Origin: a virus
Reading direction: 5' to 3' (one strand)
DNA: 34,666 nt
Virus record (IMG/VR): IMGVR_UViG_3300021440_000079
Location: 1-34,666 of that record
Numbering within the stretch: position 1 is the first letter of the stretch; each line of letters opens with the position of its first letter. Positions 1-34,666 of the stretch are shown here, one piece after another. The notes beneath the pieces are model-generated. The model ran no database searches, was not told where the DNA came from, and was given only the letters and a program-made list of their open reading frames with translations. The position numbers were made by a program, and so were the translations under genes.

Positions 1-1
1 T

Positions 2-208
2 CGTGGGGTTCGTGATCTTAGTTGGTGGAAGCGCCGGGTCACGATGAATCCGGTCGTGAAGATCGTGCGTTGTTCTGACCCTCTCATGTGGTACGCTTCG
101 AGAGTAGGCGAGGAAGTGACCGTCGAGCGAGTTGACCGTGAAGGGCTGTGGGCACGAGAGGGAGGCGAGTATAACGCCATCAACATCATCCGTTTTTCGG
201 ATGTCTAA
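2..208 (+). CDS. Small hypothetical protein, 5' end uncertain or cut by the window
   Basis: The frame is open from the first bases of the window to a TAA at 206-208. The first ATG is at 44 and would give a 54-residue protein, but it has no convincing ribosome binding site, and the codons before it read like protein (Trp-Trp-Lys-Arg-Arg), so the gene may begin left of the window. The product is a compact acidic protein with a Trp-Tyr-Ala...Val-Gly-Glu motif and an Asn-Ala-Ile-Asn-Ile-Ile C-terminal strand, which looks like a small beta-rich domain. I do not recognise the family. The next gene starts inside its last codons (ATG at 201), so the two are translationally coupled. Confidence 0.55.
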   Translation, partial: RGVRDLSWWKRRVTMNPVVKIVRCSDPLMWYASRVGEEVTVERVDREGLWAREGGEYNAINIIRFSDV

Positions 209-470
209 GACGGTCCACAAGAAAATACCCCGGCCTCTATCTTACTGGTTGCGTCACAAGCGCCAGAAGTGCGAGTGTCTGGGGTATTGGTTTCCCCATC
301 GTAAGGGTGGGGGAGCTTGTGAACATTCCTCCAAAGCCGATTATTACCACGCCCTGAGACAGGGGCTTTCCCAGGCTGAAGCTATGCAGTTGCTGTCTGC
401 GTCCGACTTGGAAAAGCTCTTCCCGCTGCCCGATTCAACCCCGTCCGATGATTCGGACATCCCATTCTGA
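201..470 (+). CDS. Small Cys/His-rich phage protein, unknown function
   Basis: 89 residues from the ATG at 201, which overlaps the stop of the preceding gene by 8 bases. A longer reading from 132 is possible, but it would overlap that gene much further. The centre carries Cys-x-Cys, a Gly-Tyr-Trp-Phe-Pro-His-Arg segment and Cys-Glu-His, a spacing that could hold a zinc ion. The C-terminal part is Asp/Pro rich and ends in Asp-Ile-Pro-Phe. Pro-His-Arg motifs of this kind occur in small uncharacterised phage proteins, but I cannot name a function. The next gene follows at once, with its ribosome binding site over this stop codon. Confidence 0.6.
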   Translation: MSKTVHKKIPRPLSYWLRHKRQKCECLGYWFPHRKGGGACEHSSKADYYHALRQGLSQAEAMQLLSASDLEKLFPLPDSTPSDDSDIPF

Positions 471-477
471 GGACCAA

Positions 478-2253
478 ATGAAGAACGACATCGACGTTAC
501 CTTCGACACCAAGACGCGACGGCTGGTGTTCAAAGCCCCCTTTCACATGAGCGACGTTATTCGGGGGTTCCCGTCGCGTCGCTTCGATCCCAAGGGTAAA
601 GTCTGGAAGGTGCCGCTTGTTAAGGCGAACATCAGCCATCTTCGTGAAGTCTTTCATCTGTACCCGTTCAACGTGTCGACCGAAGCCCAGGCAGCTTGTG
701 CCGATCACGAAGCGCTGATGGCTGGCCCCAAGTACGTGCCTTTCCCCCGCCATATCTACGACTTCAAGAAGTCCCAGCTTAAATATGATCCGATGCAGCA
801 TCAAGACAAAATGCTCGATTTGTCGTATGGGCTGAAGGCGTCGGCGTGGTTCGCTAAGATGGGGACGGGCAAGACGTTTGCGGCGGTGCACCTTGCGATG
901 GCTCGTTGGGCTGCAGGACAAATTGACGCTGTAATGATCATTTGCCCGTCCGCTCTTCGCCGTACGTGGTTGAAGGAATTGGCCAAGTATGCCACGTATG
1001 ACTACGATTTCCGGATTCATGAAACAAAGGCCCCGTGGTTGAAGGAATTCTATGTGACACGAGCCCAATTTGGTAAAGACGCCCTTCCCATTCTTGCGGT
1101 GTCCGTCGAGGGTCTTGGCGTGTCCGAAGCACTTTACGATTCAGCCTGCGGGTTCCTTGTTTCACGCCGTGTCATGGTTGTATGTGATGAATCTTCACGA
1201 ATCAAAAATCCTGAGGCAAAGCGTACGAAGAGGACGATTGACATTGGTGCCGCAGCCGAATATCGAATGATTCTCAATGGCACACCCATCGCTCTCGGTA
1301 TTCAAGACTTGTGGAGTCAGTATGAATTCCTCGACCCGAACATCATCGGGTGCGGGGATTACTGGGCTTTCAAGACTCGGTATATCGTCATGGGCGGGTA
1401 TGAGAACAAGCAAATCGTCGGCGTGCAGAATGTCGATGAACTGATGAAGGCAATCATTCCGTACACCTGCGAAGTTGGTAAAGATGTCTTGAACTTACCG
1501 CCCAAAGTCGCGAAGCCGATCTATTGCGAAGCGAGCCCGGCACAAAAAATGCTATTCAAGCTGATTATTAAAGGGCCGACCGGCCATCCCGCCGAGCCGA
1601 TCATTAAAGTGGAGAACGTGCTCGAACGGAATCTCCGGCTTCAACAGGTGGTCGGTGGCTACTTGCCTCGTGGTGTGCCCTCGAAGAAAATGATCGATGG
1701 GATCGAATGCGAAGTGATCGAGACGGTGATTGAACCGCTGGCGGACAATCCCAAGCTGAACTTGCTACTTGACATGATCGAGGACAATTATGCCGGAACA
1801 AAGTTCATTATTTGGACCACCTTTGTCCACGAAATCGAGCACATCCGAGACACCCTCGCTAAAAAGTTCGGCCCTGAAACCGTCGAATGCTATTACGGAA
1901 AAACCGAAATGGACGACCGGAGCCGTATTGAAGATCGGTACTGTAACGATAGCAGTATGCGATTCTTCATTGGAAACCCTGTGGCCGCTGGTTTGGGACT
2001 CACTCTCATCAGCGGAGAGAATGACGCTATGGTCTATTACAGCGGGACCAACGCATACATCGACCGAGCCCAATCCGAAGATCGTGCTCACCGAATTGGC
2101 CAAAAGAACTCGGTGACCGTCATTGATTTGATCATGGAGCGGACAATCGATGAAGCAATCCAAGCCTCGATTGGCGAGAAGATGAATGTTGAGGAATATT
2201 TGATGACCAGAATTGCGCAGGGGTTGAGCATTTATGACCAAATGATGGGATGA
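478..2253 (+). CDS. SNF2-family DNA helicase/translocase with HARP-like N-terminus
   Basis: 591 residues from the ATG at 478, preceded by GAGGA; an upstream in-frame ATG at 448 lies inside the previous gene and is less likely. The two RecA-like lobes are clear: Walker A Met-Gly-Thr-Gly-Lys-Thr near residues 128-133, a DEAH-type motif read as Asp-Glu-Ser-Ser at 237-240, motif III Asn-Gly-Thr-Pro at 267-270, and the SNF2 signature Arg-Ala-His-Arg-Ile-Gly-Gln at 536-542. Before the ATPase, residues about 10-60 carry Arg-Arg-Phe-Asp-Pro-Lys-Gly-Lys-Val-Trp, resembling the HARP module of SMARCAL1-type annealing helicases. The likely role is remodelling or restarting replication forks of the phage DNA. 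The ATPase call is firm; the HARP assignment is inference from a short motif. Confidence 0.93.
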   Translation: MKNDIDVTFDTKTRRLVFKAPFHMSDVIRGFPSRRFDPKGKVWKVPLVKANISHLREVFHLYPFNVSTEAQAACADHEALMAGPKYVPFPRHIYDFKKSQLKYDPMQHQDKMLDLSYGLKASAWFAKMGTGKTFAAVHLAMARWAAGQIDAVMIICPSALRRTWLKELAKYATYDYDFRIHETKAPWLKEFYVTRAQFGKDALPILAVSVEGLGVSEALYDSACGFLVSRRVMVVCDESSRIKNPEAKRTKRTIDIGAAAEYRMILNGTPIALGIQDLWSQYEFLDPNIIGCGDYWAFKTRYIVMGGYENKQIVGVQNVDELMKAIIPYTCEVGKDVLNLPPKVAKPIYCEASPAQKMLFKLIIKGPTGHPAEPIIKVENVLERNLRLQQVVGGYLPRGVPSKKMIDGIECEVIETVIEPLADNPKLNLLLDMIEDNYAGTKFIIWTTFVHEIEHIRDTLAKKFGPETVECYYGKTEMDDRSRIEDRYCNDSSMRFFIGNPVAAGLGLTLISGENDAMVYYSGTNAYIDRAQSEDRAHRIGQKNSVTVIDLIMERTIDEAIQASIGEKMNVEEYLMTRIAQGLSIYDQMMG

Positions 2254-2254
2254 A

Positions 2255-2272
2255 AGTAGGACTAGCCCTACT
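2255..2272 (+). promoter_or_regulatory. Inverted repeat touching the -35 box of the next promoter
   Basis: AGTAGG (2255-2260) and CCTACT (2267-2272) form a 6-bp inverted repeat around a 6-base loop. It ends on the first base of the -35 hexamer of the promoter at 2272-2300, and AGTAGG recurs once more inside that promoter. No T-run follows, so a terminator for the helicase gene is unlikely; an operator or mRNA hairpin is more plausible. Confidence 0.4.
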
Positions 2273-2300
2273 GGACAGTAGGACTCCGCCGTGGTACACT
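2272..2300 (+). promoter_or_regulatory. Predicted sigma-70 promoter (TGGACA-17-TACACT)
   Basis: The -35 TGGACA (2272-2277) and -10 TACACT (2295-2300) are separated by exactly 17 bases in the gap after the helicase gene. It closely resembles the promoter at 34014-34042: both read GACAGTAG at the -35 side and TGGTACACT at the -10 side. Transcription would start near 2307, about 23 bases before the ATG at 2330. Confidence 0.6.
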
Positions 2301-2329
2301 CGGTACCTGATAGATACATAGGACATCAA

Positions 2330-2698
2330 ATGAACAACCCGATTGTTTGGATTGTTAAAGAGCAAATGATCCGTGGCGAGACGCAGCCAATCCCCATGGA
2401 TTACAGCCCGGCCATGGCCTTTGGCGACATCGAGTTCATTACACATCACGACATGCCTTTGTACGGCAAATCCTCTGTCCAAGAACATTGGAACCATGAT
2501 GTGCAAAGCTTCGTGAAGAAATACGATCCGGACCGTGATTACATTATCACGACCGGCCAACCGATGGCAATTCTTGCTGTTGGGTTTGCACTGGGACAAG
2601 AGGGCAAGTGCCCTCGGTTTCTGGTTTGGAGGCGCGAAGAGAATCGTTATCGCGTCGTGAATTTTGACTCTACACTCGCTTGCGAGTCGATCATTTAA
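2330..2698 (+). CDS. Hypothetical phage protein
   Basis: 122 residues from the ATG at 2330, with TAGGA seven to eight bases upstream. An alternative in-frame ATG at 2291 would lie inside the predicted promoter and is rejected. The protein is soluble and mixed alpha/beta. The C-terminal half contains a hydrophobic stretch (Pro-Met-Ala-Ile-Leu-Ala-Val-Gly-Phe-Ala-Leu-Gly) followed by a beta-rich Trp-Arg-Arg segment. No family recognised. It has its own predicted promoter and is followed 14 bases later by the next gene, so it probably heads a small early transcription unit of replication-associated proteins. Confidence 0.75.
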   Translation: MNNPIVWIVKEQMIRGETQPIPMDYSPAMAFGDIEFITHHDMPLYGKSSVQEHWNHDVQSFVKKYDPDRDYIITTGQPMAILAVGFALGQEGKCPRFLVWRREENRYRVVNFDSTLACESII

Positions 2699-2712
2699 AG
2701 GAATAGTAGCAA

Positions 2713-3303
2713 ATGAGCAACCTCACTCTTTCCCGTTACGAAGGTCTGTTGGCCAATCTCGACGCTGGCGCCTATGAACTTCGTGATGCCGAGTTCTTCG
2801 ATCTGGCTGAAACCCTCGAAGATGCTATCCTGTTTCTGCAAGTCATCCGGTCACTTGACATCTTGATTGACGACTCGGCCCCCGCCGAGAAGATGACGGG
2901 CGACATGGAAACCCTGCGTCAGCTTTGCGTCAAGATGAAGGAATTGCAGAACCAAGCACTGGTCCTTAAGGCCCAAGCTGCTGATGTCCGCATCCCGCTC
3001 GACGAATTGCGTCTGAAGAAAATCCCCGAACTGATGGAGAGCCTGGAGGTCAAGACCACGACCTTCACAGGCTTGGGGCGGGTTCAGCTTGCATCCGATC
3101 TCTACGCGTCAACACGCAAAGGCCAGAAAGAGGCTGCGATGCAATGGCTCCGTGATTGTGGTTATGAGGACATGATCAAAGAGACGTACAACGCGTCCAG
3201 CCTCAAGGCCCTGTTCCGCCGCCAGATCGTTGAAGGTGTTGACATCCCCGAGGAAATCTTCTCGGTTACGCCTTTCGTCCGTGCCTCTATCGTGAAAGCC
3301 TGA
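2713..3303 (+). CDS. Coiled-coil phage protein of the early replication region
   Basis: 196 residues, starting at the ATG at 2713. Residues about 60-110 are charged and heptad-like (predicted coiled coil), followed by a compact domain with Leu-Gly-Arg-Val-Gln-Leu, a Trp-Leu-Arg-Asp-Cys-Gly-Tyr helix and a C-terminal Pro-Phe-Val-Arg-Ala-Ser-Ile. Proteins of this shape, with a long helix and then a small alpha/beta domain, occur in phage replication or recombination blocks, usually without an assigned function. Its place just before a short gene, an N4 gp49/Sf6 gp66 homologue and a possible ssDNA-binding protein suggests a DNA metabolism role, which is inference only. Confidence 0.78.
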   Translation: MSNLTLSRYEGLLANLDAGAYELRDAEFFDLAETLEDAILFLQVIRSLDILIDDSAPAEKMTGDMETLRQLCVKMKELQNQALVLKAQAADVRIPLDELRLKKIPELMESLEVKTTTFTGLGRVQLASDLYASTRKGQKEAAMQWLRDCGYEDMIKETYNASSLKALFRRQIVEGVDIPEEIFSVTPFVRASIVKA

Positions 3304-3305
3304 TT

Positions 3306-3485
3306 ATGGCCAAGATCGAGGTCCATGAAACCGAGGTCGCTGGTCAAACGGGCGTGATTCTGGTCGTGGCGCCCGAAATGCTGGATTTCTTCCGGCAAGT
3401 GATTGAGAAGGGCATGGCCTTTGAGTTCGGCCAACCCGCTCAGTTATACGACCTCACCGACCGGCTTCGTCTGGTTAAATCTTAA
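3306..3485 (+). CDS. Short hypothetical protein, 59 residues
   Basis: An ATG at 3306, three bases after the preceding stop, opens a 59-codon frame ending with TAA at 3483-3485, ten bases before the next ATG. It fills the gap between two certain genes exactly and has the same codon character as its neighbours. The product starts Met-Ala-Lys-Ile-Glu-Val-His and has a helix with Met-Leu-Asp-Phe-Phe-Arg-Gln. No family recognised. No strong Shine-Dalgarno is visible, so it probably depends on coupling to the upstream gene. Confidence 0.65.
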   Translation: MAKIEVHETEVAGQTGVILVVAPEMLDFFRQVIEKGMAFEFGQPAQLYDLTDRLRLVKS

Positions 3486-3495
3486 AGGAAGAGAA

Positions 3496-3858
3496 ATGCG
3501 CAACATCCAGTCACTCCGCCCCGACACTGACGAAACCATTGAGCAAGAGATTGTTCGCAAGAAGCTGACGGCCCCCCGTGTGAAGCCCGATGATCTTGAG
3601 AACAACATCCTTACCGCCCAATTTCATGTGTTCCCGGGCACGATGTTGACGGTCTGTTGCCTGACATTGAAGAACGGTTTCACTGTTACGGGTGAATCGG
3701 CTTGCGCCAGCCCCGAGAATTTCAATGCCGAGATTGGCGAGCGCATTGCCCGTGAAAACGCCAAACAGAAAATTTGGCCGTTGCTCGGTTTCCGTCTGAA
3801 AGACCGACTGGTTGCTGCCGAGAAGATCGGCTTCGACCCGGCTGCTCAGCCCCTCTGA
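3496..3858 (+). CDS. N4 gp49 / Sf6 gene 66 family protein
   Basis: 120 residues from the ATG at 3496, with AAGGAAGAG upstream; a longer reading from 3403 would overlap the 59-residue gene and is rejected. The diagnostic segments of the family are all present: Phe-Pro-Gly-Thr-Met-Leu-Thr-Val-Cys, Asn-Gly-Phe-Thr-Val-Thr-Gly-Glu-Ser-Ala-Cys, then Asn-Phe-Asn-Ala-Glu-Ile-Gly and Lys-Ile-Trp-Pro-Leu-Leu-Gly. The family is common in early regions of many tailed phages; its molecular function is not established. The family call is strong from sequence memory alone. Confidence 0.88.
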   Translation: MRNIQSLRPDTDETIEQEIVRKKLTAPRVKPDDLENNILTAQFHVFPGTMLTVCCLTLKNGFTVTGESACASPENFNAEIGERIARENAKQKIWPLLGFRLKDRLVAAEKIGFDPAAQPL

Positions 3859-3881
3859 TTTTCAACCCCCAGGAGATTATC

Positions 3882-3932
3882 ATGCTGTTCCTTCTCGTCG
3901 TGGTCGGTCTGGTTGTCTTCTGGGATTGCTGA
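3882..3932 (+). CDS. Possible 16-residue hydrophobic microprotein
   Basis: An ATG at 3882 follows AGGAG (3871-3875) at good spacing and opens 16 codons: MLFLLVVVGLVVFWDC, then TGA. The peptide is almost entirely hydrophobic and could span a membrane once. It sits in the 146-base gap between the gp49/66 gene and the next gene. A strong ribosome binding site in front of so short a frame is the only support, so it may instead be a leader peptide or chance. Confidence 0.4.
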   Translation: MLFLLVVVGLVVFWDC

Positions 3933-3976
3933 GTTCCCAACCTTTCACCCATCCTGTATCGGGCGCAGCGGGTGAA

Positions 3977-3997
3977 TTTCAATCCAGCCCTTTGAAA
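3977..3997 (+). promoter_or_regulatory. Small inverted repeat in the leader of the gene at 4005
   Basis: TTTCAA (3977-3982) and TTGAAA (3992-3997) can pair around a 9-base loop. The right arm covers the weak Shine-Dalgarno-like GAAAG in front of the ATG at 4005, so folding could lower translation of that gene. The stem is AT-rich and only 6 bp long; the significance is uncertain. Confidence 0.25.
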
Positions 3998-4004
3998 GCG
4001 TAAC

Positions 4005-4778
4005 ATGGCTACCAAGAAAGCAGCAACCGAAGTCGCAGTTCAACAGTCCGGCGCTCTGGCGTTCGCGAATGAAGTACCCGACTACATCAAGCAAGGCGGC
4101 AATCGTGGCTCGGAAGAAGTCAAGTCCACGGACATGGTTCTGCCGCGCCTGGAAATCGTCCAGGCTCTGAGCCCGATCAAAGAAGAGAACGAGGATGCCA
4201 AGGAGGGCTACCTGTTCAATTCCGTGACCCAAGAGGTCATCGGTGATTTGGCCTACTTCGTGCCCGTCTATTTCCGCCTGGAATACCTGATCTGGAAGGA
4301 TCAAGACCAGGGCGGTGGTTTCTTCGGCTCCTTCAATTCGAAGGAAGAGGCCGACGCCCGCCGCATGGAAGTGATCGAGGAGGGCGAGAATCCCGACTAC
4401 ATCGAAATCGTGGACACCCCTGTCCAATACGGCCTGCGTATCACCCCGGAAGGCGTGTGCGAGCAGATCGTGATTTCGATGGCCAAGACCAAGGCCAAGG
4501 TGTCCCGCAAGTGGAACGCGATGATCCAGATTGCTGGTGGTGATCGTTTCAGCCGTGTCTACAAGCTGACCACCTTCAAGGACGAGAACAAGAAGGGCCA
4601 GAAGTTCTTCAACTACGTCGTCCAGCCTGCCGGGTTCACCCCCGAGAAGGTCTACCGCGAAGCCGAGCGTCTGTACGAAGTTCTGAAGACGCAAGATTTC
4701 CGCGTTGCTCACGAGACGGTCACCGAAGTTGGTGAAGGTCGTGGCGAGACGGCGGGCGGGGATCGCGGCGAGATTTAA
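4005..4778 (+). CDS. Candidate single-stranded DNA-binding protein
   Basis: 257 residues from the ATG at 4005. The N-terminus is Lys/Ala rich, followed by Asp-Met-Val-Leu-Pro-Arg-Leu-Glu-Ile-Val-Gln-Ala and a beta-rich core with several Trp and Phe residues (Phe-Val-Pro-Val-Tyr-Phe-Arg, Ile-Trp-Lys-Asp). The C-terminal tail is rich in Gly, Glu and Asp, as in many SSB proteins. Proteins with this layout occur beside the DNA polymerase in lytic podophages and siphophages and are often annotated as ssDNA-binding; I infer the same here from architecture and position. It is the last gene before a strong terminator, so its transcript ends with it. Function is moderate confidence; the coding call is very secure. 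Confidence 0.82.
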   Translation: MATKKAATEVAVQQSGALAFANEVPDYIKQGGNRGSEEVKSTDMVLPRLEIVQALSPIKEENEDAKEGYLFNSVTQEVIGDLAYFVPVYFRLEYLIWKDQDQGGGFFGSFNSKEEADARRMEVIEEGENPDYIEIVDTPVQYGLRITPEGVCEQIVISMAKTKAKVSRKWNAMIQIAGGDRFSRVYKLTTFKDENKKGQKFFNYVVQPAGFTPEKVYREAERLYEVLKTQDFRVAHETVTEVGEGRGETAGGDRGEI

Positions 4779-4790
4779 CCGGTTGTCTCC

Positions 4791-4808
4791 TCCGGGTTTC
4801 GGCCCGGA
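4791..4808 (+). other. Small GC hairpin before the terminator
   Basis: TCCGGG (4791-4796) and CCCGGA (4803-4808) form a perfect 6-bp stem with a 6-base loop just after the stop codon at 4778. No T-run follows. It probably stabilises the transcript end together with the terminator just downstream. Confidence 0.45.
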
Positions 4809-4813
4809 TTTCC

Positions 4814-4855
4814 GCCCCCGGTGCGCTTCCCGCAGTTGCCTATCGGGGGCTTTTT
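4814..4855 (+). terminator. Rho-independent terminator between the SSB-like gene and dpoZ
   Basis: GCCCCCG (4814-4820) pairs with CGGGGGC (4844-4850) and is followed at once by TTTTT. This is a canonical intrinsic terminator. It splits the early region into two transcription units, although no good promoter is visible in the 18 bases left before dpoZ; readthrough or antitermination would be needed to reach the Z-genome genes. Confidence 0.8.
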
Positions 4856-4858
4856 CTT

Positions 4859-4875
4859 ATAGGATATAGCCCTAT
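4859..4875 (+). promoter_or_regulatory. Possible hairpin over the dpoZ ribosome binding site
   Basis: ATAGG (4859-4863) can pair with CCTAT (4871-4875). One arm holds the AGG of the Shine-Dalgarno sequence and the other reaches the first two bases of the dpoZ start codon, so folding would hide the start. Five base pairs only; weak by itself. Confidence 0.3.
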
Positions 4876-6703
4876 GGATTTTCCCCGTATCGATAAAGGA
4901 ATCCCCCTTGGCCTTGACTACGAAACTTCCGGCCTCGATTACTGGTCCCCGGATTTCCGCGTCCACAACGTTGCTGTTGCCGTCCCGGGCCAATGCTGGG
5001 CATTCGATTTCCGCACTCACCCTGAGGCTGCCAAATGGCTCGCAAATTTGTTACCGGGGCGAGAGGTTGCAGCACATTTTGCGCAGTTTGAATATCAATG
5101 CACCCGTGTGCTGAAGATCGATCCGCGCTCGATTGACTGGTACTGCACAATGACTGCAGCCTGCCTCATTAACGAGCACGAACTGACTTATAAACTCGAC
5201 GCTGTTTGCGCGATGTTCGGTGTGGACTCTGCCAAGTCGGAGAATCTGCGTCGGATCATGGACGCGCTGGGCGTCGATACCCCAGCCGCCGCACTCGCCG
5301 CCATCGGGCGGGCTCCCACCGATCTGGTCGCTACCTATGTAGCGGGCGATGCTCGCGATGCGCTGGAAGTATACTATGCTCAAAAGGCTGAAATAGCCCG
5401 TCAGGACCTGGAGAAGGTGGTTCGACTTGAGCGTGATTTGATCCCTGTTCTTGCCGATATGTCTTGGCACGGCATCCGGGTTGATCTTGAGGCCGCCCAT
5501 GCCGCTATCCCTCAGCTTGACGAGCAAGAAATCAAGCTCCAAGCTGAAGTCAACGAAATCTCCGGAAGGAAGCTCAATGTCAATTCTCCAGTTCAGCTAC
5601 GAGAGTTTTTTAAGCCTGAGCCCATCAACAAGTACCAATGGCAACTCATTGACGGAACCCTCGTCGGCCCCACCAAAGGTGGTAAAGGTCCGTCGCTTGA
5701 CGCCAAGGCTATGCTTGAAATCAAGCACCCCCTCGCTGCGAAAGTATTGGCTCTTCGCAAGACCATCAAACTACGGGATACCTTCATCCGAGGTCATGTT
5801 ATTGGAAGTGCTGATGGGGAAGGTTACGTCCACACGACGTTCAATCAAACGCGCAACGACGCCGACGCAGGCACAGTTACGGGCCGTCTCTCGTCTACCG
5901 ATCCGGCACTCCAGCAAATCACGAAGCGTGACAAGCAAAACGCCTCGATTCTGAGGGCGATGTTTCTTCCGGACGCAGGGGATCAATGGCTATGCGCGGA
6001 CTATTCACAAGTGGACTTCAGGTGTGGTGCGCACTTACAGAACGACCCGAACGTGATTGCGGCATATTGGAACGATCCATCACTGGATTATCACCAAATT
6101 GTGTCCGACATGACCGGAATCCCACGCAATGCACCGTATGCGGGTGCGCCATATACGAAACAGATCAACCTCGGCCTGTCGTTTGGTGCAGGTACGGGAA
6201 AATTGGCCTTCATGATGAACATGCCGTACACGGTGAGGGAATCGCGGGGCAAGATGCAGTATGTGGCAGGTCAGGAAGCGATTGACATCTTCAACCTCTA
6301 TCACCGCAAACTACCTGCGGTGAAGGAATTCATGAAGAAGGCCGAAAATGTCGCAAAAGAGTCTCACTACGTTAAAACGGCTATTGGAAGACGACTACGC
6401 TTCCCACGAGGAGTTGGCGCACACAAGGCGGCAGGACTCCTCTATCAGGCTTACGCGGCTGATCTTCATAAGTTTGGCCTTGTTCTGGTCGATCGTGCTA
6501 TACGGGATAATCAGCTACCTGCGCGGTTGATGATGTCTTGTCACGACGAAATCGGGGTGTCCATGAAGGAAAACCCCGAAGTTAAGCAAATCATCCAATC
6601 AGCGTACACGAATTTCAACTCCGAGACGTCACCAATCCGCATGCGGGTTCCCATCACCGCAAGTGGAGATTTCGGGGTCAACTGGTGGGAAGCTAGTAAA
6701 TAG
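4874..6703 (+). CDS. dpoZ: Family A DNA polymerase with 3'-5' exonuclease, DpoZ type
   Basis: 609 residues, the length of a Klenow-like enzyme without the 5' nuclease. The exonuclease domain has Exo I Asp15-Tyr-Glu17 and Exo III Tyr155-Val-Ala-Gly-Asp159; Exo II is unusual (Phe-Ala-Gln-Phe-Glu near 69-73 instead of Asn-x-x-Phe-Asp). The polymerase domain has Thr-Gly-Arg-Leu-Ser-Ser (336-341), motif A Asp376-Tyr-Ser-Gln-Val-Asp-Phe-Arg, motif B Lys429-x3-Leu-Gly-x-x-Phe-Gly and motif C His-Asp-Glu (557-559). In motif B the usual Arg four residues before the Lys is Ala, and the usual Phe and Tyr are Leu and Phe. Phages with purZ often carry such a polymerase, which favours dZTP over dATP. The polymerase call is certain; the DpoZ label rests on purZ, mazZ and datZ downstream. 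Confidence 0.93.
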   Translation: MDFPRIDKGIPLGLDYETSGLDYWSPDFRVHNVAVAVPGQCWAFDFRTHPEAAKWLANLLPGREVAAHFAQFEYQCTRVLKIDPRSIDWYCTMTAACLINEHELTYKLDAVCAMFGVDSAKSENLRRIMDALGVDTPAAALAAIGRAPTDLVATYVAGDARDALEVYYAQKAEIARQDLEKVVRLERDLIPVLADMSWHGIRVDLEAAHAAIPQLDEQEIKLQAEVNEISGRKLNVNSPVQLREFFKPEPINKYQWQLIDGTLVGPTKGGKGPSLDAKAMLEIKHPLAAKVLALRKTIKLRDTFIRGHVIGSADGEGYVHTTFNQTRNDADAGTVTGRLSSTDPALQQITKRDKQNASILRAMFLPDAGDQWLCADYSQVDFRCGAHLQNDPNVIAAYWNDPSLDYHQIVSDMTGIPRNAPYAGAPYTKQINLGLSFGAGTGKLAFMMNMPYTVRESRGKMQYVAGQEAIDIFNLYHRKLPAVKEFMKKAENVAKESHYVKTAIGRRLRFPRGVGAHKAAGLLYQAYAADLHKFGLVLVDRAIRDNQLPARLMMSCHDEIGVSMKENPEVKQIIQSAYTNFNSETSPIRMRVPITASGDFGVNWWEASK

Positions 6704-6712
6704 GAGATAGCA

Positions 6713-6931
6713 ATGAGGCAGTCCAGTGGCGGGGAGCCCGTCGAAATCGCAGTCGTCGTGAAAAGAACGACCGAGAAAGCCATTCTCGTGAATCATGGCG
6801 TGCCTGAAGAGGTCTGGGTGCCGAAATCCCAAATCAGTGATTGGAGCGACGGCCCGGACGATGAACCGGGTTGCGGTACCACTTCTATCTTCATCCCCGA
6901 ATGGCTGGCTATTGAGAAAGGCATGGTATGA
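6713..6931 (+). CDS. Small conserved phage protein after the polymerase gene
   Basis: 72 residues from the ATG at 6713, preceded by TAGGAG at ideal spacing, nine bases after the dpoZ stop. The core reads Lys-Ala-Ile-Leu-Val-Asn-His-Gly-Val-Pro-Glu-Glu-Val-Trp-Val-Pro-Lys-Ser-Gln-Ile, a short beta-barrel-like pattern, and ends with Ile-Pro-Glu-Trp-Leu-Ala. Similar small proteins with Val-Trp-Val-Pro-Lys-Ser-Gln occur in many phages near replication genes without known function. The stop overlaps the next start (ATGA at 6928-6931). Confidence 0.8.
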   Translation: MRQSSGGEPVEIAVVVKRTTEKAILVNHGVPEEVWVPKSQISDWSDGPDDEPGCGTTSIFIPEWLAIEKGMV

Positions 6932-7224
6932 CTTTCCCGAAAGATGATGAGTCCGTAGCGAACTTGTTCGGCGAGAAATCGAATGATCTGGCCCAATCTT
7001 GCCAGTTGGTCATGGACCAACTGCTGAAGGCTATCGAAGTCCTGTGGGGCCACCGCTGTCATGCCGTGATTGTGGCCATTCCGATGACAAATGATATGCG
7101 CCCAGTCGGGATGCTTGCCATGGATTCCTTCGGTGGCAATCCTTTCGGGATTCTGGAAGTTGCTCAATATCTCGCCAATTCGACGCAGGAGAACATCCCC
7201 CGCGAGACTGAGAGTTTCCATTGA
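6928..7224 (+). CDS. Hypothetical protein of the Z-gene operon
   Basis: 98 residues. The ATG at 6928 overlaps the preceding stop by four bases, and its own stop overlaps the next start. The sequence is alpha/beta with a central hydrophobic strand (His-Ala-Val-Ile-Val-Ala-Ile-Pro-Met) and a helix rich in Leu and Gln before it. No known motif is visible. It lies two genes upstream of purZ in an unbroken chain of overlapping genes, so it is made together with the Z-genome enzymes. Whether it takes part in that pathway cannot be judged from sequence. Confidence 0.78.
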   Translation: MTFPKDDESVANLFGEKSNDLAQSCQLVMDQLLKAIEVLWGHRCHAVIVAIPMTNDMRPVGMLAMDSFGGNPFGILEVAQYLANSTQENIPRETESFH

Positions 7225-7493
7225 GCGTCATCGTCTACGGCCCCCAAGGCTGCGGTAAGACACTCCAGGCCGAGCGACTCCGCAAACATCTTAAGATGGA
7301 AGAGGTCTGCGATGGTGAAATGGACCCCTACCCCTTGACGATCAAACAGCAGGAAGAGTTCAAGGCCGGTAAGGTCTTGTTCTTGACCAATATCGCCCCC
7401 AAACAGAAGGATTACGACACTCGTTACGACGATTATGACACCCGGCGAGTTCTCTCCTTCGACCAAGCAATGAAACTTATGGAGAATAGATAA
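7221..7493 (+). CDS. 90-residue P-loop protein directly upstream of purZ
   Basis: The start is a TTG at 7221 that overlaps the previous stop (TTGA); no ATG lies before the P-loop in this frame. Residues 6-13 read Gly-Pro-Gln-Gly-Cys-Gly-Lys-Thr, an exact Walker A motif directly after a hydrophobic beta strand (Val-Ile-Val-Tyr). A second hydrophobic strand (Val-Leu-Phe-Leu-Thr-Asn) near residue 55 lacks the acidic residue of a clear Walker B. At 90 residues it is much shorter than nucleotide kinases (about 200), so it is either a minimal NTPase or a truncated one. Its stop overlaps the purZ start by one base (TAATG), giving strict coupling. A role in nucleotide handling is inference. Confidence 0.8.
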   Translation: MSVIVYGPQGCGKTLQAERLRKHLKMEEVCDGEMDPYPLTIKQQEEFKAGKVLFLTNIAPKQKDYDTRYDDYDTRRVLSFDQAMKLMENR

Positions 7494-8554
7494 TGGCACA
7501 CAAAATCGATCTGGTCATGGACTTCCAATATGGATCCACCGGCAAGGGGCTGATCGCGGGCTATCTCGCCAAACGGGGTGATTATGACACCGCCATCTGT
7601 GCTTTTGCAACGAATGCAGGGCACACGTACATCGATGGGCCGATTCACCTGATGACGCAACAATTGCCGACCTCGATCATGAGCAAGACGGTCCGGAATA
7701 TTCTTCTTGGTCCCGGTTCTGCAATCCATATCCCCACGTTCCTGGAAGAGGTCGCCCGTTATTCTCACCATCTGGTCGGGAAGCGAATTCTCATCCACCC
7801 CCAGGCCGCAATTGTGGAGGATTATCATGCCAATTATGAGAAAGCCGATGGCCGTACCAAGATGGGATCAACCGCCAAAGGTGTTGGTGAAGCGTACATC
7901 GAGCGCATTCGTCGTGACCCTGTCTTGGCAAACACAGCTGGTATGCGTGGTCGAGAGAACCATGAATTCGGCCAGTACGTCTGCTCCGAGCATGAATACC
8001 GGAACTGTATCGAACATGCCGAGAATGTGATCATTGAGGGCGCACAAGGCTTCAGTCTCTCGATGTACCATGGCCAGTACCCGTACACGACTTCACGGGA
8101 TGTCACGCCTTGGCAGATCGCAGCGGATTGTGGGCTCCCGTTCAAGTGGGCTCCGTACATCGGAATCATTGGCACTCTGAGAACCTACCCGATCCGGGTG
8201 AACAATCGTGATGGCTCCTCTGGCCCGCACTACCCCGATCAGAAGGAAATCGCCTGGGAAGATATTGGCCTGCGGCCTGAACTGACCACCGTGACGAAGC
8301 TGCCCCGGCGCATTTTCACCTTCAGTGAGCAGCAACTCGCAGAAGCCGTGTTCCATTGTGGTGCTTATTGGGCCTCGGCTCGGCTCTTCTTGAATTTCGC
8401 GAACTACATGACCGGCCCCGCGCTTTGGGCTCTGATCGAAATGATTGAGCGTCCGAAGGAGTTGGCCTGGAATCGTCCGAGGATCGAATGGATCGGGTTC
8501 GGTCCCGAAGACAAGGACGTTGTGACCCGTCACGAACTGATCAATAAGGCTTAA
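7493..8554 (+). CDS. purZ: PurZ, 2-amino-deoxyadenylosuccinate synthetase
   Basis: 353 residues, against about 430 for bacterial adenylosuccinate synthetase (PurA). The N-terminal loop reads Tyr-Gly14-Ser15-Thr-Gly-Lys18-Gly where PurA has Gly-Asp-Glu-Gly-Lys-Gly; Ser in place of the catalytic Asp is the published hallmark of PurZ. Asn41-Ala-Gly-His44-Thr matches the second catalytic loop, and Glu-Gly-Ala-Gln-Gly-Phe followed by Tyr-Pro-Tyr-Thr-Thr-Ser-Arg matches the nucleotide-binding loop. In this family the enzyme joins dGMP and aspartate to make succino-2-amino-dAMP, which host PurB converts to dZMP. It is coupled by a one-base overlap to the P-loop gene and followed two bases later by mazZ. 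A misread host-type PurA is unlikely because of the Ser, the short length and the neighbours. Confidence 0.95.
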   Translation: MAHKIDLVMDFQYGSTGKGLIAGYLAKRGDYDTAICAFATNAGHTYIDGPIHLMTQQLPTSIMSKTVRNILLGPGSAIHIPTFLEEVARYSHHLVGKRILIHPQAAIVEDYHANYEKADGRTKMGSTAKGVGEAYIERIRRDPVLANTAGMRGRENHEFGQYVCSEHEYRNCIEHAENVIIEGAQGFSLSMYHGQYPYTTSRDVTPWQIAADCGLPFKWAPYIGIIGTLRTYPIRVNNRDGSSGPHYPDQKEIAWEDIGLRPELTTVTKLPRRIFTFSEQQLAEAVFHCGAYWASARLFLNFANYMTGPALWALIEMIERPKELAWNRPRIEWIGFGPEDKDVVTRHELINKA

Positions 8555-8556
8555 AT

Positions 8557-8865
8557 ATGCTTGAGACAATTGACACCGTGGCCCTCGGAATCAAGGGCTG
8601 GGCCGACCGGGTTTTCCCGGATCGCACGGATGCTTCGATGTACCTGAAGCTTTATGGCGAAATCGCTGAAATGATCGACGCCGATGATGCTCACGTTGAA
8701 GGTGAAGTCGCCGACGTTCTGATCCTGATCCTGGACTTTGCGAAGCGGAAGGGGATCGATGTCGAAGCTGCGATCGCCCGGAAGATGAAGATCAATCAAG
8801 ACCGCTCATGGGTCCGTAATAAGCTGGGTGCTTTCAGCCATCGCAAGGAGAACAACCATGAATGA
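8557..8865 (+). CDS. mazZ: MazZ, MazG-like nucleotide pyrophosphohydrolase
   Basis: 102 residues from the ATG at 8557, two bases after the purZ stop. The all-alpha MazG metal site is intact: Glu35-x-x-Glu38 on one helix and Glu50-x-x-Asp53 on the next, followed by Lys76, Asn80, Arg83 and Trp85 in the usual places. MazZ of Z-genome phages cleaves GTP/dGTP to the monophosphate, supplying dGMP for PurZ. MazG-like proteins also occur alone in phages, so the specific name comes from its place between purZ and datZ. Its stop lies inside the datZ start region (8-base overlap). Confidence 0.9.
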   Translation: MLETIDTVALGIKGWADRVFPDRTDASMYLKLYGEIAEMIDADDAHVEGEVADVLILILDFAKRKGIDVEAAIARKMKINQDRSWVRNKLGAFSHRKENNHE

Positions 8866-9406
8866 ATTCTACGCCTACGGCAAGGATAATGTCGGACTTG
8901 AAGCCGTGATGCGTCTCCACGCCGTGAAGCGCTGGCATATGATCGATACCACCCGTCAGCAGACGTTGGCCGAGCATTCAGCAAATGTCGCTCTTCTGGC
9001 CTATTATATCGCAGTGACCTCACCGGAAATGTTCTTCGGTTCTGCCCGAGGCGTGTCCGCTTACGCACTAGTCCACGATCTGGCGGAGGTCTTCACTGGA
9101 GATATCCCCAGCCACAGTAAGCGGCATTTGACTGGCGTGGACGAACTTGAAGAGCGGGTGTTGCCCCGAATGTTCCGAATTGAACATACCCGCAACGCCC
9201 AACTGATGGTCAAGCTCTGTGATCTGGCCGATGGCATTCGATTTGTCCGGTTACATGGGGTAGACGTCACGGCACGGCACGCGAAAGAGGGCCTCGAAAA
9301 ACAGCTGGCTGATCGGAAGCAAGACGCTATCGGCATGGAATGGCCGGAGCATGTGCTTGACCATGTGTGGCAGGCCGTCAATTTCTACGCCTACGAACTT
9401 TCATGA
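8858..9406 (+). CDS. datZ: DatZ, HD-domain dATP triphosphohydrolase
   Basis: 182 residues from the ATG at 8858, with AAGGAG seven bases upstream; an earlier ATG at 8828 lies well inside mazZ and is rejected. The HD metal ligands are visible: His40 (Ala-Glu-His), His73-Asp74 (Val-His-Asp-Leu-Ala-Glu) and Asp122 (Leu-Cys-Asp-Leu-Ala-Asp). Thr-Gly-Asp-Ile-Pro at 80-84 is the usual YfbR-like extension. In Z-genome phages this enzyme strips the triphosphate from dATP, so that adenine is kept out of new DNA. Overlap with mazZ upstream and with the nuclease gene downstream (ATGA) places it in the same transcript. Confidence 0.93.
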   Translation: MNEFYAYGKDNVGLEAVMRLHAVKRWHMIDTTRQQTLAEHSANVALLAYYIAVTSPEMFFGSARGVSAYALVHDLAEVFTGDIPSHSKRHLTGVDELEERVLPRMFRIEHTRNAQLMVKLCDLADGIRFVRLHGVDVTARHAKEGLEKQLADRKQDAIGMEWPEHVLDHVWQAVNFYAYELS

Positions 9407-9837
9407 ACCAGCTTGAGCTTGAATTCCGGGGCGGGTTGATCAAGGATATGTCCGGGGTTTGGATTCCCACTATCCACGTGGAAAACCATCTGAATCCCGG
9501 CGTGCCCGATCTGTCGTACGTTATGAATGGTGGTGACTTCGAGACAGGGTGGCTCGAACTGAAAGCCATCAAAGATACCCCGCCGCCCTACACCTTCAAG
9601 CTTGAGCCTTCACAACATAGATGGATAGAAGCTCACCATCTTCGGGTGCCAGTTCACCTGCTACTTTCTACCGGGCGAGTCGTGTGGCTCGTGCCGGGCA
9701 AACATCATGGCATGTTCGCCAAGCCTGTCGGGCTTGGCGAACTTAGAATCAACTCTATTTGCGGGTTTCAGCGGGAGGCGCTTCGCCGCGTTCTGTACGA
9801 CAACCTGAAAGTAGTGACTGACCGGAGACGTTCTTAA
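9403..9837 (+). CDS. VRR-NUC-like nuclease (PD-(D/E)xK fold)
   Basis: 144 residues; the ATG at 9403 overlaps the datZ stop, and the TAA overlaps the primase start (TAATG at 9835-9839). The core is Asn-Pro-Gly-Val-Pro-Asp-Leu-Ser followed about 20 residues later by Gly-Trp-Leu-Glu-Leu-Lys-Ala, the Gly-x-Pro-Asp...Glu-x-Lys arrangement of VRR-NUC and related nucleases. A Gln-His-Arg-Trp helix and a final beta strand (Val-Val-Trp-Leu-Val-Pro) complete the small domain. Likely roles are resolving branched replication intermediates or degrading DNA; the presence between datZ and the primase favours replication. Substrate is not predictable. Confidence 0.82.
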   Translation: MNQLELEFRGGLIKDMSGVWIPTIHVENHLNPGVPDLSYVMNGGDFETGWLELKAIKDTPPPYTFKLEPSQHRWIEAHHLRVPVHLLLSTGRVVWLVPGKHHGMFAKPVGLGELRINSICGFQREALRRVLYDNLKVVTDRRRS

Positions 9838-12398
9838 TGGACTTCAAAGAATACAAAGATGTGAGGCCAGCGTTGTTGATCAAAGCGTGCCTCGACCTGA
9901 TTCACGAACCGGGTGAAGTTTTCGAGGTTCGTATCCCGAAGACCAAGGCGGGGACGATCAGCGGCTATTTCAATGACACCACCAAGGCTGCCGCTCTGAT
10001 CGCTCGGGAGAATGGCAAGTATCAGGCGATCTACGCGACGGTCAATCCTGTCAACCCGATGCTTTTGGCCCGGAACGAGAACAAGCTCGAATTCGGGTCG
10101 CAGACAACTTCAAACGACGCCGATATTATTCGTCGTCGCTGGTTTCTATTAGATTTCGACCCGGTTCGACCGGCCGGGATTTCGTCCACTGATGGGGAAT
10201 TGGCATTGTCGCTGGACACTGCTGATCAAGTCATTGAATGGTTATCGAGTATCGGTTGGCCAGAACCGTTGGTGGCCGAGTCAGGTAATGGCATTCATGT
10301 GATGTATCGGGTCGACGAACCCGCCGATGACGCTTCCCGCATCGACTTCGAGTACGCCTCGAAAATGTTGTCTTCGATCTTCTCGAATGACAAGGTGGCT
10401 GTCGATACGACAAGCTTCAATGCATCCCGTGTCTGGAAAATTTATGGCACTATCAGCGCGAAGGGTTCCTCTACGGCAGACCGTCCGCACCGGGTAGCCC
10501 AGCTGATCCGTTCGCCGCGAGAACTCGGGATCGTCAGCCGGGAACAGATCGAGAATGTCGCCCGCCCGTTGCGGGATGCTAAGACCGATGAATACCGGGA
10601 CATGTCTGGTGAATTCATCGGGGATATGACGAAGTGGCTGACTGATCGGGGTCTTACCGTCACTTCCGGGCCGCGCCCGATGTTCGGTAATGAAGGCCAG
10701 AAATGGACGATCACACGCTGCCCATTCAATCCGGAACACGTGAATCCGATGGTGGGACTGGTTAACAATCGGCCCGTCTTCCGTTGCCTGCATAATTCAT
10801 GTTCTGCTTTCCGCTGGAAAGAATTTCGCGAGAAGATCGATCCGAATTATAAAGACCCGGACACCGTTTATTCCCGGCTTAAAGCGTGGTGTGAAGGCAA
10901 CGACCCCGAGCTTGACGGTGATTTGGCCCAATCCGCCTGCGCACTCAAGAAGAAAGTCGAACCGCTGTTGAAGAGGCTACGCGAAGAATGCCCCCGGCCT
11001 CGCGTCAATCTGCTGGAAGACTTCCTGAAACAGGAACGTAAGCGCTTTATCCGCGATACCATCGGGGACAACAACGAGAAGGGCAACATCGTTGGGCTCA
11101 TCAACCGGACGCGGATGTATCAGCAGGAGGGCTCTGTGCCAATGTTCTGGATCGCCGACTATGACCACCGAATCCGGGTGGGGGATGTCGGAGACATCGA
11201 ATGTCCAAAGGTCACCGCAGAAGACGAGATCTCGTTGCTGATCAAGTTCCATAGTAACGGTGATTCATGGGTGAAGCAGTCTCACTGCACACAAGTCATC
11301 ATCCATCTGGCCTCGGAATATCGGGTCAATCCGTTGAAAGCCTTCTTGAAGCAGAAACGCTGGGATGGTACGAAACGCCTTGACAATTGGTTGCCCGAGT
11401 ACATGGGAACCAAAGACAATGAGTATACCCGTGCTATTGGTCGAAAGTGGCTTATTTCCGCAGTTGCCCGAGCCATGGATCCTGGCTGCCAAGCCGACCA
11501 CATGTTGATCTTTGAAGGCGCGCAAGGCATCGGCAAGTCTCAAGCATTGCGTATTCTTGGTGGCCAATTCTATGTTGAGTATTCCGGTTCTGTCCACGGA
11601 GGCGGAACCGGCCATAAAGACATGGTGGCCGCGATCACGGGCAAGATGATTGTTGAAATGTCGGAATTGGCCACGTTGCGCCGTGCCGACATGGAATCCC
11701 TGAAAGCCACACTAACCACGACTGTAGATGAAGCCCGACTGTCGTATGAGCGTGATTCGAAGGCGTACCCCCGTACTTGTGTATTCGGCGGTACGACCAA
11801 TGAAGTGGGCCAAGCATATATCGCCGACTTGACTGGTGCCCGCCGTTTCTGGCCGACGCACTGTGCCGAGGTTCATCCAGTCAAGCTGGAATTGCTCCGT
11901 CAAGATGTTGACCAGCTTTGGGCTGAAGCGATCGAATGCTACGAGAATGGTGAAGATTGGTGGTCAGTCCCCGATGAACTCGTGTCGGCTGAACAGACAG
12001 ACCGTCAAATCACCCTCGAAGACTCCGAGCCCTGGTTCGGGAAGGTCCGAGCTGCACTCACAGACCCGGATAGCTATTCTGGCCTGTTTTATGTAATCGA
12101 GGAATTCAAATCCGGGGACCCGACCGGGCAGGTCGCGATCCGGGCGGGGGAAATGCACTTGTTGCTGGGAGTGCTGCTCGGAATCGATACAGCGCGTCAA
12201 TCCGCCATTGATATCATGCGACTCCAGAAAGTGCTTCGCGGGATCGGCTTCAAGAAGAGCCGCCCCGCGAAGAAGTGGATGGGGAATACCTACGCCTACG
12301 ATCTACGTCGTGAAGCGCTCCCCCATTTGTGGTCGTCTATTGAAGCTGCAACCAAGGCGATTAAATTCCCGAAGCAGGAATCAGTTGACCGGGCCTGA
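9837..12398 (+). CDS. Fused archaeo-eukaryotic-type primase and VirE-like helicase
   Basis: 853 residues with two domains. The N-terminal primase-polymerase domain has Leu-Asp106-Phe-Asp108 (metal binding), Ser-Gly-Asn-Gly-Ile-His (149-154) and a third Asp190...Asn195...Arg198 motif, the order seen in AEP primases. A zinc knuckle follows (Cys295, His301, Cys317, Cys322). The C-terminal superfamily 3-like ATPase of the VirE family has Walker A Gly561-Ala-Gln-Gly-Ile-Gly-Lys-Ser568, Walker B Met-Ile-Val-Glu-Met-Ser-Glu (604-610), a sensor Asn at 655 and Gly-Ala-Arg-Arg-Phe-Trp near 667-672. It would prime and unwind phage DNA ahead of DpoZ. It ends the rightward block; its last 18 bases overlap the end of the holin gene on the other strand. 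Confidence 0.92.
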   Translation: MDFKEYKDVRPALLIKACLDLIHEPGEVFEVRIPKTKAGTISGYFNDTTKAAALIARENGKYQAIYATVNPVNPMLLARNENKLEFGSQTTSNDADIIRRRWFLLDFDPVRPAGISSTDGELALSLDTADQVIEWLSSIGWPEPLVAESGNGIHVMYRVDEPADDASRIDFEYASKMLSSIFSNDKVAVDTTSFNASRVWKIYGTISAKGSSTADRPHRVAQLIRSPRELGIVSREQIENVARPLRDAKTDEYRDMSGEFIGDMTKWLTDRGLTVTSGPRPMFGNEGQKWTITRCPFNPEHVNPMVGLVNNRPVFRCLHNSCSAFRWKEFREKIDPNYKDPDTVYSRLKAWCEGNDPELDGDLAQSACALKKKVEPLLKRLREECPRPRVNLLEDFLKQERKRFIRDTIGDNNEKGNIVGLINRTRMYQQEGSVPMFWIADYDHRIRVGDVGDIECPKVTAEDEISLLIKFHSNGDSWVKQSHCTQVIIHLASEYRVNPLKAFLKQKRWDGTKRLDNWLPEYMGTKDNEYTRAIGRKWLISAVARAMDPGCQADHMLIFEGAQGIGKSQALRILGGQFYVEYSGSVHGGGTGHKDMVAAITGKMIVEMSELATLRRADMESLKATLTTTVDEARLSYERDSKAYPRTCVFGGTTNEVGQAYIADLTGARRFWPTHCAEVHPVKLELLRQDVDQLWAEAIECYENGEDWWSVPDELVSAEQTDRQITLEDSEPWFGKVRAALTDPDSYSGLFYVIEEFKSGDPTGQVAIRAGEMHLLLGVLLGIDTARQSAIDIMRLQKVLRGIGFKKSRPAKKWMGNTYAYDLRREALPHLWSSIEAATKAIKFPKQESVDRA

Positions 12399-12905
12399 TT
12401 TGGCGATGATTTCGGTCTTGCGGGCGCTGTCACGGGTGGTTCCAAACCAGAACGCCATGACAGCGCCCCAAGCCGTTGTGAGGGAACCGAGCATCAGAAG
12501 CAAGGCTTGGGAATCGTCGATACGCAGCCATCCCCTCATGATGCCCACAAGGATACCGAAGTATCCCGCCGTGACGAGGGATGAGAGTACTGCCGGGACC
12601 GGCGACGGCTTCGCCACCTGCATCGCACGAGCGTCTTTCCGATCCCCAGCAGCGATTGACTCTAGATCAGTGACTTGCTTGAACCCCAGAGCTTGCATCT
12701 GGATTGAGAATTCCTGATCCGCCTTTTTCAGAGCCAGCATCTGCTCAGGGGTGGCCCCTGAAATGGCAGTCTTCACGGCATCCACAGTCTTGTCGCTCAA
12801 GCCCAGAGCATTGGCAGCGGCTTCGACAGCCATACCACCGAGGGGACCCCCCAACGCCGTGCCGATCCACGGAGCGATTGTCTTGATGATCGCGGTGAAG
12901 TCCAT
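12381..12905 (-). CDS. Holin, three-transmembrane (GTA_holin_3TM-like)
   Basis: 174 residues from the ATG at 12905; a GTG three bases upstream is possible, but GGAG spacing favours the ATG, which overlaps the endolysin stop (TGATG). The N-terminus has a hydrophobic Gly/Ala-rich segment (Pro-Trp-Ile-Gly-Thr-Ala-Leu-Gly-Gly), the centre a charged helix (Lys-Lys-Ala-Asp-Gln-Glu-Phe), and the C-terminal half two strong membrane segments (about 103-123 and 128-152). This is the layout of the 3TM holin family found beside endolysins. It would form the membrane lesion that releases the endolysin. Its 3' end overlaps the primase 3' end on the opposite strand. Confidence 0.8.
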   Translation of the reverse strand: MDFTAIIKTIAPWIGTALGGPLGGMAVEAAANALGLSDKTVDAVKTAISGATPEQMLALKKADQEFSIQMQALGFKQVTDLESIAAGDRKDARAMQVAKPSPVPAVLSSLVTAGYFGILVGIMRGWLRIDDSQALLLMLGSLTTAWGAVMAFWFGTTRDSARKTEIIAKSGPVN

Positions 12906-13450
12906 CACAGTTCTCCAATCCTGTTGAGTTGCCAGCCGAATTCGAAGCTTTCCTGCGAAACATTCGCTTCAGCGATTTCCATGTATCGTACGGATTGCTG
13001 CGCATTTAACATCCTCAGAAGTACGGTTTTGCCGTCACTCCCCCGGACCTGAAGGAATGTCTTAAGCGCCGCGATGGTCATTTTCCCGATTCCCCCATCA
13101 ACAGCCAGATTTGGGAAGAGCTTCTGATCCTGATTGAGCACATTCAGGGCACGCTGCAGGAATTTCCCCGCGACCGAAGGCCCCATGTTCACGCCAGTAT
13201 CGAGCAACTCCTCTGCGATGTTCGGGTCGACTATCGAGACTTGATCGAAATGAGGCTGAAGCCAGAAACGTTCTCGGTAGATACCCATCGCCGCCTCTTT
13301 CGGCATGAGTTGCATAGACCCGGCATACCCGAAGGCACGGGCGGTGGCTGCTGTAATTCCCCAGATCGTCTGCCCGCCCTTATCATCGGGGTTGTTGGAG
13401 TAGCCACCTTCGCGGCCGACCAGGGAATTAAGTGTGTCTTGAAGATTCAT
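12905..13450 (-). CDS. Endolysin, GH108 muramidase with peptidoglycan-binding tail
   Basis: 181 residues from the ATG at 13450, with GGGGAAAG upstream; a longer reading from 13480 would overlap the upstream gene. Arg-Glu14-Gly-Gly-Tyr-Ser-Asn-Asn-Pro-Asp-Asp-Lys-Gly-Gly at the N-terminus is the catalytic signature of glycoside hydrolase 108, with Glu14 as the acid. The C-terminal part (Val-Asp-Gly-Gly-Ile-Gly, Leu-Leu-Arg-Met-Leu-Asn) fits the helical binding domain of this family. No signal peptide is visible, so export relies on the holin. Confidence 0.92.
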   Translation of the reverse strand: MNLQDTLNSLVGREGGYSNNPDDKGGQTIWGITAATARAFGYAGSMQLMPKEAAMGIYRERFWLQPHFDQVSIVDPNIAEELLDTGVNMGPSVAGKFLQRALNVLNQDQKLFPNLAVDGGIGKMTIAALKTFLQVRGSDGKTVLLRMLNAQQSVRYMEIAEANVSQESFEFGWQLNRIGEL

Positions 13451-13451
13451 G

Positions 13452-13751
13452 TTAATCTTTCCCCAGGCCGCCGAACCCACTGTCGGGGCGAACTCGCATC
13501 ACCTTATCGACTTTGTGGTCTAGCTTGTCTTCAATGCGGTCTAGCTTGGCGAATATCGCATTCGAAAGTTTGTCGAACGACTCCCGGCTGACATACTGGC
13601 CAGCGACCAGGACTTTCAGATCGGACACTTGGGCTGCTAATTTGTCATCAGCTTGTTTCAGGTCTTTGAGGGCGTCCCACATCGCCTTCATCCACCAGCC
13701 GCCAAGTGCACCAGAAATGCCGATAGCGATATTAAATAGTTCTTGATTCAT
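13452..13751 (-). CDS. Small membrane-anchored coiled-coil protein of the lysis cassette
   Basis: 99 residues. The first 25 form a hydrophobic, Gly-rich possible membrane segment (Ile-Ala-Ile-Gly-Ile-Ser-Gly-Ala-Leu-Gly-Gly-Trp-Trp), and the rest is a charged helix that is probably a coiled coil, with Val-Ala-Gly-Gln-Tyr-Val-Ser-Arg and Lys-Leu-Asp-Arg-Ile-Glu-Asp-Lys-Leu-Asp. Similar proteins sit beside holin and endolysin genes in many podophages. It may be a second holin or an inner-membrane spanin-like partner; no lipoprotein partner (Rz1) was found. It lies one base upstream of the endolysin stop-start region, in the same operon. Confidence 0.75.
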   Translation of the reverse strand: MNQELFNIAIGISGALGGWWMKAMWDALKDLKQADDKLAAQVSDLKVLVAGQYVSRESFDKLSNAIFAKLDRIEDKLDHKVDKVMRVRPDSGFGGLGKD

Positions 13752-13764
13752 CTATTGCGTCCCC

Positions 13765-15564
13765 TCAGTTAATATTACCACCAACACGATACCAGCGGGT
13801 ACCAGTAGACATCAGCAACAGCGTGCTTGTTGCGACCGCAACGAAATTGGCACCGAGGTCAAGATTTCCAGCGCCGTCGATGACGGTAGGGTTGCTCTGG
13901 AATTCAAGCGCGACGATTTTGCCGACCCATGTAGCGGGATCGTTGATCGTGCTAATGTTGGTGTTGCCACTGACAGAAATCCGTTCGACAACAGCGCCGG
14001 TCGGATTCGGCAGTGTTGTGACCGCGCCGGAGGCAACGGTGCGAAGCTGAGACACCACTGTTTGGACACCATTCGGAAGATACGCCTCCTGAGAAATCCG
14101 GATGTTGTTACCATTGACCTGCATATCACTGTTTGTGGTGGCGTTGCGCGCAATAACTGACCCCACGACAATGTTATTACCGCTCAAAAGAAATGGGATC
14201 ACACCAGCAGCGTTAGTGAGATAATAAACGCCGCTATCGATCACCACGCTGTTATTATTCGCGCCAATCGCCACGACTACGCCACCGGCCCCGGTAACCG
14301 TCGCAAGACCGATTTTAATGTAAGCATCGACAATCTGTGCAGCGCCAAGTGCCTGGAAATTTACACACCGCTGCGCTGCATAGACCCAGGGGCAATCGAT
14401 TGTCAAACCTACGACTGTGTTGACGTCAAATGCGTACCCAGTATGCAGGTCACAAATGCAGTTGTAGAACCCGGCCACCAGGAAGCCATCTGAATAGAAT
14501 GCATTCGAACCAGACGCCAACAGACTGTTTGTTACCATCAGACCTTCCCCTTGGTCTGCCACATTTTTTATCGCCTGGATCGACGACACACCGCCGTTAA
14601 CCACGAGGCGGCAATTCATCACAGAATTGTTGACACACTGACCGAAGTACCGGATACCGACGTTGGCGTTAACAGTGGTCACCCCGTCGACCACTGAACC
14701 ATCCATATACTGGAAATCGATGGCCCGATTCCAGCCTTGCATATAGAGATTCTTGATGCGGGCGTAATTGTTTTTTGTCGCAAGTACACCGTTGGTTGTA
14801 ATGCCATCAATTGTTCGAGGATCGGCCACCCCAGCATTGGTATAGCAGAACATCGACATATCTTCGATGATGGCGAAATCCCCAGTGATCTTAAAGATCG
14901 GAACACCCCATCCTTTCAACGCCGTATTCACACCATGGCCCCGAAGAACAACCCCTGAAGGTACATTCAAGGTAGTGCCAATGCGCGCGCCACCAGGGGG
15001 CAGACGACCTACTAATTTGCCCCCTGCGGCTGCTGACGATGCACAAGCATCAATGAAAGTCTGTAGTGGAATTGCGAGGTCAAGCGTATCATTCGAAGCT
15101 TGGTACGCCGCAATTTGCACCACAGTCATGAACTCGAAAGCATTGATCTCTTGCCATCCGAGCCACGATTTCAGAGTAGTCGCAACTGAACTTGTCAGTG
15201 CTCGAAGCCAGCCGATAAGTGTTGTGCCCTTACCAGCTGTGACTCCATTAGCCAAGTCAGCGCGCAACGCGGCATCAGTACTCGACGCATAAGTGTCAGC
15301 GCTGACCACATTGTCGACTGTCCAGATAAGAGAGTCGACAGAGTCACGTAAGATTACTTTATATGCACCCGACCAAAAAATCGTGGCTTCGCCGCGAGCG
15401 TCAAGAATGACGGGATTTGCATTGGGTACTGTACCCGCCGCGTCGGAATAAGTCGTCCGAGGGTTGTTCGTACCCGCATCGTACGTGTATAATTTGCCCC
15501 CGACAAGGGGAATCCCTGTAGACGTTGTGAAGCTCTGTTTGCCCTCAGGCAGAAGGGTTGCCAT
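13765..15564 (-). CDS. Tailspike/tail fibre with beta-helix domain
   Basis: 599 residues, start ATG at 15564 with AAGGAA upstream. Residues 1-85 form the virion-attachment domain common in podophage tailspikes (Gly-Gly-Lys-Leu-Tyr-Thr-Tyr-Asp-Ala-Gly-Thr, then Leu-Asp-Ala-Arg-Gly-Glu-Ala). After a linker, Leu-Pro-Pro-Gly-Gly-Ala and Val-Pro-Ser-Gly-Val-Val-Leu-Arg-Gly-His-Gly open a parallel beta-helix of the pectate-lyase type, rich in Asn, Val and Gly up to about residue 500. It probably binds, and may cleave, a surface polysaccharide and so sets host range. Catalytic residues cannot be assigned. It is the last tail gene before lysis. Confidence 0.88.
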   Translation of the reverse strand: MATLLPEGKQSFTTSTGIPLVGGKLYTYDAGTNNPRTTYSDAAGTVPNANPVILDARGEATIFWSGAYKVILRDSVDSLIWTVDNVVSADTYASSTDAALRADLANGVTAGKGTTLIGWLRALTSSVATTLKSWLGWQEINAFEFMTVVQIAAYQASNDTLDLAIPLQTFIDACASSAAAGGKLVGRLPPGGARIGTTLNVPSGVVLRGHGVNTALKGWGVPIFKITGDFAIIEDMSMFCYTNAGVADPRTIDGITTNGVLATKNNYARIKNLYMQGWNRAIDFQYMDGSVVDGVTTVNANVGIRYFGQCVNNSVMNCRLVVNGGVSSIQAIKNVADQGEGLMVTNSLLASGSNAFYSDGFLVAGFYNCICDLHTGYAFDVNTVVGLTIDCPWVYAAQRCVNFQALGAAQIVDAYIKIGLATVTGAGGVVVAIGANNNSVVIDSGVYYLTNAAGVIPFLLSGNNIVVGSVIARNATTNSDMQVNGNNIRISQEAYLPNGVQTVVSQLRTVASGAVTTLPNPTGAVVERISVSGNTNISTINDPATWVGKIVALEFQSNPTVIDGAGNLDLGANFVAVATSTLLLMSTGTRWYRVGGNIN

Positions 15565-15573
15565 ATTCGTTCC

Positions 15574-17280
15574 TTATCTATCGTAAAGGTCAGCGATTGT
15601 CAGACCAGCCCCACTGCCTGCAACTTGAGCAGCGCGACTTGGCGCGATCTTTAATAGATCGGAAAGAGTCTGAGGAGCAGCAGCCTGCATCAACCGGGCA
15701 CCCGATGCAGGGCTATTGAGTACTTTGTTAGCGAGTCGACCGGAAGTAGCCCCCGCGAGCATGAGCCCCGCCACCGTCTGCGGGTCCGCGCCCGCCGCGA
15801 GGCCCCCGCCGCCCAGCACGGATAGTGCCAGCGCCCGCTGTGCCGTGCCCGAGTTCGGGATTTTGTCGAGCAAAAATTGCTTGCCAACTTGGGCGATGTC
15901 GCCCAGTTCGCCACGCCCGCCACGAGCCATTGTTTCTTTCCCGGCTTGCGTTGCGTTCAGACGCCCCATCAACAAAGCCGGGGAAATGTTGCCGTCTGCA
16001 CCGTCTTTTGCAACCAGATCACGGACCGCCTTCAGATTCTTATATTGTGAGCGAGCGGTCGACCAAGCCGCTTGATCGGCGGGGACAATGCTGTGATCCA
16101 TCGCCGATCGAATCGCGTCGCGCAACTGGCCGAGATAAACAGACTTTTCGTCACCACCCTTGAGCAGCTTCGAGAGTTGAGAGTCCAGAGATTGATAAGC
16201 GGCCCCCGGGACCGTACCCATTGTTGGGTCCATCTTGGACACCAGTTCATCGATTGCATTCGTCACAGCCCGATTCGTGTCTTGGGTGGCGAATTTCGTC
16301 GCGCTATTGCTCACGTTGCCGACATCCGACAATAACGCTGGAGTGACATTCAGGTTGTTGCGAGCCGACAGGTCCTCGAACTGCTTACCGAGCCGAGTGC
16401 GGGCGGCGTCATAAAGATCGCGAGTGACCTTTGGTGCATCCTCACCGAATGTTCGAGATACCGCCCGATTGAACGCGTCCTGCTGAGCTTGACGGGTTGC
16501 GGACGCACCAGTGAACGGCATATTTTCCACTGCGGACGCCAGCGTCTTCACAAACTTGCTGTCGGACAGCTGAGCCATGTTCACCGGAATACCGAGCGAC
16601 ACAGCTTTTTGATATAGGGCTGCGACTTCAGGCGATACCTTGCCAGCCAGTGTAGATACGCCATTTTTGATGGCTGCACCGGTAACTTGCAACGCCTTCG
16701 GCACCACTTGACCGCCGACCACCGAAGCAATGCCCGAAATCGCAGCCCGCTTCGCCCGCTCCTCGGGCGTGCCGTATTCCAGTGCGGCAGGCACAGCACC
16801 GGACAAGGCAAGCTTGGCAGTTGTGCCCAGAGCAGTTGTACCCGAACCTATACCACCGGTCGCCACAAGCGAAGGCAGCGACTCACCAACGGCAGTCGCA
16901 ATAGGCCGTGCTTCCTGAAGGGGCTTATATAGCCGGTCCTTCTCATCAACGATACCTTTCAATACCTTCTTGGTGGACTCGTTATCGCCGGGGGCGACAC
17001 CGAGCCAAGCTTGGGTCAGCCCATCGAGAATTCGATCGAATGTCTTACCAGCGCCGATCATCAGAGTTTGGCCAAGGCCGGGGGTGTCTTCAGGCTTCAG
17101 CTTGGTGGCTGGCTGAACACCCAGGGTCGCACCAGTCAGATGCTGCAGTAGTTCAGCATCTGAGTACCCAGACGCACGGGCCTGAGCAGCATTGAATTTG
17201 TTCTGCTGCGCCAAATGGTCGACAATCTCGGCGTCAGAATACCCCGCTTTACGGGCTCCATCAAGGTCAAATCCGGCCAT
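15574..17280 (-). CDS. Internal virion / DNA-ejection protein (large)
   Basis: 568 residues, start ATG at 17280 behind AAGGAG. The N-terminus holds two copies of a short helical repeat containing Gly-Tyr-Ser-Asp-Ala-Glu-(Ile/Leu)...His-Leu (near residues 12-24 and 38-49), a pattern common at the N-terminus of phage ejection proteins. The rest is long helix, Ala/Gly rich, with a hydrophobic Leu-Gly-Gly-Gly-Gly-Leu-Ala-Ala-Gly segment near residue 490. By position it corresponds to P22 gp16 or gp20, which leave the particle and help DNA cross the envelope. Specific homology to either is not claimed. Confidence 0.75.
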   Translation of the reverse strand: MAGFDLDGARKAGYSDAEIVDHLAQQNKFNAAQARASGYSDAELLQHLTGATLGVQPATKLKPEDTPGLGQTLMIGAGKTFDRILDGLTQAWLGVAPGDNESTKKVLKGIVDEKDRLYKPLQEARPIATAVGESLPSLVATGGIGSGTTALGTTAKLALSGAVPAALEYGTPEERAKRAAISGIASVVGGQVVPKALQVTGAAIKNGVSTLAGKVSPEVAALYQKAVSLGIPVNMAQLSDSKFVKTLASAVENMPFTGASATRQAQQDAFNRAVSRTFGEDAPKVTRDLYDAARTRLGKQFEDLSARNNLNVTPALLSDVGNVSNSATKFATQDTNRAVTNAIDELVSKMDPTMGTVPGAAYQSLDSQLSKLLKGGDEKSVYLGQLRDAIRSAMDHSIVPADQAAWSTARSQYKNLKAVRDLVAKDGADGNISPALLMGRLNATQAGKETMARGGRGELGDIAQVGKQFLLDKIPNSGTAQRALALSVLGGGGLAAGADPQTVAGLMLAGATSGRLANKVLNSPASGARLMQAAAPQTLSDLLKIAPSRAAQVAGSGAGLTIADLYDR

Positions 17281-17289
17281 GATGACTCC

Positions 17290-18639
17290 TTATTTTTGGA
17301 ACGCACTAAGCGGAGGGCGGGTTTTCTGCGGAGCAGCAGCTGCAGGGGCTGCTCGACCTACCGGAGCCCCCGAATACGGGTCTGTGTTCAGGCTCTTGTA
17401 TTTCTCTTGTAATTGTTCAAGAGTGTCAAGCGCCTTCAACCGAACCGAAGCCGGGACAGTGCGGTCCCCCACTTGCGCCGCCATCTGGCGGTACATCAAA
17501 GTATCTTTGTCGGATTGCGGGCCTTCCATACGGGGCACATTCGACGTCATCCACCCACCGATCGTTTCAAGTTGGCCCGCAGCTTCCGCGCCGGGGGTAG
17601 CAGCCCCAACGAACCCGGCCCCCTTATCAATCATCGCCCCCAGACCGCTGCCTGTGGCATGGGGAATCAGTTCTCGTGCGGCGTCGATAGACGCTTTGAG
17701 TTTGCCTTGCATCTGGCCCGCCTTCCAAAGCGGGGAGTCCTTCTGTTGAACTTGTACATCGGGACCGGCCATGATCGGTGCCGAAGCGAGGTTCTGCTTA
17801 TTGACCGCTACAAGGCCAGTGGGGGTTTGTTCGATATGAACGTTTTGTGTCTGGAAATTCAGGTCTTGACCACGCTGAGTAGTGGCGTTGTTCATCCCCG
17901 TGGTCTGCAGTTGAGTCGCAGAAGACAGGCGGGCATCCGGCGTAGCCACCTTCTGCATCGCAGAACCCTGCTTGAACTGACCGGTCAGCGGATCAACAGT
18001 TCCCATCACGATTGCGCCGCCATTATCCACCTTCTCGAACTTCGGCAGTAGCATTTCCATGCGCTTCGAAGCGTCCATCACTTCGAGGCCTTTTTGCATC
18101 AGAAAATCCCGAAGATCAGCCGGGTTCGAAGGCAGCGCTTGCACCATGGCTTGGCCGGTCTTGCCATCAACCAATCCTTGCTGGTTCAAGGAAATAATCG
18201 TATTGATGACATCCTGGTGGGTGACATTCGGATTCTGGAGAAGCGAATTGATCGCGCCGCCTGTGACTTCAAGTTTTTGTTTGGCGACTTTATATTGTTC
18301 AGCTTGAGTTTGCGCCTTCTTGTAATCGATGTCGGTCTGGTCCTTGTCGGCATCGAGCATCGTCTTGCGATAGCCAGGGATCAGGTGGCCAACACCCGAC
18401 GATGCCATATCATTCACGATACCGGCGTGATTCGGCGTACCATCTTGCTGAGTGTTTCGCTTGTAGATATCTGAAAGAGTCTGCTGCTCTTGTTGTCTAC
18501 GGGCAGCGTCAGCCAGCTGAGCCTCTTGCATTTGACCTTGCAGAGCCAGATGCTTCAAAGTCATGGCCTTCGAAGCCATATCGACAGGATTATCGAACTG
18601 CGGAGGACGAATTTGGAGGGGGATAGAAGTGTCAAGCAT
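17290..18639 (-). CDS. Internal virion / DNA-ejection protein (middle)
   Basis: 449 residues, start ATG at 18639 with AAGGAG upstream, nine bases before the next gene. The first 190 residues are strongly helical and Gln/Ala rich with possible coiled coils; the centre is Gln/Asn rich; the C-terminus has Ala/Pro-rich low-complexity sequence (Gly-Arg-Ala-Ala-Pro-Ala-Ala-Ala-Ala). It shows no enzyme motif. Length, composition and place between two other ejection-type proteins fit the gp20-like member of a P22-type ejection set. The assignment is by position and composition. Confidence 0.7.
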   Translation of the reverse strand: MLDTSIPLQIRPPQFDNPVDMASKAMTLKHLALQGQMQEAQLADAARRQQEQQTLSDIYKRNTQQDGTPNHAGIVNDMASSGVGHLIPGYRKTMLDADKDQTDIDYKKAQTQAEQYKVAKQKLEVTGGAINSLLQNPNVTHQDVINTIISLNQQGLVDGKTGQAMVQALPSNPADLRDFLMQKGLEVMDASKRMEMLLPKFEKVDNGGAIVMGTVDPLTGQFKQGSAMQKVATPDARLSSATQLQTTGMNNATTQRGQDLNFQTQNVHIEQTPTGLVAVNKQNLASAPIMAGPDVQVQQKDSPLWKAGQMQGKLKASIDAARELIPHATGSGLGAMIDKGAGFVGAATPGAEAAGQLETIGGWMTSNVPRMEGPQSDKDTLMYRQMAAQVGDRTVPASVRLKALDTLEQLQEKYKSLNTDPYSGAPVGRAAPAAAAPQKTRPPLSAFQK

Positions 18640-18651
18640 TCGAATTCTCCT

Positions 18652-19398
18652 TTACCCCAGGTTACCGTACATTTCGGAAGCGGAATCGCCCCCCGCCCAT
18701 GGCGTCGACGAGCCACCACCAAAAGAACCGCTGCCCGATGTCGCGGGTTTCATATTGTTGAGGTATTGCTGCTGCATATACCAATTGCCTAGAGACTGGA
18801 CACCGTTGTTCACAGCGTTGGCCATGCCGACATAACCAGATGCGCGCGCATTGCCGACCTGCATCTGGTTGTTGCCAATGTACTGGGCGTTCTGGGTACC
18901 CATGTTCGCGACATCGCGAGTAGCAGTTTGGCCTAGCCCCGCAATAGAGGACAAGCGGTTGAATCGATTCGTTTGGTCGTTGTTGAACCGATTGTAAGCG
19001 TTACTGTATTCGTTCGACGCAAAGCCTTGGCCGTACCGGGTCAAAGCCTTGAGTGTGCCGCCGTTCAAAAGCCCACCACGAGCAGCAGCCCCCGCTTCAA
19101 CTCCCCTCTGGCCTTCATCAAGCCGGAACTGATACCCCGGGTCTTTGGTGAAGTCGTCAAGAGTGAAGTTATGCGTGAACTCGCTCCCCGCTGCTGTGCC
19201 TCGACTCAAGTCCCCCAGAGCAGCAACCCCGGCGTCATGCCAAGGCATAGCGTCTTGACGATTCTGTTGAAACTGTGCGTTTGAAGTGGCAGACGCCTGA
19301 TTCGCCGCGTTTTCTTGGGCGTCTGCTGCTTTGCCCGCCGCCATATTCGAGGCAACGCCACCAATAACCGCTCCGCCAATAACCGCTGCTGCGACCAT
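18652..19398 (-). CDS. DNA-transfer (ejection) protein, P22 gp7-like by position
   Basis: 248 residues from the ATG at 19398 (GGAG upstream); a longer reading from 19416 would overlap the acetyltransferase gene. The N-terminus is a hydrophobic Gly-rich segment (Ala-Ala-Val-Ile-Gly-Gly-Ala-Val-Ile-Gly-Gly-Val-Ala), followed by Ala/Gln helix and the typical Asp-Pro-Gly-Tyr-Gln-Phe-Arg-Leu-Asp-Glu-Gly motif, then Leu-Leu-Asn-Gly-Gly-Thr-Leu-Lys-Ala-Leu and Asn-Arg-Phe-Asn-Asn-Asp-Gln. Proteins with this pattern are widely annotated as phage DNA-transfer or internal virion proteins. Confidence 0.82.
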   Translation of the reverse strand: MVAAAVIGGAVIGGVASNMAAGKAADAQENAANQASATSNAQFQQNRQDAMPWHDAGVAALGDLSRGTAAGSEFTHNFTLDDFTKDPGYQFRLDEGQRGVEAGAAARGGLLNGGTLKALTRYGQGFASNEYSNAYNRFNNDQTNRFNRLSSIAGLGQTATRDVANMGTQNAQYIGNNQMQVGNARASGYVGMANAVNNGVQSLGNWYMQQQYLNNMKPATSGSGSFGGGSSTPWAGGDSASEMYGNLG

Positions 19399-19400
19399 GT

Positions 19401-19859
19401 TTATTCTCCAATCCACTTGGAATAATATATCTCAACTCGCTCGAAATCTAAGAATTCGAACAGAGCACTCGCATCGGCTTTGACTTTGCTACCGACGAAC
19501 CAGCGCTGGACGCCGCGTCTTTTCAACTCTTTTTCAACCGCCCGGAACAGACGAACACCGGGAAGTCCTTGTGCCCGCTTATCTGGATGGATATAAAATA
19601 TATCCATCGTGCAAGTCAAGCAGTCCTTGTAATGCAGGCCGGGGGCGACAAATCCAATGAAATATCCTACCGGGGCACCCAGTTCACGCATCGTCATAAA
19701 CAACAACTCGCCTCGGGCTTCGCGAGCTTTATAGATGTCGTACTGAGGGTTCAACGGGACTTTGTCCTGATTCAACGCCAATTCCGCCCAATGAAGGGGG
19801 AACAGAGGACGGAATTCCTCTAGCCTCTCGGTGAAGGATTCGATTTGACAAGTCAGCAT
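19401..19859 (-). CDS. GNAT-family acetyltransferase, first of two
   Basis: 152 residues, start ATG at 19859, overlapping the hydroxylase-like gene by 7 bases. The acetyl-CoA site is visible: a beta strand Met-Asp-Ile-Phe-Tyr-Ile-His-Pro, then Arg95-Ala-Gln-Gly-Leu-Pro-Gly101 and a helix (Leu-Phe-Arg-Ala-Val-Glu-Lys-Glu-Leu). The C-terminus has the usual Phe-Leu-Asp-Phe-Glu-Arg-Val-Glu strand. It lies in the virion operon between the ejection protein genes and an oxygenase gene, which hints at modification of a virion or host surface protein; no substrate can be named. Confidence 0.88.
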   Translation of the reverse strand: MLTCQIESFTERLEEFRPLFPLHWAELALNQDKVPLNPQYDIYKAREARGELLFMTMRELGAPVGYFIGFVAPGLHYKDCLTCTMDIFYIHPDKRAQGLPGVRLFRAVEKELKRRGVQRWFVGSKVKADASALFEFLDFERVEIYYSKWIGE

Positions 19860-20437
19860 GGCTTGCTCGTCCGGATGTCAACGATCATATGAATCCGCTC
19901 CGTGTCACTGTTGTTAAGCACTTCATGCTCGACACGATTATCGAACCACCAGATGTCGCCAGTCCTCATGTGGACCCACTCTTCCCCTGCCCGAAAATTG
20001 GAACCAGGGGCCGACTGCAGCACGATATGAAAACGATCCCAGTATTCGGCATGAACGGGGGTATCGGCGTGAGGGAAGATTCGGCCTCCCGGATTCAACT
20101 TATTAATCATGACCCGGCCAAGGCGTTCGCCCTGGACCGCAGCCATCAGATTGAATACAAGAACCCGTGCTTCTGGCAGGTCCTTAAACACAGGCTGATC
20201 GTGATTCTCATGTTGATCAAAATTAGCAACATGATTTTTCAACGCTTCTTCGGTCGCGTGGACACTTCGGTCAGGGAATCGAAGAATGATCGATTCAGTA
20301 TCTCCAAAGGGGCCTTGGGGATAATCCCGGAGATACGTGTCCTCTTTCCAGATACTGTGCGATTTTTCAAGTCGATGAATGGCCAGCACCAGCGGGAGAA
20401 CAGACGCGTTTGTCGCAATTTGAAGGAAATTTTTCAT
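19853..20437 (-). CDS. Fe(II)/2-oxoglutarate aspartyl/asparaginyl hydroxylase-like protein
   Basis: 194 residues, start ATG at 20437 with GGAAG upstream. Pro-His123-Ala-Asp125 and His171, with Arg181 ten residues later, form the His-x-Asp...His metal site and the 2-oxoglutarate Arg of the double-stranded beta-helix oxygenases, and Trp-Trp-Phe-Asp-Asn before His171 is typical of the aspartyl/asparaginyl hydroxylase branch. Such proteins occur in the structural blocks of several phages, where they may hydroxylate a virion protein. Substrate unknown; the fold and metal site are well supported. Confidence 0.87.
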   Translation of the reverse strand: MKNFLQIATNASVLPLVLAIHRLEKSHSIWKEDTYLRDYPQGPFGDTESIILRFPDRSVHATEEALKNHVANFDQHENHDQPVFKDLPEARVLVFNLMAAVQGERLGRVMINKLNPGGRIFPHADTPVHAEYWDRFHIVLQSAPGSNFRAGEEWVHMRTGDIWWFDNRVEHEVLNNSDTERIHMIVDIRTSKPC

Positions 20438-20502
20438 GGTACTTCCGATTCTACCACACCTGTGCCATGGAACGCAATCCCTGGAACCCGTTCATTCAGC
20501 AC
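20434..20502 (-). CDS. Possible 22-residue ORF in the gap before the hydroxylase-like gene
   Basis: A GTG at 20502 opens 22 codons and its TGA overlaps the hydroxylase ATG by four bases, the arrangement used by many genes here. The product would contain Val-Pro-Gly-Ile-Ala-Phe-His-Gly-Thr. There is no strong Shine-Dalgarno and the length is within chance, so this is a weak call; otherwise the gap is only a leader. Confidence 0.22.
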   Translation of the reverse strand: MLNERVPGIAFHGTGVVESEVP

Positions 20503-20504
20503 TT

Positions 20505-20856
20505 CTACACAGCCCTGAATGAAATTCCGCCGAGACTGAAATACAGATTTCCACCGCTCACGTAAGTTACATCGCTGTTTGGCAATACATCCGCTCGACC
20601 AATCCCTGTGTCCGTGATCACCGGGAAAATTTCATTACCAGCGGGCCTGAATCCGACAGGCAAATTGAAAATAGGGAGCCCCACTCCAGCCCCGCTTTTA
20701 ACAAGACCTCGAATCATAACAATACCATTAACATCCTTTTCGTATGTCGGTGCCGTGAAAGGGGCACCGACATACGAGCCATCCATTCAACAATGCTGAC
20801 GGCGTGAGAAAAGGTGAAGGCGGTTGAATGGTCTGATATTCACCAGCGTGGGGCAT
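20505..20856 (-). pseudogene. Tail protein with C-terminal beta domain, reading frame broken near 20780
   Basis: The 93-residue frame from the ATG at 20786 to the stop at 20505 is the C-terminal part of a common phage tail domain (Tyr-Glu-Lys-Asp-Val-Asn-Gly-Ile-Val-Met-Ile-Arg-Gly-Leu-Val-Lys-Ser-Gly, then Leu-Pro-Val-Gly-Phe-Arg-Pro-Ala). Directly upstream, in another frame, an ATG at 20856 encodes MPHAGEYQTIQ and then Pro-Ser-Ala-Leu-Leu-Asn-Gly-Trp. In the family that Leu-Leu-Asn-x-Trp normally joins straight onto the Tyr-x-Lys-Asp-x-x-Gly part. One base too many (or two too few) near 20775-20790 separates the halves; the site contains a tandem ATGGATGG. It may be a true mutation, a sequencing error or recoding. 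Alternatively only the 93-residue protein is made. Confidence 0.7.
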
Positions 20857-20860
20857 GATT

Positions 20861-21199
20861 TTAGCTCACTTCCCGACCACTGGCGCGGATGGTAATGGCA
20901 GCAGCAGTACCAGCCAAAGTACTGATAAAGTCGCCAGGGTTCAACACATGGCCCACAACTTCGGGGAAAGTATACGTTTCACCGGGCTGGATAGTCTTGG
21001 CGCTGACGATAGTGTTCGTGACACCAGCAGCGCCTGCATTGGGGGCCAGATTCACTGTCAGGGTCGCTGGAAGAGCGGTGGTGTTTGTGCCAGTGAACTT
21101 GTCAATAATGGTCCGAGTTCCCGTAGGTGCAGTATACTGCGTGGTCTGAGCATTTTGGGCCTGGAGGGGGTTGAAAAGAGCTTTTGCTGTGACAGCCAT
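20861..21199 (-). CDS. Small beta-rich virion protein
   Basis: 112 residues, start ATG at 21199 with AAAGGA upstream. Composition is Thr/Ala/Val rich with alternating hydrophobic residues (Thr-Leu-Thr-Val-Asn-Leu-Ala-Pro, Ile-Thr-Ile-Arg-Ala-Ser-Gly), consistent with a small beta-sandwich. Gln-Pro-Gly-Glu-Thr-Tyr and Leu-Asn-Pro-Gly-Asp are typical turns of virion proteins. It ends four bases before the broken tail gene. Function not assigned; probably part of the tail or a head fibre. Confidence 0.75.
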   Translation of the reverse strand: MAVTAKALFNPLQAQNAQTTQYTAPTGTRTIIDKFTGTNTTALPATLTVNLAPNAGAAGVTNTIVSAKTIQPGETYTFPEVVGHVLNPGDFISTLAGTAAAITIRASGREVS

Positions 21200-21211
21200 G
21201 ATATGTGTCCT

Positions 21212-21562
21212 TTAGATCATTGTACCTTGTTTGATAGAATCGACCTCTTTAGTCAACTCCGCGATAGAATCACGCTGGGCAGCCACTTCTGCCGCCAATC
21301 TTTCAACCGCTTCGATCAGGATTTGCACGGGCTGTTGCTGAAGAGCTTGTTCCACTGAGAACAACGCCGCATTTGTTTCACTCGTACCAGCATCTTCGAA
21401 CAGACTGGCTTCGACCCCCGGGATTCCGGAACCGATAGCCCCGCCCACACGCTCATACACCTGCTGGAAAAATAGTAGCCAGGGGCGCGTAAAGGTCTCA
21501 AAGCCTCTGTCATCCGTTTGGGTCGCGGGCTGACGTTCAGCGGGAAATTTAATTGCGCTCAT
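21212..21562 (-). CDS. Small virion-operon protein with C-terminal coiled coil
   Basis: 116 residues; the ATG at 21562 overlaps the stop of the stabilisation protein gene by four bases. The N-terminus carries Arg-Pro-Trp-Leu-Leu-Phe-Phe-Gln-Gln-Val-Tyr-Glu-Arg, a motif seen in small podophage structural proteins, and residues about 70-112 are heptad-like (Leu-Ala-Ala-Glu-Val-Ala-Ala-Gln). It occupies the position where P22 has its tail needle gp26, but length and sequence give no real support for that identity. Confidence 0.72.
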   Translation of the reverse strand: MSAIKFPAERQPATQTDDRGFETFTRPWLLFFQQVYERVGGAIGSGIPGVEASLFEDAGTSETNAALFSVEQALQQQPVQILIEAVERLAAEVAAQRDSIAELTKEVDSIKQGTMI

Positions 21563-22986
21563 GAATTCCCCACAGTAACATCGATGTTGGCATCAATCAA
21601 AACCCGTTTTACCGGGTCAGTGATCGTGACCCGAAACACTCTGGACCTCGACTTTCCGAGCCTGCGGAAATTGACACGAGCCAATCTTTCACCCAACCTT
21701 CCAAGGCTAGCTCGAATTTCATTACTCCATGTATTACCGCCATCGTTGCTCCAATCGAGCATGACTTCGGGGGCCGATCCTGATCCACTGACATTACCAA
21801 CCCCTACTTCCATATCGATCCAAAGTTTATGGAAGAACACCCACACATTACCGTTCGCGATGTAGGGGGTCTGACGAATTGCAGGAATTAGGTCACCATT
21901 ATCTGTGTACGTGTCCAGGTCAAGAACATACACATTGCCGTTTTCCCAATCACCCACCAGATTTTCGCCCGCAAATGCCATTTGGCAGTTGGAACGATGC
22001 CGATTGAGTGACGCCGACACCGGGTTACGCCAAGCACGTTCATGCCATTCATCCGTAGACACGTCATAAACCCAGGTCGCATTCGCGGTTGGAAAATTCA
22101 ATACATAGAAACTATGACCTTCTTGCTGGTAGGCATATCCTATAGCATCGCTAATGGTGGTATACTGGTTGATCGCATATTCTACAGCGTGAGTGCTCAC
22201 ACGCTGTGGTTGATACCCCTGTGCTCGTTGCACCATTCCTTGCCCACGTTCGTCTGCCGTGAGCCAAAACACTGTATTGTCTAGCTTGGCAGGGCTGAAT
22301 TTCGCAGCACAGCCCTGTTCGATAAACGCGCCTTGAATTCGCTCGAAAGGAAAATCCGGGTTTCCACTGTTGAAGAAAACTTCTGTGCTAGTTTCCCCGA
22401 ACAACCAAATCTCTCTGTGGTCAACCAACAGGGACAAAAGAAGATCGGGAGCCCCTTCGGCCGTTGCGAAATCTAAGCTATCGATGTCAGTGCCGTAAAT
22501 CTGGGTGATTTGAAACTGACCTGTGCCGGTTTTATTAAATGCAAAATACCCATCAATAAACGCAACCGTATCAGCGCCTGTGAAATCTGAATCTGTGATT
22601 TGAGCCAATACACTAGTTGCCGGGGTGAAATAGTACCCGTTCGGCCCGGTGACAATCATGATAACTGTGCCATTACTGGCCATGCTCACCGGGGTGGTAA
22701 AGTCATCGACCAGCCCCACCAGTGTGGATACACCAGCGGCAGTAACTGTATACAGTTTGCTGCCGGAAACAACCAAAGCAAGATTCGCATTGAATCGAAT
22801 CATTCCCCGAATATTTCCCCCGACGAAATTCTTCCAAAGTCGTAGTCCAGGTGTACCGTATAACGCTGCTACATTTTTGCTTGTCCCAGACTTACTAAGT
22901 TCTGGATATAGATTCACCGTGCGCTGCGCGTCAAAGAACTTCGACCGAGTGCGATAACTGCCGCCAATGAATCCTGGGAATTTCAT
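21559..22986 (-). CDS. P22 gp10-like packaged-DNA stabilisation (tail hub) protein
   Basis: 475 residues from the ATG at 22986; a reading from 23007 would overlap the upstream gene. The N-terminus Lys-Phe-Pro-Gly-Phe-Ile-Gly-Gly-Ser-Tyr and Arg-Thr-Val-Asn-Leu-Tyr-Pro-Glu are the start motifs of the family. The remainder is beta-rich, propeller-like, with Tyr-Gly-Thr-Pro-Gly-Leu, Asn-Pro-Asp-Phe-Pro-Phe-Glu-Arg-Ile and a C-terminal strand-rich domain with Trp-Ser-Asn-Asp-Gly-Gly. In P22 gp10 attaches to gp4 and seals the packaged head. Order relative to the gp4-like gene upstream agrees. Confidence 0.9.
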   Translation of the reverse strand: MKFPGFIGGSYRTRSKFFDAQRTVNLYPELSKSGTSKNVAALYGTPGLRLWKNFVGGNIRGMIRFNANLALVVSGSKLYTVTAAGVSTLVGLVDDFTTPVSMASNGTVIMIVTGPNGYYFTPATSVLAQITDSDFTGADTVAFIDGYFAFNKTGTGQFQITQIYGTDIDSLDFATAEGAPDLLLSLLVDHREIWLFGETSTEVFFNSGNPDFPFERIQGAFIEQGCAAKFSPAKLDNTVFWLTADERGQGMVQRAQGYQPQRVSTHAVEYAINQYTTISDAIGYAYQQEGHSFYVLNFPTANATWVYDVSTDEWHERAWRNPVSASLNRHRSNCQMAFAGENLVGDWENGNVYVLDLDTYTDNGDLIPAIRQTPYIANGNVWVFFHKLWIDMEVGVGNVSGSGSAPEVMLDWSNDGGNTWSNEIRASLGRLGERLARVNFRRLGKSRSRVFRVTITDPVKRVLIDANIDVTVGNS

Positions 22987-22988
22987 GA

Positions 22989-23693
22989 TTAATACCCTCG
23001 CTGCCAAATAGCCGGGCCATCATCAGTCAACACACTATCAAACGTCATGACCGGGGGAGTCATATTCGCGTTCTTGATGTTGCCCTTGCTGTCCCGCGCA
23101 ATGGTGGCTACATCGACTGCAGGAACCATGCCATATTCAGCAGCTAGATGAACCGCTAGGGAGTAACGCAATGCTTTCGCATATCCCGGAGGATAGACCA
23201 GTGAAGTGGCGAGATTCGGAATTTGTGTCAGGATACGACCACACGACAGAGTTATCGGAATCACATTCGAAGGCACAGGCCAGAGTGTCAAAAACCCAAG
23301 CGGATTCTCGTTCACATACAGCATTTGCTCGATGATGGGCTGTTGCTGTGATTTCAGAGCGATTCGGTTGTAGGCCAACTGATCGACTACTTCGATCTGG
23401 AAGTCGACCCCGCCGAAAGTGCAGTAACCGCCGAACACATTCACAGGCCGGTCGGTATTGAAATTGCCCCCCGGCCCCACTGTATACAGCTTCTGGCCAG
23501 GGACGGTATTGAAAGTCTGGTTGGAGGAACCCCAAACTGCAAGCCCCTCCAGCGACCACCCCTCAAGTACATCGTTCAAAGTGTTCAGGGCGTCGTTTGC
23601 TTCGTCAGCAGTCGGAGTCTCACCAGTCGCAATCGCGCCGATGAGCCGCATGGCCCCCTTAATTAGGTCCAGCGCAGTGGTCGGGCTTGGCAT
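22989..23693 (-). CDS. P22 gp4-like head-completion (neck) protein
   Basis: 234 residues, start ATG at 23693 with AAGGAG upstream. The family pattern is clear: an N-terminal helix (Asp-Leu-Ile-Lys-Gly-Ala-Met-Arg-Leu-Ile-Gly), Ala-Leu-Asn-Thr-Leu-Asn-Asp-Val-Leu-Glu-Gly-Trp and Tyr-Thr-Val-Gly-Pro-Gly-Gly-Asn-Phe. P22 gp4 binds the portal and links it to the gp10 hub; it also has reported muramidase activity in P22, which I cannot confirm here. It ends two bases before the gp10-like start. Confidence 0.88.
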   Translation of the reverse strand: MPSPTTALDLIKGAMRLIGAIATGETPTADEANDALNTLNDVLEGWSLEGLAVWGSSNQTFNTVPGQKLYTVGPGGNFNTDRPVNVFGGYCTFGGVDFQIEVVDQLAYNRIALKSQQQPIIEQMLYVNENPLGFLTLWPVPSNVIPITLSCGRILTQIPNLATSLVYPPGYAKALRYSLAVHLAAEYGMVPAVDVATIARDSKGNIKNANMTPPVMTFDSVLTDDGPAIWQRGY

Positions 23694-23716
23694 AGTGAGA
23701 CTCCTTATACTTCAGA

Positions 23717-24181
23717 TTACTTCTTGGAACCGGCCTTGGAGACAGCCGAGGCCAGCTCCTCGGAAGTATCCGAGAGAGCACCCGCTACCTGAGCCGCTGC
23801 ATCAGTGGTCGAGCCCGACGCGGGGGCGACGGCTGCGGCAGCCGAGGCACTCGGAGCGGCCCCGATGCCAGCGATGCGGGCCTCGACCTGAGCCATGAAA
23901 GCAGCCTTTTGGGCTTCGAACAGGTCACGTTCAGCTTGCAAAGTAGCCAGAGCAGCCGAAACATCTTCGATGGTCTTGGCTTCGGTCTTCGGAACTTCGG
24001 AACCCGGCAGGGGCTTCGGGGACCAATCACGAGCCTTCAATTCATCTTCCTCTTCTTGGGAGTGAACCAGGATTTGGCCGATGTTCGGGTTCGGCTGGAA
24101 CCAGCGGGGGAACTGGCTCTTCGGTTGAAACACTTGTGCGAATGCAGCCGCAACGTCAACAGGCATGTTTTGATTCGACAT
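23717..24181 (-). CDS. Head-region protein with low-complexity tail
   Basis: 154 residues, start ATG at 24181 behind GGAG. The first 65 residues look folded (Phe-Pro-Arg-Trp-Phe, Ile-Leu-Val-His-Ser-Gln-Glu-Glu-Glu-Asp), followed by a helix that is rich in Ala and Glu, then an Ala/Ser/Pro-rich tail ending in Lys-Lys. No enzyme motif. Similar small proteins lie between coat and neck genes of podophages; role unknown, perhaps a minor head protein. Confidence 0.75.
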   Translation of the reverse strand: MSNQNMPVDVAAAFAQVFQPKSQFPRWFQPNPNIGQILVHSQEEEDELKARDWSPKPLPGSEVPKTEAKTIEDVSAALATLQAERDLFEAQKAAFMAQVEARIAGIGAAPSASAAAAVAPASGSTTDAAAQVAGALSDTSEELASAVSKAGSKK

Positions 24182-24207
24182 GAAAATCTCCAGAATTGTT
24201 TGCGAAA

Positions 24208-24225
24208 GAGCCCCCGAAGGGGCTC
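24208..24225 (-). terminator. UUCG-loop hairpin after the 130-residue head gene
   Basis: Read on the minus strand, GAGCCCC-TTCG-GGGGCTC followed by TTTCGC: a perfect 7-bp stem with a stable tetraloop, six bases after the gene stop. The T-run is short, so it may be a partial terminator or an mRNA-stabilising hairpin. Its twin is at 24651-24668. Confidence 0.6.
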
Positions 24226-24231
24226 ACCTGA

Positions 24232-24624
24232 TTAGGCGACTTGGTACTCGCCCGAACGCATCAGGCACATCCAATCGATCGCCACAGCAGCAGTTGCGGC
24301 AGCGTTAAGAGTGAAGGTGACCTGCCCCGCAGCCGGGGTGATCCGAGTGATGTACAACGCCGTACCATCAGCCGCAGCATTCGACAAGTAGGCATTGAAC
24401 TTCGACTCAGCGGTGAAAGCCGGATTGGACACCACAACTGAAGTACCAGCTGCGGCGATACCAACACGACCTTGCATTTCCGTGGTAGAGACAGCGCCCG
24501 GAGTGACGGGACCAGCTGAAGTGGTGGCTAAGCCTTGCGCGATCAGCGCGGACTCGACAGCCGTTTGGAGCTGAACGATAGCACCGGCAGCGTAACCGGC
24601 GTAGGAGCGAGAAAGCAGAATCAT
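24232..24624 (-). CDS. Small head protein, possible decoration or capsid-associated protein
   Basis: 130 residues, start ATG at 24624 with AAGGA upstream. It starts Met-Ile-Leu-Leu-Ser-Arg-Ser-Tyr-Ala-Gly-Tyr and continues with an Ala/Thr/Val-rich beta pattern (Ala-Ala-Gly-Thr-Ser-Val-Val-Val, Gln-Val-Thr-Phe-Thr-Leu-Asn-Ala). The gene lies right after the coat gene and is bracketed by two near-identical hairpins, suggesting separate control of its level. A decoration protein fits position and composition, but this is inference. Confidence 0.7.
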   Translation of the reverse strand: MILLSRSYAGYAAGAIVQLQTAVESALIAQGLATTSAGPVTPGAVSTTEMQGRVGIAAAGTSVVVSNPAFTAESKFNAYLSNAAADGTALYITRITPAAGQVTFTLNAAATAAVAIDWMCLMRSGEYQVA

Positions 24625-24650
24625 GATAAAAATTCCTTGAATTTGAGAAA

Positions 24651-24668
24651 GAGCCCCTTCGGGGGCTC
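24651..24668 (-). terminator. CGAA-loop hairpin after the coat gene
   Basis: Read on the minus strand, GAGCCCC-CGAA-GGGGCTC followed by TTTCTC, directly after the coat stop. Same stem as the hairpin at 24208-24225 with the complementary tetraloop. It could reduce transcription beyond the coat gene or protect the coat mRNA 3' end. Confidence 0.6.
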
Positions 24669-24674
24669 CGTCAA

Positions 24675-25886
24675 TTACACTGCGTAGAGGCAGGCCAGTT
24701 CGGGGTAGGTGGCAGCCCAGCCGAACAGAACGTCCAGACGCATGATATAATTGTCATTCACACCATCGTAGAACTCCGTGACCTTGATGTTCATGCCCTT
24801 ATAGGACTGAACAGCCACATCGATCACACCCTTGCCGCTCGGAGGAGCGTACATCGGGACCATCGCCAGCGTGAACGCATCCTTGTGGTAGGCCACGTTG
24901 GCAGAATAGGAACCCGAGGCCGTGCCGAAGATCGTGAACGCAGCGCCGTTGGTCGGCGAAGCGGTCACGTTCTGGAACGCGCCCGAAGTGACAATCGCCG
25001 GGGAAATCGGCAGAACCGTGGCAGCGGCAGCAACGTCAGCCGTCACCGTGAACTGCATCAGGGTACCGGTCGATTGGCGCGATTGGGGGTTGACCGCGAA
25101 CACGCCAGGAAGCGTGATCTTGGTGCCCTTGGTGATCGTGCCGCCCAGCGCAACAACAGTGATGTTTGAACCGGTCTGGCCCGCACCGTTGACGTTGGTA
25201 CCCGTGACCGCTTGCGTACCGTTCGTGTGAACAGCGACGTTCTGGTCCATCGCATAAGCGAGGCCCAGGGCATCCACCAGCAGACCAGAACTGTACTGAT
25301 CCGACAGGGTCTTGCTGTTATTGAACAGACCGGCGAAGCCTTGCACCATCGCGCCGTTCAGAGCTGGATTGGTGATCAGCGAACGCATCTTGTCGCGGGG
25401 CGCTGCCATTTCATCCAGACGCTGATTCAGCGTCGTGGCAGCAGCCAGGGCCAGCGCTTGGGTGGTCGGCGGAGTACCGGGGGTGCCCAAGCAGTTGAAC
25501 GTGGCCACACGGGCGAGGTCCAGACCTTGACGATCGATTTCGTTCGCCACCGTGGCCATCGCAGCTTGGAGCTTTTGGCTCATTTGCTGCAGCGACAGGG
25601 TGCGCTCGATACCGGTGAAGTTCAGGTCCGTACCGCCCTGTTGCAGGGTCAGCGGAACGGTGGATTCGGCAGTCGCTTGGGGCACAGCAACACGGCCAGC
25701 GCGGTAGGTGTAACGCGGCGGCTTCTTGATGTTGATGGTCTGACCCGGCGAATAGCCACGGGATTGGTTTTGGGTGAACTCAGCCTCCCAATCGCGGTTC
25801 ACACCGCTGGAGAAGCTGAGGATGTTTTCCAGGACCGCCAGGGCTTCTTTAGCGATGATGGAGCAGGTAACAAGACTGTTGGACAT
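24675..25886 (-). CDS. Major coat protein, P22 coat family (HK97 fold)
   Basis: 403 residues, start ATG at 25886 behind GAGGAA. P22 coat landmarks are visible: Glu-Ala-Leu-Ala-Val-Leu-Glu-Asn, then Arg-Asp-Trp-Glu and Gly-Gln-Thr-Ile-Asn-Ile-Lys-Lys-Pro-Pro-Arg-Tyr near residues 48-59, and a C-terminal Asp-Val-Leu-Phe-Gly-Trp-Ala. An inserted Gly/Thr-rich region (about 220-310) corresponds to the I-domain. About 400 copies would form the T=7 shell. Followed by a hairpin and preceded by the scaffold gene, as expected. Confidence 0.93.
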   Translation of the reverse strand: MSNSLVTCSIIAKEALAVLENILSFSSGVNRDWEAEFTQNQSRGYSPGQTINIKKPPRYTYRAGRVAVPQATAESTVPLTLQQGGTDLNFTGIERTLSLQQMSQKLQAAMATVANEIDRQGLDLARVATFNCLGTPGTPPTTQALALAAATTLNQRLDEMAAPRDKMRSLITNPALNGAMVQGFAGLFNNSKTLSDQYSSGLLVDALGLAYAMDQNVAVHTNGTQAVTGTNVNGAGQTGSNITVVALGGTITKGTKITLPGVFAVNPQSRQSTGTLMQFTVTADVAAAATVLPISPAIVTSGAFQNVTASPTNGAAFTIFGTASGSYSANVAYHKDAFTLAMVPMYAPPSGKGVIDVAVQSYKGMNIKVTEFYDGVNDNYIMRLDVLFGWAATYPELACLYAV

Positions 25887-25907
25887 GATTTCCTCGAATG
25901 GAGTGGA

Positions 25908-26807
25908 TTAGCGCCGATTGGCCCAGCCCGCCCCCTGAGCCTTTCGAGCCGCAACATACTCGTCCATCGACATCTGCGAGAGGTCTTTGGAAGTGGCACG
26001 ACCTTGGGTCACGGGGCGGGGAGGCGTCGGAGCCTTGCTGACGTTGGGTTGAGCAGCCGGGGCTGCGGTTTGAGTGGTAGACGAGCTTGCCGCGATATCG
26101 AAAGCCGCTTCCAGCTTGCCGATTTCTTTGGCCGCTTGCTTTTCGGACATCCGATTCAGCTTGTCGGCAAGTTCAGGGTCCTTGGCCAGCTTGTAAGCCA
26201 GCGCGGGGCCGTGATCGCTGTCGAGCAGTAATTCGCCAACGTGCGGGGCAATCGGGATGTCACTTTCACCCACGACCTCATCGTAATCCTTCAGAACCGC
26301 CTTGGTGGCGTCTTGGCGTGCTTGCCAGTTCTTGGTCCGGTCCGCTTCTTGTTGGGCAGCAGTTTGCTGAGTGGACTTTTCCTCGATCTTGGTATTCACG
26401 GAAGCGAGGGCTTTTTCAACCGCTCGATCGGATTTCCAATCGGTCAGGGCTTCAACATACTCGTCGTACGTCTTGAACTGGTCAGCTGTCGGTTTTGCGG
26501 GGGCAGCCGCAGGGGCCGGAGTTTCGACAGTGGACTTGTTCGCGCTTGCCTGAGCAACGCCGCGCCAATAGGCAGCTTCGCGCTCAGCTTCATGGCGCTT
26601 CCGGACAAGCTCATTGATTCGGGGCTGGATGGGTTTCTTGCCCTGTTGCCCTTCATTTTCGACTTGACCTTCTTCGCCATTCTCTTCACGTTGGCCTTGT
26701 TCGTTCTCCGTATTGACATGCTCTTGCGAGCCGCCGTTGTTGGCAGAGTTTTGAACTTCGGTGCCCGTGGTTTGGGTTTCAACTGCTTCTTGGTTAGCGT
26801 CAGACAT
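25908..26807 (-). CDS. Scaffolding protein
   Basis: 299 residues, start ATG at 26807 (GGAG upstream). The protein is highly charged, Gln/Glu/Ala rich and mostly helical, with an acidic, Asn/Gln-rich N-terminus and a short basic C-terminus (Lys-Ala-Gln-Gly-Ala-Gly-Trp-Ala-Asn-Arg-Arg) of the type that binds coat protein. Position between portal and coat is that of P22 gp8. It would direct procapsid assembly and then exit. Confidence 0.88.
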   Translation of the reverse strand: MSDANQEAVETQTTGTEVQNSANNGGSQEHVNTENEQGQREENGEEGQVENEGQQGKKPIQPRINELVRKRHEAEREAAYWRGVAQASANKSTVETPAPAAAPAKPTADQFKTYDEYVEALTDWKSDRAVEKALASVNTKIEEKSTQQTAAQQEADRTKNWQARQDATKAVLKDYDEVVGESDIPIAPHVGELLLDSDHGPALAYKLAKDPELADKLNRMSEKQAAKEIGKLEAAFDIAASSSTTQTAAPAAQPNVSKAPTPPRPVTQGRATSKDLSQMSMDEYVAARKAQGAGWANRR

Positions 26808-26828
26808 GACGATTCTCCGGCCCTATGT

Positions 26829-29030
26829 TTATTCGCCCGTAGGTAGGCTCTGCCCAATCTGCGTATTCTCCTCGCCTGGGTCCGGCGAAGTACGGTTTTC
26901 TTCAATCATATCCTCAGAAGCGGCCCCATTGAGCGGTTCCGGAGGAGTGAGCTTCAAAAGCATGAATTCAATCCAGCCCTTGATTTCTTCGACATCCTTC
27001 TTGGCATCTGCGCCGATTTCAGCAACCTTCTGATCGAACATACCCTTGATCTGGGCGATTTGTTCGTTCGACTCAGCCTTGATCTGTTCCTTGTCGATAC
27101 CGGTCTTCAGACGTTGATTCTCTTGCTGCAGGCCCTGAATCATTTGATTCATCTGGTCCAGCTGCTGCTTGATTTCAGGCGGAAGTGGTGGGGGACCTGC
27201 CTTAGGGTCCTTCGGGTCATACCGAATTTCGGGCGGGATAGTGCGTTCAATCCGCTGGGCGATTTCTTGCGCACCGGGCCAATCCATGGCCTTCACGACC
27301 TTGTCGCCTGCGATGTCCATCAGCTTGGGCCACGATTGGCCGAACTGAACCATCGCATCCGAGGCTTGCTGGCGCATCGTGGTGTATGAAGGCCCCGTAT
27401 CAACAACCACACCATACTGACCGACCGTGATGTCGTTCAGTACCGATTTAATCGCCGCCGAATATTTGCCCTCGGACTTCGCTTGCTCTTCTTGTTGCAA
27501 CTGTTGGGCCTCTTCAGGCGACAGCCGCTTGTTGATGGTCACCGGAACCACTTCACCATCATCCCGCATGATCTTCACGACCCGCTCAGTGTCGTAATAA
27601 TGCGGGAACATATTGATCAAGCAACGCCCAACGTGCCGAAGGGTTCGAGTCAATCCGTCCTGATAGTGGAAATTGGCGATATTGCCCTGCCTTTGTTGGG
27701 CGAGTTCCTGCTTACCTGAGGTAGCATTCCCAGCTGCACCTAGCGACGAATCGAACAGACCAGTAGTGGCCTTGATATTGTCATTTGCGTGCATAGCCAT
27801 CGTGAGCATCCCACTCGGAATGTCGGCCATTGCTTGACGCTGCGGAGGAGGAGCCAATTGCCCATCGACAGTCGTTGGCTTGTACTGGAGATACGCGAAG
27901 CTGCGGACGTTTGCCTGCATCCACTCGTTCTCGTGATCTTCGAATTGGCCTTCAGCACCAATGAAGGGGGTCTTCGGGCGCATCGCTACTTCTTCGGTAG
28001 CCGAAGTCATCCAGAAGTCGTACATCAACTGCGGATCGCGGGCATTGCGAATCAGACCGCTGCGAATGACCTTACCATCGATGTCCAACTCCGAACCGTA
28101 GACCGGGAACACCGGAATCCAATTGCACATGATTTCTGTGCGCTCCAGGATTTCGTGAGCGGTCAGCTTGTACCACATCACCTTCTTCTTGAAGCTGCGG
28201 CGCTTGTTGACTTCGGTGATTCCAGAAGCCTTCAGATGCTCAGCCGAAGGCATTTCGTCACGCCAGAACACACCGCCATCCGACAACATGACCAGTTCGG
28301 CAGGTTCCCGTTCAATCCGGTAGAACTCAGCCACTCGGATATAGTCTTGGGCCAGCCAGTTGACCGTGAAACCGGTCGCGCCGTTGATGGCGAGGCTGTC
28401 CGAAGTCGCCGAAGCTTCCGGATATTCCTGCTTGAACAGCTTGCGATCCATCTTCACATGGATCAAGCAACGCTGCTGATCCGAACCATCCGGTTCCGTG
28501 CTTCCGGGGTCGAAAGCCACAGTGAACGGGTTCCGAATGCGCTTGTACTTCAATTCCTGGTAGAAGGACTTTTCATCGCAGTATTCCGGCATCACCCGGA
28601 AGTACCCGAAGCCGATAGCGGCCGCCGCGTTCACAGCCGTGTCAGTGGCGACCTCAGCATTCGAGTCATACTCGATGTGCTTGATCATGCCTTGAATCAC
28701 TTCGGCGGTCTGAATGTCCGCACCCGACCCAACAGGGCTCACCTTGATGCTGGCCCGGTTTTGACGTTGTTCATTCGTGACTTGGTTCAGGAACGTGGGC
28801 AGCTTGTTGACCGTCAGACAAGGCCGACCGTCCAACTCGCGCTGACGCTTCTGCTTCTCGGGCCAGTGATTACCTGCAAGATATTGCAAGTCGACCAGAC
28901 CTTCTTTGAAGTTGTCACCGTCAGCTAGAGCACACAATTCCAGATAATCGCGAGCGTCCGCGATGATTTCCGCATCAGTCTGCGACGAGTCCGGAGTGTC
29001 GTCGGTAACGTCCAAGCCGTTGTCAGTCAT
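26829..29030 (-). CDS. Portal protein, P22 gp1 family
   Basis: 733 residues from the ATG at 29030 (GAGAG upstream); a reading from 29045 is possible but overlaps the acetyltransferase gene more. Size matches P22 gp1 (725 residues). Landmarks include Tyr-Leu-Ala-Gly-Asn-His-Trp-Pro, Arg-Pro-Cys-Leu-Thr-Val-Asn-Lys-Leu-Pro, Gln-Arg-Gln-Asn-Arg-Ala-Ser-Ile-Lys and Phe-Asp-Pro-Gly-Ser, and a Gln-rich C-terminal coiled coil (about 655-705) like the P22 barrel. Twelve copies form the DNA entry ring. Partners are TerL and the gp4-like protein. Confidence 0.94.
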   Translation of the reverse strand: MTDNGLDVTDDTPDSSQTDAEIIADARDYLELCALADGDNFKEGLVDLQYLAGNHWPEKQKRQRELDGRPCLTVNKLPTFLNQVTNEQRQNRASIKVSPVGSGADIQTAEVIQGMIKHIEYDSNAEVATDTAVNAAAAIGFGYFRVMPEYCDEKSFYQELKYKRIRNPFTVAFDPGSTEPDGSDQQRCLIHVKMDRKLFKQEYPEASATSDSLAINGATGFTVNWLAQDYIRVAEFYRIEREPAELVMLSDGGVFWRDEMPSAEHLKASGITEVNKRRSFKKKVMWYKLTAHEILERTEIMCNWIPVFPVYGSELDIDGKVIRSGLIRNARDPQLMYDFWMTSATEEVAMRPKTPFIGAEGQFEDHENEWMQANVRSFAYLQYKPTTVDGQLAPPPQRQAMADIPSGMLTMAMHANDNIKATTGLFDSSLGAAGNATSGKQELAQQRQGNIANFHYQDGLTRTLRHVGRCLINMFPHYYDTERVVKIMRDDGEVVPVTINKRLSPEEAQQLQQEEQAKSEGKYSAAIKSVLNDITVGQYGVVVDTGPSYTTMRQQASDAMVQFGQSWPKLMDIAGDKVVKAMDWPGAQEIAQRIERTIPPEIRYDPKDPKAGPPPLPPEIKQQLDQMNQMIQGLQQENQRLKTGIDKEQIKAESNEQIAQIKGMFDQKVAEIGADAKKDVEEIKGWIEFMLLKLTPPEPLNGAASEDMIEENRTSPDPGEENTQIGQSLPTGE

Positions 29031-29439
29031 GGCGCACACTCTCAATCACTGCTTGGGTCATCGGAGCCAGCCGCAAACCCACTCTTGGGGTCGCTCCAGG
29101 GGCTCTTGCAAGCAGCTTGGGCTCATGTTGAATCACTTGGAACCCAAAAGTGGCGCAATACCATGCTTCGAGTTCTTCCTGGGGCAAGTAAGCCTCTTCC
29201 GACTGGAAGTAGGGCTTCGCGAAGAGCACCAAGGTGATTCCCGTGATATCTGCCTCGCGGCAGATAGAGTACATGAGCGACGTTGCGAACCCGCGATTGC
29301 GGTGCTTAGGATCGGTCCAGAGCTTGAACACTTCGCGAGTGCCCGCCCGCATGTGTTCCGGGAGTGCCTCGCAAATCCGAACGAGGCAGGAAGCGCCTCC
29401 AACTCGGCGGAAGCCCGGCTCCATGGGTTTAGACTTCAT
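29023..29439 (-). CDS. GNAT-family acetyltransferase, second of two
   Basis: 138 residues, start ATG at 29439, overlapping the HNH gene by 11 bases and the portal start by 8. The acetyl-CoA loop is Val-Phe-Lys-Leu-Trp-Thr-Asp-Pro-Lys-His-Arg47-Asn-Arg-Gly50-Phe-Ala, followed by a helix. The C-terminal Phe-Gly-Phe-Gln-Val is the usual closing strand. It is distinct in sequence from the acetyltransferase at 19401-19859, so it is not a recent duplicate. Substrate unknown; co-expression with the portal and terminase suggests a role late in infection. Confidence 0.87.
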   Translation of the reverse strand: MKSKPMEPGFRRVGGASCLVRICEALPEHMRAGTREVFKLWTDPKHRNRGFATSLMYSICREADITGITLVLFAKPYFQSEEAYLPQEELEAWYCATFGFQVIQHEPKLLARAPGATPRVGLRLAPMTQAVIESVRHD

Positions 29440-29881
29440 GATAATTCCCTTTCTGGTTGTTTTCCAGGCCCGAAATCACACGAGTGTTCGCGCCAACATG
29501 AAGCCCGCAGACATTTTCGCCTTTGAGGGGCACGATGTGATCAACCACAACATCGACCCCATTATCTCGACACACTTTCGCGATCGCGTAATTACAAGCA
29601 AGGATTTGTCGGTCCCACCACCCGAAGTCTTTGGCGGCCTTCTCAGATATCAGCTGATTTCGAATCCGGGCACGAATAACTGCTTTCGCGGCCTGCTCCG
29701 GACGGGTGTTGAACTCCTTCATGTACTCTCTATGAACGAGTCCTTGCCGATACGCCCGACGATAGTCCTGATGACAACCGACACACCCACGATTGTTTTT
29801 CCGGCGCAGCCCGTTCAATTCGGGGTGACTACCACAAACAGTCCCGAGATACTGGGTACCTTTGATGATCAGCCCAACCAT
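29429..29881 (-). CDS. HNH endonuclease with N-terminal zinc finger
   Basis: 150 residues; the ATG at 29881 lies 13 bases inside the end of terL. The C-terminal half is an HNH nuclease: Val-Asp114-His115-Ile-Val-Pro-Leu-Lys-Gly, His128, Asn132, and Asn-Asn-Gln-Lys-Gly-Asn near 141-146. The N-terminus has Cys16-x2-His19-x13-Cys33-x2-Cys36, probably a zinc finger for DNA binding. HNH proteins next to terminases can help cut concatemers during packaging; free-standing homing endonucleases are the alternative. The same finger recurs in the gene at 33528-33980. Confidence 0.9.
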   Translation of the reverse strand: MVGLIIKGTQYLGTVCGSHPELNGLRRKNNRGCVGCHQDYRRAYRQGLVHREYMKEFNTRPEQAAKAVIRARIRNQLISEKAAKDFGWWDRQILACNYAIAKVCRDNGVDVVVDHIVPLKGENVCGLHVGANTRVISGLENNQKGNYHEV

Positions 29882-31230
29882 GCCGCGCCCTCAAATTGCG
29901 GCCTTTCGACCGGTTCGACATTCTTTTTGCCCGACACGACACCTGGGAACAATTCCGTAAGAGCCCAGAACAGCGCGTCTGCGCGGTTCGGAGAATTCGG
30001 ACCCAGGTACCCAACGGTCGAGAATGCCGTCAATTCATCTTCGAGGGGTTGGAACACCCCCACATGACGAATCTTGCCTTGCTCATACAGCGCCGAGAAT
30101 GGTTCGGCACGAACCACCTTACCCCGAGTGGCCGTCACCATTTTAAACGGCGTACGCGGGCGCGAGGTCATAATCACGTGCTTCACCATCGCCCCGCCAT
30201 AGTTCACTTCACCGACCATGATGTCAGCTTCGTGACGTTCGAACGCATTCGTTGCAATCTTCCCCCAAACGGCGGGGCCCGCCTTGCAAGTGGGGTCTTC
30301 CAGCACGTATGCGATGCCATCCACTCCAAGCCCCGCGACCATGATACCAATTGCGTCATTGTCCGCGTTGTCGCGATCACCGCTACCTGATGGGTCGACT
30401 GCGACAACGACACGTTGCATATCAGGTAGCTTACCATCCAGAACACGCCACTTATCAATAGTCTCGTCAGTAAAGAGAGCATTTGGGGTGGCGTCCGCAA
30501 AATCACCGTCACGAAAGCGCTTACGCATACGGGCCGACAAGGCTCCAAGGGTATCCAAGTACCCAGCCGTCAGATTTTCCCGGTTATCTTCCGGGTTCAT
30601 CTTGAAGTATGCGTAATCGCTCGGGTTCGGCAACGGTTGCCGCGTTTCGGGGTCTTGCTTCTGGATGAACTCCCGATAAGTCCAGTGGTTCTTGTTGGTG
30701 GGGTTGCAGTCGTAGAAAGCACGGGGCTTGAGGATACTCGTCACGACTTCTTTGTCCCCATCCATCACCTTGGTTTCGGCAAGCTCGGCCAGACGGGTGA
30801 TTGCCGTATCTCGCGCCTGCTTCGGAATCTGGCTGGCCTCATTAAAGAGCATAGTAGAATACTCTTGGCCCAGAATTTTTTCAGTGCGCTCTTTATCGTC
30901 CAGACCTCCAAACCAAAGCTCTGATCCGTTGGGGAACGTCACGTACCAATCCGTCTTGGAAAGGTTGTACATCACTTCGGGAAAGCACAACTTCATGACC
31001 TTCGGAAATGTACCAAGAATCACCGAGGCTTTCAAGTGGTTGAAACGGAACCGCAGAATACAGTGATGTGAATTGGGTGCCTTGAGCGCACGCAAGACAA
31101 TATTTCGAACGTGAAGGAACGTCTTTCCCGAACGGGACCCACCGTAAAGCATATTATGCGTAGCCCCACCCGCAAGGATGGTTTGCGCCTCCAACTGCTT
31201 CTCAGTGAATTTAAAGACTTTATCGGCCAC
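29869..31230 (-). CDS. terL: Terminase large subunit
   Basis: 453 residues from a GTG at 31230; no ATG occurs before the ATPase core and an in-frame TAG lies upstream, so the start is close to here. The ATPase has Walker A Gly30-Gly-Ser-Arg-Ser-Gly-Lys-Thr37 and Walker B Met-Leu-Phe-Asn-Glu131. The nuclease domain begins with Val-Val-Ala-Val-Asp279-Pro-Ser-Gly and has acidic residues in Val-Gly-Glu-Val-Asn and Arg-Ala-Asp-Ala-Leu near the C-terminus. It is the packaging motor. The start codon is two bases after AAGGAA, too close for normal initiation, so coupling to the 49-residue gene that overlaps it is likely. Confidence 0.95.
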   Translation of the reverse strand: MADKVFKFTEKQLEAQTILAGGATHNMLYGGSRSGKTFLHVRNIVLRALKAPNSHHCILRFRFNHLKASVILGTFPKVMKLCFPEVMYNLSKTDWYVTFPNGSELWFGGLDDKERTEKILGQEYSTMLFNEASQIPKQARDTAITRLAELAETKVMDGDKEVVTSILKPRAFYDCNPTNKNHWTYREFIQKQDPETRQPLPNPSDYAYFKMNPEDNRENLTAGYLDTLGALSARMRKRFRDGDFADATPNALFTDETIDKWRVLDGKLPDMQRVVVAVDPSGSGDRDNADNDAIGIMVAGLGVDGIAYVLEDPTCKAGPAVWGKIATNAFERHEADIMVGEVNYGGAMVKHVIMTSRPRTPFKMVTATRGKVVRAEPFSALYEQGKIRHVGVFQPLEDELTAFSTVGYLGPNSPNRADALFWALTELFPGVVSGKKNVEPVERPQFEGAAWLG

Positions 31231-31369
31231 TTTCCTTGGCGTCCTTATGTTTAAAATATTCTACTTGTGCGAGGCGCTTTAACGCTTGACCCTTTGTCAG
31301 ATTTGGTTTCGAGAGCGGTTTGCCCAACTCCGACAGTACTTTATATCCTTGGGGGGTCTTGCGAATCAT
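31220..31369 (-). CDS. Short basic protein between the virion gene and terL
   Basis: An ATG at 31369 opens 49 codons that end eleven bases inside terL (TAA at 31222-31220). The product is basic (Lys-Thr-Pro-Gln-Gly-Tyr-Lys-Val-Leu, Lys-Gly-Gln-Ala-Leu-Lys-Arg-Leu) and looks helical. It fills the 145-base gap before terL and overlaps the terL start, which has a poor ribosome binding site, so it probably couples terL translation. No family recognised. Confidence 0.62.
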   Translation of the reverse strand: MIRKTPQGYKVLSELGKPLSKPNLTKGQALKRLAQVEYFKHKDAKESGR

Positions 31370-31375
31370 GACTGA

Positions 31376-32266
31376 TCAACCTGGTTCAAAAATTTGGAAC
31401 GCGATCACCGATGTATCAAGCACCTGGGCTGCACCTGCCCCGTCTCGGGCGGTGATCGTGAAGTTCGTACCCACCGTACGAGTGATCGAATAACTCGCCG
31501 CGACAGTGCCACCGTCTGTCTGGCGCTGTACAAAAATTCGGCTGTTCGCCGTGATTGATGTATTCGCGACAGTCACCACGCCTGCAACCAAAGTCGCAGT
31601 TCCTTGCTTGCCGTTCGCACCTTCCGAGACTTTGAGCCCCGCGCCTGGGCGAATGACCGCAAGACCGGTGGCGTCAATTTCAACGCGGACATTGTTTTTG
31701 GTAGTAAACCCACCTGTCGCCAATTGAATTTTGTTTGCCGTACCGGTCGAATCGGTCGCCAGAACCATGTTACCGGTTTTGCCTGATCCGGTTGGTGAGG
31801 AAACAAAGAAATATCCTTCGTTCGCTACTGTCACCGCATAAGCAGCTTGGGTAAACCCGCTTGATGTCATTCCGATATCCGCCCACCCGGCAGCATCCGT
31901 ACCGTTGTCGGGATATGCGATGAAATCAGCGGACGCATTTGCGCCACTTGATTTGTTCCAGTTGTACGCTTGGGTGTAGTTATTATTGGATGACACCGTT
32001 GCGACAACTGGGTTGGTCGCATTCGGAAGCAGAGATAGAGTATTCCCCAGCACGAGAGGGCCAGAATTCCCCGTTACAGGGTCAGTTGGAGCCTGTAACG
32101 CATCTTGCCACCCGTCAATCAAATCTCCGGGGTTGTTTGCTGTCGCAAAACCTGCTTGAATGAGCGAACGCATTTGGTCGAGCGTACAGTTATATTGCGC
32201 CCCCACGTTCAGAGGACGCCCGTATTCGTCAAATCGACCAGCTTTTGTGATAGTACAAATAGGCAT
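31376..32266 (-). CDS. Virion surface/fibre-type protein encoded between terS and terL
   Basis: 296 residues, start ATG at 32266 with AAAGGAA upstream. The N-terminus is Cys-Thr-Ile-Thr-Lys-Ala-Gly-Arg-Phe-Asp-Glu; the remainder is Gly/Thr/Asn/Val rich with beta repeats, and the C-terminal Gly-Lys-Gln-Gly-Thr-Ala-Thr-Leu-Val-Ala-Gly and Ser-Arg-Ile-Phe-Val-Gln-Arg-Gln-Thr-Asp-Gly-Gly resembles C-terminal domains of phage head fibres and tail proteins. An inner Gly-Ser-Gly-Lys-Thr is not an ATP site (no Walker context). A structural gene between the terminase genes is unusual for the P22 plan. Confidence 0.75.
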   Translation of the reverse strand: MPICTITKAGRFDEYGRPLNVGAQYNCTLDQMRSLIQAGFATANNPGDLIDGWQDALQAPTDPVTGNSGPLVLGNTLSLLPNATNPVVATVSSNNNYTQAYNWNKSSGANASADFIAYPDNGTDAAGWADIGMTSSGFTQAAYAVTVANEGYFFVSSPTGSGKTGNMVLATDSTGTANKIQLATGGFTTKNNVRVEIDATGLAVIRPGAGLKVSEGANGKQGTATLVAGVVTVANTSITANSRIFVQRQTDGGTVAASYSITRTVGTNFTITARDGAGAAQVLDTSVIAFQIFEPG

Positions 32267-32275
32267 GATATTCCT

Positions 32276-32776
32276 TTAAATACTCGCATCTTGATGAGTC
32301 GTGATCGAAATCATGACCATCGGGTTACCAGCACCAGCCCCGGAACCATTCTTCGCCCCGGCCCCCTCTTTGCCGATATATAGACCCGCGACACGTCCAC
32401 GAGCTTCATCGGCATTCAAAGCGACCTTCAATTGGCCCTGATCTTTTGCAAGATCCCGGATATCCGCCAATTCGACTAGATGGGAACCCAAAGATACCAG
32501 AGCGCTCTGGTGAACCGATTCCGTGATATCGCGAATACGGAGAGCAATCTCCGGACGGGCCATCAAAGCCCGTGCCTTAGCCACCGGGGTGGTGTCACTA
32601 ATCCCAAACGCTTCCTCGTACGCCTTCCGCAAATTGCCGCCATACTCGATCATAGCAAGGGCGAACATATCCTCCTTGGCCGTCAGCGGAGGAAGCGGCT
32701 CTGCAAGCTCCACGATCCGTCCACCTGAAGCAGATACTTCATATACTTCGGTGACTGGAGCGAGTTCCGTAGACAT
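32276..32776 (-). CDS. terS: Terminase small subunit
   Basis: 166 residues from the ATG at 32776; the longer reading to 32812 would run through the promoter and is rejected. The middle has Phe-Ala-Leu-Ala-Met-Ile-Glu-Tyr-Gly-Gly-Asn-Leu-Arg-Lys-Ala-Tyr-Glu-Glu-Ala-Phe and Ala-Arg-Ala-Leu-Met-Ala-Arg-Pro-Glu-Ile, the helix-turn-helix region of phage TerS that recognises the packaging site. The C-terminus is Gly/Ala rich and flexible. Position first in the late operon and the HTH support the call. It starts about seven bases after the -10 box, so its mRNA may be leaderless. Confidence 0.85.
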   Translation of the reverse strand: MSTELAPVTEVYEVSASGGRIVELAEPLPPLTAKEDMFALAMIEYGGNLRKAYEEAFGISDTTPVAKARALMARPEIALRIRDITESVHQSALVSLGSHLVELADIRDLAKDQGQLKVALNADEARGRVAGLYIGKEGAGAKNGSGAGAGNPMVMISITTHQDASI

Positions 32777-32783
32777 AGGCGTG

Positions 32784-32812
32784 AGTGTAGCACACACGAG
32801 GAAGCGTGTCAA
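32784..32812 (-). promoter_or_regulatory. Strong sigma-70 promoter for the late operon
   Basis: On the minus strand the -35 is TTGACA (32807-32812), the -10 is TACACT (32784-32789), and the spacer is exactly 17 bases. The predicted start of transcription falls on or next to the terS ATG at 32776. It is the only promoter seen for the 20-kb virion operon. Confidence 0.8.
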
Positions 32813-33312
32813 GTATATGGAAGAGTGATTGCACGAGCGTCAGGGGAGGGGCGAAGCCCGGTAGGGCACAAAGTGTGGGCCATAAGTTACAAAACTTGGA
32901 GAGTGCCACCCTATACGGGTCCTCTTGCCGAGCACCGGCTTATCGCGGCGAGGCTCAAGGCTCCGGGTACGGAATTGCCGGTACCTCTTCTGGCGGGCCC
33001 CCTGGCACGAGTCTTGCCTTAGTGAGCGCTAACTGGGGCTCTACTTCACACTTCGGCCCCTTCCGTTGGATGGCCAACAGGCCCAGAACCCTGGCCCAAA
33101 CACACCACTCGACGGTGCTTCAAACGCCAGTCGGAGAGCCAACGCCAATGATGGCGACAGCCCCGGGACCCCACTACTCTCCTCTCACTGCACACATGGG
33201 GGCTCCATATCGTCTCCGTGGATATCGGAGCTGTGATGTATAGGGTGGTATCTGACCCACTATGTGACAGCTCGGAACCCACATCTGTCATATCTATAGG
33301 AGTGGGTAGGAT

Positions 33313-33370
33313 GGGGTAGGAGCGACCCGGGACAGGACTACCTCTCCGACACCTGGAGGGGGTAGGAGCG
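33313..33370 (+). repeat. Direct repeat GGGGTAGGAGCG, two copies
   Basis: The 12-base word GGGGTAGGAGCG occurs at 33313-33324 and 33359-33370, 46 bases apart start to start. CTACCTCT also occurs twice (33338-33345 and 33410-33417). All lie in the gene-free region beside terS. Confidence 0.75.
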
Positions 33371-33372
33371 CA

Positions 33373-33403
33373 GCCTGGAGTATCCTCCTATACCTCTACA
33401 GGC
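33373..33403 (+). other. Stem-loop in the gene-free region
   Basis: GCCTG-GAG-TAT (33373-33383) pairs with ATA-c-CTC-ta-CAGGC (33390-33403), giving 11 base pairs with two small bulges and a CCTCCT loop (33384-33389). The loop is complementary to a Shine-Dalgarno word, so an RNA role is conceivable. No T-run follows. Confidence 0.45.
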
Positions 33404-33527
33404 AGAACCCTACCTCTATATACGGGGCGACTCGCTTGCCGCATTCGGCACCCCCATCCCGGTATATCTCCTCTATGTCACAGCCCATCGCCCCTGGCCC
33501 GTGAGCACCGGGAGAGGAGAGTAGTGC

Positions 33528-33980
33528 CTACTCCAGGTCCGGTGTCTCTGGTCCGTCATATAGTGGGTCCTCTCTCGTCGGTGTCTCCTCCAAGGGGCAC
33601 CAAACATCGTTCCCGCGACGCTCGCGATACTCTTGAATCAGCTGAACTCGTGCTGTGTTCCAATATCGTCCGTACATGCTCGACGCGATTTTGACATCAC
33701 CCCCCGCCTTCAGGTAAAGGTCGACAGCACGACGACGGATCGCAAGTTTAAGCTCTTCGTTCATCTTCATATGTTCACGACGATCGGCCAGCGCTTTTTT
33801 GCGTGCTTCCTTCGCTTCAGGCCGCTTGGCACTCTTTTTACGATATTCGCGTTCGCAGGCGATACATCCGTGTGTCTTTTTGCGTCTTTTGCCCCCTTCG
33901 TGAGGGTGCTTCGCGCAGATTTTACCAAGGAAGTAGTTCGGCCCCACTGACGCAGTGACGGTCAGGCTTTCTTGTTTCAC
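33528..33980 (-). CDS. Zinc-finger protein related to the HNH nuclease N-terminus
   Basis: 150 residues from a GTG at 33980 with AAGGAG upstream. The N-terminus Cys22-x2-His25-x13-Cys39-x2-Cys42, followed by Glu-Arg-Glu-Tyr-Arg, has exactly the spacing of the finger in the HNH protein at 29429-29881. The middle is highly basic (Lys/Arg/Glu), then comes a helix-turn-helix-like stretch (Arg-Arg-Arg-Ala-Val-Asp-Leu-Tyr-Leu-Lys-Ala-Gly-Gly-Asp-Val-Lys-Ile-Ala-Ser-Ser-Met-Tyr-Gly), and the C-terminus is acidic and Pro-rich. It lacks an HNH motif. A DNA-binding regulator or packaging accessory is plausible; its own promoter (34014-34042) faces the plus-strand genes. Confidence 0.8.
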   Translation of the reverse strand: MKQESLTVTASVGPNYFLGKICAKHPHEGGKRRKKTHGCIACEREYRKKSAKRPEAKEARKKALADRREHMKMNEELKLAIRRRAVDLYLKAGGDVKIASSMYGRYWNTARVQLIQEYRERRGNDVWCPLEETPTREDPLYDGPETPDLE

Positions 33981-34013
33981 GTGGAACTCCTTTTCAGGTT
34001 GATGAGAGCAGAT

Positions 34014-34042
34014 AGTGTACCATGAGTGGGCACTACTGTCAA
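34014..34042 (-). promoter_or_regulatory. Sigma-70 promoter for the zinc-finger gene
   Basis: On the minus strand, TTGACA (34037-34042) and TACACT (34014-34019) are 17 bases apart. The words GACAGTAG and TGGTACACT are shared with the promoter at 2272-2300. Predicted start near 34007, about 27 bases before the GTG at 33980. Confidence 0.75.
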
Positions 34043-34065
34043 CCCCTCTTCCCCTATCTCGCCTG

Positions 34066-34100
34066 TTGTTACACCTTGTTACACCTTGTTACACCTTGTT
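34066..34100 (+). repeat. Three tandem 10-bp repeats between divergent promoters
   Basis: TTGTTACACC is repeated three times without a gap (34066-34095), followed by a partial fourth copy, TTGTT. The 10-bp period places each copy on the same face of the helix. The array lies between the leftward promoter (-35 at 34037-34042) and the rightward one (-35 at 34124-34129), an ideal place for an operator or initiator binding site. Confidence 0.8.
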
Positions 34101-34123
34101 GCAATTTCGTGGCCTCCAATTAC

Positions 34124-34152
34124 TTGACGCCCTGTTCTCGCCGTGTTATACT
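34124..34152 (+). promoter_or_regulatory. Sigma-70 promoter for the 68-residue gene
   Basis: TTGACG (34124-34129) and TATACT (34147-34152), 17-base spacer. Predicted start near 34159, about 20 bases before the ATG at 34179. Read from the plus strand, directly downstream of the 10-bp repeats. Confidence 0.75.
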
Positions 34153-34178
34153 ATAGTCATAGCCGATAGGAGATCAAG

Positions 34179-34385
34179 ATGACGACCGACCAAGCCCTGA
34201 CACTCCTGCAAGAAGCAGCCACCTTCGGCACTTCCTACCAGAAGCGCAAGCTCAGCACCATTCTTACCCTCTGGCGCGCGACTCAAGCCGACCTGCAGGA
34301 AGGCACGATCCTCGCGAACCTCAGCCCTGAAGACTTCCGTAAGACTCTCGAACTCGCGGTCAAGACGGTCGGTTATGGCGTCTGA
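34179..34385 (+). CDS. Small early protein, 68 residues
   Basis: Start ATG at 34179 behind GATAGGAGAT. The product is helical and soluble, with Ala-Leu-Thr-Leu-Leu-Gln-Glu-Ala-Ala and Arg-Lys-Leu-Ser-Thr-Ile-Leu-Thr-Leu-Trp-Arg-Ala. No family recognised. It has its own strong promoter, typical of the first-expressed small phage genes, which often target host functions; this is inference from position only. Confidence 0.75.
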   Translation: MTTDQALTLLQEAATFGTSYQKRKLSTILTLWRATQADLQEGTILANLSPEDFRKTLELAVKTVGYGV

Positions 34386-34405
34386 TCCCACCCGAATTAG
34401 GGGGA

Positions 34406-34434
34406 TTGACAAGCCCTTCCCCCTGTGTTCCAAT
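34406..34434 (+). promoter_or_regulatory. Possible sigma-70 promoter for the last gene
   Basis: TTGACA (34406-34411) is a perfect -35; at 17 bases the -10 would be the weak TCCAAT (34429-34434). A better TAGAAT at 34434-34439 is 22 bases away, too far for normal spacing. Confidence 0.45.
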
Positions 34435-34474
34435 AGAATTGTTCCCCACCAATAGCCCGATAGGAGATTTCAAA

Positions 34475-34666
34475 ATGGCAACCACTAAGCGCGCAGCAGT
34501 CAAGCCCCTGAACATGACGCCCGCAAGCATCCGCAAGGCGTCCGACGCCGAGAAGGCACGGAAGGCAGCGAGCAAGAAGGCCCTTCACGCCGACATCGAG
34601 GCGAAGAAGCAGACGGCCAAGCCTGCCAAGCCTGCCAAGCCTGCCAAGCCTGCCAAGCCTGCCAAA
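34475..34666 (+). CDS. Lys/Ala-rich protein with Lys-Pro-Ala repeats, cut by the window end
   Basis: The ATG at 34475 follows GATAGGAGAT, the same leader word as the gene at 34179. Sixty-four codons are visible with no stop. The N-terminal half is basic and Ala rich (Ala-Ser-Ile-Arg-Lys-Ala-Ser-Asp-Ala-Glu-Lys-Ala-Arg-Lys-Ala); the visible end is a run of Lys-Pro-Ala units from a 9-base tandem DNA repeat. The composition is like histone H1 tails and suggests nucleic-acid binding, which is inference. True length unknown. Confidence 0.75.
   Translation, partial: MATTKRAAVKPLNMTPASIRKASDAEKARKAASKKALHADIEAKKQTAKPAKPAKPAKPAKPAK
34616..34666 (+). repeat. 9-base tandem repeat encoding Lys-Pro-Ala
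   Basis: GCCAAGCCT and its phase variants repeat at least five times up to the window edge, keeping the frame. Such arrays change length by slippage and are a common place for assembly breaks, which may be why the sequence ends here. Confidence 0.8.

Follow-up and report, generated by a model that had tools for sequence, protein, structure and literature searches.

The window, that is, the whole 34,666-base stretch analysed here (a single IMG/VR contig of an uncultivated phage), very likely represents a phage genome built with 2-aminoadenine (Z) in place of adenine. Its sequence, residues, gene order and phylogeny support its placement among the PurZ-type Z-genome phages. As an earlier note on this DNA had claimed, the complete known phage gene set for Z-DNA is present: dpoZ, purZ, mazZ and datZ are intact, and each matches a family model or a solved structure. 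We hold with high confidence that this PurZ-type Z-cluster, together with DpoZ, replaces adenine by 2-aminoadenine in what is probably a virulent P22-like podophage. The pathway is already known, and the new elements are the virion context and an unusual DpoZ subclade. The rarity implied by the note was overstated, since Z-clusters are common in environmental viruses (about 500 IMG/VR loci with PurZ relatives) and the Z podophages phiVC8 and ZP6 have already been isolated. Counted against the main reading are a PurZ score barely over the cut-off, a divergent DatZ with Met22, and an altered exonuclease site in DpoZ.

We infer each step of catalysis, as well as the occurrence of Z in the phage DNA, from characterised homologues (PMC8342488, PMC8065100, PMC8599892, PMC12884076). 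MazZ would convert dGTP to dGMP, and PurZ would form N6-succino-2-amino-dAMP from dGMP and aspartate with the use of ATP or dATP. dZMP would be released by host PurB and converted to dZTP by host guanylate kinase and NDP kinase. The record encodes no member of the PurB-family lyase, guanylate kinase or NDK families, so that, as already proposed, the host must supply these steps, as in known cases. Meanwhile, DatZ would destroy dATP and DpoZ would prefer dZTP, which would lead to 2-aminoadenine in place of adenine in the phage DNA. Many host restriction enzymes with A-containing sites would be ineffective on such DNA.

The residues of the four enzymes were compared with reference positions in S-2L PurZ and MazZ (PMC8342488), S-2L DatZ (PMC8065100) and phiVC8 DpoZ (PMC8599892), and the alignments show that almost every residue published for catalysis or specificity is retained. 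The purZ gene (7493-8554, plus strand) encodes a 2-aminoadenylosuccinate synthetase of 353 aa, which scores 303.7 bits against NCBIfam NF038379, just above the cut-off of 300, and has 6fko as its best solved structure (2.8e-75). The Ser-for-Asp loop reported earlier was recovered as G-S-T-G-K-G at S-2L S23, a column in which E. coli PurA carries Asp; the Ser stands for PurA Asp13. Among the 29 published S-2L active-site positions (PMC8342488), 27 are identical, and the two substitutions are C204 to T and Q308 to N, the latter shared with phiVC8. In the tree, the window PurZ falls within the PurZ lineage (branch support 99/96), apart from PurZ0 and PurA, in an uncultivated clade of its own with 13 rows (support 100/100). 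A search of a plasmid collection for a close PurZ found none, the best match being 33%, and none of the seven MAG contigs matched in the PurZ search is close to the clade of the window. Two MAG loci, L083:5977-7011 and L084:5968-7008, carry a Ser-type PurZ-like adenylosuccinate synthetase that is chromosomal and not of phage. Their source MAGs, of 1.6 and 1.8 Mb and titled Alphaproteobacteria and Proteobacteria, are related and share gene context; the neighbours in L084 are cytidylate kinase, a Ham1-like protein, an S1 protein and peptidase S49. The PurZ-like gene is the sole PF00709 protein found in each of these MAGs, which may be incomplete.

The mazZ gene (8557-8865, plus strand, 102 aa) encodes a MazG-like (d)GTP pyrophosphohydrolase with 7ody as its best solved structure (4.6e-16) and a family match to PF04447. 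The MazG metal residues named in the note are present: MazZ keeps E35, E38, E50, D53, I56, D60 and R83, and the metal residue position E34 is known to vary in MazZ-1. Since the metal residues conserved in MazZ-1, the guanine-specificity residues and R83 are all kept, the protein is by sequence of the S-2L-like MazZ-1 subfamily and not of the phiVC8-like MazZ-2. The datZ gene (8858-9406, plus strand, with ATG at 8858, 182 aa) encodes an HD-domain dATP triphosphohydrolase, for which 6zpa is the best solved structure (4.8e-14) and phrog_7076 the family match (2.5e-20). Its HD ligands were seen again in the residue alignment, where the metal ligands H34, H66, D67, E70 and D119 and the phosphate contacts R19, K81 and K116 are retained. 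In the dATP pocket, W20 is kept and I22 is replaced by Met, which also occurs in ZP6 and Bm1; identity to the DatZ of known Z-phages is 23-32%.

The gene order described from the sequence was likewise borne out by the ORF coordinates, with a gap of 2 bases between purZ and mazZ, an overlap of 8 bases between mazZ and datZ, and the end of dpoZ 789 bases 5' of purZ, matching the claim of a DpoZ-type polymerase 0.8 kb upstream. As in the window, where mazZ lies between purZ and datZ on one strand, the order is purZ-mazZ-datZ in all eight PurZ-type isolates examined (phiVC8, S-2L, SH-Ab, PMBT28, BUCT555, ZP6, OH and Bm1); one extra small ORF separates mazZ and datZ in phage OH. A profile scan of IMG/VR gave 541 pattern matches and 497 confirmed PurZ relatives, the best 80 of which were taken further. 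Both mazZ and datZ were found in 86 of 95 testable environmental PurZ loci, i.e., those whose sequence extends far enough to the right of purZ, and all 86 show the order purZ-mazZ-datZ on one strand. DpoZ was found in 68 of 77 testable environmental loci.

The dpoZ gene (4874-6703, plus strand, 609 aa) encodes a phiVC8-like family A DNA polymerase with a 3'-5' exonuclease domain, which scores 813.8 bits against NCBIfam NF038380 (cut-off 500) and has 7pbk as its best solved structure (4e-95). The alignment shows that R440, L455, F459, G548, the helix-O insertion (insertion 2) and the HD pair are kept, and on sequence the polymerase is of the phiVC8/SH-Ab-like type. The polymerase and exonuclease motifs claimed for it were found only in part: the DpoZ signature residues, exo I (D26 and E28) and exo III (Tyr and Asp, read from the alignment) are in place, but exo II is non-canonical, with F-A-x-F-E for N-A-x-F-D (Asp85 to Glu, Asn81 to Phe). 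The canonical exonuclease set of D26, E28 and D85 with helix-E2 R161 (Arg or Lys) is incomplete, as Glu replaces D85 and R161 is not conserved. D85 and R161 are features of proofreading and not of Z-selectivity (PMC8599892), and therefore the altered residues leave the membership among phiVC8-like DpoZ intact. DpoZ rows from environmental loci, the window, phiVC8 and SH-Ab were compared, and the window belongs to an uncultivated clade (tree support 100/99). The 23 rows of this clade, that of the window among them, are 58-71% identical to the window, and 18 of them have Glu85; relatives L004 and L011, also of this clade, have Asp85. Outside this clade, no DpoZ row has Glu85; one further Glu belongs to L082, whose polymerase is only 22% identical. 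Glu85 thus marks, as far as sequence goes, one uncultivated DpoZ clade. At position 161, rows outside the clade have Arg or Lys, and in one case Gln, while those inside vary among Arg, Ala, Ser, His, Thr, Asp and Glu; R161 is conserved neither in the window nor in most of its clade.

These changes bear on the possibility that dZTP is made but A is replaced only partly, e.g., because DpoZ proofreads weakly or host dATP is kept high. The altered exo II, the loss of R161, the replacement of I22 by Met in DatZ and the fact that phiVC8 DpoZ also takes dATP at high concentration (PMC8599892) would all fit partial replacement. However, DatZ keeps all its dATP-removing residues, and exonuclease-site and R161A/M165A mutants of phiVC8 DpoZ have lower exonuclease activity with no fall in the Z-over-A ratio, which is unchanged in the exonuclease-dead mutant and raised in R161A/M165A (PMC8599892). 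Lost or weaker proofreading would therefore not break the pathway, and we regard partial replacement as improbable. The clade offers a natural series of DpoZ with altered proofreading residues, which bears on how DpoZ distinguishes Z from A.

The four Z genes lie in a conserved replication module on the plus strand, which starts with a SNF2-type helicase and Pam3 gp32- and gp33-like genes (448-3303, family matches); a defence-gene scan of the window gave only generic SNF2-helicase similarity at 448-2253. A Pam3_gp34-like protein linked to DpoZ in Z-phages follows (4005-4778; PF23977, 4.2e-61) and is conserved across the clade. When it was modelled as a possible SSB, the model was weak (mean pLDDT 67) and the best fold matches were insignificant, with a few SSBs among them. 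Among the records listed, identities of about 36% or more to this protein are confined to Z-phages, and those in other phages, e.g., the Pseudomonas M6 and Bordetella CN2 groups, are about 30%. Three small ORFs of 72, 98 and 90 aa lie between dpoZ and purZ (6713-7493, plus strand), and the third contains a P-loop. Among relatives, the 72-aa ORF was found only in L010, the P-loop ORF only in L004 (37%) and the 98-aa ORF nowhere; the P-loop ORF was considered as a dZMP kinase and rejected because it is too short and matched in just one relative. After datZ come a small PD-(D/E)XK-like nuclease candidate (9403-9837, plus strand), which has a PD...ELK motif, a position conserved in relatives and no Pfam match, and a primase/helicase with a VapE-like domain (9837-12398, plus strand; PF05272, 1.4e-67; phrog_256), which ends the replication block.

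More than ten contigs have this module of helicase, three Pam3-like genes, dpoZ, purZ, mazZ, datZ, nuclease candidate and primase/helicase in common. P22-like virion relatives lack purZ, as might be expected if the genes were a decaying or recently captured metabolic cassette, serving nucleotide recycling or host takeover, in a phage with ordinary DNA. Against such a cassette, the frames are open and the active sites conserved, dpoZ, purZ, mazZ, datZ and gp34 are conserved at 44-82% across more than ten contigs, and a dedicated DpoZ is part of the module throughout the clade of the window. This explanation is thus highly improbable, and a functional Z pathway remains the preferred one. In two contigs, this Z module is combined with another portal and terminase. 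One replication/Z module is shown travelling between unrelated virions.

The P22-type virion proposed earlier is confirmed at the level of its genes: a major coat protein (24675-25886, minus strand; PF11651, 1.6e-34; 78% identity to the coat of Rhodoferax phage P26218), portal, gp4- and gp10-like proteins and ejection proteins were found. The P22-like virion block (21559-31230, minus strand) comprises gp10-like head closure, gp4-like adaptor, coat, putative scaffold, portal and TerL, although the TerL itself is not P22-like. A protein with a K1-lyase C-terminal domain (31376-32266) adjoins the terminase genes and was matched in none of the relatives compared. GNAT acetyltransferase and aspartyl/asparaginyl beta-hydroxylase-like genes (19401-20437) lie in the virion block and occur elsewhere only in G003 and G011 among the contigs compared. 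By the coat model, 16 of 56 IMG/VR PurZ records scanned have a P22-type coat, window included, and none of ten PurZ-type isolates has one; the coat is present in the PurZ0 phage Galactica. The nearest virions (P26218, ctfPj964) and the nearest Z modules sit in different genomes, as would also be seen if a Z-phage replication block had been joined to an unrelated P22-like virion block during assembly. However, P22 coat with PurZ recurs in independent contigs, with seven further records besides the window in one scan and eight in another (one of the eight weak), and the relatives G003 and G011 carry the GNAT and AspH genes together with a coat 68-70% identical to that of the window, so that a chimera is hardly credible. 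The virus group, with a P22-type shell and a polymerase whose proofreading site is altered, is without a cultivated member. No P22-like Z-phage turned up in the papers searched, and the window extends the Z-genome trait to this P22-type virion group.

Vibrio phage phiVC8 (Enhodamvirus) and Alteromonas phage ZP6 (Mareflavirus) are, like the window, podophages with dpoZ-purZ-mazZ-datZ on one strand and virion genes on the opposite strand; identities to the window are 36-41% for PurZ and 35-36% for DpoZ. In contrast to the window, they lack a P22-type coat, have MazZ-2 instead of MazZ-1, and carry the primase between dpoZ and purZ instead of after datZ. Cyanophage S-2L shares the purZ-mazZ(MazZ-1)-datZ triad (PurZ 41%, MazZ 44%, DatZ 31%), but it is a siphovirus that replicates with PrimPol and without DpoZ. 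Acinetobacter phage SH-Ab 15497 and Salmonella phage PMBT28 also combine DpoZ with purZ-mazZ-datZ and are among the closest isolate DpoZ relatives (37-38%); however, they are long-tailed, have a UvrD/PcrA-like helicase upstream, and their MazZ carries an additional, fused domain at the N-terminus (DUF5664 in SH-Ab).

The virion block closest to that of the window belongs to Rhodoferax phage P26218 and Podoviridae sp. ctfPj964 (MW202557), with coat at 78% and gp10 at 64-67% identity. From the Rhodoferax virion relative alone, a betaproteobacterial host might be guessed. Unlike the window, these two phages have no PurZ, and their nucleotide-metabolism slot holds a thymidylate-synthase-family gene and a YfbR-like HD hydrolase, to which ctfPj964 adds a 5-hmdU-kinase-like gene. 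We infer from this that the DNA of P26218 may contain modified pyrimidines; a thymidylate-synthase family gene was sought in nine Z contigs and found in none. A combined proposal, which we put forward only tentatively and think rather doubtful as a whole, is that the clade DpoZ would have a proofreading site that is weakened or altered (Glu85, loss of the helix-E2 Arg) and would select Z over A, discrimination against A resting on the polymerase site and dATP removal, and that the P22-like lineage would swap entire base-substitution modules in one genomic slot, the Z-purine module being exchanged for a putative modified-pyrimidine cassette or the reverse.

Over the first 25 kb, DNA comparison with isolated phages gave only one near match, of about 600 bases in the coat region at 76% identity. 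An integrase family search for a prophage state gave no matches, and searches of the contig for tRNAs and RNA families found none. No direct repeats were found in the contig beyond a 9-base tandem repeat at its end (34602-34664); it is possibly incomplete.

Among palindromic hexamers, those containing A or T are typical restriction targets. The O/E of palindromic hexamers was compared by Mann-Whitney between 16 Z-phages and 10 phages with P22 coat and without PurZ, groups in which the genomes are related and not independent and the hosts and lifestyles differ. A/T-containing hexamer palindromes are less avoided in Z-phages (mean O/E 0.84 vs 0.68 in controls, P = 2e-4; 0.83 in the window), while GC-only palindromes show no difference (P = 0.41). 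This signal is a weak, suggestive independent sign of a Z genome. In addition, GATC is nearly absent from phiVC8 and PMBT28 (O/E 0.02 and 0.01, respectively), and ZP6 shows depletion as well (0.23), whereas SH-Ab, S-2L and the clade of the window show none (0.73-1.10); these differences perhaps reflect hosts with Dam/MutH.
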